From the NCBI GenBank assembly GCA_905235745.1, contig CAJOMN010000017.1, forward strand, positions 1 to 62,169: a stretch of DNA of 62,169 nt, read 5' to 3'. A program made the position numbers and the translations under genes. This DNA is from an uncultured Lachnospiraceae bacterium. Lineage in GTDB: Bacteria; Bacillota; Clostridia; Lachnospirales; Lachnospiraceae. Each line of letters opens with the position of its first letter. Position 1 is the stretch's first letter. The notes under the pieces are model-generated. The model saw only the letters and a program-made list of their open reading frames with translations, was not told the DNA's origin and ran no database searches. Shown here one piece after another: positions 1 through 62,169 of this stretch.

Positions 1-480
1 GGACATCTTGGAAACTGCCAGCAGTTTTGAAGCCTTTGTCACCGTGACTTTCTGCCATCCCTGATACAACGCTGTAAGCAGCAGCCTCTGCGTCAGATAG
101 GAGATCTGTGCACGGGTTGTAATTGCCTGCCTCCTGTGATCATCAAGCAAGGCTCCGATAAAGGGCAGATAGATCTGATGCCCTTCCCATACAAATGGAA
201 TCCCTTCCTCTAACAAGACATCCCTGGTGTAGTAATTCATATCAGTCATATACAATACACTAGGCAGCCCTGTATAAATCATCAGCTGATGCTGTTGCTT
301 CCGTAAGACCGCCAGCGGCGTCTTTTCTACGGGTGCAGCCAGCAGTGCAATCTGCCCTCCGACAGTCATCAGCTTCAGATCATAGCTGCTCCTGTAAGAA
401 ATAGGGAGACGATCCATTTCTGTATACGGTGAAATCTGAACATCCTGGTGCAGGATTCTCTCGATATATTCCTTCATCAT
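1..480 (-). CDS. Partial winged-helix-type regulator, N-terminal 160 residues
   Basis: The frame is open from an ATG-ATG pair at 475-480 to the left edge, so the C-terminus lies outside the window. Residues 1-140 read as a compact globular domain (LKLMTVGGQIALLAAP, then a stretch ending EEGIPFVWEG, then IYLPFIGALL). The last residues before the edge, VTVTKASKLLAVSKMS, look like the start of a winged helix-turn-helix. The arrangement recalls an uncharacterised clostridial family that databases label MarR-like or AbiEi-like antitoxin; that naming is from memory and not proven here. A well-formed sigma-70-type promoter with a dyad over its spacer lies just upstream, which would suit a self-regulated gene. 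Whether a partner such as an AbiEii nucleotidyltransferase follows cannot be seen. Confidence 0.6.
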   Translation of the reverse strand, partial: MMKEYIERILHQDVQISPYTEMDRLPISYRSSYDLKLMTVGGQIALLAAPVEKTPLAVLRKQQHQLMIYTGLPSVLYMTDMNYYTRDVLLEEGIPFVWEGHQIYLPFIGALLDDHRRQAITTRAQISYLTQRLLLTALYQGWQKVTVTKASKLLAVSKMS

Positions 481-515
481 GCACTCTGCCTTTTCTTTGG
501 GTAGTCTTTTTTTGA

Positions 516-544
516 ATTGTAACCTATTTTAAGTTACAGGTCAA
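516..544 (-). promoter_or_regulatory. Promoter with overlapping dyad
   Basis: On the minus strand TTGACC (539-544) and TACAAT (516-521) are separated by 17 bases. The spacer and -10 carry an inverted repeat, TGTAAC and GTTACA in plus-strand order, with 9 bases between the arms. The position, 36 bases upstream of the partial regulator gene, fits its promoter, and the dyad could be an operator. Binding by the regulator itself is inference. Confidence 0.6.
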
Positions 545-700
545 ATATTTCGTCATTAAACCAACCATAGCACACTGGCATTTGCTTTTGCAGCACTGTT
601 TCCTATAATTTATACTACATCCATATGTGCACATGTACACCGATTTCTTCTCCGTTGCGGCAATACCGCTCAGTATGATCTCCATGAAGAAAGCCTGTAA

Positions 701-1309
701 TTATGACCCCATTTCTTCGTAAATTTCGGTTAGAAATCCTTGCATATACGCATGACGGATTTCTGCTATCCTTTTTGCTTCTTCTGTATTCATTTCATCC
801 TTAAGCAATAACAATTTGTCGCTAAAGTGTTGCAAAGAGGATTCCAATGATCTGCCTTTCTTACCTCCGTAAGCGAAGGTTCTGGCGATTCCGATCGCGC
901 CTATGGCATCCAGTCTGTCTGCATCCTGCACGATTTTACCTTCTATGCTTTCGGGATGCTTCCCCTTATTTCTGCTGAATGATACGCCGTTAATGACCTC
1001 ACAAATGAACTCAATCGTTTCGCTTTCTATGCGATGATTTTGCAGGAAAGTCCTTGCATTCTCATTATTTTCCGTATGGAACAGTTTGTGGTCGTCAACA
1101 TCATGCAGAAGAGCCGCCAGCGATATGACCATCAGATTACTATTCGGATACCTCTCGGCAATTCCGCAGGCGTTCTGATATACTCTTATTGAATGGTCCG
1201 CATCGTGTCCGTCCGAATTACCCTTGAATAAATCATAGATATAGTCCTTAGCGGCAACAATGATTCCTTCTTCCATTTCAACCTTGAACCCACCAACTTC
1301 TGTAATCAT
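701..1309 (-). CDS. HD-domain phosphohydrolase
   Basis: A 202-residue protein of the HD superfamily of metal-dependent phosphohydrolases. The metal-ligand pattern is visible: His39 in HDADHS, His69-Asp70 in LLHDVDD, and an Asp in VQDADRLDAIGAIGIARTFA around 126-145. That last motif is typical of the YedJ-like branch of small stand-alone HD proteins, whose substrates are mostly unknown (nucleotide or sugar phosphates are usual guesses). The start is an ATG behind GAGGAAAAAA. The stop codon of the upstream acetyltransferase gene overlaps this ATG by four bases (ATGA), so the two are translationally coupled. The precise substrate cannot be told from sequence. Confidence 0.85.
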   Translation of the reverse strand: MITEVGGFKVEMEEGIIVAAKDYIYDLFKGNSDGHDADHSIRVYQNACGIAERYPNSNLMVISLAALLHDVDDHKLFHTENNENARTFLQNHRIESETIEFICEVINGVSFSRNKGKHPESIEGKIVQDADRLDAIGAIGIARTFAYGGKKGRSLESSLQHFSDKLLLLKDEMNTEEAKRIAEIRHAYMQGFLTEIYEEMGS

Positions 1310-1863
1310 TTTTTTCCTCGATGCTCTGGTGCGGAGACCATCCGGCAGTCTGTTTCAAGCGTTCTATTTATAAACAGCTCCATATCCGTACAATTCCATG
1401 TGCCGATCGGCATATCATATTTTCTCTGAGCATACTCCGTAAAACCTACGGCTTCATAACAATGCCTTGCGCTCTCATTATTCTCGAATACGCCAAGATC
1501 AATTCTTGTGGCATTCAGATTTTCTTTTACATACTCTATCCCGAGTCTGAGAAGTTCTTTTCCGTATCCCTTTCCCCGAAATTCAGGATTTACAATTACA
1601 AAACCAAATCGGACAGAGCTGTCATCGTTGTCTCGCGGATACCTTATGATAAAATGCCCAATAGCATCTCCATTATCATCCACTGCAGTGAGCGGAATGA
1701 ACCTCCCCGTTTCAAGCTGAGGCGCATAATTCTCATTTATGTCTTCACCTGAAAGCGGATATTTATTAAATCTGTCTGCAGACCATTTGTATAATTCTTC
1801 CTCCGACCGAATCCACTCAGCTATAATCGGTGCATCTTCCTTTTTGTAATCTCTCAGTATCAT
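1306..1863 (-). CDS. GNAT family N-acetyltransferase
   Basis: A 185-residue single-domain acetyltransferase. The acetyl-CoA-binding motif A is clear (VNPEFRGKGYGKELLRLGI, roughly residues 92-110), followed by NATRIDLGVFENNESARHCYEAVGF, the beta-5/alpha-4 part usual in RimJ/RimL-like enzymes that acetylate primary amines. The substrate cannot be inferred. The ATG lies behind TAGGAGC, nine bases after the stop of the second acetyltransferase gene, and its own stop overlaps the HD phosphohydrolase start. The three genes therefore form a small operon of stand-alone modifying enzymes. Confidence 0.88.
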   Translation of the reverse strand: MILRDYKKEDAPIIAEWIRSEEELYKWSADRFNKYPLSGEDINENYAPQLETGRFIPLTAVDDNGDAIGHFIIRYPRDNDDSSVRFGFVIVNPEFRGKGYGKELLRLGIEYVKENLNATRIDLGVFENNESARHCYEAVGFTEYAQRKYDMPIGTWNCTDMELFINRTLETDCRMVSAPEHRGKK

Positions 1864-1872
1864 TAATTGCTC

Positions 1873-2322
1873 CTATAATTTAAGCTGCATAAAATTCCCG
1901 TTCTTCACGAAACCAAAATCCGTATACAGAAGAACACCCATATCCGATGCCGTGATCTGCACAGTCCCGCAGCCATATGCTCTTGCCTCTTCAACCACTC
2001 TGGAAAGCAGTTCCTTTGCAATTCCCTTGCGGCGGTATTCCGGATCCGTAAACATACTTGACAGAATCCCCATCTTCCCGCTCGGGCATCCAAAATATGG
2101 CGGTTTTTCCACAAAAGACATCCCGCTTGTTCCGACAATTCGATCCCCGTCCATTGCCAGCCAGGAAACAAATGTACCATCAGCCATGTGCCGCCTGTAA
2201 TAATCCTGCAGCGCCGGAACCAGATCAATCTCCTCCGTCGCACCCTCCTCGCGAAGCTGCCGGATTCGCATCTGTATGAAAGTATCCAGTTCTTTTTTTG
2301 TTAATTTCCGATAAGCGATCAT
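1873..2322 (-). CDS. GNAT family N-acetyltransferase
   Basis: A 149-residue GNAT protein not closely similar to its neighbour. Motif A is present as MFTDPEYRRKGIAKELLSRV (about residues 91-110), and the end, VLLYTDFGFVKNGNFMQLKL, is the usual C-terminal strand. The central segment GTSGMSFVEKPPYFGCPSGK resembles a common clostridial GNAT subgroup of unknown substrate. Translation starts at the ATG behind GGAGAGC. It is the first gene of the acetyltransferase/HD group; about 170 bases upstream separate it from the ZIP transporter gene and contain only a short remnant. Confidence 0.88.
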   Translation of the reverse strand: MIAYRKLTKKELDTFIQMRIRQLREEGATEEIDLVPALQDYYRRHMADGTFVSWLAMDGDRIVGTSGMSFVEKPPYFGCPSGKMGILSSMFTDPEYRRKGIAKELLSRVVEEARAYGCGTVQITASDMGVLLYTDFGFVKNGNFMQLKL

Positions 2323-2353
2323 TGCTCTCCATTTACCTTATAAGGTGCATTTA

Positions 2354-2458
2354 TCATCTCAGAGACATTACATATATCTGACAAGGGTTTTCATCTCCCC
2401 ACAATTCCTTCAGAAGTTCCGTTTCGCTCTTCTGCAGACTTCTGATAACATACTTCAT
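2354..2458 (-). pseudogene. Remnant of a GNAT acetyltransferase N-terminus
   Basis: A 34-codon frame with a good ribosome site (AGGAGCG) and ATG. Its first residues, MKYVIRSLQKSETELLKEL, resemble the N-terminus of another GNAT subfamily. It then runs into unrelated residues and a TGA after about 34 codons, with no acetyl-CoA motif. The best reading is a truncated acetyltransferase remnant; a short functional peptide cannot be excluded. Confidence 0.35.
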
Positions 2459-2496
2459 CCATTCGCTCCTCTATCGCCATATCATCCATAGCACAA

Positions 2497-3300
2497 CTAT
2501 CCGAGCGCAACGTCCAGTGCCATCATCAGGCTGAAGCCAACGGCAAAGAACACGACACCGATATTGGAATGCTCTCCGGAGGACATCTCCGGAATCAGCT
2601 CCTCTACGACTACATACAGCATGGCCCCGGCTGCAAAGGATAGAAGATACGGCATTGCGGGAACGACCAGACTGACGAGCAGGACTGTCAGTCCGCCAAA
2701 TATCGGCTCTACCGCGCCCGACAGGAGGCCTAAGCCAAAAGATTTCGGCTTGCTTTTTCCCTCCGCGAAGAGCGGCATGGAAATGATCGCTCCCTCCGGA
2801 AAATTCTGGATCGCGATGCCGAGCGCGAGGGCCAGTGCTCCACCTGCCGTGATACTCTCGGACCCGGCCAATAGCCCCGCATAGACTACTCCGACAGCCA
2901 TACCCTCCGGGATATTGTGCAATGTTACCGCCAGCACCATCATGACCGTTCTGTTCAGATTAGATTTGGGTCCTTCCATCTGATCTGCCTGTTCAATGCT
3001 CCTGTGCAGATGCGGGATAATGTGATCCAGCAGGAGTAGGAACAAGATTCCCAGCCAGAAACCGATAAAAGCCGGTAGAAACGCCCATCTCTCCTTTTCC
3101 GCTGATTGTTCAATAGCCGGAACAATGAGGCTCCAGATCGATGCCGCAACCATCACACCCGCGGCGAAACCTGTCAAGATCCGCTGCACGCCGGCTTTTA
3201 GGTCTCTTTTAAGAAAAAATACGCAGGCAGCTCCGCCCGCCGTTCCAATAAAGGGGATCAGAAGTCCCCAGACGATCGTTTTTATCTCCTCAAATTCCAT
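2497..3300 (-). CDS. ZIP family divalent metal transporter
   Basis: A 267-residue integral membrane protein with about eight hydrophobic segments, the normal size for ZupT-like ZIP permeases. The two metal-binding helices are recognisable: TLHNIPEGMAVG (TM4, near residue 128) and IQNFPEGAIISMPL (TM5, near 164). A third partner, EPIFGG, follows. ZIP proteins bring Zn2+, Fe2+ or Mn2+ into the cytoplasm; the metal preference cannot be read here. A histidine-bearing loop (HIIPHLHRS, near 92-100) lies between TM3 and TM4. The start is the ATG preceded by AAGGAGACGAAGTAA. It stands alone between murE and the acetyltransferase group. Confidence 0.92.
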   Translation of the reverse strand: MEFEEIKTIVWGLLIPFIGTAGGAACVFFLKRDLKAGVQRILTGFAAGVMVAASIWSLIVPAIEQSAEKERWAFLPAFIGFWLGILFLLLLDHIIPHLHRSIEQADQMEGPKSNLNRTVMMVLAVTLHNIPEGMAVGVVYAGLLAGSESITAGGALALALGIAIQNFPEGAIISMPLFAEGKSKPKSFGLGLLSGAVEPIFGGLTVLLVSLVVPAMPYLLSFAAGAMLYVVVEELIPEMSSGEHSNIGVVFFAVGFSLMMALDVALG

Positions 3301-3354
3301 TTACTTCGTCTCCTTACCATTCAGCCAGCACTATAACGCTGCCTGAGAAAATAT

Positions 3355-4848
3355 CTATTGGTTGGTTATACCCTCTTCTTCAAGTATCTCGGCGATCAGT
3401 ACCCTCTCGTCCATGGGATGCTTGACCCCTTTTATCTCCTGGTAGTCCTCATGACCCTTCCCGGCAAGTACGATAATGTCGCCGGGCTGCGCGTTATTGA
3501 TGCAGTACCGTATCGCTTCCTTGCGGTCGGGTATCTCGGTATATTCTCCGTCGGTTTGCGATATCCCGGTTCTGATATCGGCGATTATATCAAGCGGATC
3601 CTCATTTCTCGGATTATCAGATGTTATAACGGTTAGATCCGCCAGTTTCCCGGACACCTCTCCCATCTCAAATCTGCGGTTCCTGTCGCGGTTGCCGCCG
3701 CATCCGAACAGGCACACAAGCCGTCCGGGCTTATATTCCCGCAGCGTTGTCAGAAGGCTCTCAAGCGCCATTGCATTATGGGCATAATCGATCAGAAGCG
3801 TATAATCATCCGACACCTTTACCGGCTCAATCCTGCCCTTTACACGGCCATTGGGGAGCGCAGACTGCACTGTCGCCGCATCAATTCCCAGTACATCACA
3901 GACTGCTACCGCGCACAGCCCGTTATAAACGGAAAATCGTCCCGGCATATTGATCCTCACCGGATAGTTAGCCCGTCCCTTTACGTCAAATTCCATACCG
4001 AGGTGCGAACCTTCTCCGACAAACCGGACGTTATCGGCCGAATAGTCAAGACCCGGGGCAAATCCGTACTTAATTACATTGCAGGTGCTGTTGGCAAGTA
4101 TCGCATCCGCATGTCTGTCGTCGGCATTAACTATTCCGGTCTTGCACTGGCGAAACAGCATCGCCTTACAGGCAAGGTACTGCTCAAAATCGGTATGCTC
4201 GTTAGGACCTATATGATCGGGTTCAATGTTCGTAAAGATTCCTATATCAAAGTTAATGCCGTCGGTTCTGTGAAGCATCAGGGCCTGGCTGCTCACCTCC
4301 ATCACAACAATATCGCATCCTCCGTCCGCAATCCGCCGCAGATAATTCTGCAGCACCGGCGAGTCGGGCGTTGTATTGACCGCCGGGATATGCTCATCTC
4401 CTATGACAGTCTCAATGGTACCGATGAGTCCCACCTTATGACCGGCCTGCTCAAGTATTGATTTGATCAGATATGTGGTGGATGTCTTACCCTTTGTGCC
4501 CGTTATCCCTATTGTCACAAGCCCGTCAGCCGGGTAATCGTAATATGCGCACGAGATATGTGCCATTGCTTCCCTTGTGGAAGCGGTCTTAATGATCGTA
4601 GTATTGCCAATATCATCCGGACAATCCAGTTCATCAAGGGATCTCTCTACTACAATAAGCGCGGCTTTGGCCTCTACAGCCTGCCTGATGCATGTGTGAC
4701 CGTCAAAATTGGCGCCCTTTATGCACACATACACACATCCTTCGGAAAGCTTTCTGTTATCCGTTACAAAATCCGTATACGTCTGATCCATGCTTCCGCA
4801 TAACAACTCATATTGAATATCCTTACACAGTCTGCTTAATGATCCCAC
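3355..4848 (-). CDS. murE: UDP-N-acetylmuramoyl-tripeptide synthetase MurE
   Basis: The cytoplasmic Mur ligase that adds the third residue of the peptidoglycan stem peptide. All parts are present: an N-terminal UMAG-binding domain, ATP loop GITGTKGKTST (114-124), the lysine expected to be carbamylated (Lys228 in YLACKAM), and the C-terminal glutamate-ligase domain. DNPR at 411-414 is the signature of meso-diaminopimelate-adding enzymes. That fits the dapL gene at 48 kb and argues for a DAP-type wall. The start is a GTG eight bases after AGGAGG; the ATG that abuts the AGGAGG is out of frame. At 497 residues it has normal family length. It is preceded by a hairpin at 4981-5010 that would end recJ transcripts. 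Confidence 0.95.
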   Translation of the reverse strand: MGSLSRLCKDIQYELLCGSMDQTYTDFVTDNRKLSEGCVYVCIKGANFDGHTCIRQAVEAKAALIVVERSLDELDCPDDIGNTTIIKTASTREAMAHISCAYYDYPADGLVTIGITGTKGKTSTTYLIKSILEQAGHKVGLIGTIETVIGDEHIPAVNTTPDSPVLQNYLRRIADGGCDIVVMEVSSQALMLHRTDGINFDIGIFTNIEPDHIGPNEHTDFEQYLACKAMLFRQCKTGIVNADDRHADAILANSTCNVIKYGFAPGLDYSADNVRFVGEGSHLGMEFDVKGRANYPVRINMPGRFSVYNGLCAVAVCDVLGIDAATVQSALPNGRVKGRIEPVKVSDDYTLLIDYAHNAMALESLLTTLREYKPGRLVCLFGCGGNRDRNRRFEMGEVSGKLADLTVITSDNPRNEDPLDIIADIRTGISQTDGEYTEIPDRKEAIRYCINNAQPGDIIVLAGKGHEDYQEIKGVKHPMDERVLIAEILEEEGITNQ

Positions 4849-4980
4849 TGCGCCATCCTCCTATGCCTTATACACCTTCATGCAAAAATTCACTGTTTGA
4901 ACACAGATTGAACACAATTGATAATTAATATATAACTACAGATAGTTGATGAACACTCACTATCTCCCCCTCATAAGATG

Positions 4981-5010
4981 GTAAAGGTCTCCGCCCCCGG
5001 AGGCCTTTAC
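4981..5010 (-). terminator. Hairpin between recJ and murE
   Basis: GTAAAGG and CCTTTAC arms are extended by a GC-rich inner stem (TCCG/CGGA) around a C-rich loop. The hairpin starts directly after the recJ stop. There is no long U-tract on either strand, so termination strength is uncertain. Confidence 0.6.
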
Positions 5011-5012
5011 TG

Positions 5013-6764
5013 TTATATCATATAATCTTTGACGGTAAGCTGAATGCTGCGCTTACCATTATATTCGTTCAATCCCGGCTGGTACAGGATTGACACGCTC
5101 TTACTGTCTTTGAGCTCATCATATGCTTCGACGGTATCCCCGAAATAGACCGCTTCAACGGGTACGGTATCTCCTGCCGCATTTTTCCCTTCAAGAACCA
5201 TTTTGAGAAGATTCCTGTTTTTTCCGAGTAACTGAACACTCCTTACCGGTACGTCCTTCTCGGCAAATACCGGCTTCGGATTGGATACTCCAAACGGCTC
5301 GAGTCTGTCCAGTTCCCCGACAAAGGACTCTGTAACATATCCTATCGGAAGCGGTATGTCGATCCTTATCTTTTCGACAAGATCATCATCCGAGAGCGTA
5401 CAGTTATCGTTCAGTCTCTTTCTCAGTTCATCGGCAAGACCGGCCGGCATTGACAGACCGGCAGCCATTTTGTGACCTCCGAACTTAGTGAACAGATCTC
5501 TTACTTTGTTCAGCTCATCATACATTGGGTACTGCTCGATCGATCTTCCGCTCCCTTTTAGATTACCTTCGATATCATCCGTAAGCACGATTGACGGTCT
5601 GTAATAATGTTCCCGCAGTCTTCCTGCTACGATTCCGGCAATACTCTCATGACATTCCGGCATATATACAACAAGCACTTTATCGCTTATGTAATTCTCC
5701 CCGACGAGCCTGATCGCTTTATTCGTAAAAGCAACCGTCATATTCTTGCGGCTCTCATTGATCTTAACAAGCTCTTGGGCCTTCAGCAGCGCACTGCCAT
5801 AATCGCTTTCCGTAAACAGTTCGAGCGCCGCGTCGGCAGTCTCCAGTCTTCCCGTCGCGTTAATGCACGGTCCTAATATAAAGCCCACATGATATGCGCT
5901 AATCTTGTCCCCCTTTAATCCGGTTGCCTCGATAAGCGCCCTCATACCTGTATTGGATGTGTCTTTTATTCTTTCCAGACCGTATTTCACTGCTATACGG
6001 TTTTCGTCCGTAAGCTCCATAAGGTCTCCTACCGTGGCAAATGCCGCAAAGACGAGCAGTTCTTCAAGCAGTTCCGCCCTGCCCCTTACAGTCTCACCTA
6101 TATCGCAGTGATCATACATATAGCTTATAAGCTTATACGCGACCATCGCTCCGCATATCCCGGAGAAAGGGTATGTACAGTCTTCTCTTTTCGGATCTAC
6201 AACAGCATCGGCAGCCGGAAGCCTGAAGTGTTTTACTCCGTCAGTCTCTTCATACGGAACTTCGTGGTGGTCGGTCACTATAACACTCATCCCGAGCGAC
6301 TGGGCAAGTGCTGTTTCGGCTGATGCCGCAATCCCGTTATCGCATGTGACTATCAGCTCTATCCCGTCATCATAAGCGGTCCTGATTATGTTCTCGTTAA
6401 TGCCGTATCCGTCCTTTATACGTTCGGGAAGCCTTACATCGACAATTCCGCCTGCCGCCTCTATTCCCTTCTTCAATATATAAGACGCACACACTCCGTC
6501 AATGTCATAATCTCCGACGATCCTTACCGGTACCTGTGCTTCAATCGCGTCAGCCAAGATAGATGCGGCGATATCCATATCACGCATAAGAGCGGGATCA
6601 TGCATCTGTGAAATGCTCCCGTTAAGAAACATATCTATTTCCTCATCGCTCACGGCGCCCCTGTTTCGGATGATCCTCGCAAGATACGGACTGATCCCGT
6701 GTTCCTTCGCTATTCTGTTGTAATCGGCCCCCTTGGCCACAACGACCCATTTCTTATTGCTCAT
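5013..6764 (-). CDS. recJ: Single-stranded-DNA-specific exonuclease RecJ
   Basis: A DHH/DHHA1-family 5'-3' exonuclease for DNA repair and recombination. The DHH phosphoesterase motifs are visible: VRIVGDYDIDGVCASYILKK, VTCDNGIAA, and IVTDHHEV. Downstream come the DHHA1 domain with GSGRSIEQYPMYDEL and FTKFGGHKMAAGLSMP, then the C-terminal OB-type segment (FGVSNPKPVFAEKDV). I place the start at the ATG at 6764 (MSNKKWVVVAKG), giving 583 residues. A GTG at 6824 would add 20 residues, but that stretch is encoded by a palindrome and does not resemble RecJ. The upstream gene is the small cysteine-rich ORF ending at 6824. Confidence 0.92.
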   Translation of the reverse strand: MSNKKWVVVAKGADYNRIAKEHGISPYLARIIRNRGAVSDEEIDMFLNGSISQMHDPALMRDMDIAASILADAIEAQVPVRIVGDYDIDGVCASYILKKGIEAAGGIVDVRLPERIKDGYGINENIIRTAYDDGIELIVTCDNGIAASAETALAQSLGMSVIVTDHHEVPYEETDGVKHFRLPAADAVVDPKREDCTYPFSGICGAMVAYKLISYMYDHCDIGETVRGRAELLEELLVFAAFATVGDLMELTDENRIAVKYGLERIKDTSNTGMRALIEATGLKGDKISAYHVGFILGPCINATGRLETADAALELFTESDYGSALLKAQELVKINESRKNMTVAFTNKAIRLVGENYISDKVLVVYMPECHESIAGIVAGRLREHYYRPSIVLTDDIEGNLKGSGRSIEQYPMYDELNKVRDLFTKFGGHKMAAGLSMPAGLADELRKRLNDNCTLSDDDLVEKIRIDIPLPIGYVTESFVGELDRLEPFGVSNPKPVFAEKDVPVRSVQLLGKNRNLLKMVLEGKNAAGDTVPVEAVYFGDTVEAYDELKDSKSVSILYQPGLNEYNGKRSIQLTVKDYMI

Positions 6765-6798
6765 ATCTTTGAACACCGGCTCCCCGGCACAGAATATT

Positions 6799-6827
6799 AT
6801 AGTGAACGAATTAAGTTCGTTCACTAT
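6799..6827. repeat. Perfect 12-bp inverted repeat upstream of recJ
   Basis: ATAGTGAACGAA (6799-6810) and TTCGTTCACTAT (6816-6827) are exact reverse complements around a 5-base loop. It covers the stop codon of the small cysteine-rich gene and lies 35 bases before the recJ ATG. There is no U-tract, so it may be an operator, an mRNA-end hairpin or a REP-like unit. Confidence 0.7.
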
Positions 6828-7036
6828 TCTACCATATATTCAAGACCAATGCCGACTGAATCCGTAATCCCGTCACAAATGGTCTTGCGACAATTTACCC
6901 ATGTTTTATCCTCTTCCTTGTAATTGCAACAGGCCGTCCTGTCACTTGCAAACGCTGCCCATCCGAAGCAACAGCTAAATTGCATAACAAATTGTACGGT
7001 TTCCGCAAGTTTGTTTCTGTCTTCGTACCACTCCAT
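6824..7036 (-). CDS. Small cysteine-rich protein, function unknown
   Basis: A 70-residue protein starting MEWYEDRNKLAETVQF at an ATG placed eight bases after AAGGAGGAT, one of the better ribosome sites in the window. It holds six cysteines (C22, C23, C36, C37, C49, C54), two of them as adjacent pairs, with no signal peptide or transmembrane segment. The cysteine arrangement could bind a metal or form disulfides; I do not recognise a family. The coding reading is supported by the ribosome site and placement 60 bases before recJ. Its stop lies inside the perfect inverted repeat 6799-6827. Confidence 0.55.
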   Translation of the reverse strand: MEWYEDRNKLAETVQFVMQFSCCFGWAAFASDRTACCNYKEEDKTWVNCRKTICDGITDSVGIGLEYMVE

Positions 7037-7065
7037 AGCACATCCTCCTTCCGGAATCACCCATT

Positions 7066-7285
7066 CACAGTATCATTTTTGAAGCAATCAAAATCCCATA
7101 ATACAAATGTATTATTGTTTACACTTATATTATGGGATATGTGATGTTCAAGATGTTGGAGATTATGCGGTCATTCTAAATAAACGCATCATAGTATTTA
7201 TGGAGCATTTCATCTGTGGTACCGTACACGTTATCACCCTTGAAATAATCCAAAAGTTTTTCGATAAAAAAAGGAACTCTTCTAT
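7066..7285. repeat. Duplicated segment R1
   Basis: About 220 bases closely match 12440-12655, with scattered substitutions. The shared part runs from CACAGTA.CATTTTTGAAGC through a CCCATAATA/TATTATGGG hairpin into the 3' end of the 99-residue gene found intact at 12.55 kb. R1 and R2 lie on either side of the plus-strand accessory genes in the same orientation. Confidence 0.85.
7176..7265 (-). pseudogene. 3' remnant of the 99-residue NIGSEV-type gene
   Basis: The minus strand encodes LLDYFKGDNVYGTTDEMLH and the following KYYDAFI before a TAG stop, identical over these residues to the C-terminus of the intact gene at 12550-12849. Just upstream a T-run has lost one base relative to the intact copy, breaking the frame, and the rest of the gene is missing. 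It is a truncated, frameshifted duplicate. Confidence 0.8.
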
Positions 7286-7500
7286 ACATCTATGGATTTA
7301 TACCATTCTACAAGATTTTTAAACTTAACGGATGATTCAACCTTTTCCTGCAGAGATTTAACACTTTCTCCCGATATAAACCGGTTTTTCTCTTCTTCAG
7401 TCAGATCTCCCACTTTTTTTCCCATGTTCGTGTGCATATTTCATCAGACCAGCTAGATCAATATGCACTTTGGGAAGCTGCCCTGCAAGTATGGGGACGG
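7282..7500 (-). pseudogene. Decayed ORF, C-terminal fragment with frameshift
   Basis: Two frames can be joined across an A7 run. One gives VPILAGQLPKVHIDLAGLM and then KYAHEHGK. The other continues KVGDLTEEEKNRFISGESVK and ends FKNLVEWYKSIDV before a stop. Together they read as the C-terminal end of a clostridial protein I remember as a common uncharacterised type, with a one-base indel in the homopolymer. An in-frame stop occurs just upstream, so no intact gene is present. The family assignment is from memory only. Confidence 0.5.
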
Positions 7501-7591
7501 GGTGTTCTCAAGCACAGTCTGCTATCTGTTATAGTTTATCATCTGACCATTTGTATACATACCCGCTCACAACCTTTCTTGCCGCCACACC

Positions 7592-7906
7592 TTATACAAT
7601 AAAAAGATTCGGATGAAGAATGCCGATCGGATCAGCGTCAAACCACTTGATATAGTGCTCCAATAATTCCTTATTCGCCGCGAATCCAGTAACGGCACCA
7701 CCGAAACCGTATTCAACTGATTTCTGGATTGCTATCGCAAATAAGTGTCCTCCAACACCATAATACTTCTGCTGTTCAACAATATCATTGTTATTATGGG
7801 GTGCTGTAACCATCCATGAGATATATACCGCTCCGTAATCTTTTTGTGGCTGTATCGCTACTAACCCTTGTATATCGACAGTTCCCTCTATTACTAAGGC
7901 ACTGCG
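7592..7906 (-). pseudogene. N-terminally truncated GNAT-like fragment
   Basis: The frame is open from a TAA at 7907 down to 7592 and reads VIEGTVDIQGLVAIQPQKDY, then YISWMVTAPHNNND, then YYGVGGHLFAIAIQKSVEYG and GFAANKELLEHY. The pattern of glycine-bearing loop and hydrophobic strands is GNAT-like. The first strands are missing, there is no convincing start near the 5' end, and the gene lies among other remnants. An internal ATG at 7813 would leave 73 residues. Most likely a dead acetyltransferase-like gene. Confidence 0.5.
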
Positions 7907-7973
7907 TTAAAGCCTTAAATATCAACGTTTTGCGCCCAAAAACACACGATCTTTAATTGCTCAAACCAATACT

Positions 7974-8201
7974 TTACTCTTCCGGTGTAAACTCGTCTGC
8001 CTCTTCTTCTACATGTCCCATAATGTCCGTAATATCACAATGCAGTCGATTACATAAATTATCAATCGTAGATGTTTTAAGCGGCTTATCATGCCGCAGC
8101 CTGTCTATTGTGTAACTATTGATTCCATAAGTATATATCAACATATAAGTACTGATCCTTCTCTTTTGCAGGTAATCCCAAAACGGTTTATAGGTAATCA
8201 T
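7974..8201 (-). CDS. XRE/Cro-type helix-turn-helix regulator
   Basis: A 75-residue protein that is essentially one Cro/C1-type DNA-binding domain. The residues STYMLIYTYGINSYTIDRLR (about 17-36) form the helix-turn-helix, and LKTSTIDNLCNRLHCDITDI (about 41-60) the following helices. The tail is acidic (EEEADEFTPEE). It is divergent from the plus-strand accessory genes, with 115 bases between the starts. A perfect palindrome CTCATATATGAG lies 15 bases before its ATG, and the opposing promoter is 48 bases away, so it could control both directions. That is inference from position. Confidence 0.85.
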   Translation of the reverse strand: MITYKPFWDYLQKRRISTYMLIYTYGINSYTIDRLRHDKPLKTSTIDNLCNRLHCDITDIMGHVEEEADEFTPEE

Positions 8202-8215
8202 AGCCTCAAAATCTC

Positions 8216-8227
8216 CTCATATATGAG
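8216..8227. promoter_or_regulatory. Palindrome, candidate operator
   Basis: CTCATATATGAG is a perfect 12-base palindrome in the divergent spacer between the XRE gene and the secreted-protein gene, overlapping the XRE leader. It is a plausible binding site for the XRE protein. Confidence 0.4.
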
Positions 8228-8248
8228 ATTTTATTTGTTATGATAGGC

Positions 8249-8277
8249 TTGAATATGATTGCCAAACCTACTATAAT
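8249..8277 (+). promoter_or_regulatory. Promoter of the plus-strand accessory operon
   Basis: TTGAAT (8249-8254) and a perfect TATAAT (8272-8277) are separated by 17 bases. The following gene starts 40 bases downstream behind GGAGGGATGATTT. This is the only clear plus-strand promoter I see in the window. Confidence 0.7.
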
Positions 8278-8316
8278 TAAAACATCCATTTAAAATCAGC
8301 ACAGGAGGGATGATTT

Positions 8317-9597
8317 ATGAACACAAAGAAAATAGTAGCATTATTAATAATAACTCTATCTTTTGTTTTGGGATTCAAAACGGAGGCTAACGCAGGACTA
8401 TCTGACATCTTTTCAAAGAAACTGGATACTCCAAATCAATTTAAAAGCCAGTGGATAGGTGATGACTTTTGTGTCACGTGGGGAAGAGTTGCTAATGCAG
8501 GCGGCTATAGGGTAACTTATGACGGCAAAACACAGGATGTGACTGAAGCTAATTTCAAATTTAAGCCATCTCAAAAGACTGGATCAATCTCTGTCCAGGC
8601 AATTCCTTCAAAAAGCGAAAATAAATACAAAGCATCAAACGCAGCTAATTATTCCTTTAGTTTTAAAGAGTTACCTGCTCCCACAAAGTACTCTTATTAT
8701 CAAGATGGAGAAGCCTTAGTATTTACAATCATAGATGGACGTAGCGATGGCGGATATAAAATTACAAATGATAACAATGGTATGGCATTTACTATTCCAA
8801 GTGATGATCCTACTTTCTATAAAGCACTCAACGCGGAAGAAAAAGAATTAGGATTCATAGACAATGTCCATATAAGTGTACGCGCATTGCCTGACCAAAA
8901 TGATATTAACAAAATACAGTCTCCCGTTGCAGTTATTTCCGACGACTTTCCTATTACTAAGTATATCTGGATAAATGATCTATATAACGCCTCTCTCCTG
9001 AGCAAAAACGACTTAGAAGCATGGATGAAGGGATTGGGAGGATCGACTCCAACTATAACAAATGAACTCGGTTACACAGTAGTCACATTTACAGTGAAAG
9101 ATTCCAATAATAGCGGCATAGGTTCCATAATATCAGATATATTAGGCAGTGCCATAGACGGCGCAGTTGGTAATGTTATAGAAAACTCAACTGATATATA
9201 TAATTATTCAATAGACGCTGATTCCAGCCAGGAAATGAAAGAGAGAGCAAAAACCGCTACTGAAGGATCTGCTTTGGCAGGAGCCATAACGGGAATATGG
9301 AATAATAGAAAGGACATCTTCTCAGGCACCGATCGTCATATCTCATACTATTATTTGCCCGATAAAACCGACCGGTCGGCAGTATATATGACCTACGACT
9401 ATATGGTTTCCAACAACAAAGCGCCTGACTTCAGCGATCAAGATTATGATAACAACGAACAATGTTACAAGATTGTAAATACAGGCTTTAATAGAATCAT
9501 TAACTTGAATTACGAAAAGAAAAAAATAAATGGCAAAGACCGCTGGTTAATTTATTGTAAACCCGCCTCATACTACAAGGTTTTCAACATGCAATAA
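8317..9597 (+). CDS. Secreted protein, function unknown
   Basis: A 426-residue protein with a standard signal peptide (MNTKKIVALLIITLSFVLGF, cleavage probably after ANA near residue 27). Residues about 40-115 (WIGDDFCVTWGRVANAGGYR, then TGSISVQAIPSK) look like a fibronectin-III-type beta sandwich, and a second such stretch follows near 120-200. The later part has a glycine-rich helical segment (GSIISDILGSAIDGAVGNVI) that could associate with membrane. No catalytic motif is apparent. The ATG has a strong site (AGGAGGGATGATTT). It is the first gene of a plus-strand set with two membrane coiled-coil proteins and a transglutaminase-like lipoprotein, 14 bases before the next gene. Confidence 0.75.
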   Translation: MNTKKIVALLIITLSFVLGFKTEANAGLSDIFSKKLDTPNQFKSQWIGDDFCVTWGRVANAGGYRVTYDGKTQDVTEANFKFKPSQKTGSISVQAIPSKSENKYKASNAANYSFSFKELPAPTKYSYYQDGEALVFTIIDGRSDGGYKITNDNNGMAFTIPSDDPTFYKALNAEEKELGFIDNVHISVRALPDQNDINKIQSPVAVISDDFPITKYIWINDLYNASLLSKNDLEAWMKGLGGSTPTITNELGYTVVTFTVKDSNNSGIGSIISDILGSAIDGAVGNVIENSTDIYNYSIDADSSQEMKERAKTATEGSALAGAITGIWNNRKDIFSGTDRHISYYYLPDKTDRSAVYMTYDYMVSNNKAPDFSDQDYDNNEQCYKIVNTGFNRIINLNYEKKKINGKDRWLIYCKPASYYKVFNMQ

Positions 9598-9611
9598 ATA
9601 AGGAGAATCAA

Positions 9612-10400
9612 ATGCAGGTTTTATCTATGGAATGCCCCGGATGTGGGGCCAATCTTAAAATAAATCCGACACTAAAGGAAGCGTACTGCCAGTACTGCGG
9701 AACAAAACTTCTTATCGATGGCGTGCAGGCTACCAATATACTTGGACAGCCCGTTGCTGATGAGCATCTATTACAAATGCTCCGCGAAGTAACCCCTCTT
9801 ATATCAGAAAAAGAAGAACTGGAAAGTTCCCTTACTGCTCAAAAAAATGAACTGGAAAGCACGCAAAACAGGATTGACAGTAAAACAATATTCAAAAAAG
9901 TATTTAACCCTCAATATGAACAGATATATAAAAAAGTGCTTATAGCATGTACTGCCATGATAATTATCAGTTTATTATTCGTTAAATCGCTGGGGCTAAC
10001 GTTTGTATTTGTTCTGGCAACAACTGCCATGTGGCAACTGTATAAGAACACCGTCAAATATAGCGGAGAATTAAATCACCTGGCATCAACTAAAGATACA
10101 ATCGAACAGCTTGAAAAAGACATAGCGGAACGTGAAGAAAAACTGAAACCTTATAATATTGATGTCATTCCGTCTCAATACAGGAACGGCACTGCTCTTA
10201 AATTTATATATAATGCACTCAACAGTCAGAGGGCAACCACCATGCAACAGGCTATCAACCTATATGAGGATGATAAAAGGAATAAAAAGTTAGACGCGAT
10301 GCAGGAACAACAGCTTCAAAACCTTAAACGTATAGAAAAGTTGGCTAAAGAAAATGCAGAAATGCGTGCCCAGATCAAAGCAGCCGGCAAAAATAATTAA
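9612..10400 (+). CDS. Zinc-ribbon membrane protein with coiled coils
   Basis: A 262-residue protein. An N-terminal zinc ribbon, CPGCGANLKINPTLKEAYCQ (residues 8-27) with YCGTK following, gives CxxC...CxxC. Next comes a coiled coil (EKEELESSLTAQKNELESTQ), two close transmembrane segments (about 117-150, IACTAMIIISLLFVKSLGL and LTFVFVLATTAMW), and a second coiled coil toward the C-terminus (EDIAEREEKL-like and QLQNLKRIEKLAKENAEMRA). The zinc ribbon should be cytoplasmic. Such proteins often assist secreted or membrane partners, but the role here is unknown. The start is behind AAGGAGAATCAA, 14 bases after the secreted-protein gene. The zinc-ribbon plus membrane design recurs at 17.4-20.1 kb. 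Confidence 0.75.
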   Translation: MQVLSMECPGCGANLKINPTLKEAYCQYCGTKLLIDGVQATNILGQPVADEHLLQMLREVTPLISEKEELESSLTAQKNELESTQNRIDSKTIFKKVFNPQYEQIYKKVLIACTAMIIISLLFVKSLGLTFVFVLATTAMWQLYKNTVKYSGELNHLASTKDTIEQLEKDIAEREEKLKPYNIDVIPSQYRNGTALKFIYNALNSQRATTMQQAINLYEDDKRNKKLDAMQEQQLQNLKRIEKLAKENAEMRAQIKAAGKNN

Positions 10401-10479
10401 GAATTCGTAGAAGCTTTTGTATTCAGAAAGATACTCACAGTTGATAATTGCCTAAAATAAAGCCTTGGAGGATACAAAA

Positions 10480-10770
10480 ATGGAAAACCTGTTTGGGATA
10501 ATAATTATACTCTTCTTTTTTTTGACTTATAAAATCGTTCACAACGCTGACAAAAACTATTACAAAAGTGATGCTGCCAAATGGGAACGAAAAGTAAGAG
10601 AATCAACACAAAGAGATTATGAAAATTACCTGGCTAAAAAACAAAAGAAAAAGGAACTTTTGCATCAAGCTGATATGTTCGACGATCAATCAAGATACGG
10701 ATCAATCCGAGAGCGAAGAGAACTAAAGAAACAGGCTGAGGATTTAAGGCGAAAAGCCGGCAGATTATAA
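10480..10770 (+). CDS. Small membrane-anchored coiled-coil protein
   Basis: A 96-residue protein with one N-terminal membrane segment (MENLFGIIIILFFFLTYKIV) and a highly charged helical remainder rich in K, R, E and Q (QRDYENYLAKKQKKKELLHQ), ending in AEDLRRKAGRL. I start it at the ATG at 10480, eight bases after TTGGAGG; a TTG at 10465 would sit on the ribosome site itself. No family recognised. It lies 79 bases after the zinc-ribbon gene and probably belongs to the same transcript. Confidence 0.65.
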   Translation: MENLFGIIIILFFFLTYKIVHNADKNYYKSDAAKWERKVRESTQRDYENYLAKKQKKKELLHQADMFDDQSRYGSIRERRELKKQAEDLRRKAGRL

Positions 10771-10811
10771 AATATCACACTGACTTTTGGATTAAGAAAG
10801 GAGACTCTATT

Positions 10812-11051
10812 ATGTTTGGAATGTTTGTATCGTTATCCTCTAAAGCAACCTAGCGCGTAATTCTGACTATACTGCAATTCCGAAAAAAGAATACAAAAAC
10901 TAATCGACAAACACGGAATAGACGTATTCAATGCGCAGCTCAACGAACTCAACGACTTTAATAATATGATGATAGAAACTAATGAACGATTGGAAAGAGC
11001 AGGGATGGCTGAGGATTTAAGGCAAATCAAAGACCAACTCTACCGATTATA
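10812..11051 (+). pseudogene. Disrupted small ORF
   Basis: A good ribosome site (AAAGGAGACTC) and ATG at 10812 open a frame that stops after 12 codons (MFGMFVSLSSKAT). In another frame the same stretch encodes CNSEKRIQKLIDKHGIDVF and continues QLNELNDFNNMMIETNERLE to a TAA at 11051, a helical charged protein like its neighbour. The ribosome site, broken start and good downstream frame suggest a small gene hit by a frameshift, or a much-decayed paralogue. Confidence 0.45.
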
Positions 11052-11117
11052 ATAATGCAAATCAATACGGAGGAAGACCAGACAAACATAGTTTCTATTA
11101 TATAAGGGAAATATACT

Positions 11118-12416
11118 ATGGCGCATAAAAAGAACTTTATTTCAATGATATCAGTGACCCTCGCAATATGCTTGCTTGTAGGATGCTCGGGTGAAAGCAA
11201 TATAAATCAAGGACGTTCGCTGTTTGAATTCGGCTTCGCCGAATGGGGGCTCGCGGCGCCCCTCGCCGGGGCAGCATCCCGAACAAGTTCAGGATATCAG
11301 ACAGGTTCTTCCCACGAAGTAGGTCCCTCCTATATGCATCCTACGGAAGTGCAGAGAGATGTTCTTTCGAAAGAACGCACTCAAACCGTGTGTTCTGCCA
11401 AGCGTCTTAACGACGATAGTATCTTATGTTATGCTGTTTCGGACAACAGAACATTTGGCACGACGGGCACGGGTGAACATGTAGATTTCGAGGCACTGCT
11501 TGGAATCAAAATAACAACAAAGGGTTCACAATTATCGGTCAAGGCTTACGCAAATAACGATAAGAACGTTCCCAAAGATGGTATCACAATTTTGAGAATA
11601 GATGTGGAAGACAGCAAAACTTCACAAAAGTCCAAACTTGTTATTGCAGAAAGCTTTAGTCTTAACAAGGTCGTATCGTATGATTGTGCAAAGCTTGCAA
11701 ACGGAATCTATCGGGTAGACGCAGAGTTCGATAAGATTACAACTTACGGTTATGTCACCAAGGACGCAACAGGAATCCACACCTGTAGAACCTGTTTTAG
11801 CAAGAGCGACAAAGAACTTCAGGAGAAATTCGATAAGGCATTTGCAAAAATCAAACCCGAAGATAACCTTTCGATAAAGAACTTATCATACCCTTCGACA
11901 CACAGAGAATATTACAACGCCGCAGACGACCTTTGCAAACTTACGGACACAATCGTAAAAGACGAGTGGAGCGATGAACTCAAGACGTATGCGATTTTCG
12001 AGTATATGAACAGACATTGGGCGTACGACGGTTGGTACGCCAACCAAGGTTACGGAAAACATTATAACAGGTTCGGCGGAACATGGACAGACCCGAGAGC
12101 ATTCTTACCCGAATCAAAAGTCGGGTGCTGTACCGACTTTGCAAATTCAGCCGTAATCATGTTACGATATCTTGGCATACCCGCGTGCGGACTTGACAGC
12201 GAATCAGCCAATCACATGTGGTGTGCCGCATACCTTAACGGAGAATGGGTATCATTCGACGGCTCGAATCTTGTTGCACATACATGCAACGATGAAGACA
12301 CCGACCCGTCCCAATGGAAGAAACACGGCTGTGACTTCGACTCATACTACGGCAACAAACAGTTTACCGACGACATGGTAATCAACAGTAAAGAACTACG
12401 TACGTATAGCAACTGA
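11118..12416 (+). CDS. Transglutaminase-like lipoprotein
   Basis: A 432-residue lipoprotein: signal sequence with lipobox LLVGC, lipidated Cys near residue 23. The C-terminal third is a transglutaminase-like cysteine-protease fold with the triad visible: Cys in SKVGCCTDFANSAVIMLRYL, His in ESANHMWCAAYL, Asp in VSFDGSN. Such extracellular domains act as proteases or crosslinkers, often with cell-wall or secreted partners. Residues about 35-75, straight after the lipid anchor, are unusually rich in Gly, Ala and Ser and are encoded by a palindromic repeat also found at 33.5 kb, so the linker appears to contain an inserted element kept in frame. It ends the plus-strand accessory set. Confidence 0.8.
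   Translation: MAHKKNFISMISVTLAICLLVGCSGESNINQGRSLFEFGFAEWGLAAPLAGAASRTSSGYQTGSSHEVGPSYMHPTEVQRDVLSKERTQTVCSAKRLNDDSILCYAVSDNRTFGTTGTGEHVDFEALLGIKITTKGSQLSVKAYANNDKNVPKDGITILRIDVEDSKTSQKSKLVIAESFSLNKVVSYDCAKLANGIYRVDAEFDKITTYGYVTKDATGIHTCRTCFSKSDKELQEKFDKAFAKIKPEDNLSIKNLSYPSTHREYYNAADDLCKLTDTIVKDEWSDELKTYAIFEYMNRHWAYDGWYANQGYGKHYNRFGGTWTDPRAFLPESKVGCCTDFANSAVIMLRYLGIPACGLDSESANHMWCAAYLNGEWVSFDGSNLVAHTCNDEDTDPSQWKKHGCDFDSYYGNKQFTDDMVINSKELRTYSN
11222..11340 (+). repeat. Palindromic element inside the lipoprotein gene (copy C)
   Basis: A GC-rich patch in an AT-rich gene made of consecutive hairpins: ATTCGGC-TTC-GCCGAAT, a CCCC/GGGG stem, then ATCC.GAAC-AA-GTTC.GGAT. The core 11249-11296 matches 33538-33586 at nearly every position (GCTCGC..CGCCCCTCGCC begins both). 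In one hairpin the stem changes from GCAC/GTGC at 33.5 kb to GAAC/GTTC here, a compensatory change. The element is read without stops as part of the protein. Outer borders are approximate. Confidence 0.7.
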
Positions 12417-12439
12417 TTATATGAAATTAATTACTGATC

Positions 12440-12655
12440 CACAGTACCATTTTTGAAGCAATAAAAATCCCATAATACAAATGTATTATTGTTTACACTT
12501 ATATTATGGGATATGTGATGTTCAAGATGTTGGAGATTGTGCGGTCATTCTAAATAAAGGCATCATAATATTTATGGAGCATTTCATCCGTGGTGCCGTA
12601 CACGTTATCGCCCTTGAAATAATCCAAAAGCTCCTCGATACAAAAGCGGAACTCT
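12440..12655. repeat. Duplicated segment R2
   Basis: Counterpart of R1 (7066-7285) in the same orientation. It begins CACAGTACCATTTTTGAAGC, contains the CCCATAATA/TATTATGGG hairpin and covers the 3' end of the intact 99-residue gene. On the minus strand the hairpin is followed by ATTTTTATT, so it probably ends transcription of that gene. Confidence 0.85.
12470..12511 (-). terminator. Hairpin ending the DUF5674 gene pair
   Basis: CCCATAATA and TATTATGGG pair around a long AT-rich loop, and the minus-strand sequence continues ATTTTTATTGC. It lies about 40 bases after the stop of the 99-residue gene and is duplicated in R1. Confidence 0.5.
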
Positions 12656-12849
12656 TCTACTCTATGTTTGTTTTTGGGATCTTCTATAGACAATTCAAGG
12701 AATTCCACGGCTTTATCGCAAAACCCCAATTTGCGTTTTGCATTTCCTTTATTCTTCCAGCTTATAGCCCGTGAGACTTCACTTCCGATATTCGATATTT
12801 GCATTGTCACAGGCATCTCAAACCATGTCTCTCTTATTTGATTATCCAT
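12550..12849 (-). CDS. NIGSEV-type hypothetical protein
   Basis: A 99-residue, mostly helical cytoplasmic protein: NQIRETWFEMPVTMQISNIG then SEVSRAISWKNKGNAKRKLG, later LLDYFKGDNVYGTTDEMLHK. The motif NIGSEV.RAI...KG followed by a helical pair and a D.F.GDN.Y element matches an uncharacterised family I remember from many bacterial genomes; no function is established that I know of. It overlaps the end of the DUF5674 gene by 16 bases, so the two are made together. The tight pairing, small size and location in a decayed accessory region recall a toxin-antitoxin module, but neither has recognisable toxin residues. A broken copy of its 3' end lies at 7.2 kb. Confidence 0.65.
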   Translation of the reverse strand: MDNQIRETWFEMPVTMQISNIGSEVSRAISWKNKGNAKRKLGFCDKAVEFLELSIEDPKNKHRVEEFRFCIEELLDYFKGDNVYGTTDEMLHKYYDAFI

Positions 12850-13184
12850 TTTGCAACTAATTCCTTTATCTTCTCTCTTGCGACAGGATCTGCCACATCT
12901 CTACCGGCCCTCGGATATCCTGCTGCCCTGTTTCGTGGTGGATTGATCATAGAATCATACTCAATCTCGCCATCATAATAAATATTAAAACCATACAACG
13001 CTTCCTGGGACGATCCATTATCCAGCAACATTTGCTCTAGGTCGGAATGTAATTCTGCATTTAATGCAAGAATACCCTTGTCAACATCGGCAACAGCCTT
13101 TACCATCTCGTCTTCATCAAAGAACACTTTGTCCTCAAGATTTGGTAGTTGATTCAGTTCAATTGCCTCATTCACTATGATCAT
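12834..13184 (-). CDS. DUF5674 family protein
   Basis: A 116-residue protein that I recognise as DUF5674 from VKAVADVDKGILALNAELHS, DLEQMLLDNGSSQEALYGFN and the closing segment YDSMINPPRNRAA with VAREKIKELVAKWI. The family is small, cytoplasmic and of unknown function, and is often found beside another small gene in accessory regions. The ATG is nine bases behind AAGGAGG. A TATAAT lies upstream at 13228-13233, within the degenerate repeat R3. It is the first gene of a pair with the 99-residue gene. Confidence 0.7.
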   Translation of the reverse strand: MIIVNEAIELNQLPNLEDKVFFDEDEMVKAVADVDKGILALNAELHSDLEQMLLDNGSSQEALYGFNIYYDGEIEYDSMINPPRNRAAGYPRAGRDVADPVAREKIKELVAKWIIK

Positions 13185-13225
13185 ATTAGCTTCCTCCTTA
13201 TAACATTATTGTAATAGTTCTACCT

Positions 13226-13300
13226 GAATTATAGGATATGTAATGTTTAAGATGTTGTAGATTGTTCGATCATACTAAATAGAAGCATCCTAACAAGATA
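13226..13300. repeat. Degenerate third repeat copy R3
   Basis: TTATAGGATATGTAATGTTT and AAGATGTTGTAGATTGTTCG followed by CATACTAAATAGAAGCATCC align with the central part of R1 and R2 (GGATATGTGATGTTCAAGAT and onward) with about one mismatch in six. It lies upstream of the DUF5674 gene and includes its likely -10 box. Confidence 0.55.
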
Positions 13301-13377
13301 ATACTACAGACATGATTTATAGTCGAGTAGTTTCTCCAATAATTTGTATTTCCCCGATACAGGGCTTTGGCGCAACT

Positions 13378-13404
13378 AAAAAGGGACATATAATGTCCCT
13401 TTTT
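13378..13404. terminator. Bidirectional terminator between secDF and the island
   Basis: AAAAAGGGACAT and ATGTCCCTTTTT are perfect 12-base arms around a 3-base loop, with an A5 before and T5 after, so it works on both strands. On the minus strand it follows the secDF stop by 35 bases. Confidence 0.9.
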
Positions 13405-13438
13405 CAACAAAGCCTCCGGCTGATTATTCATTCATTGC

Positions 13439-15655
13439 TTAATTCTTCGCCCTGACCTTTGAACGCAGTATATACCATATTGAGCTTGCGAGACAGATCG
13501 ACGAATAAGCGCCGCATATGATACCGATCATAAGCGGAAGGGCAAATTCCTTGACAGAGCTTACTCCGAGAATATAGAGCATCGCAACCATGATAAACGT
13601 TGTCAGTGACGTAAACAGACTTCTCGAAAGAGTCTGGTTGACCGCCTCGTTAACCATGACGTCAAGCGATTCCTTTGATGAGGCAAGCTTCTCACGTACC
13701 CTGTCGAATATAACTATCGTCGCGTTGATCGAATAACCTACGATAGTAAGAATACATGCTACAAACGTTGACCCGACCGTAATACGCGCAAGCGCGTAGA
13801 ACGTAACTACGACAAGCACATCGTGGATCAGACATATAACCGAACTTGCGCCGAACCGCAGATCCTTGAACCTGAACCAGATGTATATGAGCATGAGTAC
13901 AGTAGCCACAATAAGCGCAAGTATCGCATCCCTTGACATTTCAGACGATATCGTTGAACTGATCGTCTCGGCAACGATCTTGTCTGCAGGAACTCCGAAG
14001 CTGCTCTCCATTACATCATTGAAACTCTCTCTTTCCGCAACGTTAAGCGCACGGGTCTTGAATATGACTTCATTGGAGCCTGTCACCTTCTGTACCTGAA
14101 CATTGGCATCACCCGTGATCTTCTCTATCTCGGGCACAACATTTGCATCTATATCGGCAAGAGCCATATCCTCATTAAATGTTACATTTGTTGACGTACC
14201 ACCCAGGAACTCCAGACTGAGATTAAGAGCATGGCGTCCCAGCGCCGCGTTTATGATCATCGCTATTATACCGACTGCAATGATAGCCGATGATATGATA
14301 ATGAACACGTTCTTCTTCGCCACAAAATCAATCTGCTTATATTCCCTGGACTTGCCGTACCACTTTTCGTCCCTGATACCGAGCGCATAGAATGATTTTA
14401 ATATAAGCTTTGTAACAAAGAGCGCCGTTATCATTGATACAACGATACCAAGAGCCAGTGTCTGCGCGAAGCCTTTGATCGATCCCGTTCCGATGATCCC
14501 CAGAACAAGTGCTGCGATAAGCGTTGTAACGTTACCGTCTATAATGGCCGAAAGAGCTTTCTTGTAACCGTCATCAATTGCAGATCTGACTGACTTGCCT
14601 GCCGCCAGCTCTTCACGGATCCTGGCAAATGTGATTACATTAGCATCTACCGCCATACCAACCGACAGAACTATACCTGCGATACCCGGAAGGGTAAGCG
14701 TCATATCAAAGAAGTTCAGGCAAAACATAACTACAAGGCAGTACAGTATGAGGGCGATCGACGATGCTGCGCCGGGTATGAAATATACCGCACACATGAA
14801 TACGACGATAAGCGCAAATCCAATGGCACCGGCCTTTAATGATCTTGAGATCGCCTCGCTGCCCAGCTGCGCTCCGACAACATTTGAACGCAGTTCCTCA
14901 AGTTCAAGCTTCAGACCACCGATCCTGATCGTCGAAGCAAGCTGTTCCGCTTCTTCTATCGTCCTCTGGCCGGATATCTGCGCCATGCCGCCCGTGATCG
15001 CGGTCTTGACTACAGGTATCGAAACAGGCTGTCCGTCATAATATATCATGATAGTGTCCTGTGTCTTGGCGGCCTCGGTTGTCGCTTCGGCAAACCTTTT
15101 CGTTCCCTCTTCATCAAGAGTCAGTTCGACGATGTATTCGGTGGAGCCCATATCATTTTTGATAGCGCCGGCTCTCGACTCTACAACGTTTGAACCGGTA
15201 AGCACAACCGATCCGTCCGCTATCAGTTCGTCAATGCTCTTAGAGAGATTACCGAAATTATCGTAGTTACTGTTCCCGTCCGGATCAACATGATTGATAA
15301 AATACAGGCTTCCGGGTCTTCCGAGCTCTTCAAGTACCGCATTTGCATCCGACAGCCCGGGAATCTCTATGTTAACCCTGTCGCTGCCCTCCTTGTAGAC
15401 AAGTGCCTCCGTTGAATAGCCTTCAACCCTCTGCTGCAGCTTGTAGACAGTATCATCCATATCCTCTGCTGACGGCGCCTCTTCGCCGACTGCCTGATAG
15501 GTTATGCTGACTCCGCCCGCAAGATCGAGACCGAGGTGAATACCCCTGGCGCTGCCTACCTGGTCGACACCGATGCCGTACCATACCGAGTAACCGAACC
15601 CGGCAATAAGCAGCACAACAGCCACAAGAGCTATGATTGCATTCCTCTTCTTCAT
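13439..15655 (-). CDS. secDF: Fused protein-export membrane subunit SecDF
   Basis: A 738-residue fusion of SecD and SecF, the proton-driven accessory of the Sec translocase. Six transmembrane segments plus the extracytoplasmic P1 region occur in the SecD half (start MKKRNAIIALVAVVLLIAGF, then GIHLGLDLAGGVSITYQ). The D4-type motif LPGIAGIVLSVGMAVDANVI is clear, with GFAQTLALGIVVSMITALFV. The SecF half follows (LGGTSTNVTFNEDM, then VGYSINATIVIFDRVREKL). I use the ATG at 15655 behind AAAGGAAACAAAACA. Upstream, across 29 bases, is scfB, so secretion and SCIFF maturation genes share an operon. The fusion is common in Gram-positive bacteria. Confidence 0.95.
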   Translation of the reverse strand: MKKRNAIIALVAVVLLIAGFGYSVWYGIGVDQVGSARGIHLGLDLAGGVSITYQAVGEEAPSAEDMDDTVYKLQQRVEGYSTEALVYKEGSDRVNIEIPGLSDANAVLEELGRPGSLYFINHVDPDGNSNYDNFGNLSKSIDELIADGSVVLTGSNVVESRAGAIKNDMGSTEYIVELTLDEEGTKRFAEATTEAAKTQDTIMIYYDGQPVSIPVVKTAITGGMAQISGQRTIEEAEQLASTIRIGGLKLELEELRSNVVGAQLGSEAISRSLKAGAIGFALIVVFMCAVYFIPGAASSIALILYCLVVMFCLNFFDMTLTLPGIAGIVLSVGMAVDANVITFARIREELAAGKSVRSAIDDGYKKALSAIIDGNVTTLIAALVLGIIGTGSIKGFAQTLALGIVVSMITALFVTKLILKSFYALGIRDEKWYGKSREYKQIDFVAKKNVFIIISSAIIAVGIIAMIINAALGRHALNLSLEFLGGTSTNVTFNEDMALADIDANVVPEIEKITGDANVQVQKVTGSNEVIFKTRALNVAERESFNDVMESSFGVPADKIVAETISSTISSEMSRDAILALIVATVLMLIYIWFRFKDLRFGASSVICLIHDVLVVVTFYALARITVGSTFVACILTIVGYSINATIVIFDRVREKLASSKESLDVMVNEAVNQTLSRSLFTSLTTFIMVAMLYILGVSSVKEFALPLMIGIICGAYSSICLASSIWYILRSKVRAKN

Positions 15656-15684
15656 TGTTTTGTTTCCTTTCAAAACCCTGGTTA

Positions 15685-17100
15685 TTATTGTGCGGTTGCC
15701 GCTTTCATCATAATCGCGCATTCAACACGCTTACGCTGCAAAGAGCATCCTATATCGTATACTCCGTTGATATCTCCGGTAAAATTGTATGCATTCGCTG
15801 CACATCCCCCGCTGCAATACAGTTTGGCAAAACAGCCCCTGCACTCCTTTCGCGAGTATACATTGCATTTTTTGAACCTGTCACGAAGGTGCGTATCGGT
15901 CACTCCCGTATCAACGTTTCCCATCAGAAAATCAGGCATTCCCACAAACTGGTGGCACGGATAGAGATCTCCGTTCGGAGCGACTGCCAGATATTCGCAT
16001 CCCGAACCGCATCCCGATAATCTTTTGTATGCACACGGTCCTCCCGACAGGTCTATCATGAAATGGAAGAAATTGACCGCTTTTCCTTCGCGCTTTCTCT
16101 CCAGAAGGTACTTCGCAAGTATATCATACTGTTCAAGCAGCTGCGGAACATCTTCTTCGCGTATCGCATAACGCTCGCCCGGCGGGGCGACAACCGGTTC
16201 GACCGATATCTGCTTAAAGCCAAGATCCGCAAGATGCTTCACATCTTCCGCAAAATCAAGATTGTAGTGCGTAAATGTTCCCCTTACGTAATAATTCATC
16301 TGGCCGCGCGATTCGGCAGCCTTCTGAAATACGGGAACTATACGGTCGTAACTTCCCTGACCTCCGCGCATCGGGCGCATCCTGTCATGTACCTCCCTGC
16401 GCCCGTCAATGGAAAGTACGAGATTTCCCATTTCCTTGTTGGCAAATTCCAGTATGTCGTCATCAAGAAGCATGCCGTTCGTCGTAAGCGTAAAACGGAA
16501 CTTCTTGTTATTGGCTTCTTCGATCGACCGTGCATACTCAACTATCTGCTTTACAACCTCGAAATTCATGAGCGGCTCACCGCCGAAGAAATCAACCTCG
16601 AGATTATGCCTCTCCCCGGACTGCGCGACAAGCATGTCGATCGCACGCTTTCCCACGTCAAAGCTCATAAGTTCGCGCTTTCCGTGGTATTCTCCCTCAC
16701 CCGCAAAACAGTATTGGCAGGCAAGATTACAGTCATGCGCGATATGAAGGCAAAGAGCCTTAACAACGGTCTCCCTTTGGGCATAATCGGAAATATAATC
16801 CGCATACAGATCATCGGCGAACAGATTCCCGCTCTCTATCAGATAGGCTACTTCCTCATATGCTTCGGCAATCTCGCTGCTGTCATAAGAACCAAGCTTT
16901 GCACCAAGATAATCCCTGATATCATCATAGGAAACCGCCCTGATATCATCCTCATCGATGACGGATCTTATCGCGGTTTTTTGTGAATACTCATCAAGCG
17001 CCGCTATCATGTCATATACGATATCATCGACGACATGAATGCTTCCGCTCTCGATATCCATTACAATATTATAACCGTTATTCTGGTACTGATGGATCAA
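15685..17100 (-). CDS. scfB: SCIFF-peptide radical SAM maturase
   Basis: A 471-residue radical SAM enzyme that forms Cys-to-alpha-carbon thioether crosslinks in the SCIFF ranthipeptide. The N-terminus (MIHQYQNNGYNIVMDIESGS) is the peptide-recognition-type region. CNLACQYC near residue 130 is the CxxxCxxC site for the SAM-binding [4Fe-4S] cluster. The C-terminal SPASM domain is cysteine-rich (CGSGCEYLAVAPNGDLYPCH, CNVYSRKECRGCFAKLYCSG, then GCAANAYNF). The start is a TTG eight bases after AGGAA, chosen because the protein aligns from there with the family start; no ATG fits. A terminator hairpin separates it from scfA, and secDF follows. Confidence 0.94.
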   Translation of the reverse strand: MIHQYQNNGYNIVMDIESGSIHVVDDIVYDMIAALDEYSQKTAIRSVIDEDDIRAVSYDDIRDYLGAKLGSYDSSEIAEAYEEVAYLIESGNLFADDLYADYISDYAQRETVVKALCLHIAHDCNLACQYCFAGEGEYHGKRELMSFDVGKRAIDMLVAQSGERHNLEVDFFGGEPLMNFEVVKQIVEYARSIEEANNKKFRFTLTTNGMLLDDDILEFANKEMGNLVLSIDGRREVHDRMRPMRGGQGSYDRIVPVFQKAAESRGQMNYYVRGTFTHYNLDFAEDVKHLADLGFKQISVEPVVAPPGERYAIREEDVPQLLEQYDILAKYLLERKREGKAVNFFHFMIDLSGGPCAYKRLSGCGSGCEYLAVAPNGDLYPCHQFVGMPDFLMGNVDTGVTDTHLRDRFKKCNVYSRKECRGCFAKLYCSGGCAANAYNFTGDINGVYDIGCSLQRKRVECAIMMKAATAQ

Positions 17101-17130
17101 ATGCCGGTTCCTGCCCTTTCTGTTACATTA

Positions 17131-17156
17131 GAAAAAGCCCCTTTAAGAGCTTTTTC
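17131..17156 (-). terminator. Attenuating terminator between scfA and scfB
   Basis: GAAAAAGC and GCTTTTTC form an 8-base stem around a 10-base loop, with T-rich sequence on the minus-strand 3' side. Its place between the peptide gene and the enzyme gene would let much more scfA than scfB message be made. Confidence 0.75.
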
Positions 17157-17181
17157 ATGCAAACAGCTATTTGCAACTGCT

Positions 17182-17325
17182 TTACTGAGCCTTCTCGCAG
17201 CTCTGGTTACCAACGGTGCACGATGTCTTGCATGCCGACTGGCATGACGTCTGACACTCGCCGCATCCGCCCTTCTTGATCGACTTCTTCAGATCTCTTG
17301 TCTGTAAAGATTTGATATGTTTCAT
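17182..17325 (-). CDS. scfA: SCIFF ranthipeptide precursor
   Basis: A 47-residue peptide, MKHIKSLQTRDLKKSIKKGG followed by CGECQTSCQSACKTSCTVGN and QSCEKAQ. It has the six cysteines in 45 residues (C21, C24, C28, C32, C36, C43) that define the SCIFF family of Clostridia. The maturase beside it is expected to install thioether crosslinks in the cysteine region. The biological role of SCIFF is not settled; quorum-type signalling has been proposed. Two ATG codons are adjacent (17328 and 17325). The second gives the usual family start and lies seven bases after GGAGGACAG. It has its own promoter and terminator. Confidence 0.95.
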   Translation of the reverse strand: MKHIKSLQTRDLKKSIKKGGCGECQTSCQSACKTSCTVGNQSCEKAQ

Positions 17326-17364
17326 CATCTGTCCTCCACACTCTTATGAGAGTAACTCCACAGA

Positions 17365-17393
17365 ATTATAGCATAACGGCTATCCAATGGAAA
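17365..17393 (-). promoter_or_regulatory. scfA promoter
   Basis: Minus-strand TTTCCA (17388-17393) and perfect TATAAT (17365-17370) are 17 bases apart, 37 bases before the scfA ATG pair. The near-palindrome ACTCT-CATA-AGAGT lies between the -10 and the gene and may fold in the leader. Confidence 0.65.
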
Positions 17394-17401
17394 GAGATTT
17401 T

Positions 17402-18505
17402 TTAATGGGTGAGGAAATACAGCAGCGCAATGATCGCCACAACGATCACTATCGCAAGAGCTACACGCCATCCGGATATCGGATATTCTCCTCCGACCTT
17501 TCCCGACTGCCCGTTTACGGCAAACTGGTATGTCTTGTCTTTGTAATTGAAGCATGACAGCCATACCGGGAGCATAAGGTATTTGTATGTGATGTTCGAA
17601 TATGTTGTCTCTCCCTTGAAATTCCTGACATGATCGGCGTTATAGCGATCCATTATACTGCTCTCGATAGAGGACTGGAGCTTTCTTTTGATATACTCCT
17701 TGGCCTTCTCCCATGCGTCCTTGAGCCCTATCGAGTAGCGCTCGGCCAAAAAGCCGGCAAGATATTCAGGCTTGTAGGACTTGTTGTCTTTCGTATCAAA
17801 CGGCTCGACGCACTTTAGAACCTTGACATTCTGGTCACCTGTTCCGGCGACAAGCTCATCATCTATGAATTCATCATAAGTCCCGCTTGTCCTGTGCCAG
17901 TCCGTAACGGTATGTTTGTCGTCGCCTTCTCCTTCGGTCCTGTCTATTCCGTATTCCGCCGTGTACTGTGTACGCGTATCGGCATCAAATGTCCAGTAGG
18001 GAAGATAGATACCCTTGAACTTGTCCGCCTTGGCACTTCTCTTGGCCGCTTTCGGGGCAAACCACTTCTTCGACAGCCACCGCGTAAAACGCTCTCCGGC
18101 CTCCTTGGCGGTTATCTTGAACACAACTACCCCGTTCGGGGCAAGTGTCTGAACATCATTTGCCTCCATAACCTGGTTGGAGCCACAATAGGGACATTCA
18201 TTGGAGACCGTAAGCGCATCATATACCGATACGGCTCCGCATGACTTGCACGTTACCGTCTTCTGGCTGATGCCCCAGTTACAGTTTCCCGTATGCTCCG
18301 CTGTCGCAAAATCCTGCTCGGCAGCTACCGTCTCACCAACAGAGTTTTCTGTCTTGATCTCTTCATGATAGCCGCAATACGGACAATACATCCCTCCGGT
18401 TGAAGGGTCAAAATCCATAGTGGCTCCGCATTGCGGGCACTTTCTGTCCGTTTCCTTCATTGTATCGACTTTTTCCGCATTCATAACATCTTCGTAATCA
18501 GCCAT
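17402..18505 (-). CDS. Zinc-ribbon protein with C-terminal membrane anchor
   Basis: A 367-residue protein. Two zinc ribbons occupy the N-terminal third: CPQCGATMDFDPSTGGMYCP with YCGYH (about 24-47), and VTCKSCGAVSVYDALTVSNE with CPYCGS (about 83-108). A long soluble middle part holds FKGIYLPYWTFDADTRTQYT, a motif shared by a group usually annotated as TFIIB-type zinc-ribbon proteins. One transmembrane helix closes the protein (VALAIVIVVAIIALLYFLTH). The function of the group is not known. The ATG follows the stop of the neighbouring zinc-ribbon gene by one base, so the two are translationally coupled and probably work together. Confidence 0.8.
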   Translation of the reverse strand: MADYEDVMNAEKVDTMKETDRKCPQCGATMDFDPSTGGMYCPYCGYHEEIKTENSVGETVAAEQDFATAEHTGNCNWGISQKTVTCKSCGAVSVYDALTVSNECPYCGSNQVMEANDVQTLAPNGVVVFKITAKEAGERFTRWLSKKWFAPKAAKRSAKADKFKGIYLPYWTFDADTRTQYTAEYGIDRTEGEGDDKHTVTDWHRTSGTYDEFIDDELVAGTGDQNVKVLKCVEPFDTKDNKSYKPEYLAGFLAERYSIGLKDAWEKAKEYIKRKLQSSIESSIMDRYNADHVRNFKGETTYSNITYKYLMLPVWLSCFNYKDKTYQFAVNGQSGKVGGEYPISGWRVALAIVIVVAIIALLYFLTH

Positions 18506-18506
18506 A

Positions 18507-20063
18507 TCATTCTACCCCGCTATTCTCTGACTTTGGTTTTGCTACTCTCTCTCCGGCAGCTTCCTCTTCCGGCGCTTCCGAACCTTCTTCATTGTTCTTG
18601 GCCTCCGGCGCATCTGTTTCGGATGCCTTCAGCTCTTCGTATTCATCTCCCGGATACTCATCTTCTGCCTCCGATATATATATACGCCCTCCGCCCTTGT
18701 CTATAAAGGCAACATTATACTTGTCCGCCAGGTACAGGGCGCTGTTATCTCCGGTAAAGCTCTTAGCTCCGGCCGATCTTAATATATCGAGAACCTTTGC
18801 GTCAAACGCGTCGGGTGGCTCCCCGTTTGCGTATTCGCTTCCGTATTGTTCGAGCCTGGCCTTATCAAGAGGATCGGCCGATGTTTCGTCCGCGACCGCC
18901 TTCTGTATCTCTTTGCCGTAGCACTCGCTTATATACATAAAGAGATCTGTCGGTATTGTATTTGCCGCAAATATGTCAAACGCCTCCGAATAATCCTCAT
19001 AATCGTCTATATTTCCGGTTTCATAGCAAAGGATTGCGAGATTGTACCATTCCGTTATGCTTCCTCTGTCATTATAATCCGAATTGGCATACATCAGATT
19101 AAACGCCATTGACGGAACATAGTATTTGCAGTACAGAACATTCTTGTCTGAGAGCGTTATCTCGTATTCATACACCTTTGCCGAACACTCATAATCCATG
19201 TTCGCATATGTCGTGTTCTCTCCGACATGCGCATAATCCCCGATATCGCCGAACAGTTCGTCGCTTTTTGATTTTGCAAGCTCTTCAATGGCGGATACAG
19301 TCTTATCCGAGATATCGTACTCATTCGTTATATTAAACTTTGCACCCGGATAGCTCTGTTTCAGGAGCGGATCAAGATAGCTCCTGTCACCGTCATATTT
19401 GAAATATGTCATATAGTTGGTAAGATCCATTTCGTCGCTGTGGCTCTGTCCGGTCTCGCTTACCTTGTACCACAGCCTTCTCGGCGACAGATACGTAAAT
19501 CTCACAACGCTGTCTTCATTGGAAGCCGTATAATTGATACTGAAGGGGTACCGGTCACAGTACACTTCATAATCCGTATACAGATCCCTTACCGACAGTT
19601 CCTTCGGGAGAACCGTGGTCAGTATCACGTTTCCCGCCTCATCGGCTACTTCCACGTAATCATAATACGTTCCCTTGCCGTCAACGACAGGTCTTGACGG
19701 TTCCTCTTCGACAGGCTCCGGCTCAGCCGCAGGTTCCGGCTCAGTCATGTCGGCATCTTCCTCACCGGTTCCGGCATCCGCCGTTTCCGTGTCGCCTATC
19801 CCGGTTGCCGGCATTTTCAGCCCGCCGCTGCCAAGTCCGTTCATGAACAGCAGGACGAGGGCGACCAGTACAACCACAAGCCCGATTATCATGGCAACGA
19901 TCTTACCCGTTGCCTTCTTGCGCTTGCTTTCCTCCTCAAGGGTCTCCATGACCTCTATCGGATACATAGACACGTTCTCGGCTATCGTCACATCAGCGCC
20001 GCATCTGATGCAGTTGGTATGCGTATCTTCAAGAAGCATCCCGCATTTTTTACAATACTTCAT
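18507..20063 (-). CDS. Zinc-ribbon single-pass membrane protein
   Basis: A 518-residue protein. It starts with a zinc ribbon (MKYCKKCGMLLEDTHTNCIR with CGAD), followed by a transmembrane helix (KIVAMIIGLVVVLVALVLLF, about 53-73). Next is an acidic Pro/Glu-rich linker (TEPEPAAEPEPVEEEPSRP), then a folded external region of about 350 residues with repeated helices, and an acidic tail rich in Glu and Ala. The N-terminus in the cytoplasm and large C-terminal part outside is the expected orientation. No catalytic site is recognised. The same design, a zinc ribbon joined to an external domain, is used by several sensor-like proteins in Clostridia. It is coupled to the next zinc-ribbon gene. Confidence 0.75.
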   Translation of the reverse strand: MKYCKKCGMLLEDTHTNCIRCGADVTIAENVSMYPIEVMETLEEESKRKKATGKIVAMIIGLVVVLVALVLLFMNGLGSGGLKMPATGIGDTETADAGTGEEDADMTEPEPAAEPEPVEEEPSRPVVDGKGTYYDYVEVADEAGNVILTTVLPKELSVRDLYTDYEVYCDRYPFSINYTASNEDSVVRFTYLSPRRLWYKVSETGQSHSDEMDLTNYMTYFKYDGDRSYLDPLLKQSYPGAKFNITNEYDISDKTVSAIEELAKSKSDELFGDIGDYAHVGENTTYANMDYECSAKVYEYEITLSDKNVLYCKYYVPSMAFNLMYANSDYNDRGSITEWYNLAILCYETGNIDDYEDYSEAFDIFAANTIPTDLFMYISECYGKEIQKAVADETSADPLDKARLEQYGSEYANGEPPDAFDAKVLDILRSAGAKSFTGDNSALYLADKYNVAFIDKGGGRIYISEAEDEYPGDEYEELKASETDAPEAKNNEEGSEAPEEEAAGERVAKPKSENSGVE

Positions 20064-20088
20064 ACATCCTCCGTTTTAGGCAATAACG

Positions 20089-21357
20089 TCACCTCTTAAA
20101 CTCCGAGTAGTAGAATTCTCTAATATTATCCGCTGAAAAGCCTTCTTTTTCAAGTTGTTCCTTCTGAAACTTTTTATTTTTGTTCATCATCGATACAAGA
20201 ACACAGGCTCCCTGTTCGCGAAGCCTCATCGCCTCTTGCATGACCGATGCCGTAAAATCACCCGATGCGCCCTTTTCTATGAGGAAAGCATATTTTTCTT
20301 TTGAACCGGGCACCTGATAGTCCCTGTCAAGGAGAATGGTGATGATCCGCTCAAATCCTATGGAAAATCCGCATGCGCACACTTTGCTTCCGGTAAACTT
20401 TCCGATCATCTCGTCATATCTGCCTCCGCCCGCAACGCTTGAGCCGAATTCATCCATTGTTATCTCAAATATTGTTCCAGTGTAGTACGACATGCCGCGC
20501 ACGAGAGTCGGGTCAAAGACAACATTGAAATCGGCATTTTTGACCTGCTCCACGCTCTCCATTATATCGCACAAGCCGCTTATACAGTCACCGTCAAGAT
20601 ACTCCGACAGCTCATCCGAAAGGCTCTTTAGATACGATGCGTCATTTGCGCCTTCCCGGAACAAAGAGAGATATCTGTCTATGCATCCGCTGTCATATCC
20701 GGCTGATACAAGCTCTTCCCGTACTCCTTCGGCGCCGATCTTGTCCATCTTGTCAAGAATGATAAAGACCGTATCAAGGTCATCCTCGCCAAACCCGCTG
20801 CAAAGAGCCATTGCACGAAGTATGCGCCGGTCGTTGATCCTTACCGTAAAATTCTTGAAATCAAGTCTTGCAAGTAGTGTCGTCGTGGCAGTTATCAGCT
20901 CTATCTCGGCAAGATTGGTCGCGTCGCCGAGTATATCTATATCGCACTGCACAAACTGACGGAATCTTCCCTTCTGCGGTCTGTCGGCGCGCCATACGGG
21001 ACCTATCTGAAGTGCCTTGAAAGGGTTCGGAAGCTCCGCGCTGTGCGCAGCATAAAATCTCGACAGCGGAAGTGTCAGGTCGTACCGGAGCCCCGAATCG
21101 GCAAGATCGTCTTCCCGGGTTTTATCATCAAGAACAAGCTTGTCTCCTCTTTTTAATATCTTGAATATAAGCTTTTCGTTCTCTCCGCCCTGCTTGCTGA
21201 GCAGATTTTCAATGTGCTCAACCGCCGGAGTCTCTATCGCGGTAAACCCGAATGTCTGGTACGTTTCCTTGACGAGCTGCGTAACATAATCCCTTATCCG
21301 CATCTCCGCGGGCAGTATATCCTTCATTCCCGTTACGGGTTTTTTGATCATTGCCAT
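20089..21357 (-). CDS. hisS: Histidine-tRNA ligase
   Basis: A class II aminoacyl-tRNA synthetase of 422 residues, the normal length. Motif 1 lies in the N-terminal part (GMKDILPAEMRIRDYVTQLV), motif 2 in GLRYDLTLPLSRFYAAH and QIGPVWRADRPQKGRFRQF, the histidine-specific segment in RGMSYYTGTIFEI, and motif 3 in GGRYDEMIGKF with CACGFSIGFERI. The anticodon-binding domain follows and ends KEGFSADNIREFYYSEFKR. HisZ, the paralogue in histidine biosynthesis, is unlikely because the histidine-A and motif segments and the C-terminal domain are complete. The ATG is behind AAGGGGAATAAA. Confidence 0.93.
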   Translation of the reverse strand: MAMIKKPVTGMKDILPAEMRIRDYVTQLVKETYQTFGFTAIETPAVEHIENLLSKQGGENEKLIFKILKRGDKLVLDDKTREDDLADSGLRYDLTLPLSRFYAAHSAELPNPFKALQIGPVWRADRPQKGRFRQFVQCDIDILGDATNLAEIELITATTTLLARLDFKNFTVRINDRRILRAMALCSGFGEDDLDTVFIILDKMDKIGAEGVREELVSAGYDSGCIDRYLSLFREGANDASYLKSLSDELSEYLDGDCISGLCDIMESVEQVKNADFNVVFDPTLVRGMSYYTGTIFEITMDEFGSSVAGGGRYDEMIGKFTGSKVCACGFSIGFERIITILLDRDYQVPGSKEKYAFLIEKGASGDFTASVMQEAMRLREQGACVLVSMMNKNKKFQKEQLEKEGFSADNIREFYYSEFKR

Positions 21358-21371
21358 TTTATTCCCCTTTT

Positions 21372-22790
21372 CTATGTAAACAATTTTCTCTTTCTGTCGA
21401 TCATTTCCTCGATACTGTCAATATACATTGCCACATCCTTGACGTTATCGCACCGCTCGATCCTGCCGTCGGCAAATACGCGCTTTGATATCGTTCCGGC
21501 TCCCGCTGCGGCAATATCGGTCACTTCCTCCATGATCACGACATTGTATATGCCGAAGCACTCCCTGCGTGCATAACCGACGTTTTCAAAATTCCCTGCC
21601 ATGTTCTTCTGACGGTACAGGTAATACGGAACGAGTCCCAGACTTCTTGCGCCTTTATCGGCGACATCCATTATCTCCGGAGTGTTGATGCTTTTGATAT
21701 CCGGATGTTCCTCAAGGTACCGGTGCATATCGGCCGCTCTCTTGATCGCCATCGAATGTATCGTGATGCTGTCAGGCATAAGAGCTCCTATCCTGGCGAA
21801 AGTATTGGCAACATCTCCCGCCGTCTCTCCCGGAAGCCCGAGAATAAGGTCGGTATTGATATTGGTAAACCCGGCTGCCCTTGCCGCTTCAAAAGCGCGG
21901 TAAACGTCATCCGTAGTATGGCTCCTGCCGATTATGCGAAGCGTTTTGTCATTCATGGTCTGTGGATTGATCGATATCCTGCCGACTCCCGCCGCATAAA
22001 GCGCTTCAAGCTTATCGTCGGTAATGCTGTCAGGACGGCCTGCTTCAACGGTTATCTCCCCGACGTGCGACATGTCGAAGCTGTCCCTGATATATCCGAT
22101 AAGCCCGGACAGCTGCCGTGCGGACAGTGTCGTAGGCGTGCCACCTCCCACATAGACGCTGTCAACGTGCCTGTCCCTGTAGCAGTCCGAGAAGAAATCA
22201 ATCTCACGCTTCAATGCGTCGAGATATCTGTCTGTCTGCGGCTCCCAGCAGGCGATTGGATACGACGTAAATGAACAGTACAGGCATCTTGTCGGACAAA
22301 AAGGTATACCGACGTACAGGCTGAAGCCTCCCGGTTCAAGGCCGCTTAAGACATCTTGTTCCCTGTGGGCAATGGATACGGCAAGATTTGCCTTTTCATC
22401 CGAGCACAGGTATACGGACTTCATATGATCTGCCGCTTCCCGGTCGGTATATCCCTCCCTTATCATCTTCATGGGAACCTTCACGGGACGTATCCCCGTC
22501 ATAGTCCCCCACGGGAGCTTCTTTCCGGTAATCCCGGACAGCAGATCATACAGCAGGCGTTTTAATATGTTTTTAACATTCGGGCGCTCATTATCATACA
22601 GTTTACCTTCCCGTATGTCCCGGCTGCATGATCGCCCGCCGCAGACCCTTATACGGTCATCGGATACAAGAACGCTAATATCCCAGTCATCACCTTCGCT
22701 TACGATAGCAACATCCTCTTCGGGATAGAATGCTTTGACGAGCGAATGAACGTCATATGAATAGCCGGGGCTGTTAAGCAGTACCTTCAT
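21372..22790 (-). CDS. hemZ: HemZ-type coproporphyrinogen III oxidase family protein
   Basis: A 472-residue radical SAM enzyme of the HemN/HemW superfamily. The SAM-cluster motif is CPTRCLYCSF within LYVGIPFCPTRCLYCSF, followed by DSVYVGGGTPTTLSARQL and GRISINPQTMNDKTL. The N-terminal 150 residues (starting MKVLLNSPGYSYDVHSLVKA) are the extension that identifies HemZ rather than HemW. HemZ is annotated as oxygen-independent coproporphyrinogen dehydrogenase, but its activity is poorly supported in organisms without a full haem pathway, so the reaction is tentative. It starts five bases after the stop of the MBL hydrolase gene, in a relA-MBL-hemZ-hisS operon. Confidence 0.88.
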   Translation of the reverse strand: MKVLLNSPGYSYDVHSLVKAFYPEEDVAIVSEGDDWDISVLVSDDRIRVCGGRSCSRDIREGKLYDNERPNVKNILKRLLYDLLSGITGKKLPWGTMTGIRPVKVPMKMIREGYTDREAADHMKSVYLCSDEKANLAVSIAHREQDVLSGLEPGGFSLYVGIPFCPTRCLYCSFTSYPIACWEPQTDRYLDALKREIDFFSDCYRDRHVDSVYVGGGTPTTLSARQLSGLIGYIRDSFDMSHVGEITVEAGRPDSITDDKLEALYAAGVGRISINPQTMNDKTLRIIGRSHTTDDVYRAFEAARAAGFTNINTDLILGLPGETAGDVANTFARIGALMPDSITIHSMAIKRAADMHRYLEEHPDIKSINTPEIMDVADKGARSLGLVPYYLYRQKNMAGNFENVGYARRECFGIYNVVIMEEVTDIAAAGAGTISKRVFADGRIERCDNVKDVAMYIDSIEEMIDRKRKLFT

Positions 22791-22795
22791 GACTG

Positions 22796-23422
22796 TCAGG
22801 ATACAAACGGATTATAGGCCAGTTCACGCTCTATAGTCGTGGATTCGCCGTGGCCAGGATATACCTTCACATCTTTCGGAAATCTGTTCACGATCATTTC
22901 CACGCTCTGCATTAACTGTTCTCCGCTTCCGGTCGGAAGATCGGTCCTTCCGACAGAACCGGCAAAGAGCGTATCTCCGGAAAACAGCCATTTCTCACTC
23001 TCCACATAATAACAGCAGCTCCCTATCGTATGTCCGGGAGTCGCGACCACCTCAAAGGTGATCCCGGCAAGCTCCTGTTTGTCGCCGTCGCACAGAAGCA
23101 CATCGGGCTCTACAGTGTACGGACGGCGTATATCGTCCGACGCGTTAAGGCTCGAATTGCCGCATACTTCCTTTTCGGCCGAAAGTGCATACAGCTTGGC
23201 GCCTGATCTTTCCGCAAGCTCATGGCATCCCATGATATGGTCGAAATGCCCGTGAGTCAGCAGTATTCCGCATACTCTGAATCCCTTTTCGGTCATCTTG
23301 TCATATATACCGTTCTTGGCCGGGTCAATCACGACCGCCTCCATCGTATCAGAATCGTATACGATATAACAGTTTGTTTCAACTGCTCCCAATACCATCC
23401 TGCCAACTTTAATGTTTCCCAT
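22796..23422 (-). CDS. MBL-fold metallohydrolase, glyoxalase II-like
   Basis: A 208-residue metallo-beta-lactamase-fold enzyme. The metal-binding motif is LTHGHFDHIMG (HxHxDH, about residue 56), with TPGHTIGSCCYYV, FSGDTLFAGSVGRTDLPTG and VYPGHGEST giving the remaining ligands. The order and the ending fit the YcbL-type hydroxyacylglutathione-hydrolase-like group, common beside relA in Firmicutes; a thioesterase role is known for relatives, but the substrate here is unknown. The start ATG overlaps the relA stop (TGATG), so translation is coupled. Confidence 0.9.
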   Translation of the reverse strand: MGNIKVGRMVLGAVETNCYIVYDSDTMEAVVIDPAKNGIYDKMTEKGFRVCGILLTHGHFDHIMGCHELAERSGAKLYALSAEKEVCGNSSLNASDDIRRPYTVEPDVLLCDGDKQELAGITFEVVATPGHTIGSCCYYVESEKWLFSGDTLFAGSVGRTDLPTGSGEQLMQSVEMIVNRFPKDVKVYPGHGESTTIERELAYNPFVS

Positions 23423-25710
23423 CAGCCTGCCGTCCTTTCAATATCTATCACTCCGTTTATCGCCCGGAGCTTTTGTACAACGTCCTGGAGTTCTTCCTTG
23501 CCTGTCGTTGAGAATGACAGGATAATGGTCGCTGTACCCTGTTTGCTCGTCCTGACGTTCATATTCAGTATCGAGACTCCGCGCTCTGTCAGAAGCTTTG
23601 TAACATCCATCAGAAGTCCCTGTCTGTCCTGTGCATATATGCGTATACCCGTCTCGAATCTGTCCGCATTATCGGATACCCTTACTTCATTTTCCCATAC
23701 TGCTTCTATCAGCCTTGCACGCTCATCCTCCGGAAGAGCGATGATATTGACGCAGTCGGTTCTGTGGATGGAGACGCCTCTTCCCCTCGTCACATATCCT
23801 ACAATCTCGTCTCCCGGTATGGGATTACAGCATTTGCTGAACCTGACCGCCAGATCGTCGGTTCCCTGTATCGCAACCCCGCCGTTTCTGCGAACGGTCA
23901 GACGCTTTTGGTTCCCCGATTCATTGATGTCCTCTATTATCTTCTCATCTGTGATCAGAAGCGGATGATCCCGGTCGTACAGATCCTTCATCCGGTTGAT
24001 GATCGCACCCTCGCGAAGACCTCCGTGCCCGACGGCGGCATATACCGAATCCCAGTCGCGGAAACCGTACTTCTGCATTATCGCGTTCATGTACTGGGGT
24101 ATCATTATCTGTGCCGGATCTATTGAATTGTTCCGGCAGTAGGCAAGAATAAGCTCCCTGCCCTTTTGTATGTTATCTTCCTTTAATTCATTTTTGAACC
24201 ACTGGTTTATCTTGGTCTTGGCCTGGTTGGACTTGACAAGATTCAGCCAGTCCCGGCTCGGGCCTCTTGAGTTCTGGCTTGTTATGATCTCGATACGGTC
24301 GCCGTTCTGGATCTTGTAATTGATCGTGGCTAGCTGGCCGTTTACTCTTGCGCCTATCATTTTGTTGCCGACAGCGGAATGGACCGAATACGCAAAATCA
24401 ATCAGATTGGACCCTGCGGGAAGTGTCTTCACATCCCCGGTCGGGGTGAAACAGTATACCGTATCCGAGTACAGTTCAAGGTCTGATTTTAGTGTATTGA
24501 GGAACTCCTTGTTATCCGACAGATTAACCTGCCATTCGAGTATCTGCCTCAGCCAGCTCATCTTCTCGGCTTCGGATTCTTCCACCTTTTTCCCGTTGGA
24601 GCTTTCCTTGTATTTCCAGTGTGCGGCGATACCGTACTCGGCGGTTCTGTGCATCTCGTATGTTCTTATCTGTATCTCGAACGGTTTCCCCGTAGGTCCG
24701 ATAAGAGTGGTATGAAGGCTCTGGTACATATTGGGCTTGGGCATCGCGATATAATCCTTGAACCTTCCGGGGATCGGCTTGTACATCTCATGTATGATGC
24801 CGAGCGCGGCGTAACAGTCCGGTATCGTGTTTACGATTATCCTGACCGCAAACAGATCATATATCTGGTCGAGTGTTTTGTCCTGATTGAGCATCTTGCG
24901 GTAAATGGACGTAAAATGCTTGACCCTGCCATCAATGGTGGCCTCAATGCCCGCATTGCTTATATGCTTTTTGACATCCTCCACAACTTCCGAGACGTAT
25001 TTCTCGCGTTCGGATTTGCGTATCTTGATCTTGTCCGCGAGATCGTAATATACCTCGGGCTCGAGATATTTAAGCGACAGGTCGTCAAGCTCCACTTTCA
25101 TCTTCGAGATACCCAGACGCTGCGCAAGAGGTGCGTATATATCCATCGTCTCCCTGGCGATCTCTATCTGGCGCTCCGGCGGCTGGTACTGCAGTGTCCT
25201 CATGTTATGGAGCCGGTCCGCGAGCTTGACCATTATGACCCTTATGTCCCTTGCCATTGCAAGGAACATCTTGCGGAGATTTTCCGCCTGATACTCAAGC
25301 TTGTCGCCGTTATATTTGATCTTCTCGAGCTTGGTGACGCCATCGACTATCAGCGCAACGTAATCGCCGAACTCCTCCCTTAGCTGTTCATCGGTAATAT
25401 CCGTATCCTCAACAACATCATGAAGTATTCCCGCGACGATCGTTTCCTTGTCAAGCTGTAGTTCCGCGAGAATTATCGCAACGGAAAGCGGATGGATTAT
25501 ATAAGGCTCCCCTGATTTACGGAACTGATCCTTGTGAGCCTCGTTGGCAAGATTATATGCTTTTTCAATGAGGGATATATCATCGGACGGATGATATTTT
25601 CTGACACGCGAAATAAGCTCCTGATACAGCTGTTCAGGGGTCTGATGCTCGGACGGGGCAGAAAAAGCACCATCGTCAAGTATGAGTTCGGTTACATGTC
25701 CGTCATCCAC
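23422..25710 (-). CDS. relA: Bifunctional (p)ppGpp synthetase/hydrolase RelA/SpoT
   Basis: A 762-residue stringent-response enzyme. Domains in order: HD hydrolase (HPLSVAIILAELQLDKETIV, ILHDVVEDTDITDEQL), synthetase (YDLFAVRIIVNTIPDCYAAL, RFKDYIAMPKPNMYQSLHTT), TGS (VYCFTPTGDVKTLPAGSNLI), zinc-finger/helical region (KCCNPIPGDEIVGYVTRGRG), and C-terminal ACT (RQGLLMDVTKLLTERGVSIL). The intact HDVVED motif argues for both hydrolase and synthetase activity. The start is a GTG ten bases after GGAG; no in-frame ATG occurs before the HD domain. It is the first gene of the operon with the MBL hydrolase, hemZ and hisS. Confidence 0.94.
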   Translation of the reverse strand: MDDGHVTELILDDGAFSAPSEHQTPEQLYQELISRVRKYHPSDDISLIEKAYNLANEAHKDQFRKSGEPYIIHPLSVAIILAELQLDKETIVAGILHDVVEDTDITDEQLREEFGDYVALIVDGVTKLEKIKYNGDKLEYQAENLRKMFLAMARDIRVIMVKLADRLHNMRTLQYQPPERQIEIARETMDIYAPLAQRLGISKMKVELDDLSLKYLEPEVYYDLADKIKIRKSEREKYVSEVVEDVKKHISNAGIEATIDGRVKHFTSIYRKMLNQDKTLDQIYDLFAVRIIVNTIPDCYAALGIIHEMYKPIPGRFKDYIAMPKPNMYQSLHTTLIGPTGKPFEIQIRTYEMHRTAEYGIAAHWKYKESSNGKKVEESEAEKMSWLRQILEWQVNLSDNKEFLNTLKSDLELYSDTVYCFTPTGDVKTLPAGSNLIDFAYSVHSAVGNKMIGARVNGQLATINYKIQNGDRIEIITSQNSRGPSRDWLNLVKSNQAKTKINQWFKNELKEDNIQKGRELILAYCRNNSIDPAQIMIPQYMNAIMQKYGFRDWDSVYAAVGHGGLREGAIINRMKDLYDRDHPLLITDEKIIEDINESGNQKRLTVRRNGGVAIQGTDDLAVRFSKCCNPIPGDEIVGYVTRGRGVSIHRTDCVNIIALPEDERARLIEAVWENEVRVSDNADRFETGIRIYAQDRQGLLMDVTKLLTERGVSILNMNVRTSKQGTATIILSFSTTGKEELQDVVQKLRAINGVIDIERTAG

Positions 25711-25738
25711 TTACAACACGCTCCATATCCGGTATTTG

Positions 25739-25777
25739 AAAAAACCTCAAGGCCTGCCATGCAATCCCTGAGGTTTT
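25739..25777 (-). terminator. Terminator after tRNA-Glu
   Basis: AAAACCTCA and TGAGGTTTT are complementary arms. On the minus strand the stem is followed by TTTTTTC, and it lies 25 bases after the tRNA gene. On the plus strand a weaker T-run also follows. Confidence 0.75.
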
Positions 25778-25801
25778 ATCGTTCGTAATCATGTCACAAA
25801 C

Positions 25802-25873
25802 CAGCTCGTAGGGGAATCGAACCCCTGTTTCCGCCGTGAGAGGGCGGCGTCTTAACCGCTTGACCAACGAGCC
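25802..25873 (-). tRNA. tRNA-Glu (CTC anticodon)
   Basis: A full cloverleaf of 72 bases on the minus strand. The acceptor GGCTCGT pairs with ACGAGCT (first pair G-U). The D arm contains GGTCAAGCGG. The anticodon stem CCGCC/GGCGG encloses the loop CTCTCAC, giving anticodon CTC for Glu GAG codons. The T arm AGGGG-TTCGATT-CCCCT is intact. The discriminator is G and CCA is not encoded. It lies alone between relA and the C69-like gene with its own -10 box and terminator. Confidence 0.96.
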
Positions 25874-25886
25874 GTACTTTCCCTAT

Positions 25887-25892
25887 ATTATA
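25887..25892 (-). promoter_or_regulatory. -10 box for tRNA-Glu
   Basis: A perfect minus-strand TATAAT 13 bases before the first tRNA base. A TTG-rich stretch further up could serve as -35, but its spacing is 15 or 19, so only the -10 is called. Confidence 0.5.
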
Positions 25893-25946
25893 CGAATTGC
25901 ATCGAAAAAGCAAGCAAAATATTAAACCTTTCTGTTATTTGCAGCA

Positions 25947-28925
25947 TTAATTGAAATATCTGAGCATAAATGCGGGAAGCATAACTTTTCCGTCAGAGCT
26001 TCTGACTCCGTTCACATATGTTGTAAAGGCGCCGTCGTTAGCTGTCTCTTGCGCCGCCTCTTCCGGAGCGGAAGGAGCAGAGCCGGCATTATCAAGTGAC
26101 AGGAGCATGCTCTCGTCGATCTCCTCGCCCCGTGCTTTTGCGGCTTCGATTATAGCCTCGTTGAGAACATCGATAACCTCCTGGGGTATATATACATCAT
26201 CCCCGGCAAGCTCTTCCTGCTGTTCTATCGCAGCGATCACAACCGGATCGGGAGCGGACTGTGCAGTCTCGCTTTCATGATTTTCCTCGACTACCCTGAT
26301 CCTTGATCCGGAGTTGTTGATAGCGTCCATGTACAGGTCTATCGTACCCCTTACGTCTATCCCTGTCATTGCGGACAATGCATTCAGTACATCATCATCC
26401 ATTTCGTTAAGTGTGATCACTACATCGATATCCGCTTCGCTCAGCGAATTAATATCAATATCTCCCAGACCCAGTGCGTCAAGATCAATGACGCCGTAGT
26501 CCTCAAGAAGTCCAAGCGACGCGGAGCTTAGTTCATTGAATATCTCCTCGTATTCTTCAGGAGAAAGATCCGTGTTGAATATTTCGGAGAATTCACCGAT
26601 AGCCGCCTCGATATATATCTGGGAGATCGCCACAACATCATATTCCGCCTCTTCGAGTATCTTCTGTGCGCCCTGCTGCGTGAGTCTTCCCGATTCCACA
26701 TCGCCGATCACATCTTCATATAATGACAGGAAGTATCTTTCAAGCAGACCGGAAAGATCTATGCCGGTCTCCACAACCCTGTTGCTAAGTTCGGCAACAT
26801 CCTCGTCGGTTATGAGTTCGCCGGCGACCTTCTCGTAATCCATATTGATGAGGTCTTCCACATCCCCGTCGAAATATTTACCGACTATGCCGACTACTTC
26901 GTAAGATATCGAATTGATCTGTCTTGCTATCTCATTCTCTGCCCATCCGTCTCTCGGAACATTTTGTATCTTTTCTCCAAAATACTGTTCAAGCGCGGCA
27001 ATGGTATCAACCTCCAGCTGCTGTGCCGCTGCCTTTGAGACATCTTCCGCGGCAGAAACCTCTTCCGGATCCTGAGTCTCTTCCGTAACCTCGTCAGCGT
27101 CTGTAGTATCTCCGGTTGCTTCTTCCGCGGGCACGTCTTCTGTTGTCTCCTCTTCGGCCGCTATCTCCTCTTCAACGGTCTCCTCTGCCTGTTCTGTATC
27201 CGGTTCGCCGGCTTCCTCTTCGGCGGGATTATAATTGCTGCCGCTCAGGAAGTCCTCTATGAGCTTATTGCTGTCAAATCCGATGAAAGTAACATTTCCT
27301 GTATCATCGCCTTCTACTACTACCTCGATCTGCTGATCTCCCTTTGTGGCAACGAATACTCCATCCTCGATACTCGTGTCCCATCCGTTAGCGCGTGCAT
27401 ATGCCACCGCATCAAACGAGCACTCAAAAGGAACCTGTTCGTCATCGGGTACGGTCGATGACATAATTCCGTTTCTGAACAGATACCAGTCAAGCTCATC
27501 GGAGATCCTTGCGCAGTCGTCGGCCGCATCATCAACCACCTTACTGATATAATCATCCATCAGAGCCGCCGCTTCGGCAGGTGATGAGCCGAACTCATCC
27601 TTCCATTCTCCGCGTACTGATCCGGATATATCATCGGCGCTGACTGCTTCCATTCCTTCCCAGTAATGTCTTATGGAAGCACCGTATACATCTCTCTTCG
27701 GATAAACGGTGCTGTTAAGCTTCGCAAAATCAAACTGTAATACTCCGTCTGTATATATATCATCTGTAACATCGGTAGAAATGCTGTCGGGAAGAGTGTC
27801 GGCAAGCGCCGGAACAGGTATGAAGGGCGAAGCCGTCGGATTAGCCGGAGTAGTCCAGATTACGGACGACATTTCCGCCGGAACGTCATCAAATACCTGT
27901 ATCAGACTAACATTTGCGACTAACTGATTGTTGATACCGTAATACATCCTGTTATCGGCATCCGCAAGGTCATATGCGGTTCCCTCGAATCTGTTCCTGA
28001 AGAATGCAAATGCCTGTTTGATGCCAACATCGCCATCAGGTGTAAAGAATACATCATAATCATCTTCGGGATCGAAATCAAGTTCCTCGGAAGCCGCAAA
28101 TATATCATGACCTACCCAGCCGCGAAGATGTGATTCTTCATTATAAGAATTGTCATAATTATATGTCAGTATAAGGTCGAGACTGCCTTCTTTGTCATAT
28201 ACGGCAAAATCATTCTCCTCGGGAAGCGACAGGAGCTGTGACGACAATATCATATCCTCCCTGTCCGGATCCGCTGTCTTGATCACGGGATCATTTGAGA
28301 ATGTCGCGATACGGTCATCGGGAAGCTTTGCCGCAACATACTGATGACCTGTAAAGTTTTCAACGACCCATGCTCCGTCCGGATCAGTGATGAATACTGT
28401 CTCTGCGGTCATGGCGCCTGTATCGTCATATATGGAACACAGAAGATCCACCGCTTCTTCGGCGCTCTTCGAGGTCGCGCAAAGTACCGGTGCGATGACA
28501 CCTTCGTTTATTCCGTCGGATACGAACGGATCTGCCTGCTGCGCTTCTATTGCGGTATCCGATGTTATCGATGCGATGACCGATACCCCGTACTCGTTGG
28601 ACACGACATTCGCCCATCCCGCATAATCCGTATAACCCATCATCCTGATGAGCGTCATCTTGGCGGAATCTTCCGGCAGTTCATATGCATATCCGTTGTC
28701 CGATTCGATCACGTCCCCTTTACGCATCAAACCCTTGTCATAAATAACCGGTATGGAGGATATGCCGATGTCGGCTTCCGTTGAGACGCCTACGATCGTC
28801 GTTCCCTCCGCACTTACATCTTTACCGACATATATGCCGGTAGCGGCTCCGGCGCTTATACCGGTGCCGACGATGCACAGCCATAGTGTTGCCGCTCCTG
28901 TTAAAGTTTTTAATAATCCCTTCAT
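25947..28925 (-). CDS. Secreted C69 peptidase-like protein lacking the catalytic Cys
   Basis: A 992-residue exported protein (signal peptide MKGLLKTLTGAATLWLCIVG, cleavage near residue 27). Residues about 28-540 have the fold signals of family C69 dipeptidases (Ntn hydrolases): the start ATGIYVGKDVSAEGTTIVGV, FVSDGINEGVIAPVL, TVFITDPDGAWVVENFTGHQ, VWTTPANPTASPFIPVP-like. In C69 enzymes the first residue after the signal is a catalytic Cys; here the codons read GCT-ACC (Ala28-Thr29) where Cys-Thr is expected, so peptidase activity is doubtful. A long acidic linker (EEAGEPDTEQAEETVEEEIA and more) leads to about 300 helical residues of unknown type. The start at 28925 has GGGAGAGGAAA; frames above it lack a site. 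Confidence 0.75.
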   Translation of the reverse strand: MKGLLKTLTGAATLWLCIVGTGISAGAATGIYVGKDVSAEGTTIVGVSTEADIGISSIPVIYDKGLMRKGDVIESDNGYAYELPEDSAKMTLIRMMGYTDYAGWANVVSNEYGVSVIASITSDTAIEAQQADPFVSDGINEGVIAPVLCATSKSAEEAVDLLCSIYDDTGAMTAETVFITDPDGAWVVENFTGHQYVAAKLPDDRIATFSNDPVIKTADPDREDMILSSQLLSLPEENDFAVYDKEGSLDLILTYNYDNSYNEESHLRGWVGHDIFAASEELDFDPEDDYDVFFTPDGDVGIKQAFAFFRNRFEGTAYDLADADNRMYYGINNQLVANVSLIQVFDDVPAEMSSVIWTTPANPTASPFIPVPALADTLPDSISTDVTDDIYTDGVLQFDFAKLNSTVYPKRDVYGASIRHYWEGMEAVSADDISGSVRGEWKDEFGSSPAEAAALMDDYISKVVDDAADDCARISDELDWYLFRNGIMSSTVPDDEQVPFECSFDAVAYARANGWDTSIEDGVFVATKGDQQIEVVVEGDDTGNVTFIGFDSNKLIEDFLSGSNYNPAEEEAGEPDTEQAEETVEEEIAAEEETTEDVPAEEATGDTTDADEVTEETQDPEEVSAAEDVSKAAAQQLEVDTIAALEQYFGEKIQNVPRDGWAENEIARQINSISYEVVGIVGKYFDGDVEDLINMDYEKVAGELITDEDVAELSNRVVETGIDLSGLLERYFLSLYEDVIGDVESGRLTQQGAQKILEEAEYDVVAISQIYIEAAIGEFSEIFNTDLSPEEYEEIFNELSSASLGLLEDYGVIDLDALGLGDIDINSLSEADIDVVITLNEMDDDVLNALSAMTGIDVRGTIDLYMDAINNSGSRIRVVEENHESETAQSAPDPVVIAAIEQQEELAGDDVYIPQEVIDVLNEAIIEAAKARGEEIDESMLLSLDNAGSAPSAPEEAAQETANDGAFTTYVNGVRSSDGKVMLPAFMLRYFN

Positions 28926-28989
28926 TTTCCTCTCCCTTTTCATGCATGCCGATTTACATACACTTGATAAAACCAATACATTTACATAA

Positions 28990-29021
28990 ATAATAAAAAA
29001 TGGTGTGAAACCCACACCATT
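28990..29021 (-). terminator. Terminator after the diacylglycerol-kinase-family gene
   Basis: AATGGTGTG (28999-29007) and CACACCATT (29013-29021) form a perfect 9-base stem with a 5-base loop. The minus strand continues TTTTTATTA. It ends the long series that begins at glmM, 44 bases after the last stop. Confidence 0.9.
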
Positions 29022-29064
29022 AAATGTAACGCTAATAATATATTATGTCAACACAATTATTATG

Positions 29065-29934
29065 TTAACAGATAATTTTATTCTCCTTGTGAACTTCGTA
29101 TTTCGTAACTCCGGTTACGGTCTCGCCGTCGATCTGAAGTGCCGTCGGTCTGTCGAACTCCACCGCAACGTCACTTCCCTTTATTTCCGTGATGATCCTG
29201 TTGTACTTCAGATGCTTTCCCTTAAATATGGAAGAAAAAGCCATCAGGAGAGGGATACGGTGCTTCGAATGTACAATAATGACCGATACGATCCCGTCTT
29301 CATTCAGCCTGTCCTGATTGGGCGCACACATCATACCGCCCCCGTAGTATCTTCCGTTCATCGACGGAACCATCCAGACATCACGGTACTCCTTTGTTAC
29401 TCCGTCAACGGTCACCTTCGCATTCACGCGGTGAAAATCATAAACAAGACCTTTAAACGCAATAATAGGATAATTGACACGCCTGCCCGGTTTACTGATC
29501 CTGACTTTGTCGCCTTCCTCACAGCAGTATCCGTCAATCCCGTATCCGATACCGTTTATAAAGAGGCTCTTCCTGCCGTTTATGGTTACGGTGGGGATGC
29601 ATTTCAGATACATATTTATGCGGTACACACCGTTCGTCTTGTCTTCGTCGATATCATGATAAAAATCATTTCCGCTTCCGCACGGATAATAGAATATATC
29701 CTGCTCAAGCTCGGATGTATTGATCGAATTGATCAAATGATTCAGGGTTCCGTCGCCTCCGCAGATGATTATCTGATCCTCCGGATCCATGTCACGGACA
29801 AATCCCTCGAAGTCCTCAACCTCGAGCAGATTAATATATCTCTTTTCGTCGGATGCGAATATTGCTCCGACCCCTTTGCTCGTTTCCTCGCATGTGCTGT
29901 TACCGGCAAGCGGATTGTACATAATATATATCAT
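29065..29934 (-). CDS. Diacylglycerol/lipid kinase family protein
   Basis: A 289-residue member of the DagK/YegS lipid kinase family. The nucleotide-binding GGDGTLNHLINSIN (about 57-70) and the N-terminal YIMYNPLAGN are characteristic. A second conserved stretch, NGIGYGIDGYC, follows, and the C-terminal lobe contains IVSVIIVHSKHR. Members phosphorylate diacylglycerol or related lipids at the membrane; the lipid is not known here. I start it at the ATG 29934 (MIYIMYNPLAG), eight bases behind GGAGG and immediately after the stop of the flavoprotein gene, rather than at an upstream ATG inside that gene. It is last in its operon. Confidence 0.88.
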   Translation of the reverse strand: MIYIMYNPLAGNSTCEETSKGVGAIFASDEKRYINLLEVEDFEGFVRDMDPEDQIIICGGDGTLNHLINSINTSELEQDIFYYPCGSGNDFYHDIDEDKTNGVYRINMYLKCIPTVTINGRKSLFINGIGYGIDGYCCEEGDKVRISKPGRRVNYPIIAFKGLVYDFHRVNAKVTVDGVTKEYRDVWMVPSMNGRYYGGGMMCAPNQDRLNEDGIVSVIIVHSKHRIPLLMAFSSIFKGKHLKYNRIITEIKGSDVAVEFDRPTALQIDGETVTGVTKYEVHKENKIIC

Positions 29935-29938
29935 CCGG

Positions 29939-31315
29939 TCATACCTCCGATTGAGCCAGTATCCTCCGGGCGACATATACACCGCTGGCAGAGGCATGGG
30001 AAAGAGAATGCGTCACGCCGCTTCCGTCACCTATAATGTACAGTCCCGGATACTGCGTCTCAAGGTTTTCATCAACTGTTACTTCCATATTATAGAACTT
30101 GACCTCTACACCGTATAACAGGGTGTCATCATTTGCCGTTCCCGGCGCTATCTTGTCAAGTGCGTATATCATCTCGATTATTCCGTCAAGTATCCTCTTG
30201 GGAAGAACGAGCGACAGATCCCCGGGTGTGGCGTTAAGCGTAGGATGTACCGTTCCCTCGGCGATACGCTTCTCATTGCTGCGCCTTCCACGCACAAGGT
30301 CGCCGAAACGCTGCACTATCACTCCGCCCCCGAGCATGTTTGACAGTCTGGCTATGCTCTCACCGTATCCGTTTGAATCCTTGAACGGCTCCGAAAAATG
30401 CTTTGCGACGAGGAGCGCGAAGTTCGTGTTGTCGGTCTGCTTGTCCCTTGCCTCATAGCTGTGCCCGTTTACCGTAATGATGCCGTTCGTGTTCTCCGTT
30501 ACGACGATACCGTGAGGATTCATGCAGAACGTGCGGACGTTATCCTCGAACTTCTCGGTACGGTATACTATCTTGCTTTCATACAGCTCATCCGTAAGAT
30601 TGGAAAAGATCACCGCGGGAAGTTCGACTCTCACGCCTATATCGACGCGGTTGCTCTTGGATGCAATGCCGAGCCTGTCGCATACACCTTCCATCCACTT
30701 GCTGCCACTCCTGCCGACGGATACGATACACTGTCTGCACGTTGCACTGCCGCCGGCGTACGATACCCTGTAGCCTCCGTCGATCACTTCAAGCTCCTCA
30801 ATACCCGTCATGAAATGGAAGTCGACCGTATCCTTCATCCGGTTGTACAGGTTATCAAGCACAATATAATTGATATCGGTTCCCAGATGCCTTACCGATG
30901 CTTCAAGAAGCCGCAGCTTATTCTGCATGCACGTTTTCTTGAGGCTTGTTCCGGCAGTGGAATACAGCTTGCATCCCTCCCCGCCGTTCTCAAGATTGAT
31001 GCTGTCGACATACTTCATCAGCTCAATTGCCTTTGTTCTGCCGATATGCTCATAAAGCGTTCCGCCAAAATCATTGGTTATGTTGTATTTTCCGTCGGAA
31101 AATGCGCCGGCACCTCCGAATCCGCTCATTATCGAACATGAACTGCATCCGATGCATTTCGTTATCCTGTCTCCGTCTATCGGACAGTGGCGTTTGTGAA
31201 GCTCCTGTCCGGCCTCAAACACGGCGACCTTCAGATCCGGCCGAGTCTTGCAAAGCTCATAGGCCGAATATATACCTCCCGGTCCGGCTCCTATTATTAT
31301 AACATCATAATCCAT
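29939..31315 (-). CDS. NAD(P)/FAD-dependent oxidoreductase
   Basis: A 458-residue flavoprotein. MDYDVIIIGAGPGGIYSAYE is the FAD-binding Rossmann motif, and the C-terminal LYIIGDGSGVTHSLSHASAS is the second FAD contact. Between residues about 43 and 75 is the cysteine-bearing stretch CPIDGDRITKCIGCSSCSIM followed by SGFGGAGAFSDGKYN. That is typical of a clostridial family annotated only as FAD-dependent dehydrogenases; the cysteines may be redox-active or bind metal. The substrate is unknown. The start is the ATG after GGGAGAAGCAT; an ATG seven codons upstream lacks a site. Confidence 0.85.
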   Translation of the reverse strand: MDYDVIIIGAGPGGIYSAYELCKTRPDLKVAVFEAGQELHKRHCPIDGDRITKCIGCSSCSIMSGFGGAGAFSDGKYNITNDFGGTLYEHIGRTKAIELMKYVDSINLENGGEGCKLYSTAGTSLKKTCMQNKLRLLEASVRHLGTDINYIVLDNLYNRMKDTVDFHFMTGIEELEVIDGGYRVSYAGGSATCRQCIVSVGRSGSKWMEGVCDRLGIASKSNRVDIGVRVELPAVIFSNLTDELYESKIVYRTEKFEDNVRTFCMNPHGIVVTENTNGIITVNGHSYEARDKQTDNTNFALLVAKHFSEPFKDSNGYGESIARLSNMLGGGVIVQRFGDLVRGRRSNEKRIAEGTVHPTLNATPGDLSLVLPKRILDGIIEMIYALDKIAPGTANDDTLLYGVEVKFYNMEVTVDENLETQYPGLYIIGDGSGVTHSLSHASASGVYVARRILAQSEV

Positions 31316-31332
31316 ATGCTTCTCCCTGCCAA

Positions 31333-32178
31333 TCACACTTCTTCCGTCCGGTAGAAGTCTGCGATCCTATCCTCTTTGAACATGCGCATCATCTCATTCG
31401 TAAGCGACAGATCGTCCGGCTGCAGCACGATATCCTCGCGGCGTGTCCATACGGCGTATCTAAGCTCGCCGTCATCCATCCGGATATCCGTATCACCGTC
31501 AACATCGCAGAAAAATCCCGCAAGTATATCCATTGCCATACCCCACGGCTGTGACTTGTAATACCTGATATTCCTGACCATAAGGCCCGCTTCTTCCCTG
31601 ACTTCGCGCGCGACCGTTTCCTCCAGGGTCTCTCCTATCTCCGTGAATCCGGCTATGAGGGCATTGTGCGAATATCCCGATCTGTATCTCGTTATCAGCA
31701 TACTGTCATTGTTAATGACACCTACTATGACCGCCGGATTGATCCTCGGATATATGACATTCCCGCATTTCCTGCACACAAGCGCCCGCTCCGTATCATC
31801 CGGTACAGTCGCGCTGCCGCATCTTCCGCAATATCTGTTCGACGAATACCATTGCCACAGATGATATGCGGTAAAGCCCGCAAACAGCTCATATCCTCCC
31901 GTCCTGTCGCGCAGCTGCCGTACAGTATAATAATCCGATCCCGGCAGATCTTCCCGGCGTATGTTGGCCATATAATACCCGTGACCCGAGATCGAGAACA
32001 GATAGACGGCATCATCCGGGCATCCCGCCTCGGACGCATCCGCATATTCTATCCCGTCTTCACCGACTCTTGCAAGAAGCCTTCCTTCTTCATCAAACGA
32101 TATTATCCTGTCATGCGCCGTACAGGCTCCGGGTGTATATTCATTTTTGAATTGATAAGGAGCGATGTCCTGGATCAT
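31333..32178 (-). CDS. nudC: NUDIX hydrolase, NudC-type NAD(H) pyrophosphatase
   Basis: A 281-residue hydrolase. The Nudix box is complete (GFTEIGETLEETVAREVREE with AGL, about 180-202). Just N-terminal is the four-cysteine zinc ribbon of NudC (CGRCGSATVPDDTERALVCR with KCGN), and the conserved YPRINPAVIVGVIN. An N-terminal domain precedes it. NudC cleaves NADH to NMNH and AMP and can remove NAD caps from RNA; the family members are homodimers. I start at the ATG 32178, two bases after the gltA stop. An upstream in-frame start would lie inside gltA. Confidence 0.88.
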   Translation of the reverse strand: MIQDIAPYQFKNEYTPGACTAHDRIISFDEEGRLLARVGEDGIEYADASEAGCPDDAVYLFSISGHGYYMANIRREDLPGSDYYTVRQLRDRTGGYELFAGFTAYHLWQWYSSNRYCGRCGSATVPDDTERALVCRKCGNVIYPRINPAVIVGVINNDSMLITRYRSGYSHNALIAGFTEIGETLEETVAREVREEAGLMVRNIRYYKSQPWGMAMDILAGFFCDVDGDTDIRMDDGELRYAVWTRREDIVLQPDDLSLTNEMMRMFKEDRIADFYRTEEV

Positions 32179-32180
32179 CT

Positions 32181-33497
32181 CTAAGCTCTTCTTGTAATGC
32201 TCATATACGCAGGTCTTGCTATCTTGGAGCCGCTGGCCAGTTCTTCTATCCTGTGTGCGCTCCATCCCGCCACTCTTGCTATGGCAAATATCGGAGTGAA
32301 CAGTTCTCTCGGAATGTCCAGCATCTCATACGCGAATCCGCTGTAGAAGTCAACATTCGGTGAAACGCCCTTGTAGATCATGCGTTTCTGTGCAATGACC
32401 TCGGGAGCGAGCGTCTCGACCTTATTATACAGTTCGAGATCGTCCTTGCGTCCCTTTTCCTCGGAAAGCTTCTCGACATACTTTCTGAATATCACTTCAC
32501 GGGGATCGGACTTCGAATATACAGCGTGTCCCATTCCGTATATAAGCCCCTGTCCGTCAAATACCTTGCCGTCGAGCAGTTTGCCGAGATAATCCCTTAT
32601 CTCGTCGTCATCCTTCGGATCCCTGATATTGTCACGGATATTATCCATCATTTCCGTGACCTTGATATTGGCGCCGCCATGCCTCGGTCCTTTGAGCGAA
32701 CACATCGCGGCAGCGATCGTTGCATATGTATCCGAGCCCGCGGAAGTAACAACACGCGTCGTGAACGTGGAATTGTTGCCTCCCCCGTGTTCCATGTGGA
32801 GCATGAGCGCTACGTCGAGAGCCTTCGCTTCGGTCTCGGTAAACTTTGAATCCGAGCGCAGGAGCGTCAGTATATTCTGCGCCGTGGAAAGCTCCGGGAG
32901 CGGACGATGTATATACATCGAGTCCATGTTCTCATAGTGATTGTATGCGTGATAACTGTATACGGCAAGCATCGGGAATACCGCGATGAGCTGCATGCAC
33001 TGGGATACGACGTTTTCGATCGTGATCTCACCGGCATTGCGGTCGTATGATGCAAGAGTAAGGATGGCGCGTGTCATGGAATTCATGACATCTTTCGTCG
33101 GAGCCTTCATTATGACGTCTCGTGTGAAATTGGTCGGAAGCTCTCTCGCATCAGCAAGTGTATCTATAAACTCCTTCGCCTCGTCATTGTCGGGAAGCTC
33201 CCCGAACAAGAGCAGATATGCAAGATTTTCGTAACCGAACGGATTGTCCGAATATCTCCGGATCAGATCCTCGACACGGTACCCGCGATACCATAACTGA
33301 CCGTCGCACGGCTCACCGTCTTCATCCTTGGCAACGACAGTGGCAATATTGGTAAGACCGACAAGAACACCTTTGCCGTTTACATCCCTTAATCCTCTTT
33401 TGACATCGTACTGCTCGTAATACTCGGAAGGAATGCTGTCATTCTTCCTGATAAGGCCCAGGTATGACGATGTATCTATGCTGTCTCTTTTTTTCAT
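32181..33497 (-). CDS. gltA: Citrate synthase
   Basis: A 438-residue type I citrate synthase. Catalytic His and Asp segments are visible: LHMEHGGGNNSTFTTRVVTS (first active-site His), GPRHGGANIKVTEMMDNIRD and IYGMGHAVYSKSDPREVIFR (second His region), and VDFYSGFAYEMLDIPRELFT (Asp/Arg region). The N-terminal domain (LVGLTNIATVVAKDEDGEPC, LWYRGYRVEDLI) is the form common in Lachnospiraceae. 2-methylcitrate synthase activity cannot be excluded. It forms oxaloacetate plus acetyl-CoA to citrate and would feed glutamate synthesis, consistent with glnA in the window. A palindromic repeat element lies just upstream. Confidence 0.93.
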   Translation of the reverse strand: MKKRDSIDTSSYLGLIRKNDSIPSEYYEQYDVKRGLRDVNGKGVLVGLTNIATVVAKDEDGEPCDGQLWYRGYRVEDLIRRYSDNPFGYENLAYLLLFGELPDNDEAKEFIDTLADARELPTNFTRDVIMKAPTKDVMNSMTRAILTLASYDRNAGEITIENVVSQCMQLIAVFPMLAVYSYHAYNHYENMDSMYIHRPLPELSTAQNILTLLRSDSKFTETEAKALDVALMLHMEHGGGNNSTFTTRVVTSAGSDTYATIAAAMCSLKGPRHGGANIKVTEMMDNIRDNIRDPKDDDEIRDYLGKLLDGKVFDGQGLIYGMGHAVYSKSDPREVIFRKYVEKLSEEKGRKDDLELYNKVETLAPEVIAQKRMIYKGVSPNVDFYSGFAYEMLDIPRELFTPIFAIARVAGWSAHRIEELASGSKIARPAYMSITRRA

Positions 33498-33514
33498 TTA
33501 ATTCTCCCGTTCTT

Positions 33515-33618
33515 CTTGAGAGCCACGCCATTAAAAGCTCGCTTCGCCCCTCGCCGGGGTGGCATCCAGCACTTCGTGCAGGATAAACGAGTCGTGGCCT
33601 ACGTGCTTCACACCACCT
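33515..33618. repeat. Modular palindromic repeat, copy A
   Basis: A 104-base nested hairpin array between gltA and the ECF gene. It opens with CTTGAGAGCCACGCCATTAA and GCTCGCTTCGC, closes with GTGGCCTACGTGCT and ACACCACCT, all shared with copy B at 46210. It contains an inner 46-base part with a CCCC/GGGG hairpin and ATCC-A-GCAC-TTC-GTGC-A-GGAT, which is missing from copy B but present in copy C at 11249. The outer stem is GCCACG/CGTGGC. Confidence 0.85.
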
Positions 33619-33648
33619 ATTATGAAACGACAACGGATAATCTTCATA

Positions 33649-34227
33649 TCACTTCGCTACCTTACTGACCGCCTTCCATACAATGTAGAAATATACAAAT
33701 CCGATGAGTGCGGTCGTAAACTGCGTCACGGAAAAAGTCATCTGGAACACGCTCATCTTGCCGCGAAGAGGGCTTGCTTCCGGTATGAATGTCGGAATGA
33801 GCCACAGGGAGATCGTAAAACCCATGAACACACCCTTTGCAAGTGCGGAAAGTATTGCAAAGATCGCGGATCTGAATGAAATGAAGATTTCCTCTTTGAT
33901 CACCGCAGGTTTAAAGAAGAAATGCACCATAACCGCAAGGACCGCATTACCGGCCATGATGAACGGAACTATCAGGGGAACAGCCTGCGTTACCGGGCTT
34001 TGCGCTATAAAAAACGCCGTGACGGGTGTAATGACCGAGAGAATGATGCCCCATCCTATCCCTGTCATCATAACGGATAAGACAATGCACAGATTGATTA
34101 TCGGTCCCGTGATGTAAACGCTCAGGTTCTTAAAGAACTGACTTGCTATACAGATCGCAAGAAGTATGGCATTTATCGCGATCTTTTTGGTAATGTTCAT
34201 TGATACTTTTTCTGATTCACTGTTCAT
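33649..34227 (-). CDS. ECF transporter S component
   Basis: A 192-residue protein with about six transmembrane helices: ITKKIAINAILLAICIASQF, VYITGPIINLCIVLSVMMTG, IILSVITPVTAFFIAQ, and so on. Size and the start of helix 1 fit the substrate-binding S subunit of an energy-coupling-factor transporter. The vitamin or metal it binds cannot be read, and no riboswitch fits in the 54-base space upstream. That space holds TATAAT-like boxes and GGAGGAAATATC before the ATG. No EcfA or EcfT genes are in the window, so it would share a general ECF module elsewhere. Confidence 0.7.
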   Translation of the reverse strand: MNSESEKVSMNITKKIAINAILLAICIASQFFKNLSVYITGPIINLCIVLSVMMTGIGWGIILSVITPVTAFFIAQSPVTQAVPLIVPFIMAGNAVLAVMVHFFFKPAVIKEEIFISFRSAIFAILSALAKGVFMGFTISLWLIPTFIPEASPLRGKMSVFQMTFSVTQFTTALIGFVYFYIVWKAVSKVAK

Positions 34228-34281
34228 GATATTTCCTCCACTATAATAATGCTGAACTTTACACTGACATTATACTGCCTG

Positions 34282-36986
<2,705 letters not shown>

Positions 36987-36994
<8 letters not shown>

Positions 36995-38708
36995 ATAATC
37001 CTCTTAAGGCATCACATATCCTCTGCCTGTCATCATCGTCTATCGTACCGGCGCTTTCGATCTTATGGACGATATCCGGACAGCGGTCCATCACTTTTTG
37101 GGTGATCTCTTCTATCTTCCCGTCAATGTCATCCGTGTCCATATGCTCAAATTTATCCGTTGTTACCATGACCAGCATGAACACCTGCTGTACAAGGTCT
37201 CTCGGGCTTGCAGCCTTCTGCTTGAGCACTTTCATAAGGCCTTCGCCGTATCTTATCTGTTTCTTGGTCGCCTCATCCATATCGCCGGCAAACTGCGCGA
37301 AGGTCTCCATCTCCCTGTATTGGGCAAGATCGAGCCTGAGTGTTCCGGCGGCTTTTTTCATTGCAACGGTCTGCGCATCTCCACCGACACGCGAAACCGA
37401 CAGCCCGACGTTGACAGCCGGCCGCTGGCCGAGCCTGAACAGTCCTCCCGACAGGAAAATCTGCCCGTCGGTTATTGATATCACGTTTGTGGGAATATAC
37501 GCCGATACATCTTCTTCCTGGGTCTCTATGACCGGAAGTGCCGTAATGGATCCGCCGCCCTTTTCATCGCTCATATGGGCTGCTCTTTCCAGAAGACGCG
37601 AATGCAGATAAAATACATCGCCCGGATAGGCTTCACGTCCGGGAGCGCGTTCAAGCAGCAGACTAATGGAGCGGTATGCGACTGCATGCTTTGACAGATC
37701 ATCATATACGATCAGCACATCCCTTCCCTTTTCCATAAAGTACTCGGCCATTGAGCATCCGGAATAAGGAGCTATATACTGAAGCGGTGCCGATTCCGCG
37801 GCAGAAGCATTAACGACTATCGTATAGTCCATAGCATCATGCTTTGTAAGCGTGTCAACCACTCTCGCAACCGTACTCGACTTCTGTCCTATCGCAACGT
37901 AAATGCATATTACGTCCTTGCCCTTCTGGTTGATGATCGTATCGATAACTATAGTACTCTTACCGGTCTGGCGGTCTCCGATGACAAGCTGGCGCTGGCC
38001 GCGCCCTATCGGAAACATGGAATCGATCGCAAGAATACCCGTTTCAAGCGGGACGCTTACTGCCTGCCTGTCTATAACGGCAGGGGCATCATGCTCGACA
38101 GGTCTGTAATCATCCGCGATTATCGCGCCTTCTCCGTCTATCGGAACACCGAGCGGATCGACGACACGTCCGAGAAAACCTTCGCCTGTCGGAACACCGG
38201 CAACCCTTCCGCTTCGCTTTACCGAACTGCCTTCGTATACTTCCTCCTCCGGATCGAACAGGATGCACGCGATCTCGTCCCTCCGAAGGTCAAGAGCCAT
38301 TCCCCTGACGCCTCCTGTAAAGAGCAGTATCTCTCCGTAATAGACGTCATCAAGCCCGCTCACGGTAGCTATACCGTCGCCGACAGTCAGAACCGTCCCT
38401 ATCTGCGTAGCCATAACGGACGGTGTCCACGACGACAGCGTATCCTTGATAAGCGGAATGATATCATCCCTTTCGCTCTTGAGAGCGTTAAGGGCATCCT
38501 GGAGCTGGCGCAGCTTTCCTTCCCTGTTCCAGTCGTATACATCATTACCTACGACCAGACGGAAACCTCCCGCCGTCCTTACGCTTTTCTTCCAGCCTAT
38601 CGATATGTTTTCCTTGTACTTATCCAGCAGGAATTCCGACAGCCGCTTAAGATCAGCCTCATCGGGTTCGCTGCTGCTGTATAATACAGCGGTCAATCTG
38701 TCATCCAT
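36987..38708 (-). CDS. atpA: ATP synthase alpha subunit with fused delta-like N-terminal domain
   Basis: A 573-residue protein. Residues about 85-573 are a complete alpha subunit: [21 protein letters not shown]-loop GDRQTGKST at 244-252, DALNALK linker before it. The first 78 residues are extra and match the C-terminal part of the delta (AtpH/OSCP) subunit: [20 protein letters not shown] then [20 protein letters not shown] and [12 protein letters not shown], corresponding to delta's D..L.GG..V..GD.V.D.S...RL..L. No separate atpH gene lies between atpF and atpA, its usual place. The ATG at 38708 overlaps the atpF stop by eight bases; a start at 38774 would overlap atpF by 74. Fusion is supported by an unbroken frame. 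Confidence 0.93.
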
Positions 38709-39198
38709 TGCCGGCTTCCTTCTGCTGTGCCGCGCTCTCGAAGAAAGAGTCAAAATCATCCGACAGGTTATCATCCTGCATGACTATCTTCTCGGCAGCT
38801 TTTGACACGTAATCCGTGATCTCCGCCTGTGTCCTTGCCATCAGCCGGTCGTGCTCGCTTAGTGCCTTCTCCCGCGCCTCGTCAACGATCTTCGCGGCAC
38901 GCGAATGAGCGTCACTTATGATCTGCTCCCTGTCGGCTTCCGCTGCGGCACTTATCTCGGCACGTTTGGCAGCCATATCGGCTTCGGCATCCTTGAGCAT
39001 CTTTTCGTAATCGTCCTTGAGCTTTTCGGCATCCGAGAGAGCATCCTTTGTCTGCTGCTCCCTTTTTTTGTATTCTTCCTCTCGCTTTGCCATATAATCG
39101 CGTACAGGCTTGTAGAGCAGTATATAAAGAATGCCGAACAGAAGGATCAGATTGAACATATGCAGCAATATCTGCTGCCAGTCAATATTTAAAGGCAT
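38701..39198 (-). CDS. atpF: ATP synthase b subunit
   Basis: A 165-residue Fo stator subunit: one membrane helix ([20 protein letters not shown], about 10-29) and a long charged coiled coil ([20 protein letters not shown] and onward) ending near [20 protein letters not shown]. It carries no delta domain. It lies 20 bases after atpE with a TAGGAGT ribosome site, and overlaps the atpA start. Confidence 0.94.
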
Positions 39199-39218
39199 TG
39201 TATACTCCTATCCGCACA

Positions 39219-39575
39219 CTATAATACAAATATGATAAGTATCGCCACGATCAGCGCATAGATGATGGCGGTCTCCACAAACACGAGTCCGAGCATCATG
39301 GCTGTTCTGATCTTGCCGTCCGCTTCGGGCTGTCTGGCTATTCCTTCAACGGACTTCCATATTACAAGTCCCATTGAGATCGCGCCGGCACCGGCGGCAA
39401 CTGCAATGACAATACCTGCGGCCCATGCTTTGGAATGGATCTGTGACGACTCATCCGACATAACGACGATCCCTTCAGTCTCATCCGCTGCATATGCCGT
39501 CTGCGGCTTTGCTATTGCGAAAAAGACAAGCGACAGCATCAAAACGGCTGCAATCCTTACAATAATCCTGTTCAT
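39219..39575 (-). CDS. atpE: ATP synthase c subunit with N-terminal signal-like extension
   Basis: A 118-residue proteolipid, longer than the usual 70-90. The mature hairpin is residues about 48-118: helix 1 (AAGIVIAVAAGAGAISMGLV), polar loop ARQPEADGKIR, helix 2 with the ion-binding carboxylate Glu101 (GLVFVETAIIYALIVAILI). The first 30 residues (MNRIIVRIAAVLMLSLVFFA, then KPQTAYA) look like a cleavable signal peptide, followed by an acidic 18-residue segment. The glutamine that marks helix 1 of Na+-binding rings (Ilyobacter Gln32) is Met68 here, which argues for protons, though Thr102 and Tyr106 resemble Na+ types. Start behind TAGGAGGAATAATAA. Confidence 0.93.
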   Translation of the reverse strand: MNRIIVRIAAVLMLSLVFFAIAKPQTAYAADETEGIVVMSDESSQIHSKAWAAGIVIAVAAGAGAISMGLVIWKSVEGIARQPEADGKIRTAMMLGLVFVETAIIYALIVAILIIFVL

Positions 39576-39598
39576 TTATTATTCCTCCTATATTTACT

Positions 39599-40405
39599 CT
39601 ATTCGTCAGAAGACGGCTCGCTGACCTCACCGTAAAACAGGGCGGTCAGCATTGTCAGAACATACGCCTGGATGAGCGCATGCAGTATCGTAAACATCAC
39701 TGCGACAAATATGGGAATGACATAGCTTGTGGTGTTGTAGTAATATACGAGTTCCGTGACAAGAGCACCGGACAGCAGTGCCCCGAACAGACGGAAGCTC
39801 ATCGATATCGGAAGCGACAGATCCTTGAGCGTATTGAGAACTCCCTTGAAACCGTTGCCCGCGATCCCCCCGGACAGTATCACGCAATATGACAGCACGC
39901 CCATCGATATCGCTCCGTTGATATCCGCAAGCGGAGCCGGAAGTGTAATGGAGCCTCCGGATATTGTCGGTACAATTACTCCGAGCAGTTCAAACAAAGT
40001 TCCGATAAATATGTATACACCCGCCGTAAATACATATGCTCCAAGGAACTTATGCCTGTGGGGGCTGTTTGAAGTCGCAAGATTGTCAAAAATACCTACG
40101 GCCTGTTCCAGTACAAGCTGGAATCTGCCGGGAATCTCGGAAAATCTCGGGATAACAAAGATCCTGACTATAAGCGCAAATACAAATATGATACCCGTAA
40201 CGGTATATGCCGAGATGAGCGCCGGATTGACCGGAATGAGCCCGAATAAACTGACCTTACCATACGAATGAAGTACCGCGTCCTGCATGACCTCATTGAT
40301 GGGTTCTTCCTCTGCGCCTCCGCCTGATAAAATCGTGCTTATAAATGTAAGCGTCAGTAATATCAGTATTATAATTATAAATCGTGTCCGCTTCTTCTTA
40401 TCCAT
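39599..40405 (-). CDS. atpB: ATP synthase a subunit
   Basis: A 268-residue Fo channel subunit with five to six membrane helices. The essential arginine is in MSFRLFGALLSGALVTELVY, and the last helices (VIPIFVAVMFTILHALIQAY, VLTMLTALFYGEVSEP) are typical. Residues 1-60 include an N-terminal helix and an acidic stretch GGGAEEEPINEVMQDAVL. I start at the ATG 40405, seven bases after the purB stop; the longer frame lies inside purB. Close linkage of purB and the atp genes suggests co-transcription. Confidence 0.93.
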   Translation of the reverse strand: MDKKKRTRFIIIILILLTLTFISTILSGGGAEEEPINEVMQDAVLHSYGKVSLFGLIPVNPALISAYTVTGIIFVFALIVRIFVIPRFSEIPGRFQLVLEQAVGIFDNLATSNSPHRHKFLGAYVFTAGVYIFIGTLFELLGVIVPTISGGSITLPAPLADINGAISMGVLSYCVILSGGIAGNGFKGVLNTLKDLSLPISMSFRLFGALLSGALVTELVYYYNTTSYVIPIFVAVMFTILHALIQAYVLTMLTALFYGEVSEPSSDE

Positions 40406-40412
40406 ATCACAT

Positions 40413-41864
40413 TCAGACCAGAATCTCCGCCCCGGCTCCGAGAAGGTCTTTGTTCTCCCGAAGCACAGGCCGTACATGATCAGACAGATACGCATCCACC
40501 TGATCGCTGCTCCTTCCCGTGTAATCGGACGGATCCATATACCCGTTAAGCTCTTCGAGCGTCAGGTCAAAATCATCCGATTCTGCTATAAGCTCAAGCA
40601 GGTCATTGTCGGTTCCGTCCTGTTTGACATGTCTGCCCGCTTCCATGGAAAGCTTCCTGATGCTCTCGTGCAGTTCCTGTCTGTTGCCGCCGGCCTTGAC
40701 CGCATCCATCATTATATTCTCCGTAGCCATAAACGGAAGCTCGCTGCGGATGTGTCTGTCTATGACCTTTTCGTTAACAACCAGCCCGTCGGTAACATTG
40801 ATGCACAGATCCAGTATACCGTCTGTCGCAAGGAATCCTTCGGCAACCGATAGTCTCTTGTTGGCCGAGTCGTCAAGCGTCCTCTCAAACCACTGCGTTG
40901 CGGAAGTAACGGCGGGATTGAGCGCATCGATCATAACATATCTTGACAGTGAAGCGATCCTCTCGGATCTCATGGGATTGCGCTTGTAAGCCATTGCCGA
41001 AGAACCTATCTGACTCTTTTCGAAAGGCTCCTCCACTTCCTTGAGATGCTGCAGCAGTCTTATGTCATTGGACATTTTGTGCGCAGAGGCGGCTATACCG
41101 GCAAGAACGTTAAGTACTCTTGTATCGACCTTTCTAGAATATGTCTGACCGCTTACGGGATAGCATGAATCAAATCCCATCTTGGCGGCGATCATTTCAT
41201 CGATCCTGTCAAGCTTCTCCCTGTCGTTATCAAACAGCTCCTTAAATGATGCCTGTGTACCGGTTGTTCCCTTGCATCCGAGAAGACGGAGCGATCCCGC
41301 AACATACTCCAGATCGTCAAGATCCATCATGAATTCATTGATCCACAGTGTCGCCCTCTTGCCGACTGTGGTAGGCTGTGCGGGCTGGAAATGAGTGAAC
41401 GCAAGTGTCGGGACACTTTTATATCTGTCAGCAAAATCCGCAAGGATACTTATGACATTGATCAGCTTCTTCCTGACAAGCTGCAGGCCTTCACGCATGA
41501 TTATGATATCCGTGTTGTCTCCCACGTAACAGCTCGTGGCGCCGAGGTGAATGATCCCGGCAGCTTTGGGGCACTGCTTGCCGTATGCGTACACATGGCT
41601 CATGACATCGTGCCTTACTTCCCTCTCGCGCTCTTTCGCGACATCGTAATTGATATCATATATGTGCTCTTTCATCTCGTCGATCATATCACCGGTGATA
41701 ACGGGTTTGCCGTCCGATTCAAGACCGAGCTCCATTTCCGTTTCCGCCAGGGCAACCCACAGTTTTCTCCATGTCGAAAACTTCTTGTCCTGTGAAAAGA
41801 TATATTGCATTTCCTTTGACGAATACCTCTCCGACAAAGGGCTGATATATGTATCCGTGTTCAT
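40413..41864 (-). CDS. purB: Adenylosuccinate lyase
   Basis: A 483-residue fumarase/aspartase-superfamily lyase that acts twice in purine synthesis (SAICAR to AICAR and adenylosuccinate to AMP). The signature segment is SSAMAYKRNPMRSERIASLS (about 290-309). Histidine-bearing active-site stretches are HLGATSCYVGDNTDI and AFTHFQPAQPTTVGKRA. The size and the long form of the N-terminal region fit the clostridial PurB. It follows purC by 9 bases and precedes atpB by 7. Confidence 0.95.
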   Translation of the reverse strand: MNTDTYISPLSERYSSKEMQYIFSQDKKFSTWRKLWVALAETEMELGLESDGKPVITGDMIDEMKEHIYDINYDVAKEREREVRHDVMSHVYAYGKQCPKAAGIIHLGATSCYVGDNTDIIIMREGLQLVRKKLINVISILADFADRYKSVPTLAFTHFQPAQPTTVGKRATLWINEFMMDLDDLEYVAGSLRLLGCKGTTGTQASFKELFDNDREKLDRIDEMIAAKMGFDSCYPVSGQTYSRKVDTRVLNVLAGIAASAHKMSNDIRLLQHLKEVEEPFEKSQIGSSAMAYKRNPMRSERIASLSRYVMIDALNPAVTSATQWFERTLDDSANKRLSVAEGFLATDGILDLCINVTDGLVVNEKVIDRHIRSELPFMATENIMMDAVKAGGNRQELHESIRKLSMEAGRHVKQDGTDNDLLELIAESDDFDLTLEELNGYMDPSDYTGRSSDQVDAYLSDHVRPVLRENKDLLGAGAEILV

Positions 41865-41873
41865 GCCAACCTC

Positions 41874-42752
41874 TTATATCTGTTGCAGATCGCTTCCCGT
41901 GAGCATTTTGTACCCTTGCAGGTATTTATCGATCGTAACGGCAGTCACGTCATCCGGAAGCTTCCATGAATGATCCTTGTGCGATGTCAGCCAGTCCCTC
42001 GCATACTGCTTGTCGAACGACTCCTGACCTCTTCCGGGCTCATATCCGTCACTTGGCCAGAATCTTGATGAATCAGGCGTGAGCACCTCGTCGGCAAGCG
42101 TAACCGCGCCGTCCGGATCAAGCCCGAACTCAAACTTTGTATCGGCGATGATTATGCCTCTCTCGCTCGCATAATCCGCACATTTATTGTATATCGCAAG
42201 CGAATAATCCCTGATGGCGGAAGCATACTCCGCGCCTTTTCCGGGGAACTTCGCCTCAAGACAGCTTACGCATTCGTCATATGAGACATTCTCGTCATGA
42301 TCGCCAAGCTCCGCCTTGGTCGACGGGGTAAATATTGCCTCCGGAAACTTCTGTGATTCGACAAGGCCTGCGGGAACCCGGGTCTTGCACACAGTACCCG
42401 ACTGAACGTATTCTTTCCATGCACTGCCGGTAATATATCCTCTTACGATACATTCGACCGGAAGCATCTCCAGCTTCCTGACAAGCATACTGCGGCCTTC
42501 AAACCTGTCGTTTCTGAAGAATTCCGGCATGTCCTTCGTATCGGTGGATATCATATGATTGGGTACTATATCCCTTGTAAAATCAAACCAGAATCTCGAC
42601 ATCTGGGTCAGTACTTTTCCCTTGTTTGTTATCTCGTTGTCAAGGATCACGTCAAAACAGCTTATCCTGTCAGTCGCTACTATCACAAGATTATCGCCGA
42701 CATCGTATATCTCCCTGACCTTTCCGGATCTGACCGGCAAATACTGCTGCAT
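41874..42752 (-). CDS. purC: Phosphoribosylaminoimidazole-succinocarboxamide synthase
   Basis: A 292-residue SAICAR synthetase, the longer of the two PurC forms. GKVREIYDVGDNLVIVATDR and ISCFDVILDNEI begin the ATP-binding domain. MLPVECIVRGYITGSAWKEY, IIIADTKFEFGLD and DEVLTPDSSRFWP are the family motifs. It joins aspartate to CAIR in purine synthesis, immediately before the PurB step. The ATG lies behind AAAGGAAGAAG. It is followed by purB and preceded by glmS across 58 bases with no riboswitch-like fold. Confidence 0.95.
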   Translation of the reverse strand: MQQYLPVRSGKVREIYDVGDNLVIVATDRISCFDVILDNEITNKGKVLTQMSRFWFDFTRDIVPNHMISTDTKDMPEFFRNDRFEGRSMLVRKLEMLPVECIVRGYITGSAWKEYVQSGTVCKTRVPAGLVESQKFPEAIFTPSTKAELGDHDENVSYDECVSCLEAKFPGKGAEYASAIRDYSLAIYNKCADYASERGIIIADTKFEFGLDPDGAVTLADEVLTPDSSRFWPSDGYEPGRGQESFDKQYARDWLTSHKDHSWKLPDDVTAVTIDKYLQGYKMLTGSDLQQI

Positions 42753-42810
42753 TATCTTCTTCCTTTCCGGGTGCTGATTATGTCCGACCGTTATATCAGA
42801 CTAACGTATT

Positions 42811-44685
42811 TTACTCCACCGTGACGCTTTTTGCAAGGTTGCGCGGTTTATCCACATCCAGCCCCTTTGATACGCTCAGATAATATCCGAGAAGCTGCAA
42901 AGGTATTATGGCAAGGCTTCCGGAAAAGTGTTCGTCAACCTTCGGTACATATACGGCAAAATTAACCGAATCCTCCACATCATATTTGCCGTATTCCGTC
43001 ACTCCCATCAGATAGGCGCCCCTGCTCTTGCACTCCATCATATTGGAAAGGGTCTTCTCATACAGATCCGTCTGGGTGAGCACTCCGATAACAAGCGTCC
43101 CGTCCTCTATCAGAGATATTGTTCCGTGCTTCATCTCACCCGCCGCATACGCTTCGGAATGAATGTAGCTAATCTCTTTCATCTTAAGTGACCCTTCAAG
43201 GCACACCGCATAATCGATCCCGCGCCCGATGAAGAATATGTCCCTCGCATTCGAATACTTTGACGCGAACCACTGTATCCTCTCTTTGTCGTCAAGGGTC
43301 TTTTTCATCTTCTCGGGTATCGTCATAAGTTCTCCGATAAGAGGCGCGATATCATCCATTGTGCCGCGGACCCTGGCAAACTTCAGAGCAAGCATGTACA
43401 TGCATACGAGCTGGCAGCTGTACGCCTTGGTAGTCGCAACGGATATCTCCGGTCCCGCCAGGGTATACATGCAACAGTCCGCTTCCCGTGCGATGGAAGA
43501 GCCGACTACGTTTACTATTGCAAGCGTCCTGATCCCCTTCTCCTTTGCCATTCGAAGGGCGGCGAGCGAATCGGCGGTTTCGCCTGATTGCGATATTATG
43601 ATGACAAGCGCATCCTCCGGCAGGCGATTTTTCCTGTAACGGAATTCGGACGCAAGCTCCACCCTGACCGGCTGGTCACCGAACTCCTCAAGGACGTACT
43701 GCGCCTCCATTCCGACATGCCATGCGCTTCCGCATGCAACGATGTATATGCTCGAAAACTCCCTGATGATGTCATCCGTTATTCCGGTCTCCGAAAGGTC
43801 TATGTCATGTCCTCCGCCGTCTTCCCTGATATATTTGCGGAGTGTGTCCATGACAACCTGCGGCTGCTCATGTATCTCCTTCATCATGAAATGCTCGTAT
43901 CCGCCACGTTCCGCCGCCTCGGCATCCCACTCTATCTCCGTGACTTCCTTTTCGATCCTGTCACCGTCGAGGTTGTAGAATGTTACACTTCCCGCGGCGA
44001 TCTCTGCCATTTCAAGGTTGCCGATATAGTATACGCTTCTCGTATGGTTCAGTATGGCGGGTACATCTGACGCTATGAACGATTCATTCTCGTTCACCCC
44101 GATTATCATGGGTGAATCTTTTCTGGCCACGAATATCCTGTCCGGATAATCCGCAAACATGACAACGAGCGCATAGGAACCCCTTACCCTTACTATCGTC
44201 TTGGCAAGCGCGTCAATGGGTCCCATCTTGTACTTGTGGTAATAATAGTCAACGAGCTTGATCAGAACCTCCGTGTCGGTCTCGGAATAGAAACGGTAGT
44301 CATGCCGTTCCATCTTGGCCTTGAGCTCCTGATAATTCTCGATTATACCGTTATGCACGCCGACGACCTCGGATTCTACAGCACCCGACCCCGAATTGGT
44401 ACAGTTGCCGGATACGTGCGGATGCGCGTTCGTCTTGCTCGGGGCTCCGTGTGTTGCCCACCTTGTATGTCCGATGCCGCATGTGCCTTCAAGCGCCCTG
44501 CCCTCATCCGTCTTCTCGATAAGGTTATTGAGCTTGCCCGTTGTCTTGACGACCTCGGCCGGAAGATCACCGTTCCTGACCGTTATCCCGGCCGAATCAT
44601 AACCTCTGTATTCAAGCTTTTCCAGTCCCTGAAGCAGGATAGGAGCCGCCTGTTTGTCTCCGATATAGCCTACTATTCCACACAT
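42811..44685 (-). CDS. glmS: Glutamine-fructose-6-phosphate aminotransferase GlmS
   Basis: A 624-residue enzyme making glucosamine-6-phosphate from fructose-6-phosphate and glutamine. The glutaminase domain begins with catalytic Cys2 (MCGIVGYIGDKQ), and contains GHTRWATHGAPSKTNAHPH. Two SIS sugar-isomerase domains follow (ACGSAWHVGMEAQYVLEEFG, VIIISQSGETADSLAALRMA, FIGRGIDYAVCLEGSLKMKE). The tail DKPRNLAKSVTVE is the usual end. There is no glmS ribozyme: only 65 bases separate it from nagB. That spacer contains the paired GTAAACGCAT motif. It opposes NagB, the reverse direction of amino-sugar flow. Confidence 0.96.
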   Translation of the reverse strand: MCGIVGYIGDKQAAPILLQGLEKLEYRGYDSAGITVRNGDLPAEVVKTTGKLNNLIEKTDEGRALEGTCGIGHTRWATHGAPSKTNAHPHVSGNCTNSGSGAVESEVVGVHNGIIENYQELKAKMERHDYRFYSETDTEVLIKLVDYYYHKYKMGPIDALAKTIVRVRGSYALVVMFADYPDRIFVARKDSPMIIGVNENESFIASDVPAILNHTRSVYYIGNLEMAEIAAGSVTFYNLDGDRIEKEVTEIEWDAEAAERGGYEHFMMKEIHEQPQVVMDTLRKYIREDGGGHDIDLSETGITDDIIREFSSIYIVACGSAWHVGMEAQYVLEEFGDQPVRVELASEFRYRKNRLPEDALVIIISQSGETADSLAALRMAKEKGIRTLAIVNVVGSSIAREADCCMYTLAGPEISVATTKAYSCQLVCMYMLALKFARVRGTMDDIAPLIGELMTIPEKMKKTLDDKERIQWFASKYSNARDIFFIGRGIDYAVCLEGSLKMKEISYIHSEAYAAGEMKHGTISLIEDGTLVIGVLTQTDLYEKTLSNMMECKSRGAYLMGVTEYGKYDVEDSVNFAVYVPKVDEHFSGSLAIIPLQLLGYYLSVSKGLDVDKPRNLAKSVTVE

Positions 44686-44717
44686 AAGGATATCCCTCCG
44701 CGGTTGCCCGCCCTATA

Positions 44718-44754
44718 GTAAACGCATTTCAGCGAACAGAGATGATGCGTTTAC
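44718..44754. promoter_or_regulatory. Inverted repeat GTAAACGCAT upstream of glmS
   Basis: GTAAACGCAT (44718-44727) and ATGCGTTTAC (44745-44754) are exact complements 17 bases apart, the second overlapping the nagB stop. The same decamer occurs at 53147 and 54971 in the ABC-transporter operon. It may be an operator for amino-sugar genes or an mRNA-end hairpin. Confidence 0.55.
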
Positions 44755-45482
44755 GAGACATAGCCGATCTCATCGGCAAGTTTCTTTTCGATGACTACAA
44801 TGGCGTCCCTGTGCAGCCTCATGAATGTTGCGGGACACATCGGGTCTATCTTGTCATCCATAAGAAGACGCCTTGCGGCTTCCTGCTTGTTGCCGTTTAT
44901 GATCATCAGGAGCGTTTTGGCCTTCATGATGCTTCCCATTCCCATAGTCACGGCATAACGCGGAACCTCATCGCGGCTGGCGAAGAATCTCGTATTTGCG
45001 TCTATCGTGCTCTCCTCAAGAGTCTCTTTGTGAGCCTTCTCGTAGAGAACCGCACCCGGCTCGTTGAAGCCGAGATGTCCGTCGGGACCGACTCCCAGTA
45101 CCTGAAGGTCGATATCAGTCCTGTCAAGTATGTCGTTGAACTCCCGCAGATTTGCTTCCACATCGCCCGTACCCTTTGCCACATATGTATTGGCCTTGTC
45201 AATATTGATATGGTTGAACAGATTGTCGTCCATAAAATATCTGTAGCTTTGCGGATGTGTGGGCTCCAGTCCCACATATTCATCAAGGTTAACGGAATGA
45301 ACCCGCGAAAAATCAAGTCCCTCTTCCCTGCATCTTCTTGCAAGCTCCCTGTACATTCCGACCGGGCTCGAACCTGTTGCAAGCCCGAGCGTGCATGACG
45401 GATTGTCCCTTACGAGCTTTTCGATAACATCTGCTGCCGCCGAAGCGCCCTCTTCGTAAGTCTGTGCTACTATTACTCTCAT
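44751..45482 (-). CDS. nagB: Glucosamine-6-phosphate deaminase
   Basis: A 243-residue enzyme converting glucosamine-6-phosphate to fructose-6-phosphate and ammonia. GLATGSSPVGMYRELARRCR binds the phosphate, and the active-site loop is VHSVNLDEYVGL and GVGPDGHLGFNEPG. The start is the ATG 45482 (MRVIVAQTYEEG) behind GGAGGGAAAT; a longer frame upstream has no family similarity. It lies between the acyltransferase gene and glmS, so the two opposed reactions of glucosamine-6-phosphate metabolism are neighbours. Confidence 0.94.
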   Translation of the reverse strand: MRVIVAQTYEEGASAAADVIEKLVRDNPSCTLGLATGSSPVGMYRELARRCREEGLDFSRVHSVNLDEYVGLEPTHPQSYRYFMDDNLFNHINIDKANTYVAKGTGDVEANLREFNDILDRTDIDLQVLGVGPDGHLGFNEPGAVLYEKAHKETLEESTIDANTRFFASRDEVPRYAVTMGMGSIMKAKTLLMIINGNKQEAARRLLMDDKIDPMCPATFMRLHRDAIVVIEKKLADEIGYVS

Positions 45483-45520
45483 ATTTCCCTCCATGTTACA
45501 GGTATCCCATATACCGTTCA

Positions 45521-46189
45521 CTAAATGTTTTCTTTGATCACTATCTTCTTGGCTTCCTTGTATATGCTGTTTGCCGGAACAACTCCGCGCACGCATGAAA
45601 CCGGGTAAACGTTGCTGTCGCGCCCTATTACCGTTCCGGGATTGAGCACGCTGTTGCATCCTACCTCAACCCTGTCGCCGAGCATGGCACCGACCTTCTT
45701 GCGTCCGGTCTCTATACGCTCGTCTTCGCTCTTAATGACGACAAGCTTCTTGTCCGACTTGACATTGCTGGTGATCGAACCGGCTCCCATATGCGACTTG
45801 TATCCGAGTATCGAATCGCCCACATAGTTGTAATGCGGAACCTGCACATTATCGAACAATATCACGTTCTTCAGTTCCGTAGAGTTGCCGACCACACAGT
45901 TGTCTCCTACCAGTGCCGACCCTCTTACAAAAGCTCCGGGACGTATCTCCGTGTTATGTCCTATTATGCACGGACCTCCGATATAATTGTTCGGATAGCG
46001 TTTTGCATCCTTTGCGATCCACACATCCTCCTCAGGATGATCGTATTCATCGGCAGGAAGCGTCGCCCCGATCTTCAGTATAAGCTCCTTGATACCCTCA
46101 AGCGCTTCCCACGGATAGGTAAAACCTTTGAGATATTCGCCTGCCAGCGAATGCGACAGGTCATACAGATCCTCAATCCTGCAGTTCAT
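45521..46189 (-). CDS. Left-handed beta-helix acyltransferase, GlmU-like
   Basis: A 222-residue protein. Residues about 70-190 are hexapeptide repeats (IGGPCIIGHNTEIRPGAFVR, GSALVGDNCVVGNSTELKNV, VGAMLGDRVEVGCNSVLNPG), the trimeric left-handed beta-helix of acyltransferases. It resembles the acetyltransferase half of GlmU without the uridylyltransferase half, and the motif NYVGDSILGYKSHMGAGSIT matches GlmU-type acceptor loops. Placed between glmM and nagB-glmS it would be the natural candidate to acetylate glucosamine-1-phosphate, with the uridylyl step done elsewhere. The start is the ATG after TGGAGGAAATG. Confidence 0.82.
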   Translation of the reverse strand: MNCRIEDLYDLSHSLAGEYLKGFTYPWEALEGIKELILKIGATLPADEYDHPEEDVWIAKDAKRYPNNYIGGPCIIGHNTEIRPGAFVRGSALVGDNCVVGNSTELKNVILFDNVQVPHYNYVGDSILGYKSHMGAGSITSNVKSDKKLVVIKSEDERIETGRKKVGAMLGDRVEVGCNSVLNPGTVIGRDSNVYPVSCVRGVVPANSIYKEAKKIVIKENI

Positions 46190-46209
46190 ATCATTTCCTC
46201 CATATCAAT

Positions 46210-46294
46210 CTTGAGAGCCACGCCATTAAAAGCTCGCTTCGCTCGGGCGTGGCCTACGTGCTGCAAAGTTTTCATAGAAAACTTTACACCACCT
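46210..46294. repeat. Modular palindromic repeat, copy B
   Basis: An 85-base version of copy A. It shares the first 33 bases and the last segments (GTGGCCTACGTGCT, ACACCACCT). The outer stem is perfect here (GCCACGCC/GGCGTGGC). It lacks A's inner two-hairpin module, and instead has a different hairpin AAAGTTTTC-ATA-GAAAACTTT near its end. It fills the space between glmM and the acyltransferase gene. Confidence 0.85.
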
Positions 46295-46301
46295 CAATCG
46301 C

Positions 46302-47864
46302 TTATTGCCTAACCTTGATAAGATGCCCCGAATCCTTCATCGCGGCAATTATCTCATCCACACACTTTTCACAATCCTTGTATGTCTGCGCCTCGCTCAT
46401 GACACGAAGAACCGGTTCCGTTCCTGATGCCCGCAGCAGCACACGGCCGTCATTGGCAAGATAAGCCGTGGTATCGTCAACTGCCTTCTTAACCGCCGGA
46501 TCTTCAAGTGTGGCGTCCTTGTCGTCAACCTCGACATTTTTGAGCACCTGCGGATACATCTTGACCTCGGAGGCAAGAACCGAAAGGGGAAGATGCGTCT
46601 CCACAAGAACCGTCATGAGCATGATCGCGGTAACGAGTCCGTCTCCGGTGTGGGCGTACTTTCTGAATATGATGTGACCCGACTGTTCCCCGCCGATCAT
46701 ATGATCGTTCTCTTTCATATTCTCATATACGTAGCGGTCACCGACCTTTGTCTTCTCATAGCCTATCCCGATATTGTCAAATGCCTTGTACAGCCCGAAG
46801 TTGGACATTATCGTTGTCACTACCGTGTTGCTCGCAAGCATCCCCTTGCTCTTGAAATGTTTCGCGCATATATACATGATCATGTCGCCGTTTACGATAT
46901 CACCGTATTCATCTACCGCCAGGCATCTGTCGGCATCTCCGTCAAACGCGAACCCGACATCGACCTTGTTCTCGCGTACATACTTCTGCAGACCCTCGAT
47001 ATGTGTCGAGCCTGCGTTAAGGTTGATGTTGACACCGTCCGGTGAGTCGTTCATAACGTTTATCTTGGCACCGAGCGCATCGAACACGGCTCGTCCTATC
47101 ATCCATGAGCTTCCGTTTGCGCAGTCAAGCGCAACCTTGCATTTTTCAAATGATACCGGGGCAATGCTCGTAAGATAACCGATGTAGCGGTTACGTCCCG
47201 AATAGAAATCTATCGTTCTGCCTATCTTATCATCTGTTGCCCATTCAACATCGATAAGACCGTCAATGAACTGTTCGACAAGGTCCTGAACCTCGTCATC
47301 CATCTTCTCTCCCTCACCGTTCATAAGCTTGATCCCGTTGTCATAGAACGGGTTATGGCTTGCGGAGATCATGATACCGCAGTCAAAGCCTTCCGTTCTC
47401 GTAATATAGCTGACGCAGGGTGTAGTTGTGACATGCAGGAGATATGCGTCCCCGCCGGAAGATGTAATACCTGCCGAAAGCGCATTTTCATACATATATG
47501 ATGAGCGCCTTGTGTCCTTTCCGATCACGATCTTTGCCGGATGATCCTTGCCGTAGTAACTGCCGAGGAAGCGTCCGATCTTGAACGCATGCTCTGCGGT
47601 CAGCACTACTCCCGCCCTTCCGCGGAATCCGTCCGTACCAAAATACTTGCCCATAGTTGTCCTTCCTTTCTTCTGTGTCTTCCCCGCTGCCCTGTGGGCT
47701 TCCCTGGTCCGCCCGTCAAAAGGTCTGGGCGCATCCGCGGGGATCTGCCATACCTTGCCTTCCTTTCTGGCACCATCGATCGCGCCGTTTCGGCACAGCA
47801 TGGTAATGCGTCTTTCCGTCATATCCCATTTGGATGATGCGTCATGAACATCAAGGTACTTCAT
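46302..47864 (-). CDS. glmM: Phosphoglucosamine mutase with in-frame HTH N-terminal extension
   Basis: Residues 71-520 are a complete GlmM (glucosamine-6-phosphate to glucosamine-1-phosphate): MGKYFGTDGFRGRAGVVLTA, phosphoserine loop ISASHNP, metal loop FDGDADRCLAVD, sugar loop GGEQSGHIIF, phosphate site RASGTEPVLRVMSEA. In front, without a stop, are 70 residues forming a small MerR/excisionase-like helix-turn-helix (MKYLDVHDASSKWDMTERRI then TMLCRNGAIDGARKEGKVWQ, IPADAPRPFDG). The ATG 47864 has AAAGGA. A strong AAAGGAAGG seven bases before an internal ATG at 47654 could start a normal 450-residue GlmM, so one or two products are possible. Confidence 0.92.
   Translation of the reverse strand: MKYLDVHDASSKWDMTERRITMLCRNGAIDGARKEGKVWQIPADAPRPFDGRTREAHRAAGKTQKKGRTTMGKYFGTDGFRGRAGVVLTAEHAFKIGRFLGSYYGKDHPAKIVIGKDTRRSSYMYENALSAGITSSGGDAYLLHVTTTPCVSYITRTEGFDCGIMISASHNPFYDNGIKLMNGEGEKMDDEVQDLVEQFIDGLIDVEWATDDKIGRTIDFYSGRNRYIGYLTSIAPVSFEKCKVALDCANGSSWMIGRAVFDALGAKINVMNDSPDGVNINLNAGSTHIEGLQKYVRENKVDVGFAFDGDADRCLAVDEYGDIVNGDMIMYICAKHFKSKGMLASNTVVTTIMSNFGLYKAFDNIGIGYEKTKVGDRYVYENMKENDHMIGGEQSGHIIFRKYAHTGDGLVTAIMLMTVLVETHLPLSVLASEVKMYPQVLKNVEVDDKDATLEDPAVKKAVDDTTAYLANDGRVLLRASGTEPVLRVMSEAQTYKDCEKCVDEIIAAMKDSGHLIKVRQ
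47654..47669 (-). promoter_or_regulatory. Internal ribosome site for short GlmM
   Basis: AAAGGAAGGACAACT stands before the ATG that begins MGKYFGTDG, inside the extended reading frame. It is at least as good as the site of the longer form, so the standard-length enzyme may be made as well. Confidence 0.65.
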
Positions 47865-47880
47865 GCAGTCGTTCCTTTCC

Positions 47881-47972
47881 GCACCGGGCCAGCCACCGAT
47901 CCGGTGCTTTACAGCAGACAAAAAATAGATACCGCTCACTATAATACAAGATATAGTGCTACGGTATCTATT
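47881..47972 (-). promoter_or_regulatory. glmM leader with two hairpins, terminator-like
   Basis: In transcription order: a long stem (outer arms AATAGATACCG, inner CACTATA/TATAGTG, 47924-47972) followed by TTTTTT, then a GC stem GCACCGG/CCGGTGC (47881-47907) that touches the ribosome site. The first is a terminator for transcripts arriving from dapL. The promoter below would start inside its 5' arm and leave it shortened. Confidence 0.7.
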
Positions 47973-47997
47973 CTACACCCAACTGAAAGTTTGTCAA
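47970..47997 (-). promoter_or_regulatory. glmM promoter
   Basis: Minus-strand TTGACA (47992-47997) and TAGAAT (47970-47975) are 16 bases apart. The TTGACA is one of four TGTCAAG/CTTGACA elements in this spacer. Confidence 0.6.
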
Positions 47998-48059
47998 GTT
48001 ATCGGTTATTTTTATGTCAAGTTATTGCGTTTATATCTTGACATTTATTAACTTGACAT
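47991..48059. promoter_or_regulatory. Four TGTCAAG sites upstream of glmM
   Basis: TTGTCAAGTTAT (47991), ATGTCAAGTTAT (48014), CTTGACAT (48037) and ACTTGACAT (48051) lie within 69 bases, two in each orientation, in the spacer after dapL. One overlaps the -35 box. The symmetry suggests a multi-site operator. Confidence 0.6.
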
Positions 48060-48066
48060 AAATATT

Positions 48067-49251
48067 TCAGGCTCCCATGCGGACGATCCGATCTACTGCT
48101 TCGCGCGTATTTTCCCGGCTTCCGAATGCAGTCAGCCGGAAGTATCCCTCTCCGCATGCGCCGAACCCGGAGCCCGGAGTTCCGACCACGCCTGCCTCTT
48201 CGATAAGCCTGTCGAAGAATTCCCAGCTTGTCATGCCGTCCGGAACCGCCATCCAGACGTATGGCGAATTGACTCCCCCGAACGCTTTATAACCCGCCTT
48301 CGTAAGCCCCGATAATATATAACATGCGTTATCCATATAGTAATCCACAAGAGCGGCAACCTGTTTCTTCCCTTCGGGAGAATATACCGCCTCTCCTGCC
48401 CTCTGGACTATATACGGGGCTCCGTTGTACTTGGTGGCGTGTCTCCTTGCCCAGAGCGAATTGAGTGACACACCTTCCCTTACAAGGTCTTTGGGCACGA
48501 CCGTATATCCGAGCCGCAGTCCCGTAAATCCCGCATTCTTGGAAAAGGAGTGAAGCTCTATCGCACATTCCCGGGCACCGCTGCATTCATATATCGAATG
48601 CGGCACGTCATCCTCCCTGATATATGCCTCGTATGCGGCATCAAATATTATAACGGAGCTGTTTTGGGCCGCGTAGTCAACCCACTTCTGAAGCTCATCC
48701 CGGGTAAGCGCCGTACCCGTCGGATTATTCGGCGAGCAAAGATATATGATATCGTAAGCCTCATCCGGTATCTGCGGCACGAATCCGTTTTCAGCAGTGC
48801 ACGCAAGATAACTGATCCTGCGTCCCGCCATTACGTTTGAATCCACATACACGGGATACACCGGATCACATACCGCTACCGAGGCATCTGCGGAGAATAT
48901 CTCCTGTATATTGCCCGAATCCGGCTTGGCTCCGTCCGATATGAATATCTCATCCTCGTCTATATCGCAGCCCCTTTGCCGGTAATCATTCTCGCAGACC
49001 GCACGCCGCAGAAAACCATACCCCCTGTCAGGCGCATACCCGCGAAACGTCTTCTCGTCCGCCATTTCGTCGACTGCGGCATGAAGCGCGTCTGTTACAG
49101 CCTGCGGAAGCGGTCTTGTAACATCCCCGATCCCGAGCCTTATTATATTCGTATCAGGGTGCGCCGATGTGTACGCATTTACCTTCTGTGCGATAGTCGA
49201 AAACAGGTAGCTTCCGGCAAGCTTATTGTAATTGTCATTGATCTTAACCAT
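48067..49251 (-). CDS. dapL: LL-diaminopimelate aminotransferase
   Basis: A 394-residue PLP-dependent aminotransferase that makes LL-diaminopimelate directly from tetrahydrodipicolinate. The start MVKINDNYNKLAGSYLFSTI is the typical DapL start; IRLGIGDVTRPLPQ, IYLCSPNNPTGTALTRDELQ, and the PLP-lysine region HSFSKNAGFTGLRLGYTVVP (Lys in SKNAG) are the family's. It supplies DAP for the MurE with DNPR at 3.4 kb and for lysine. I use the ATG 49251 behind GGGAGAGAATGC. It follows the ANTAR gene by 34 bases, so transcription from the glnA promoter could reach it. Confidence 0.94.
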   Translation of the reverse strand: MVKINDNYNKLAGSYLFSTIAQKVNAYTSAHPDTNIIRLGIGDVTRPLPQAVTDALHAAVDEMADEKTFRGYAPDRGYGFLRRAVCENDYRQRGCDIDEDEIFISDGAKPDSGNIQEIFSADASVAVCDPVYPVYVDSNVMAGRRISYLACTAENGFVPQIPDEAYDIIYLCSPNNPTGTALTRDELQKWVDYAAQNSSVIIFDAAYEAYIREDDVPHSIYECSGARECAIELHSFSKNAGFTGLRLGYTVVPKDLVREGVSLNSLWARRHATKYNGAPYIVQRAGEAVYSPEGKKQVAALVDYYMDNACYILSGLTKAGYKAFGGVNSPYVWMAVPDGMTSWEFFDRLIEEAGVVGTPGSGFGACGEGYFRLTAFGSRENTREAVDRIVRMGA

Positions 49252-49285
49252 GCATTCTCTCCCTTTATCATTAATATCCGATCCG

Positions 49286-49825
49286 TCATTCATCTATCAT
49301 GGACACTATCATATGTGCAGTCTCGGTCAGTGTCCTGCCCATATCCATGCTGTTCTTCTGCAGATACCGGTACGCCTCGGGCTCGGTCATGTTGTTCCTC
49401 GCCATCAGGAGTGCCTTGGCTCTGTCTATCGTCTGCTTGTCAAGCGCGCTTCGCGCAGGCGGACCTTTCCTGCGTCCGGTCATCTGCTCCGGCAGCAGCA
49501 TACGGGCGCTGTTTACCAGATCAGATGTCCGAAACGGCATCTGAAGAACTATTATATTGCTCGAATACAGACCTATCTGTACATCTTTCGTAAGCAGGAG
49601 CATACTAAGCGTTGCGGGAAGATAATTATGCAGCTCCTCGTAACCCATGTCCGGAAGCTTACGGGTGCAGATGACAAGACTGATGTCCATATCTTCTATC
49701 CTGCGCAGGATTTCCGATCCGGAAGCGCATATAAGCGTATCCGCATATATGTCGCTTTGCCTGATTATAGATGTGATCCGTTCCGAGTCTTCATGTTTGG
49801 GCATTGCCACGATTATCGCGCCCAT
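49286..49825 (-). CDS. ANTAR-domain antiterminator regulator
   Basis: A 179-residue protein. Residues about 125-178 are an ANTAR RNA-binding domain (DKQTIDRAKALLMARNNMTE, then PEAYRYLQKNSMDMGRTLTE). The N-terminal 115 residues form a receiver-like fold (MGAIIVAMPKHEDSERITSI, LVICTRKLPDMGYEELH) but lack the usual DD, D and K set, so it is a pseudo-receiver that may sense a ligand or protein instead of being phosphorylated. ANTAR proteins stop transcription termination by binding paired hairpins in leaders. It lies 20 bases after glnA, whose leader has a terminator hairpin; related glnA-linked ANTAR proteins are known in clostridia. Confidence 0.85.
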   Translation of the reverse strand: MGAIIVAMPKHEDSERITSIIRQSDIYADTLICASGSEILRRIEDMDISLVICTRKLPDMGYEELHNYLPATLSMLLLTKDVQIGLYSSNIIVLQMPFRTSDLVNSARMLLPEQMTGRRKGPPARSALDKQTIDRAKALLMARNNMTEPEAYRYLQKNSMDMGRTLTETAHMIVSMIDE

Positions 49826-49845
49826 CCGGTCTCCTCACACGAATC

Positions 49846-51132
49846 CTACAGTTTTGCAAGATAATTACGAATCTCCCAGTCGGTAACCTCGGATATAAAA
49901 TCATGCCATTCGGCTTCCTTGATACTTGTGTATATATCCGTAAAGTCCTTTCCGAGAGCATCCGTCAGAGTCTTATCATTCCGAAGATCGTACAGTGCTT
50001 CGCGAAGATTATCGGGAAGGTGTCCGCGATCATCCGTTGAATATACCTCCATTTCCCCGCCCGGAGATGTATGACGTGCGATACCGTCAAGCCCCGCCGC
50101 CATGCAAGTTGCGAACAGAAGATACGGATTGGCTGCGCCGTCCGGAAAACGTATCTCAACCTTGACATCATCAGGCTCGGTATCTATGTTTACGAGAGCC
50201 TTTTCTCCCTTGGATGCCCAGTTGATCATATACGGGGCGTCAAGACCGGACAGCAGTCTCTTATATGAATTGACAATGGGATTGGCTACCGCCGCAAGCC
50301 CTCTCGCATGCTCCATTATCCCTCCGGCAAACCACATTGCCTCATCCGAAGGTCTTCCGTCCGGTGCCATAAACACGTTCCTTCCGCCCTTCATGAGCCT
50401 TAAACGGATATGCATTCCGGAACCGGCGACACCGGGACGCGGCATAGGCATAAATGTCGCATATAACCCGAACCGCTTGGCGATCGACCTTACGGCAAAC
50501 TTAAACGTCTGAATGGAATCGGCCATTACAAACGCATCCTCCTCCTGAAAATCTATCTCATGCTGCGCCGGAGCATGCTCATGATGCGATGACTCGATCT
50601 CAAAGCCCATCTCCTCGAGCATGAGCACAATATCCCTTCGTGCGTTCTCGCCGAAATCAACGGGGCCCACATCCATATACTCCGCGATCTCGTGCGATGT
50701 CGTTGTAGGCAGTCCGTTTTCATCAGTATGGAACAGGAAGAATTCACACTCCGGATCGACTATGAAGCTGTAACCGCTTGCTGCCGCGCTATCGACGGCT
50801 TTCTTCAGAATATATCTCGGCGCGTTTTCAAAGGGAGTCCCGTCCGCATAGAACACATCGCAGAATATCTTGGCAACCTTGCCCTGCTGCGGTCTCCACG
50901 GAAGGATCTTGAACGTTTCAAGATCAGGATACAGATACAGTTTATCGTCAAGCTCATATTTATTGCCGTATATCGCGGCGCCGTAGAACGAGTATCTGTT
51001 ATCAAACACCTTGCCCATCTGTCCGGGTGTTACGGCGATATTCTTCAGATTACCGAATATATCGGTAAACTGCAGCCTGATGAATTCCACTCCCTCCTCA
51101 TCGATCATACTCAATATGTCTTCTTTTTTCAT
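49846..51132 (-). CDS. glnA: Glutamine synthetase, type I
   Basis: A 428-residue GSI enzyme joining ammonia to glutamate. It opens MKKEDILSMIDEEGVEFIRL; the metal-binding part follows as VDPECEFFLFHTDENGLPTT and SSHHEHAPAQHEIDF. GVAGSGMHIRLRLMKGGRNV and PIVNSYKRLLSGLDAPYMIN are the glutamate and ATP motifs. Residues near the end (VEIRFPDGAANPYLLFATCM) are typical of GSI-alpha of Firmicutes, which is usually feedback-regulated rather than adenylylated. The ATG follows GGAAGGAGAACATC. The leader contains an attenuator-like terminator and the next gene is the ANTAR regulator. Confidence 0.95.
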   Translation of the reverse strand: MKKEDILSMIDEEGVEFIRLQFTDIFGNLKNIAVTPGQMGKVFDNRYSFYGAAIYGNKYELDDKLYLYPDLETFKILPWRPQQGKVAKIFCDVFYADGTPFENAPRYILKKAVDSAAASGYSFIVDPECEFFLFHTDENGLPTTTSHEIAEYMDVGPVDFGENARRDIVLMLEEMGFEIESSHHEHAPAQHEIDFQEEDAFVMADSIQTFKFAVRSIAKRFGLYATFMPMPRPGVAGSGMHIRLRLMKGGRNVFMAPDGRPSDEAMWFAGGIMEHARGLAAVANPIVNSYKRLLSGLDAPYMINWASKGEKALVNIDTEPDDVKVEIRFPDGAANPYLLFATCMAAGLDGIARHTSPGGEMEVYSTDDRGHLPDNLREALYDLRNDKTLTDALGKDFTDIYTSIKEAEWHDFISEVTDWEIRNYLAKL

Positions 51133-51167
51133 GATGTTCTCCTTCCGGAATGAATACTGACCGGATT

Positions 51168-51200
51168 AAAAAAAGGGTCATGAAATAATCCCATGACACC
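51168..51200 (-). terminator. Attenuator-like terminator in the glnA leader
   Basis: On the minus strand GGTGTCATG and CATGACCC pair around GGATTATTT, and TTTTTTT follows. A promoter-like TATAAT lies at 51225-51230, before it, and glnA starts 36 bases after it, so most transcripts would stop unless terminator formation is prevented. The hexanucleotide AAAGGT lies in the loop of a 3-base GAC/GTC stem just before it. Confidence 0.75.
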
Positions 51201-51224
51201 TTTGTCCGACATTTCGTTCGTCCT

Positions 51225-51230
51225 ATTATA
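51225..51230 (-). promoter_or_regulatory. -10 box of the glnA promoter
   Basis: Minus-strand TATAAT with TTGTGT 17 bases upstream as a weak -35. It lies before the terminator hairpin, so the hairpin is in the leader. Confidence 0.5.
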
Positions 51231-51255
51231 TGATAAATCCCGCTTATACACAAGA

Positions 51256-52371
51256 TTATATTATCCTGACAATCTTCCAGTCACTGTCAATGAGAAGTGC
51301 CCGGGCCCGTCTTCCCTCATCTATAATGCCGAGTTCATCTCCCATTCCGATCGACGCCGGAGGATTGCATGCTGCAGCTCTTATTGCATCCTCGGCAGGG
51401 ATTCCCATATTAACAGCCTCGGTCATACAGTCATACAGATTGGTGACGCTCCCGGCTATAGTTCCGCTTTGCTGCCTGGCCACCCTTCCGTTTTTGATGA
51501 CGGGAATGCCGCCAAGCTCATAGTCGCCGTCCGGCATTCCGCATGCTCTCATGCTGTCGCTGATAAGTACTATCCTGTCAGAACCGAACAGCCTGAATGC
51601 CGCCCTGACGCATGAGGCGTGCACGTGCACACCGTCACATATGATCTCAGCGTATACATTATCTCTTTCGGCAGCTGCACCGATGACTCCGGGATTCCGG
51701 TGATGGAGCGGGGGCATGGCGTTAAACAGATGTGTTACATGATCGGCACCCCTTGCAAAGCCTTCGGATGCGCGGTCATAATCCGCGTCCGTATGGCCGA
51801 CCGAAAAATGAACCCGGCCGGACAGCCGGCTGATGCACTCCATGGCGCCCTCCACTTCGGGGGCGATCGTAACAAGCCTTATCATGCCGTTTGCAGCCAC
51901 AAGCAGCTCCTCAAGAACCCCTGCATCGGGGGCGGCAACATATTCCGGATTCTGTGCCCCGACCTTATTCGGCGAGATAAACGGTCCCTCCAGATTGATC
52001 CCGATCAGTTCGGCCTCGTCTTCGTCTCCCCGGTGCATGGCCGCGGTTTCGCATATCTTCTTTAATCTGTCAGTGGGCAGTGTCATTGTCGCCGGGCATA
52101 TGTTCAGTACACCGGCGCTTTTCTCGTATCTTGCCATAACGGAGATCGCTTCATCCGTACCGTCGCACAGGTCGCTCCCCATGCATCCGTGAAAATGGAT
52201 ATCGGTAAGACCTGGTATCAGCCGCAGATTATACCCGTCGATGATATCCTCGCCATTTTCCGGTATTACCGGCTCCGTGCAAAGCTTTTCATATACGCCG
52301 TTTGCGATACGCACGTTCATACGCTCGAAGCGGTAATCTTTGGTATATACAAGTACATTATTGATTATCAT
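51256..52371 (-). CDS. nagA: N-acetylglucosamine-6-phosphate deacetylase
   Basis: A 371-residue amidohydrolase that removes acetate from GlcNAc-6-phosphate. LIPGLTDIHFHGCMGSDLCD has the first metal histidines. The others are in INLEGPFISPNKVGAQNPEY (Glu), VHFSVGHTDADYDRASEGFA, DHVTHLFNAMPPLHHRNPGV, and the catalytic Asp in IVLISDSMRACGMPDGDYEL. The start is the ATG 52371 (MIINNVLVYTKD), 14 bases after the response-regulator stop; longer frames are inside that gene. It is the last gene of the phosphorylase-ABC operon and links it to NagB. Confidence 0.94.
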   Translation of the reverse strand: MIINNVLVYTKDYRFERMNVRIANGVYEKLCTEPVIPENGEDIIDGYNLRLIPGLTDIHFHGCMGSDLCDGTDEAISVMARYEKSAGVLNICPATMTLPTDRLKKICETAAMHRGDEDEAELIGINLEGPFISPNKVGAQNPEYVAAPDAGVLEELLVAANGMIRLVTIAPEVEGAMECISRLSGRVHFSVGHTDADYDRASEGFARGADHVTHLFNAMPPLHHRNPGVIGAAAERDNVYAEIICDGVHVHASCVRAAFRLFGSDRIVLISDSMRACGMPDGDYELGGIPVIKNGRVARQQSGTIAGSVTNLYDCMTEAVNMGIPAEDAIRAAACNPPASIGMGDELGIIDEGRRARALLIDSDWKIVRII

Positions 52372-52384
52372 ATCATTATCCGTT

Positions 52385-53125
52385 TCAGATCTTATTTCTG
52401 TATTCGTTCGCCGACATTCCCGTGTATTTCCTGAACACTCTGGAAAAATGCGCTGTATCGGCAAAACCGACCTTCTCCGAAATATCGGATATGTGCAGTG
52501 AAGGATCATCCATCAGCTCCTGCGCCTTTTTGATCCTTATCTCGTTAAGAATGTCGGAGAAGCTCTTTCCGGTAGCGTTAAGAAGCTTGCTCAAGTGCCA
52601 GTGGCTGACATATACCGCCTGCGCCACATCGGTAAGCTGGAGCTTTTCCCTGTAGTGCTGCTCTATATACGCAACAGCCTGGCTTACGATAAAATTATTG
52701 GCGTTTGTCTTGTCTTCCCCGGTATCATCCCCGCCTCCGGCCTCACCCGTTCCGGCAAGATTGTTTACAGCGGTCTCCAGAGCCTCCTTGAGTTCATCCA
52801 TCTTCGACGGCTTGACAAGGTACCTGTGAACGCCGAGAGTCAGCGCAGTCCTTGCATATTCGAAATCCCTGTATCCCGTCAGGATGATAACCTGCAGATT
52901 CCCGTATTCAGAACGCAGGGCTGCCACCATAGTAAGGCCGTCCATTCCCGGCATCCTTATGTCGGTAAACAGTATATCGGGATTACTCGACCTTACAAGC
53001 TCGAGTCCTTCCTTGCCCGATGATGCGGTTCCGACAACGACACAGTTATAGCCGTCCCAGTCAATGGTCTTCCTCAGGCCTTCGGCGATCAACGGTTCAT
53101 CATCCACAATAACGACCTTATACAT
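52385..53125 (-). CDS. YesN-like response regulator, AraC family
   Basis: A 246-residue two-component regulator. The receiver (MYKVVIVDDEPLIAEGLRKT, phosphoacceptor Asp in DILFTDIRMPGMDGLTM, Lys in YLVKPSKM) is followed after a Gly/Asp-rich linker by two AraC helix-turn-helix motifs (LQLTDVAQAVYVSHWHLSKL, INDEIRIKKAQELMD-like, and VGFADTAHFSRVFRKYTGMS). It should be the partner of the sensor kinase at 56.5 kb in the same operon, as in YesMN systems controlling sugar uptake. It is preceded by the ABC permease with a GTAAACGCATCATC motif in the spacer. Confidence 0.92.
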   Translation of the reverse strand: MYKVVIVDDEPLIAEGLRKTIDWDGYNCVVVGTASSGKEGLELVRSSNPDILFTDIRMPGMDGLTMVAALRSEYGNLQVIILTGYRDFEYARTALTLGVHRYLVKPSKMDELKEALETAVNNLAGTGEAGGGDDTGEDKTNANNFIVSQAVAYIEQHYREKLQLTDVAQAVYVSHWHLSKLLNATGKSFSDILNEIRIKKAQELMDDPSLHISDISEKVGFADTAHFSRVFRKYTGMSANEYRNKI

Positions 53126-53146
53126 ATGATTTTCTCCGCTTATATG

Positions 53147-53160
53147 GTAAACGCATCATC
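53147..53160. promoter_or_regulatory. GTAAACGCATCATC motif before the response regulator
   Basis: The same 14 bases occur, in reverse complement, at 44741-44754 after nagB. Here it covers the stop codon of the permease gene and the 30-base spacer to the response regulator. Confidence 0.45.
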
Positions 53161-54007
53161 CCTTGATCGCACCCGCCGTCATTCCTTTGATTATATTCTT
53201 CTGAAGGAGTATGTATACTATTATCACGGGTATTATCACAAGAGTCACCGCGGCAGCCATAAGACCGTAGTTCGTGCCTTCCTTGGATGACAGCTCGTTG
53301 AGCAGTCTCGTTATAGCCTGCATCTCCGGTCTTCGCAGGAAGAACATCTGCGTAAACAGATCGTTGTAGCTCCACAGGAAAGAAAATATGGCGACCGTCA
53401 CAAAAGAAGGTTTCCCGAGAGGAACTACTATCCTGGTATATATCCCCGGTATCGTACAGCCCTCCAGATAGGCGGCCTCTTCAAGCTCCAGGGGCAGCGA
53501 CCGGATGAAGCCCATCAGTACGATTATGGCAAAGCTCGTATTTCCGGCGATCTGCGGCAGTATTACCGACAGCATGTTGAGCAGCCAGCTCGACGTGTTG
53601 GTGATATGCCATGAGGTTTCCATCGTATATACGGGAATAATGGTGGAAAAGACCGGAAACATCATAGCCGCGATAACCATAGTATAACACAGCTTCTTCA
53701 GTTTGAAATCAAACCTTACGAGAGCAAACGCCGCAAGCCCCGCAAGCAGCATGACGCCTATCGTCACACACGTTGAAATGAATATGCTGTTTATATACGC
53801 TCTCCCGATCGAGAGCCTGTCAAATGCCCTCTTGTAATTGGCGAGTGTGAACAGATCCCCCACAGGAAGAGCGAAGCTTTGATTCAGTATCTTATCCTTG
53901 ACCTTGAACGAATTCTCTATTACCCAGAACAGCGGGTATATTGTCGTCGCAGCCCACGCCGCGAGTATGACGTACAGAACGGTCAGTCCGGCTTTGTTTC
54001 TTTTCAT
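53156..54007 (-). CDS. Carbohydrate ABC transporter permease, second subunit
   Basis: A 283-residue membrane permease of the CUT1 family with six helices (GLTVLYVILAAWAATTIYPL, LAGLAAFALVRFDFKLKKLC, and so on). The EAA loop for ATPase contact is visible (LELEEAAYLEGCTIPGIYTR IVVPLGKPSF in part). It pairs with the upstream permease and the solute-binding protein. No ATP-binding subunit is encoded nearby, so a shared MsmK-type ATPase is expected. It lies two bases after the first permease. Confidence 0.92.
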   Translation of the reverse strand: MKRNKAGLTVLYVILAAWAATTIYPLFWVIENSFKVKDKILNQSFALPVGDLFTLANYKRAFDRLSIGRAYINSIFISTCVTIGVMLLAGLAAFALVRFDFKLKKLCYTMVIAAMMFPVFSTIIPVYTMETSWHITNTSSWLLNMLSVILPQIAGNTSFAIIVLMGFIRSLPLELEEAAYLEGCTIPGIYTRIVVPLGKPSFVTVAIFSFLWSYNDLFTQMFFLRRPEMQAITRLLNELSSKEGTNYGLMAAAVTLVIIPVIIVYILLQKNIIKGMTAGAIKG

Positions 54008-54009
54008 GA

Positions 54010-54897
54010 TTACAGATCCTCGCTTTCCCTGAAGATGAGACGCGTGAGCCTTGACAGTACCACTCCGAGTACAACTATAAGGATTGCAAGAGTAGCGCCG
54101 TAGTCAACGTTCTTGGCTTCCATTGTCTGATAGTACATATACGTTCCGGTGAGAAATGTCTGCTTAAGCGGCATTCCCTTCGGGAACATCGTCCACGGAA
54201 GATCGAAAACCTTCAGTGCGCCCGTAACCCCGAGTGTAAGGCATGTGCATATAACATTCCTCAGCATCGGGATCGATATGTAGAATACCCTCTGGAACCT
54301 TGTCGCTCCGTCTATCGCCGCCGACTCGTACAGTTCCTCCGAAATATTGTTAAGACCCGTTTCGAGTATCACGAAATAGAATCCCACATACTGCCATACG
54401 ACCGGGATCATCATTGTCACAAGAGCATGCGACTCGTTCTTCCAGTCCGTAAGATCGGTTTTCCCGAAGAATTCAAGCAGCTGGTTTAACATTCCCTTGT
54501 CATACAAAAAGATCAGGTTGAACAAAAGACCGAGAGCCGTTGCCGATATCACTATCGGGAAGAAATAAACGGTACGGAAGAACTGCGTCCCCTTCGGGAT
54601 ATTATCTACCATAAGCGCCAGTATGAGCGCTATCCCGACCTGTCCGACTATTGTAACTATTATCATGTAGAGCGTGTTGATAAGCGATGTCCTTACGACC
54701 GGATCGGTTGCAAGCTTGACATAGTTCTCATACCACGGAGAATTCCATTTGTTGCCGTATGTCCCGAGTGTCCTGATGGAACGGAAGCTGCTGTATATGT
54801 TCACAAAGAACGGATAATACAGATACACCGTCAGAAATATAAAGGCAGGAAGCAGGAATAAGAAGACGTATTTTTTGTTTTTGTATATATTCGACAT
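54010..54897 (-). CDS. Carbohydrate ABC transporter permease, first subunit
   Basis: A 295-residue CUT1 permease (YVFLFLLPAFIFLTVYLYYP start). The EAA motif is ELYESAAIDGATRFQRVFYI SIPMLRN in part. Start after AGGGGGTTCGC. It is followed by the second permease and preceded by the terminator hairpin 54916-54949. Confidence 0.92.
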   Translation of the reverse strand: MSNIYKNKKYVFLFLLPAFIFLTVYLYYPFFVNIYSSFRSIRTLGTYGNKWNSPWYENYVKLATDPVVRTSLINTLYMIIVTIVGQVGIALILALMVDNIPKGTQFFRTVYFFPIVISATALGLLFNLIFLYDKGMLNQLLEFFGKTDLTDWKNESHALVTMMIPVVWQYVGFYFVILETGLNNISEELYESAAIDGATRFQRVFYISIPMLRNVICTCLTLGVTGALKVFDLPWTMFPKGMPLKQTFLTGTYMYYQTMEAKNVDYGATLAILIVVLGVVLSRLTRLIFRESEDL

Positions 54898-54915
54898 TGC
54901 GAACCCCCTTTTATA

Positions 54916-54949
54916 AAATGACCGGCAGGTTGCGACCTGCCGGTCATTT
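54916..54949 (-). terminator. Hairpin between solute-binding protein and permease genes
   Basis: AAATGACCGGCAGGT and ACCTGCCGGTCATTT are perfect 15-base arms around TGCG, followed by TTATA on the minus strand. In sugar ABC operons such a hairpin lets the binding protein be made in excess over the permeases. Confidence 0.8.
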
Positions 54950-54950
54950 A

Positions 54951-54981
54951 TAGCAAACGCACCTGATAAATGCGTTTACTA
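54951..54981. promoter_or_regulatory. Second inverted repeat with ATGCGTTTAC motif
   Basis: TAGCAAACGCA (54951-54961) and TGCGTTTACTA (54971-54981) pair with one mismatch. The 16 bases AAATGCGTTTACTATA here equal the reverse complement of 44715-44730 upstream of glmS. Confidence 0.5.
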
Positions 54982-54998
54982 TAACAAAGGCTTATTGA

Positions 54999-56393
54999 TT
55001 ATTCAAGTGTTTCCTGATAGATATCAATGCCTTCCTGTACTGCATCAGCTGCACTTACATTGCCTTCAACTATGTCGGGCATACCGTCGAATGTAGGTAC
55101 CCGGCAGTCGCCGTTGAACAGATCCTGAACTGCTCCCGTAAGGCTTGTAACGCCGCTCATCATATCCATTGCCTTAACCTGAAGTGCGTTGAACTGGCTC
55201 TCGTCAACAGCCGGAGCGTTCTTGAGTGCAGATGCCGTATGCTGTGCGAATAAAGGAACAACCTCATCACTTGTCATATGCTCTACAAAGCTGACTGCTG
55301 CTGCCTGCTTGTCGGGATCTTCCCATGCCTTGGTCGTGATGTAATATCCCATTGAAAGACCGCCTACAAGATCTGTTGCCTTACGATTGCCCTTTGAAGG
55401 GAAATATGTTACGTCAAAATGTCCGACTCTTTCAGCATCGATCGTCGAAGGATCATCGGGATCAGACTGGCATGCACCTACTATACCGCCGACCTTCCAT
55501 GAACCGTCAAGAAGGAATGCTGCCTTGTCATCCGTAAACATCGCGAACGTCTCGTCATCTGTTGCGGACAGGGTGTTCTCCGGGAAGAATCCTTTATCAT
55601 ACAGATCCTTGATATCATTAAGACCATCTACCCACTGTGTGCCTGTTGCATCGGTTGCGCTTCCGGGTATGTTCAGATGCTCATCGGGCGTCTGCTGATT
55701 GTAAATGCAGAACTCCCACCAGTAATGAGGTATGTTGCCAAGTGCAGCCGCTATAGGTGTATAACCTGCCTCTTTGATCTTTCCGCAATCGGCGATGAAC
55801 TGATCCCATGTGTAATCGGCACCGGGCATTGCAACGCCGGCCTCATCGAGAACCTTTGTATTGACAAACATTGCTTCCCAATATCCGTTTACGGGAACCG
55901 CATACTTGACTCCGTCCGCCGGAGAAGCTGCGATAAGATCATCGTTCATATTGGATGCGTATTCGGGATATGCGGAACGGATCTCATCGATTGAAACGAC
56001 CTTGCCTGCATTTACAAAATCATTTGCATCGGCTCCGTTGAAGAAGAACAGAACATCAGGTTCGGAACCTACTTCAAAATCTGTGATGACTCTCGTCTTG
56101 AATGTCTCGTCACTTGTTGCCGATGTATCGCTTACCTTGTTGCCTGTCTCGGCTTCCCATGCCGCAACGGCGTCCTTGTAGTTCTGGGCGTTCGTATCTT
56201 CGCCTGCGAATGTTGTTGTTACAGTAAGCTCAACGCCTCCTGCCGCCTCACTTGCGCTCTCCGCTGCTTCGGCAACGGTATCAGGCTCTGCTGCGCTTCC
56301 GCCATCTGCCGGTGCGGCCGATGATGCGCAACCGGTAACAGCAGTTGCCATTGCTGCCGCAAGTAAAATTGCTGTAAACTTTTTCATTTTCAT
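54999..56393 (-). CDS. Sugar ABC transporter solute-binding lipoprotein
   Basis: A 464-residue type 1 solute-binding protein. Signal sequence MKMKKFTAILLAAAMATAVT with lipobox VTGC, then a Ser/Ala/Glu linker and two alpha-beta lobes (VTTTFAGEDTNAQNYKDAVA, VPVNGYWEAMFVNTKVLDEA, AAFLLDGSWKVGGIVGACQS). It belongs to the CUT1 family binding oligosaccharides; with a GlcNAc-disaccharide phosphorylase in the operon a chitooligosaccharide ligand is likely but not proven. Start behind GGGAGACAGGT. Its 3' end is followed by two hairpins. Confidence 0.92.
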   Translation of the reverse strand: MKMKKFTAILLAAAMATAVTGCASSAAPADGGSAAEPDTVAEAAESASEAAGGVELTVTTTFAGEDTNAQNYKDAVAAWEAETGNKVSDTSATSDETFKTRVITDFEVGSEPDVLFFFNGADANDFVNAGKVVSIDEIRSAYPEYASNMNDDLIAASPADGVKYAVPVNGYWEAMFVNTKVLDEAGVAMPGADYTWDQFIADCGKIKEAGYTPIAAALGNIPHYWWEFCIYNQQTPDEHLNIPGSATDATGTQWVDGLNDIKDLYDKGFFPENTLSATDDETFAMFTDDKAAFLLDGSWKVGGIVGACQSDPDDPSTIDAERVGHFDVTYFPSKGNRKATDLVGGLSMGYYITTKAWEDPDKQAAAVSFVEHMTSDEVVPLFAQHTASALKNAPAVDESQFNALQVKAMDMMSGVTSLTGAVQDLFNGDCRVPTFDGMPDIVEGNVSAADAVQEGIDIYQETLE

Positions 56394-56453
56394 ACCTGTC
56401 TCCCTTCTGTGGACGGCAGAGCCGCCATCTTTGTTTTCAAATTACAAGGTTAG

Positions 56454-56459
56454 ATTATA
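56454..56459 (-). promoter_or_regulatory. Possible promoter of the transporter genes
   Basis: A TATAAT on the minus strand lies 60 bases before the solute-binding-protein start, in the 99-base space after the kinase gene. The -35 region is poor, as for an activator-dependent promoter. A regulatory link to the AraC-type regulator is inference. Confidence 0.4.
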
Positions 56460-56492
56460 TGATTTACAGCCGGATGTGGATTGCTGATTTTG

Positions 56493-58232
56493 CTATTTTT
56501 TGACAATAATTGCAGACACTGTATTTCCATGTCCGTCGGTCGAGATATACAGTCCGCTTTCCTGACCGTAGAAGATCTTAAGCCTCCTGTTGACGTTGCG
56601 TATCCCTATCCGGACGGCTCTTTCCTCAAGAGGGTCATACTCCTGCGCATTGTCGAGCAGCTCGTGAATCTTCTCCCAGTCTTCCTCCGACGGTTCTCCG
56701 TGGTTGATTATCCTGATACATATATCAATATGCCCGTCCGAACATGTTCCTCCGATGTTCAGGCTGACGTGACGGTCATCCTCGCTGTCATTGCAGTGAT
56801 TGACGGCATTTTCTATCACGGGCTGGATTATGAGCCTTGGCACTTTGACATTCAGAAGCTTTTCATCGATATCTTCATCATAAGTAAATCTGTCCTGATA
56901 ACGGCACTCGATTATATACAGATATGCATGAACATACTCAAGCTCTTCCGAGAGCGTGATCATCGACTGGTGCTTCCTGTCCATGGTCGCATTCATCATG
57001 GTTGAAAGCGCCTCTATCATACGGCTTACCTTTTCATCACCGTTGATCCTCGCCTCCCAGTTGATGATCTCAAGCGTATTATTAAGGAAATGCGGATTGA
57101 TCTGTGACTGCAGCGCATGGATATTGGCATCCCTTAATGCCAGTTCCTCTACAAATATCCTGTCGAACTGTTCGTGGAGCTTTTCGCTCATCAGGTTGAA
57201 ATTGCCTGCAAGATCGCCTATCTCCCCTTTCCGCTTCTCATAGCTTTCGTCAACCTTTACACCGTAATTGCCGTCGGCGATCTGTCTTGAAGCATCAGTA
57301 AGCGTGGAAATGGGCAGACTGACATTTTTGTGGAGAAAGTAAAATACTACCATTATAAGAGGTGCCAGAAACAGCAGCAGACCGAAAAATGTTATCAGAA
57401 TATAGTTCTTTTCGACGTTTATGATCTGCCTGTCGCAGCTAACCAGATAGACAAATCCCGGTTCCTTGGAGGAAGGGATATAATACACTTCGGGAGCGCG
57501 TCCGTTTGGAATAAAGGCTGCTCTTCCCCTGTCGTCTCCGGTATCAGGTATCGTACCGGTAACGCCGTCGGATGTTATGACGCTGCCGTTATCAAACACC
57601 GTCATTCCATGATATGACCATACGCTTTTAAGGCTTTCGAATATCCTCGCCGAATTCAGTTCCATTACAAGGACGGCGTATGGCTCAAAGCTCCTGTTCA
57701 TGATATTTCTGATCATGTACAGGTGATCCCCGCTCGCAAAGAATCCGACCTTGGTATCAAGTGCTTCCGACCGTGATAATGCATCGTCGAGCACACTATC
57801 CCTGAAATAGCGAAGCCGGGCGGTACTTCCCCGTCCAGTCGCGTTTCCCGAATAATATACGTCTTCGGGCTTATCCGTATATATAAGCACGGTCAGATCA
57901 AAGTTCGGATTGTACATATACTGTTCGGACAAAAATCTCATCGTGCTGTCATACAGATCCCCCGGATTATTATCCTTCTGGTATTTCGTCCATGCATTTC
58001 TGATATCCGGACGATATGACGCTTCACGCGAAGCGGCAATACAATCCGATATTCTCAGTTCGCATATCTCGGATGCTTTTTCCATGGAGGTTTCGACCGC
58101 ACGCTTTGTCTGTCTTTCGATCTGCCCCGAAACGATCATAAGAAATATGACCGCTACTATAACGATCGGCACGATCCAACCGAGAAGCAGCATCCTCAGC
58201 ATCTGCCATTTTAATGTTTCCTGCTGTTTCAT
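56493..58232 (-). CDS. YesM-like sensor histidine kinase
   Basis: A 579-residue membrane sensor. Transmembrane helix 1 (LRMLLLGWIVPIVIVAVIFL) and helix 2 (ILITFFGLLLFLAPLIMVVF, about 285-310) enclose an external sensor region of about 240 residues; a HAMP linker follows. The phosphorylated His is in ALQSQINPHFLNNTLEIINW, and the ATP-binding lobe shows VIENAVNHCNDSEDD and VRIGIRNVNRRLKIFYGQ. It matches family-2 kinases paired with AraC-type regulators. I prefer the ATG 58232; a TTG two codons earlier is nearer to AAGGAATT. It is third in the operon, after the mutase. Confidence 0.92.
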   Translation of the reverse strand: MKQQETLKWQMLRMLLLGWIVPIVIVAVIFLMIVSGQIERQTKRAVETSMEKASEICELRISDCIAASREASYRPDIRNAWTKYQKDNNPGDLYDSTMRFLSEQYMYNPNFDLTVLIYTDKPEDVYYSGNATGRGSTARLRYFRDSVLDDALSRSEALDTKVGFFASGDHLYMIRNIMNRSFEPYAVLVMELNSARIFESLKSVWSYHGMTVFDNGSVITSDGVTGTIPDTGDDRGRAAFIPNGRAPEVYYIPSSKEPGFVYLVSCDRQIINVEKNYILITFFGLLLFLAPLIMVVFYFLHKNVSLPISTLTDASRQIADGNYGVKVDESYEKRKGEIGDLAGNFNLMSEKLHEQFDRIFVEELALRDANIHALQSQINPHFLNNTLEIINWEARINGDEKVSRMIEALSTMMNATMDRKHQSMITLSEELEYVHAYLYIIECRYQDRFTYDEDIDEKLLNVKVPRLIIQPVIENAVNHCNDSEDDRHVSLNIGGTCSDGHIDICIRIINHGEPSEEDWEKIHELLDNAQEYDPLEERAVRIGIRNVNRRLKIFYGQESGLYISTDGHGNTVSAIIVKK

Positions 58233-58238
58233 TATCAA

Positions 58239-59648
58239 TTACAGGTCAAGAAATTCCTTATAAATATTGCACACCTGTTCCGCCTGCTCCCTCTCCGGCA
58301 TCTCGCAGAATATTCGAAGCAGCGGTTCCGTTCCGGAAAATCGTGTGCAGACCCATCCTCCGCACTTAAAGTATACCTTACATCCGTCAATATAGGAAAC
58401 CCTATCTGTCTCAAAAGGAAGTTCCGGTATCTCCCGGTCCTCCATAAGGCGCTTTTCATAGGCGGCTCTTTGCTCGGGACGGAATGTGCAGTTACATTCC
58501 TCCATGTACAGGCTTCCGAATTCGCGTGTGATCTCATCATATATCTCCGACATCCTGCAGCCCGTTACGGCAAGCATTTCAACAAGCAGCGCAGCGGCAT
58601 ATACTCCGTCCTTGCCGTTTATATGTCCCCTTACCGTAAGCCCTCCGGAGGATTCTCCGCCTATAAGGGCATCAGTCTCGGAAATCCTGGCTGATATATG
58701 CTTGAACCCAACAGGCACTTCATAACAGACTTCACCGTATCTGGCGGCGATCCTGTCGAGCATATGCGTTGTGCATATATTTCTGACCACGGGGCCTGTT
58801 TCGCCGCGGTATTTCTTGAGGTAGTAATACAGCATTACCAGAATATCATTCGGGGTAATGTAGCGCCCTTTGTCGTCAACGATACCTATCCTGTCCGCGT
58901 CACCGTCCGTTGCGATACCTATATCGCAGTGCTTATCTATAACGCACGTTTTGAGCGGTTCCATTGCGGCTGCGTTCGGTGCGGGAAGCTTACCACCGAA
59001 GAGTGTGTCATGCATGCCGTGTATTGTCTCCACCTCGCATCTTGCGGTAAGCAGTATTGTTTTGATCGCATTCTCTGCAACTCCGTACATCGGATCGAGC
59101 GCTGCCTTGAGTCCGGCATTTCTGATGGCGACAATATCTATCTTATTGATTATCGCATCAAGATAATCATTTATGGGATAGAATTCATCAATAAGACCTG
59201 CCGCTTTCGCATCGTCATAATTCTCGGCGGGTACCGGAAGCGCCACATCCGAAATGTATTCTTCTATCTGCGCGGTCTGTGTTTCGTCGGCATCCCTTCC
59301 GCCGCCGGTAAACACCTTCACACCGTTATATACTGCGGGATTATGGCTTGCGGTTATCATCATGCCGTATGGCAGATCATTTTCCATTACATAATACATG
59401 ACAAGAGGCGTAGGACACGACTTGTTGATGAGCTTCGCCTTTATCCCGTTAGCCGCGAACACCTCGCTTGCCCACTGCATGGCCTCCTTGGACAGGAATC
59501 TCCTGTCATATCCCATGACAATACCGCTTCCGTCAACCTTCTCGTCCTTCATCTTGGAAGCCATTGCCTGTGCCAGTATCTGAATATTCTCCTTGGTAAA
59601 TTCGTCACCGATGACAGCACGCCAGCCGCCTGTTCCAAATCTGATCAT
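58239..59648 (-). CDS. Phosphohexomutase, probably acting on sugar-1-phosphates from the phosphorylase
   Basis: A 469-residue member of the alpha-D-phosphohexomutase family. It begins MIRFGTGGWRAVIGDEFTKE; the phosphoserine is Ser101 in ITASHNPAVYNGVK, the metal loop IATDGDADRIGIVDD, the sugar loop GGESSGGLTV, and the phosphate loop RFSGTEPLLRIFCEMPE. Family members act on glucose, mannose, GlcN or GlcNAc phosphates. It lies directly after the GH94 gene. In Vibrio a similar mutase next to chitobiose phosphorylase turns GlcNAc-1-P into GlcNAc-6-P, and that role is inferred here. Start after AGAGGGGGACAT. Confidence 0.88.
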   Translation of the reverse strand: MIRFGTGGWRAVIGDEFTKENIQILAQAMASKMKDEKVDGSGIVMGYDRRFLSKEAMQWASEVFAANGIKAKLINKSCPTPLVMYYVMENDLPYGMMITASHNPAVYNGVKVFTGGGRDADETQTAQIEEYISDVALPVPAENYDDAKAAGLIDEFYPINDYLDAIINKIDIVAIRNAGLKAALDPMYGVAENAIKTILLTARCEVETIHGMHDTLFGGKLPAPNAAAMEPLKTCVIDKHCDIGIATDGDADRIGIVDDKGRYITPNDILVMLYYYLKKYRGETGPVVRNICTTHMLDRIAARYGEVCYEVPVGFKHISARISETDALIGGESSGGLTVRGHINGKDGVYAAALLVEMLAVTGCRMSEIYDEITREFGSLYMEECNCTFRPEQRAAYEKRLMEDREIPELPFETDRVSYIDGCKVYFKCGGWVCTRFSGTEPLLRIFCEMPEREQAEQVCNIYKEFLDL

Positions 59649-59658
59649 ATGTCCCCCT

Positions 59659-62046
59659 CTACATAAACGCTTCTACAATATGTTCTTTTCCGTCGTTAAA
59701 TACCGGTATGGATGATGCCGCCGTACCGTCAACGGTCATCTTGCGGATCCCCTTCTGCTTATGCTCGGGATTCCTGACGGTTATCGTATAAGTGCTCCCG
59801 CGGAATTGCCTTTGAACCGTATATTCGTCCCAGTCGGATGAAATGCACGGATCCAGAACAAGCCCGTCATAACCGGGTCTTATCCCGAGTATATAATGCG
59901 TGACCGCATAGTATGCCCATCCGCCGCTTCCGGTCATGAACGGATGATGCGCCCTGCCGTATGTCGTATGATCCTTCCCGGATATGAACTGGCAGTAGGA
60001 ATACGGCTCCGACATGCGGATCTCTATCATGTCATTCTGGTAATACGGACAAAGCGAATGGTAATACTCCATTGCCGTATCCCCGTGACCCATCAGGCAT
60101 TCCGCCGACCACACCCATGGATTGGGATGTGAAAAGATACTGCCGTTTTCCTTCAGTCCCGGATATACTCTTGTAACGAAGCCTATCTCATCATCGGGAA
60201 CCGTATAGACCGGGGCATTGAGCATTATCCCGTATGGTGTGGCAAGTTCATCATGTATGGTCTTTAACGCCTTCTGTGCCCTGTAGCCATCGGCAGCTCC
60301 GGATAATACCGCCCATGCGTTTGATTCGAGATGTACCTTCCCCTCACGGTTATCCTTCGTCCCTATCTTGCGCCCGCTGCTTGTAAAGCCGCGTATGAAC
60401 CAGTCGCCGTCCCACAGTACGTCGTCACAGACGGTCCTGATCTTCCCGGCATCGGCGATAAACCGCTTCTCATTCTCCCTGTCATCACGCAGGGCAGCGA
60501 TCTCCGACATGACCGTAAGAGCCTTATACAGCAGGAAAGTTACAAGTGCGCTCTCTCCTCCTCCGAGATTCAGGCAGTCATTCCAGTCCGCGCGGAGTCC
60601 CTTGCAGACTCCGTTTTCACCGACCTGTTCCATGGAGAATCCGACTATTCTCCTCATGTGGTCGTATACAGTGCCTTCGCCGCCGTCCGCATATGAATAT
60701 GTCTCGTCTAAAAAGCCCGTGTCTCCGGTCTCCTTTACATATTCCGCTATAGTCGGGATGAGCCACAAAGCGTCATCGGAACATACATCCTCAATACCGT
60801 GAACCTTGACTGCCGGTTCGGGGATAACGGTCGGGGAACGAAACGGCTTCTTACGGGTCTCGCTGCTCTTATCGTACCATCGCGGCTCAAACAGATGTAT
60901 TCCGTATCCCGATGTTGTAAGAGCACGCAACAGTTCTTCTATCCTCTGTCTGCAGCCCCGCGGGTTGGTCGCGATAACAGTCATCGCATCCTGAGCGGTA
61001 TCACGGTATCCGAGTCCCGTTCTTCCCCCAACCTCTATGAATGAGGCAAACCGCGAGAACATAACGTTTATTTCGGACTGATACAAAGTCCATATGTTGA
61101 TCATCGTATCCACGCCGTCATCGGGAGAGCTGACGCGGAACTTGTCCTGTTTATTCTTCCAGTAATCCGCCAATTGCCGGTATGCACTGTCAAGTGCATC
61201 CGTATCCTCATATTTCTTCCTGATCGCTTTCGCGTCGTCAAGTCTTCCCTCTCCGAGATAATATACAAGCCTTACCGTTTCACCGGAAGCAAGCGACAGG
61301 CTCTTTTGCAGCCCCGCACAGTGATTGCCGCCCAGTTCCTTCGAGCCGCTGCACTTGCCCGATACGACTGCCGCGGGATTCGATTCGGAATTATATGTCC
61401 CTATGAACGCATCCCTTACACAGTCATATCCGTCCGGCTCGAAATTTGCCGTAAAGTACTGGTATCCCTCTTCTTCATAGAACAGGTCGTACAGTATTGT
61501 TCCGTCCTTGTAATCCGATCCTGCGCAGTACAGGCTCATCTGGTAATTCTGGTTGTCTATCTGTATCTGGTGAAATGAAAACTCCGCATAGGAAAATACA
61601 TCAAGATCCCTCGTAACCGTATCGTTATTCCTGATCGTAACATCCCATATAAGCGCGTTGTCCCCGAGCGGAATGGTCAGTCTTTCACTTGCATGTATCG
61701 AATCGTAATCGCACTCGTATATTGAATACGACAGCCCGTGCCTTGTCCTGTATTGTGCCTCGTCAAGCGGTTTGCCGACCGGCTGCCATGAGATGCTCCA
61801 GTAGTCGCCCGTCTTGCGATCCCTGATGTATACGTAATCCCCGGGTCTGTCCATCGGAACCGAATTGCCACGGAATCTTGTAATCCTGTGATACTCCGGC
61901 GTTTTGTAGAACAGATATCCTCCCGCAGTCTGGTTGACGACGGCGCACATATCCTCCACCCCGAGATAATTGGTCCATGACGTCGGAATATCCACCCTGT
62001 CTATAACATATTCATTGTTCCGGTTGTCAAAATATCCGTATTTCAT
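59659..62046 (-). CDS. chbP: GH94 N,N'-diacetylchitobiose phosphorylase
   Basis: A 795-residue GH94 phosphorylase. From the first residues (MKYGYFDNRNNEYVIDRVDI then PTSWTNYLG) it follows the known Vibrio chitobiose phosphorylase closely: GDYWSISWQPVGKPLDEAQY, DNQNYQMSLY, LGYRDTAQDAMTVIATNPRG. ADWNDCLNLGGGES (486-499) places the catalytic general-acid Asp near position 490, the expected site. Reaction: diacetylchitobiose plus phosphate gives GlcNAc-1-P and GlcNAc. The protein has no signal peptide, so it acts inside the cell after import. A cellobiose-type specificity is less likely because these segments are those of the chitobiose subgroup. Its ATG overlaps the upstream stop (TAATG). Confidence 0.88.
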   Translation of the reverse strand: MKYGYFDNRNNEYVIDRVDIPTSWTNYLGVEDMCAVVNQTAGGYLFYKTPEYHRITRFRGNSVPMDRPGDYVYIRDRKTGDYWSISWQPVGKPLDEAQYRTRHGLSYSIYECDYDSIHASERLTIPLGDNALIWDVTIRNNDTVTRDLDVFSYAEFSFHQIQIDNQNYQMSLYCAGSDYKDGTILYDLFYEEEGYQYFTANFEPDGYDCVRDAFIGTYNSESNPAAVVSGKCSGSKELGGNHCAGLQKSLSLASGETVRLVYYLGEGRLDDAKAIRKKYEDTDALDSAYRQLADYWKNKQDKFRVSSPDDGVDTMINIWTLYQSEINVMFSRFASFIEVGGRTGLGYRDTAQDAMTVIATNPRGCRQRIEELLRALTTSGYGIHLFEPRWYDKSSETRKKPFRSPTVIPEPAVKVHGIEDVCSDDALWLIPTIAEYVKETGDTGFLDETYSYADGGEGTVYDHMRRIVGFSMEQVGENGVCKGLRADWNDCLNLGGGESALVTFLLYKALTVMSEIAALRDDRENEKRFIADAGKIRTVCDDVLWDGDWFIRGFTSSGRKIGTKDNREGKVHLESNAWAVLSGAADGYRAQKALKTIHDELATPYGIMLNAPVYTVPDDEIGFVTRVYPGLKENGSIFSHPNPWVWSAECLMGHGDTAMEYYHSLCPYYQNDMIEIRMSEPYSYCQFISGKDHTTYGRAHHPFMTGSGGWAYYAVTHYILGIRPGYDGLVLDPCISSDWDEYTVQRQFRGSTYTITVRNPEHKQKGIRKMTVDGTAASSIPVFNDGKEHIVEAFM

Positions 62047-62169
62047 TATCTGTTTTCCTCTTTGCTGTTATTCGGATCCTGCCCGCAGAACCTGATGCCG
62101 GATCCTGATTCAGAGTCTATCATCTGCCGGATAAGCCTTGAATGTCTGATTTTGGCAATTGTTGAAAAA
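62046..62169 (-). CDS. Partial upstream gene, C-terminal 40 residues
   Basis: A frame open from the right edge to a TAA that overlaps the GH94 ATG. It reads FSTIAKIRHSRLIRQMIDSE and ends RFCGQDPNNSKEENR. The overlap and the ribosome site AGAGGAAAAC for GH94 inside it support a coupled gene. Too little is present to name it. Confidence 0.5.
   Translation of the reverse strand, partial: FSTIAKIRHSRLIRQMIDSESGSGIRFCGQDPNNSKEENR

Follow-up and report, generated by a model that had tools for sequence, protein, structure and literature searches.

Predicted phosphorolytic use of chitobiose by a Lachnospiraceae operon with a YesMN-type sensor

Introduction

Chitin of fungi, insects and protozoa is a source of sugar in the rumen and gut, and a phosphorolytic route spares ATP, which matters to fermenters. 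Eight adjacent genes in the window, by which we mean the whole 62,169-nucleotide stretch of DNA from an uncultured Lachnospiraceae bacterium analysed here, raise the question of whether such a route is encoded for chitobiose (GlcNAc-beta-1,4-GlcNAc), and how the sugar would be sensed. Our reading, with all activities predicted by comparison, is that the operon likely serves the utilisation of chitobiose by phosphorolysis. Two independent lines agree in its support: the clade of the phosphorylase, alongside which the genome encodes a distinct cellobiose phosphorylase, and the solved relatives of the solute-binding protein (SBP). The enzymes are of known types; what is new here is a comparison of layouts across related loci.

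Composition of the operon

As the initial annotation described, the eight genes are consecutive and co-oriented, all on the minus strand (51256-62046) and in the order phosphorylase, mutase, kinase, SBP, two permeases, regulator, NagA (Table 1). The same order recurs in many other genomes and is therefore not due to chance. Intergenic gaps in the direction of transcription are 10, 6, 99, 101, 2, 30 and 13 bp, the last of these following from a NagA start that is likely the ATG at 52371, 13 bp past the regulator stop; the start in the open reading frame list, 52509, would overlap the regulator gene. The kinase likewise likely starts at ATG 58232 rather than TTG 58238. Its His_kinase (PF06580) and HAMP domains, and the receiver and AraC helix-turn-helix of the regulator, identify the pair as a YesMN system. 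The transporter parts are an SBP_bac_1 protein and two BPD_transp_1 permeases, which we take to be of the CUT1 type, with no ATPase gene in the operon; one ATPase with an OB_MalK domain is encoded in the genome, on another contig. The lipoprotein SBP would capture chitobiose and hand it to the permeases, which may borrow a UgpC/MsmK-type ATPase encoded elsewhere.

Table 1. Positions of the operon genes and of associated features in the window.
Feature	Position	Strand	Basis
GH94 N,N'-diacetylchitobiose phosphorylase (predicted)	59659-62046	-	similarity to characterised ChBPs
Alpha-D-phosphohexomutase (sugar-phosphate mutase), presumed GlcNAc-1-P to GlcNAc-6-P	58239-59648	-	
YesM-type sensor histidine kinase, HAMP and extracellular domain	56493-58232	-	
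Lipoprotein SBP, chitobiose predicted; putative role in transport and sensing	54999-56393	-	
BPD_transp_1 permease 1, CUT1-type (presumed)	54010-54897	-	
BPD_transp_1 permease 2, CUT1-type (presumed)	53156-54007	-	
YesN-type response regulator, receiver and AraC helix-turn-helix	52385-53125	-	
NagA, GlcNAc-6-P deacetylase	51256-52371	-	TIGR00221 304.6 bits, cut-off 225.65
NagB-type glucosamine-6-P deaminase, outside the operon	44751-45482	-	TIGR00502 233.6 bits, just short of cut-off 236.9
Leader 5' of the GH94 gene, presumed operon promoter; one putative operator motif copy	62047-62169	-	
Two strong tandem RNA hairpins, SBP-permease gap	54898-54998	-	
Terminator-like hairpin 3' of NagA	51177-51197	-	

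Substrate of the phosphorylase and the binding protein

Among solved structures the GH94 protein matches the chitobiose phosphorylase 1v7v at 1012 bits, with the next at 515 and cellobiose phosphorylases at about 500. A second GH94 protein in the same genome gives the mirror image of these scores (cellobiose phosphorylase 3qde, 1223; 1v7v, 469). Identities to the window enzyme in the family sample, for matches listed at E 1e-100 or better, are bimodal, reaching at least 60% in 35 of 299 genomes and at most 40% for the other matches listed. The alignment places in the window protein the ADWND stretch, the site of the catalytic acid, which we take to be Asp492 in V. proteolyticus numbering. These comparisons support its prediction as a chitobiose phosphorylase well apart from the cellobiose phosphorylases; cellobiose as its substrate is rejected on the 1v7v score, the bimodal identities and the separate cellobiose phosphorylase. 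The structure 8bou, named 'N,N'-diacetylchitobiose phosphorylase', was dropped as a guide to specificity, since it scores 515 against 502 for cellobiose phosphorylases.

Among proteins of solved structure, the SBP is closest to NagB2 and NagB1 of Paenibacillus sp. FPU-7, which are reported to bind (GlcNAc)2 and (GlcNAc)3 (PMC8233162). NagB2 leads the sequence search (1e-20; next match 6.6e-14) and ranks first by fold; in the profile search NagB2 (1e-35) and NagB1 (1.8e-35) are followed by the xylan-system SBP 4g68, nearly as good at 1e-34. Nine NagB2 positions in contact with (GlcNAc)2 could be mapped, and the window SBP is identical at six, conservative at two and different at one. The Trp of NagB2 that stacks on GlcNAc is present in 46 of 46 SBPs from loci with the window's layout and absent in 8 of 12 from loci that lack the permeases, so the two kinds of SBP may differ in ligand or affinity. 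In its own genome the window SBP is the sole strong member of its family (next match, E 3.3e-4). The import and phosphorolysis of chitobiose proposed at the outset are thus backed, as predictions, both by the GH94 clade and by these relatives.

Route to fructose-6-phosphate

In the cell the phosphorylase would split chitobiose with phosphate into GlcNAc-1-P and GlcNAc, and the mutase would turn GlcNAc-1-P into GlcNAc-6-P. Removal of the acetyl group by NagA and of the amino group by NagB would end the route at fructose-6-phosphate, and half of the sugar would reach glycolysis with no ATP spent on its phosphorylation. Because the mutase falls below every NCBIfam cut-off, its substrate is proposed from position: a relative occurs in 63 loci among the best 80 of 594, and in 60 it lies within 500 bp of the GH94 gene on the same strand. 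The NagB gene, the only Glucosamine_iso (NagB-type) match in the genome, lies inside the window, and the proposed feed through NagA and NagB would be complete with the operon's mutase and NagA.

The free GlcNAc would need a kinase encoded elsewhere, probably a ROK glucokinase. The initial annotation noted that a GlcNAc kinase is missing in the window, and indeed none is in the operon. No dedicated one was found in the genome among the kinase families searched; the two BadF-type matches each lie inside a 1415-aa open frame, presumably a dehydratase activator, and are not candidates. The gap is explained in part, in that the nearest relative has NagB and a ROK kinase added within its operon; here the sole candidate is a housekeeping-type ROK glucokinase. 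A GH18 chitinase was also sought. The single GH18 match in the genome, a 590-aa protein, contains DGINIDFE and appears to begin with a membrane segment at its N-terminus; we take it to be of the cell-wall or spore type instead, so chitobiose is probably scavenged by this organism.

Comparison with known systems

The chitin-catabolic locus of Vibrio (V. furnissii; V. proteolyticus ChBP with its adjacent mutase) has a GH94 enzyme of the same clade, 53-54% identical to that of the window (54% for V. furnissii). Ten Vibrio and Photobacterium loci fall among the best 80 of 594. In all ten the same type of mutase adjoins the GH94 gene, and in nine a BadF-family kinase-like gene, presumably a GlcNAc kinase, lies upstream; relatives of the kinase, SBP, permeases and regulator were found in none of them. 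The enzyme pair beside a transporter that had been likened to Vibrio is thus borne out as to the pair, but the ABC transporter is of another kind. The Vibrio cholerae ChiS system has a kinase, regulator and transporter that presumably belong to families different from those of the window. One (GlcNAc)2-binding SBP serves it in both transport and signalling (cited in the available parts of PMC8233162 and PMC10384115).

For Paenibacillus sp. FPU-7, the text available places the NagB1 gene next to genes for a sensor kinase and a regulator, with no permeases there, and the NagB2 gene beside two permeases without an ATPase, and it makes no mention of a chitobiose phosphorylase (PMC8233162). The tasks are there split between two SBPs, whereas the window has one, between kinase and permeases. 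The CuaDSR/CuaABC-CbpA system of Ruminiclostridium cellulolyticum, as described in the accessible part of PMC10384115, likewise combines a disaccharide phosphorylase, ABC import, a sensor kinase and a YesN/AraC regulator, and an SBP is the third component of its sensor. It differs in serving cellobiose, in having separate SBPs for sensing and transport, and in a regulator of 538 aa against 246 aa in the window. Three related loci (L118, L055 and L071) are nearer than the window to this plan. A cassette of this kind with a chitobiose phosphorylase was not described among the matches listed in our search of open-licence papers.

Layouts in related loci

Loci were compared for the best 80 of 594 confirmed GH94 matches. 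Within the family sample of 299 genomes, 35 have the phosphorylase, which is a lower bound given that candidates of the first look were scored up to three per genome. The commonest layout, in 22 of 34 fetched family loci, is kinase-SBP-two permeases-regulator, as in the window. It is ordinary for the family and not special to this genome, contrary to the view that it would be noteworthy in such an anaerobe. Thirteen distinct related loci (three duplicates left out) carry kinase, SBP and regulator without the two permeases, and in six of them a further transporter comes with an SBP of its own. In L118 all lie in one row: GH94 and mutase come first, followed by two different permeases and a second SBP, and lastly kinase, SBP and regulator; this arrangement follows the two-SBP plan of CuaABC/CuaDSR (PMC10384115). 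In L117, also permease-free, a PIG-L gene lies between SBP and regulator.

In the permease-free layout the SBP gene overlaps or abuts the kinase gene, with a median distance of -4 bp over 13 loci; in the window's layout the median is 129 bp (46 loci). On the SBP tree the layout switches five times, at least three of these forced by starred branches (61 kinases and 61 SBPs listed; five and four, respectively, excluded before alignment as duplicates, a near-duplicate or a partial locus). This recurring gain or loss of permeases in one sensor cassette provides a natural set of loci for asking how one SBP can serve import and signalling jointly, or be released to signal alone.

Control of the operon and alternative readings

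The sensor kinase and AraC-type regulator would switch the operon on, the operon being the regulator's predicted target. Kinase, SBP and regulator stand together in the 13 permease-free loci, and in the window the permeases separate SBP from regulator. From these loci and their second transporters, which match CuaDSR and the NagB1 locus, we infer, at roughly even chances, that the single window SBP both transports and signals, in a three-component sensor whose kinase would read the SBP rather than the sugar alone. The broader proposal is more tentative, its chances falling just short of even: that kinase, SBP and regulator are a conserved chitobiose sensor unit in Lachnospiraceae and relatives, into and out of which transporters are plugged. 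In the window's layout the permeases would sit inside the unit and the SBP, with its own leader and strong 3' hairpins, would be made in excess for import and signalling; elsewhere the SBP gene, coupled to the kinase gene, would serve sensing only, with import by a different transporter.

Gene neighbourhood alone cannot show whether an SBP acts in sensing or in transport, and plain two-component control, in which the extracellular domain of the kinase binds chitobiose itself and the SBP serves transport only, is a serious possibility, if on the unlikely side of even. Co-divergence of the kinase's extracellular part with the SBP was considered as proof of contact and rejected: the partial r of 0.68 over 31 sequences (four five-gene loci excluded because frames were short or ran in the opposite orientation) is gone when the permeases are taken into account. 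For the 23 sequences with the window's layout it drops from 0.79 to 0.03 with that control, and the kinase-permease value stays at 0.29 with the SBP controlled. This co-divergence therefore points to the shared cassette rather than to a specific contact, which suits two-component control; in eight permease-free loci r is 0.63 with GH94 and regulator controlled. The best structural matches that Foldseek gives for the full-length kinase model, which have high rmsd and serve as hints only, point both ways, since they include the chemoreceptor ligand-binding domains of Mlp24 and Tlp3, which might suggest direct binding, and LuxQ, also seen complexed with the SBP LuxP. Reported results on the cellobiose system are similarly divided: the CuaSR pair still reacts to cellobiose when CuaD is lacking, yet the isolated extracellular domain of CuaS bound none (PMC10384115). 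Against direct binding by the kinase also stands the retention of kinase, SBP and regulator together without permeases, in some loci beside a second transporter and SBP.

Salvage, with GlcNAc-1-P feeding mainly UDP-GlcNAc and cell wall synthesis and not energy metabolism, is unlikely: some 3 to 8 kb downstream of NagA come GlmM, a GlmU-like hexapeptide protein and a gene resembling GlmS, but the operon's own mutase and NagA lead the opposite way, as do the NagB and ROK kinase added in the nearest relative. That the sugar handled by phosphorylase and SBP is cellobiose, or some beta-1,4-disaccharide other than chitobiose, is highly improbable, for although GH94 holds several specificities (available text of PMC8950772) and the xylo-oligosaccharide binders 4g68 and 3zkk are among the SBP's profile relatives, the phosphorylase clade, the separate cellobiose phosphorylase, the first rank of chitin-oligosaccharide SBPs and the presence of NagA in the operon all stand against it.

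Non-coding elements

A motif of phased GxCAA repeats was obtained by expectation maximisation 5' of GH94 in 31 sequences, with a log-likelihood of 104.4 against 41.2-46.6 for four mononucleotide shuffles (width 14). Near-identical relatives in the set and the weakness of these shuffles make this putative operator only a lead. In the gap between kinase and SBP genes it reaches p 0.05 in 9 of 32 loci, with p 0.86 for the window's own gap. L003 and L097 carry an inverted repeat 5' of GH94 that the repeat finder did not detect in L004 or at the locus of the window. The region has 8 terminator-like sites and its shuffles 9.1, which means that the one after NagA by itself proves nothing. The two tandem hairpins between SBP and permease genes are stable (-47 kcal/mol, z -8.3), and hairpins at this position are common in loci with the window's layout.

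Operon structure and phosphorylase

The eight consecutive, co-oriented genes that the initial annotation proposed are real, and all lie in succession on the minus strand (see table), with intergenic gaps, in gene order and from the assigned coordinates, of 10, 6, 99, 101, 2, 30 and 13 bp. Downstream of NagA a terminator-like hairpin precedes a glutamine synthetase gene, which is followed by an ANTAR-domain regulator and an aminotransferase-like gene; upstream of the GH94 gene, past the window end, lies a MatE-family gene. The host genome (2,496,141 bases in 32 contigs) is 99.46% complete. Within Lachnospiraceae this operon is unexceptional: among 299 genomes of the family, drawn evenly and with up to three candidates scored per genome, at least 35, counting its own, carry a GH94 of the window type (at least 60% identity), and the remaining family matches listed are all at or below 40% identity.

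The reading of this operon as one for chitobiose is well supported at the level of sequence by the GH94 clade, a separate cellobiose phosphorylase and the relatives of the solute-binding protein (SBP). The window GH94 matches chitobiose phosphorylase of V. proteolyticus (1v7v) over its full length at 1012 bits, and other solved GH94 enzymes among the matches listed score at most 515 bits. The one other GH94 of the genome scores 1223 bits against cellobiose phosphorylase 3qde and 469 against 1v7v. The best 80 of 594 loci with a related GH94, from named genomes, include that of V. furnissii (54% identity), and PMC8950772 lists characterised enzymes from V. furnissii, V. proteolyticus and Ignavibacterium album.

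Coordinates of features in the window and in other loci fetched (L-numbers)
Sequence	Positions	Strand	Feature
Window	62046-51256	-	In gene order: GH94, alpha-D-phosphohexomutase, His_kinase/HAMP sensor, SBP, two BPD_transp_1 permeases, receiver/AraC regulator, NagA
Window	58232	-	Most likely kinase start
Window	52371	-	Most likely NagA start
Window	48067-51132		Glutamine synthetase, ANTAR-domain regulator, aminotransferase-like gene (last by eye)
Window	46302-47939		GlmM frame, open ahead of the usual start
Window	44751-45482		NagB-type gene
L003	9860-9906		Perfect inverted repeat, 16-nt arms
L097	13930-13967		Perfect inverted repeat, 14-nt arms
L090	4663-6435		Single GH18 match of the window's genome
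L107	6709-8064		SBP
L127	11564-12952		SBP
L117	1014-1856		PIG-L type deacetylase
L115	9949-13537		GH94-mutase, permease pair and SBP
L020	~16000		Shortened SBP frame

Import and sugar-phosphate metabolism

The window SBP is a lipoprotein, judged by eye from its N-terminal VTGC. On sequence, NagB2 (1e-20) is the closest of the solved proteins; it is one of two SBPs of Paenibacillus sp. FPU-7 that are distinct from the deaminase NagB. By profile NagB2 (1e-35) and NagB1 (1.8e-35) lead, with the xylan-system SBP 4g68 close at 1e-34, and a fold search with the predicted structure (mean pLDDT 90.3) again returns NagB2 as best. PMC8233162 gives (GlcNAc)2 and (GlcNAc)3 as ligands of NagB1 and NagB2. 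Of nine positions from among the NagB2 contacts named in that paper, mapped through a sequence alignment with the numbering offset fixed by residue letters, six are identical in the window SBP (Asp92, Phe116, Glu168, Trp217, Trp296, Ser334), two are conservative (Arg96 to Lys, Phe166 to Tyr) and one differs (Asn335 to Met). The genome has one OB_MalK-domain ATPase, on a different contig from the operon. In L020 and L119 the SBP frame is shortened (171 aa), and the gene appears broken in the sequence examined.

Within the best 80 of 594 loci a mutase relative is present in 63, and in 60 it lies within 500 bp of the GH94 gene on the same strand; this pairing spans Firmicutes, Vibrio, Chloroflexi and Actinobacteria and so fits a role of the window mutase in converting the product GlcNAc-1-P. 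The window mutase itself reaches no NCBIfam cut-off (best TIGR03990, 289.9 against 439); NagA passes its own. The NagB-type gene is the sole Glucosamine_iso match in the genome, and near it are GlmM, a hexapeptide protein and a gene of GlmS type whose product combines SIS and GATase domains. Some 97 residues of open frame precede the usual GlmM start (MGKYFGTDGFRG); to the eye this stretch looks helix-turn-helix-like, and Pfam gives no match for a 76-residue piece taken from it.

Three ROK matches occur in the genome: a TIGR00744 glucokinase, a protein in which a ManA part is fused to a ScrK-like part, and a NagC/Mlc-like protein. The closest GH94 relative in the family sample (72%, locus L097 of genome G135) belongs to an operon that extends with NagB, NagA and a ROK kinase, and G135 has a further ROK elsewhere that is 54% identical to the glucokinase of the window genome. 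Since the best match of the window genome to the L097 operonic kinase is its own glucokinase (49%), this enzyme probably phosphorylates the free GlcNAc that forms the second half of chitobiose. The single GH18 match of the genome has an apparent N-terminal membrane segment and the motif DGINIDFE, and presumably resembles a cell-wall or spore enzyme more than a secreted chitinase.

Two layouts of sensor kinase and binding protein

The new element here is a comparison of layouts. Loci were classed by gene order and gap into layout A, in which kinase, SBP and permeases follow one another as in the window, and layout C, in which kinase, SBP and regulator stand together with no permease genes between them. 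The best 80 of 594 loci comprise 27 A, 8 C, one other and 44 lacking an adjacent kinase-SBP pair (other layouts or contig ends), and the 34 family loci, own locus excluded, comprise 22 A, 4 C, one C-like (L117), two other and five with none; removal of three duplicates left 46 A and 13 C loci. Six C loci match both another permease and another SBP (L048, L055, L063, L071, L117, L118), L078 matches another permease alone, L107 and L127 have weak permease matches only, and L009, L012, L049 and L103 have no other permease or SBP match in the stretch examined. In L118 the row reads GH94, mutase, two other permeases, another SBP, kinase, SBP and regulator; in L055 and L071 the other transporter set is divergently oriented, and that of L055 consists of an SBP_bac_1 protein (with DUF3502) and BPD_transp_1 permeases, here named LplA, LplB and LplC. 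In a quick tree of 58 SBPs (46 A including the window, 12 C), which carries a warning of long branches meeting, the layout label switches five times, at least three of them forced by starred branches.

The layouts also differ in spacing, RNA structure and ligand site. The median distance from kinase stop to SBP start is 129 bp in A (46 loci) and -4 bp in C (13 loci, some starts uncertain). Strong RNA structure (z at or below -3) occupies the gap between SBP and first permease in 33 of 45 A loci, against 3 of 42 kinase-SBP gaps and 1 of 19 gaps between second permease and regulator. In the window this gap holds a tandem pair of hairpins (-47 kcal/mol, z -8.3), with none of 200 shuffles as good. 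In ABC operons, structure at this position usually indicates that the SBP is produced in larger amounts than its permeases. The four SBP-regulator gaps of layout C long enough for folding contain no comparable element. The column of window W225, the Trp that in NagB2 stacks on GlcNAc, is Trp in all 46 A SBPs and in 4 of 12 from C (L107, L117, L118, L127); the other eight have Leu, Ile or Val.

A putative sensor role for the binding protein

In the predicted model of the YesM-type kinase (mean pLDDT 83.3) the extracellular part comprises, judged by eye, about 240 residues, and Foldseek matches of the model include the sensor-kinase extracellular domain 8w7p, chemoreceptor ligand domains, and LuxQ both by itself and in complex with LuxP. 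For the cytoplasmic part of the kinase the best match is GanS, presumably the kinase of another SBP-linked system. As a precedent, PMC10384115 describes a cellobiose three-component system in which CuaD binds CuaS, from a bacterium using a cellobiose phosphorylase, and the authors of PMC8233162 propose a similar role for NagB1. Across 23 sequences of layout A, co-divergence of the SBP with the extracellular part of the kinase falls from 0.79 to 0.03 once the permeases are controlled, which counts against a strong claim of a sensor role; in layout C (8 loci) it stays at 0.63 with GH94 and regulator controlled. On the strength of the layout comparison above, a second, putative role of the SBP as a sensor part is likely.

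Several minor features accompany these loci. The permease-free L107 and L127 have SBPs whose N-terminus resembles an uncleaved membrane anchor and not a lipoprotein signal, and the permease-free unit of L117 carries a PIG-L type deacetylase gene between SBP and regulator. In L115, a family locus, a different permease pair and SBP come after the GH94-mutase pair, and the stretch yields no match to the sensor kinase. Perfect inverted repeats lie upstream of GH94 in L003 and L097, and a single matching arm can be made out by eye ahead of the GH94 gene in the window.
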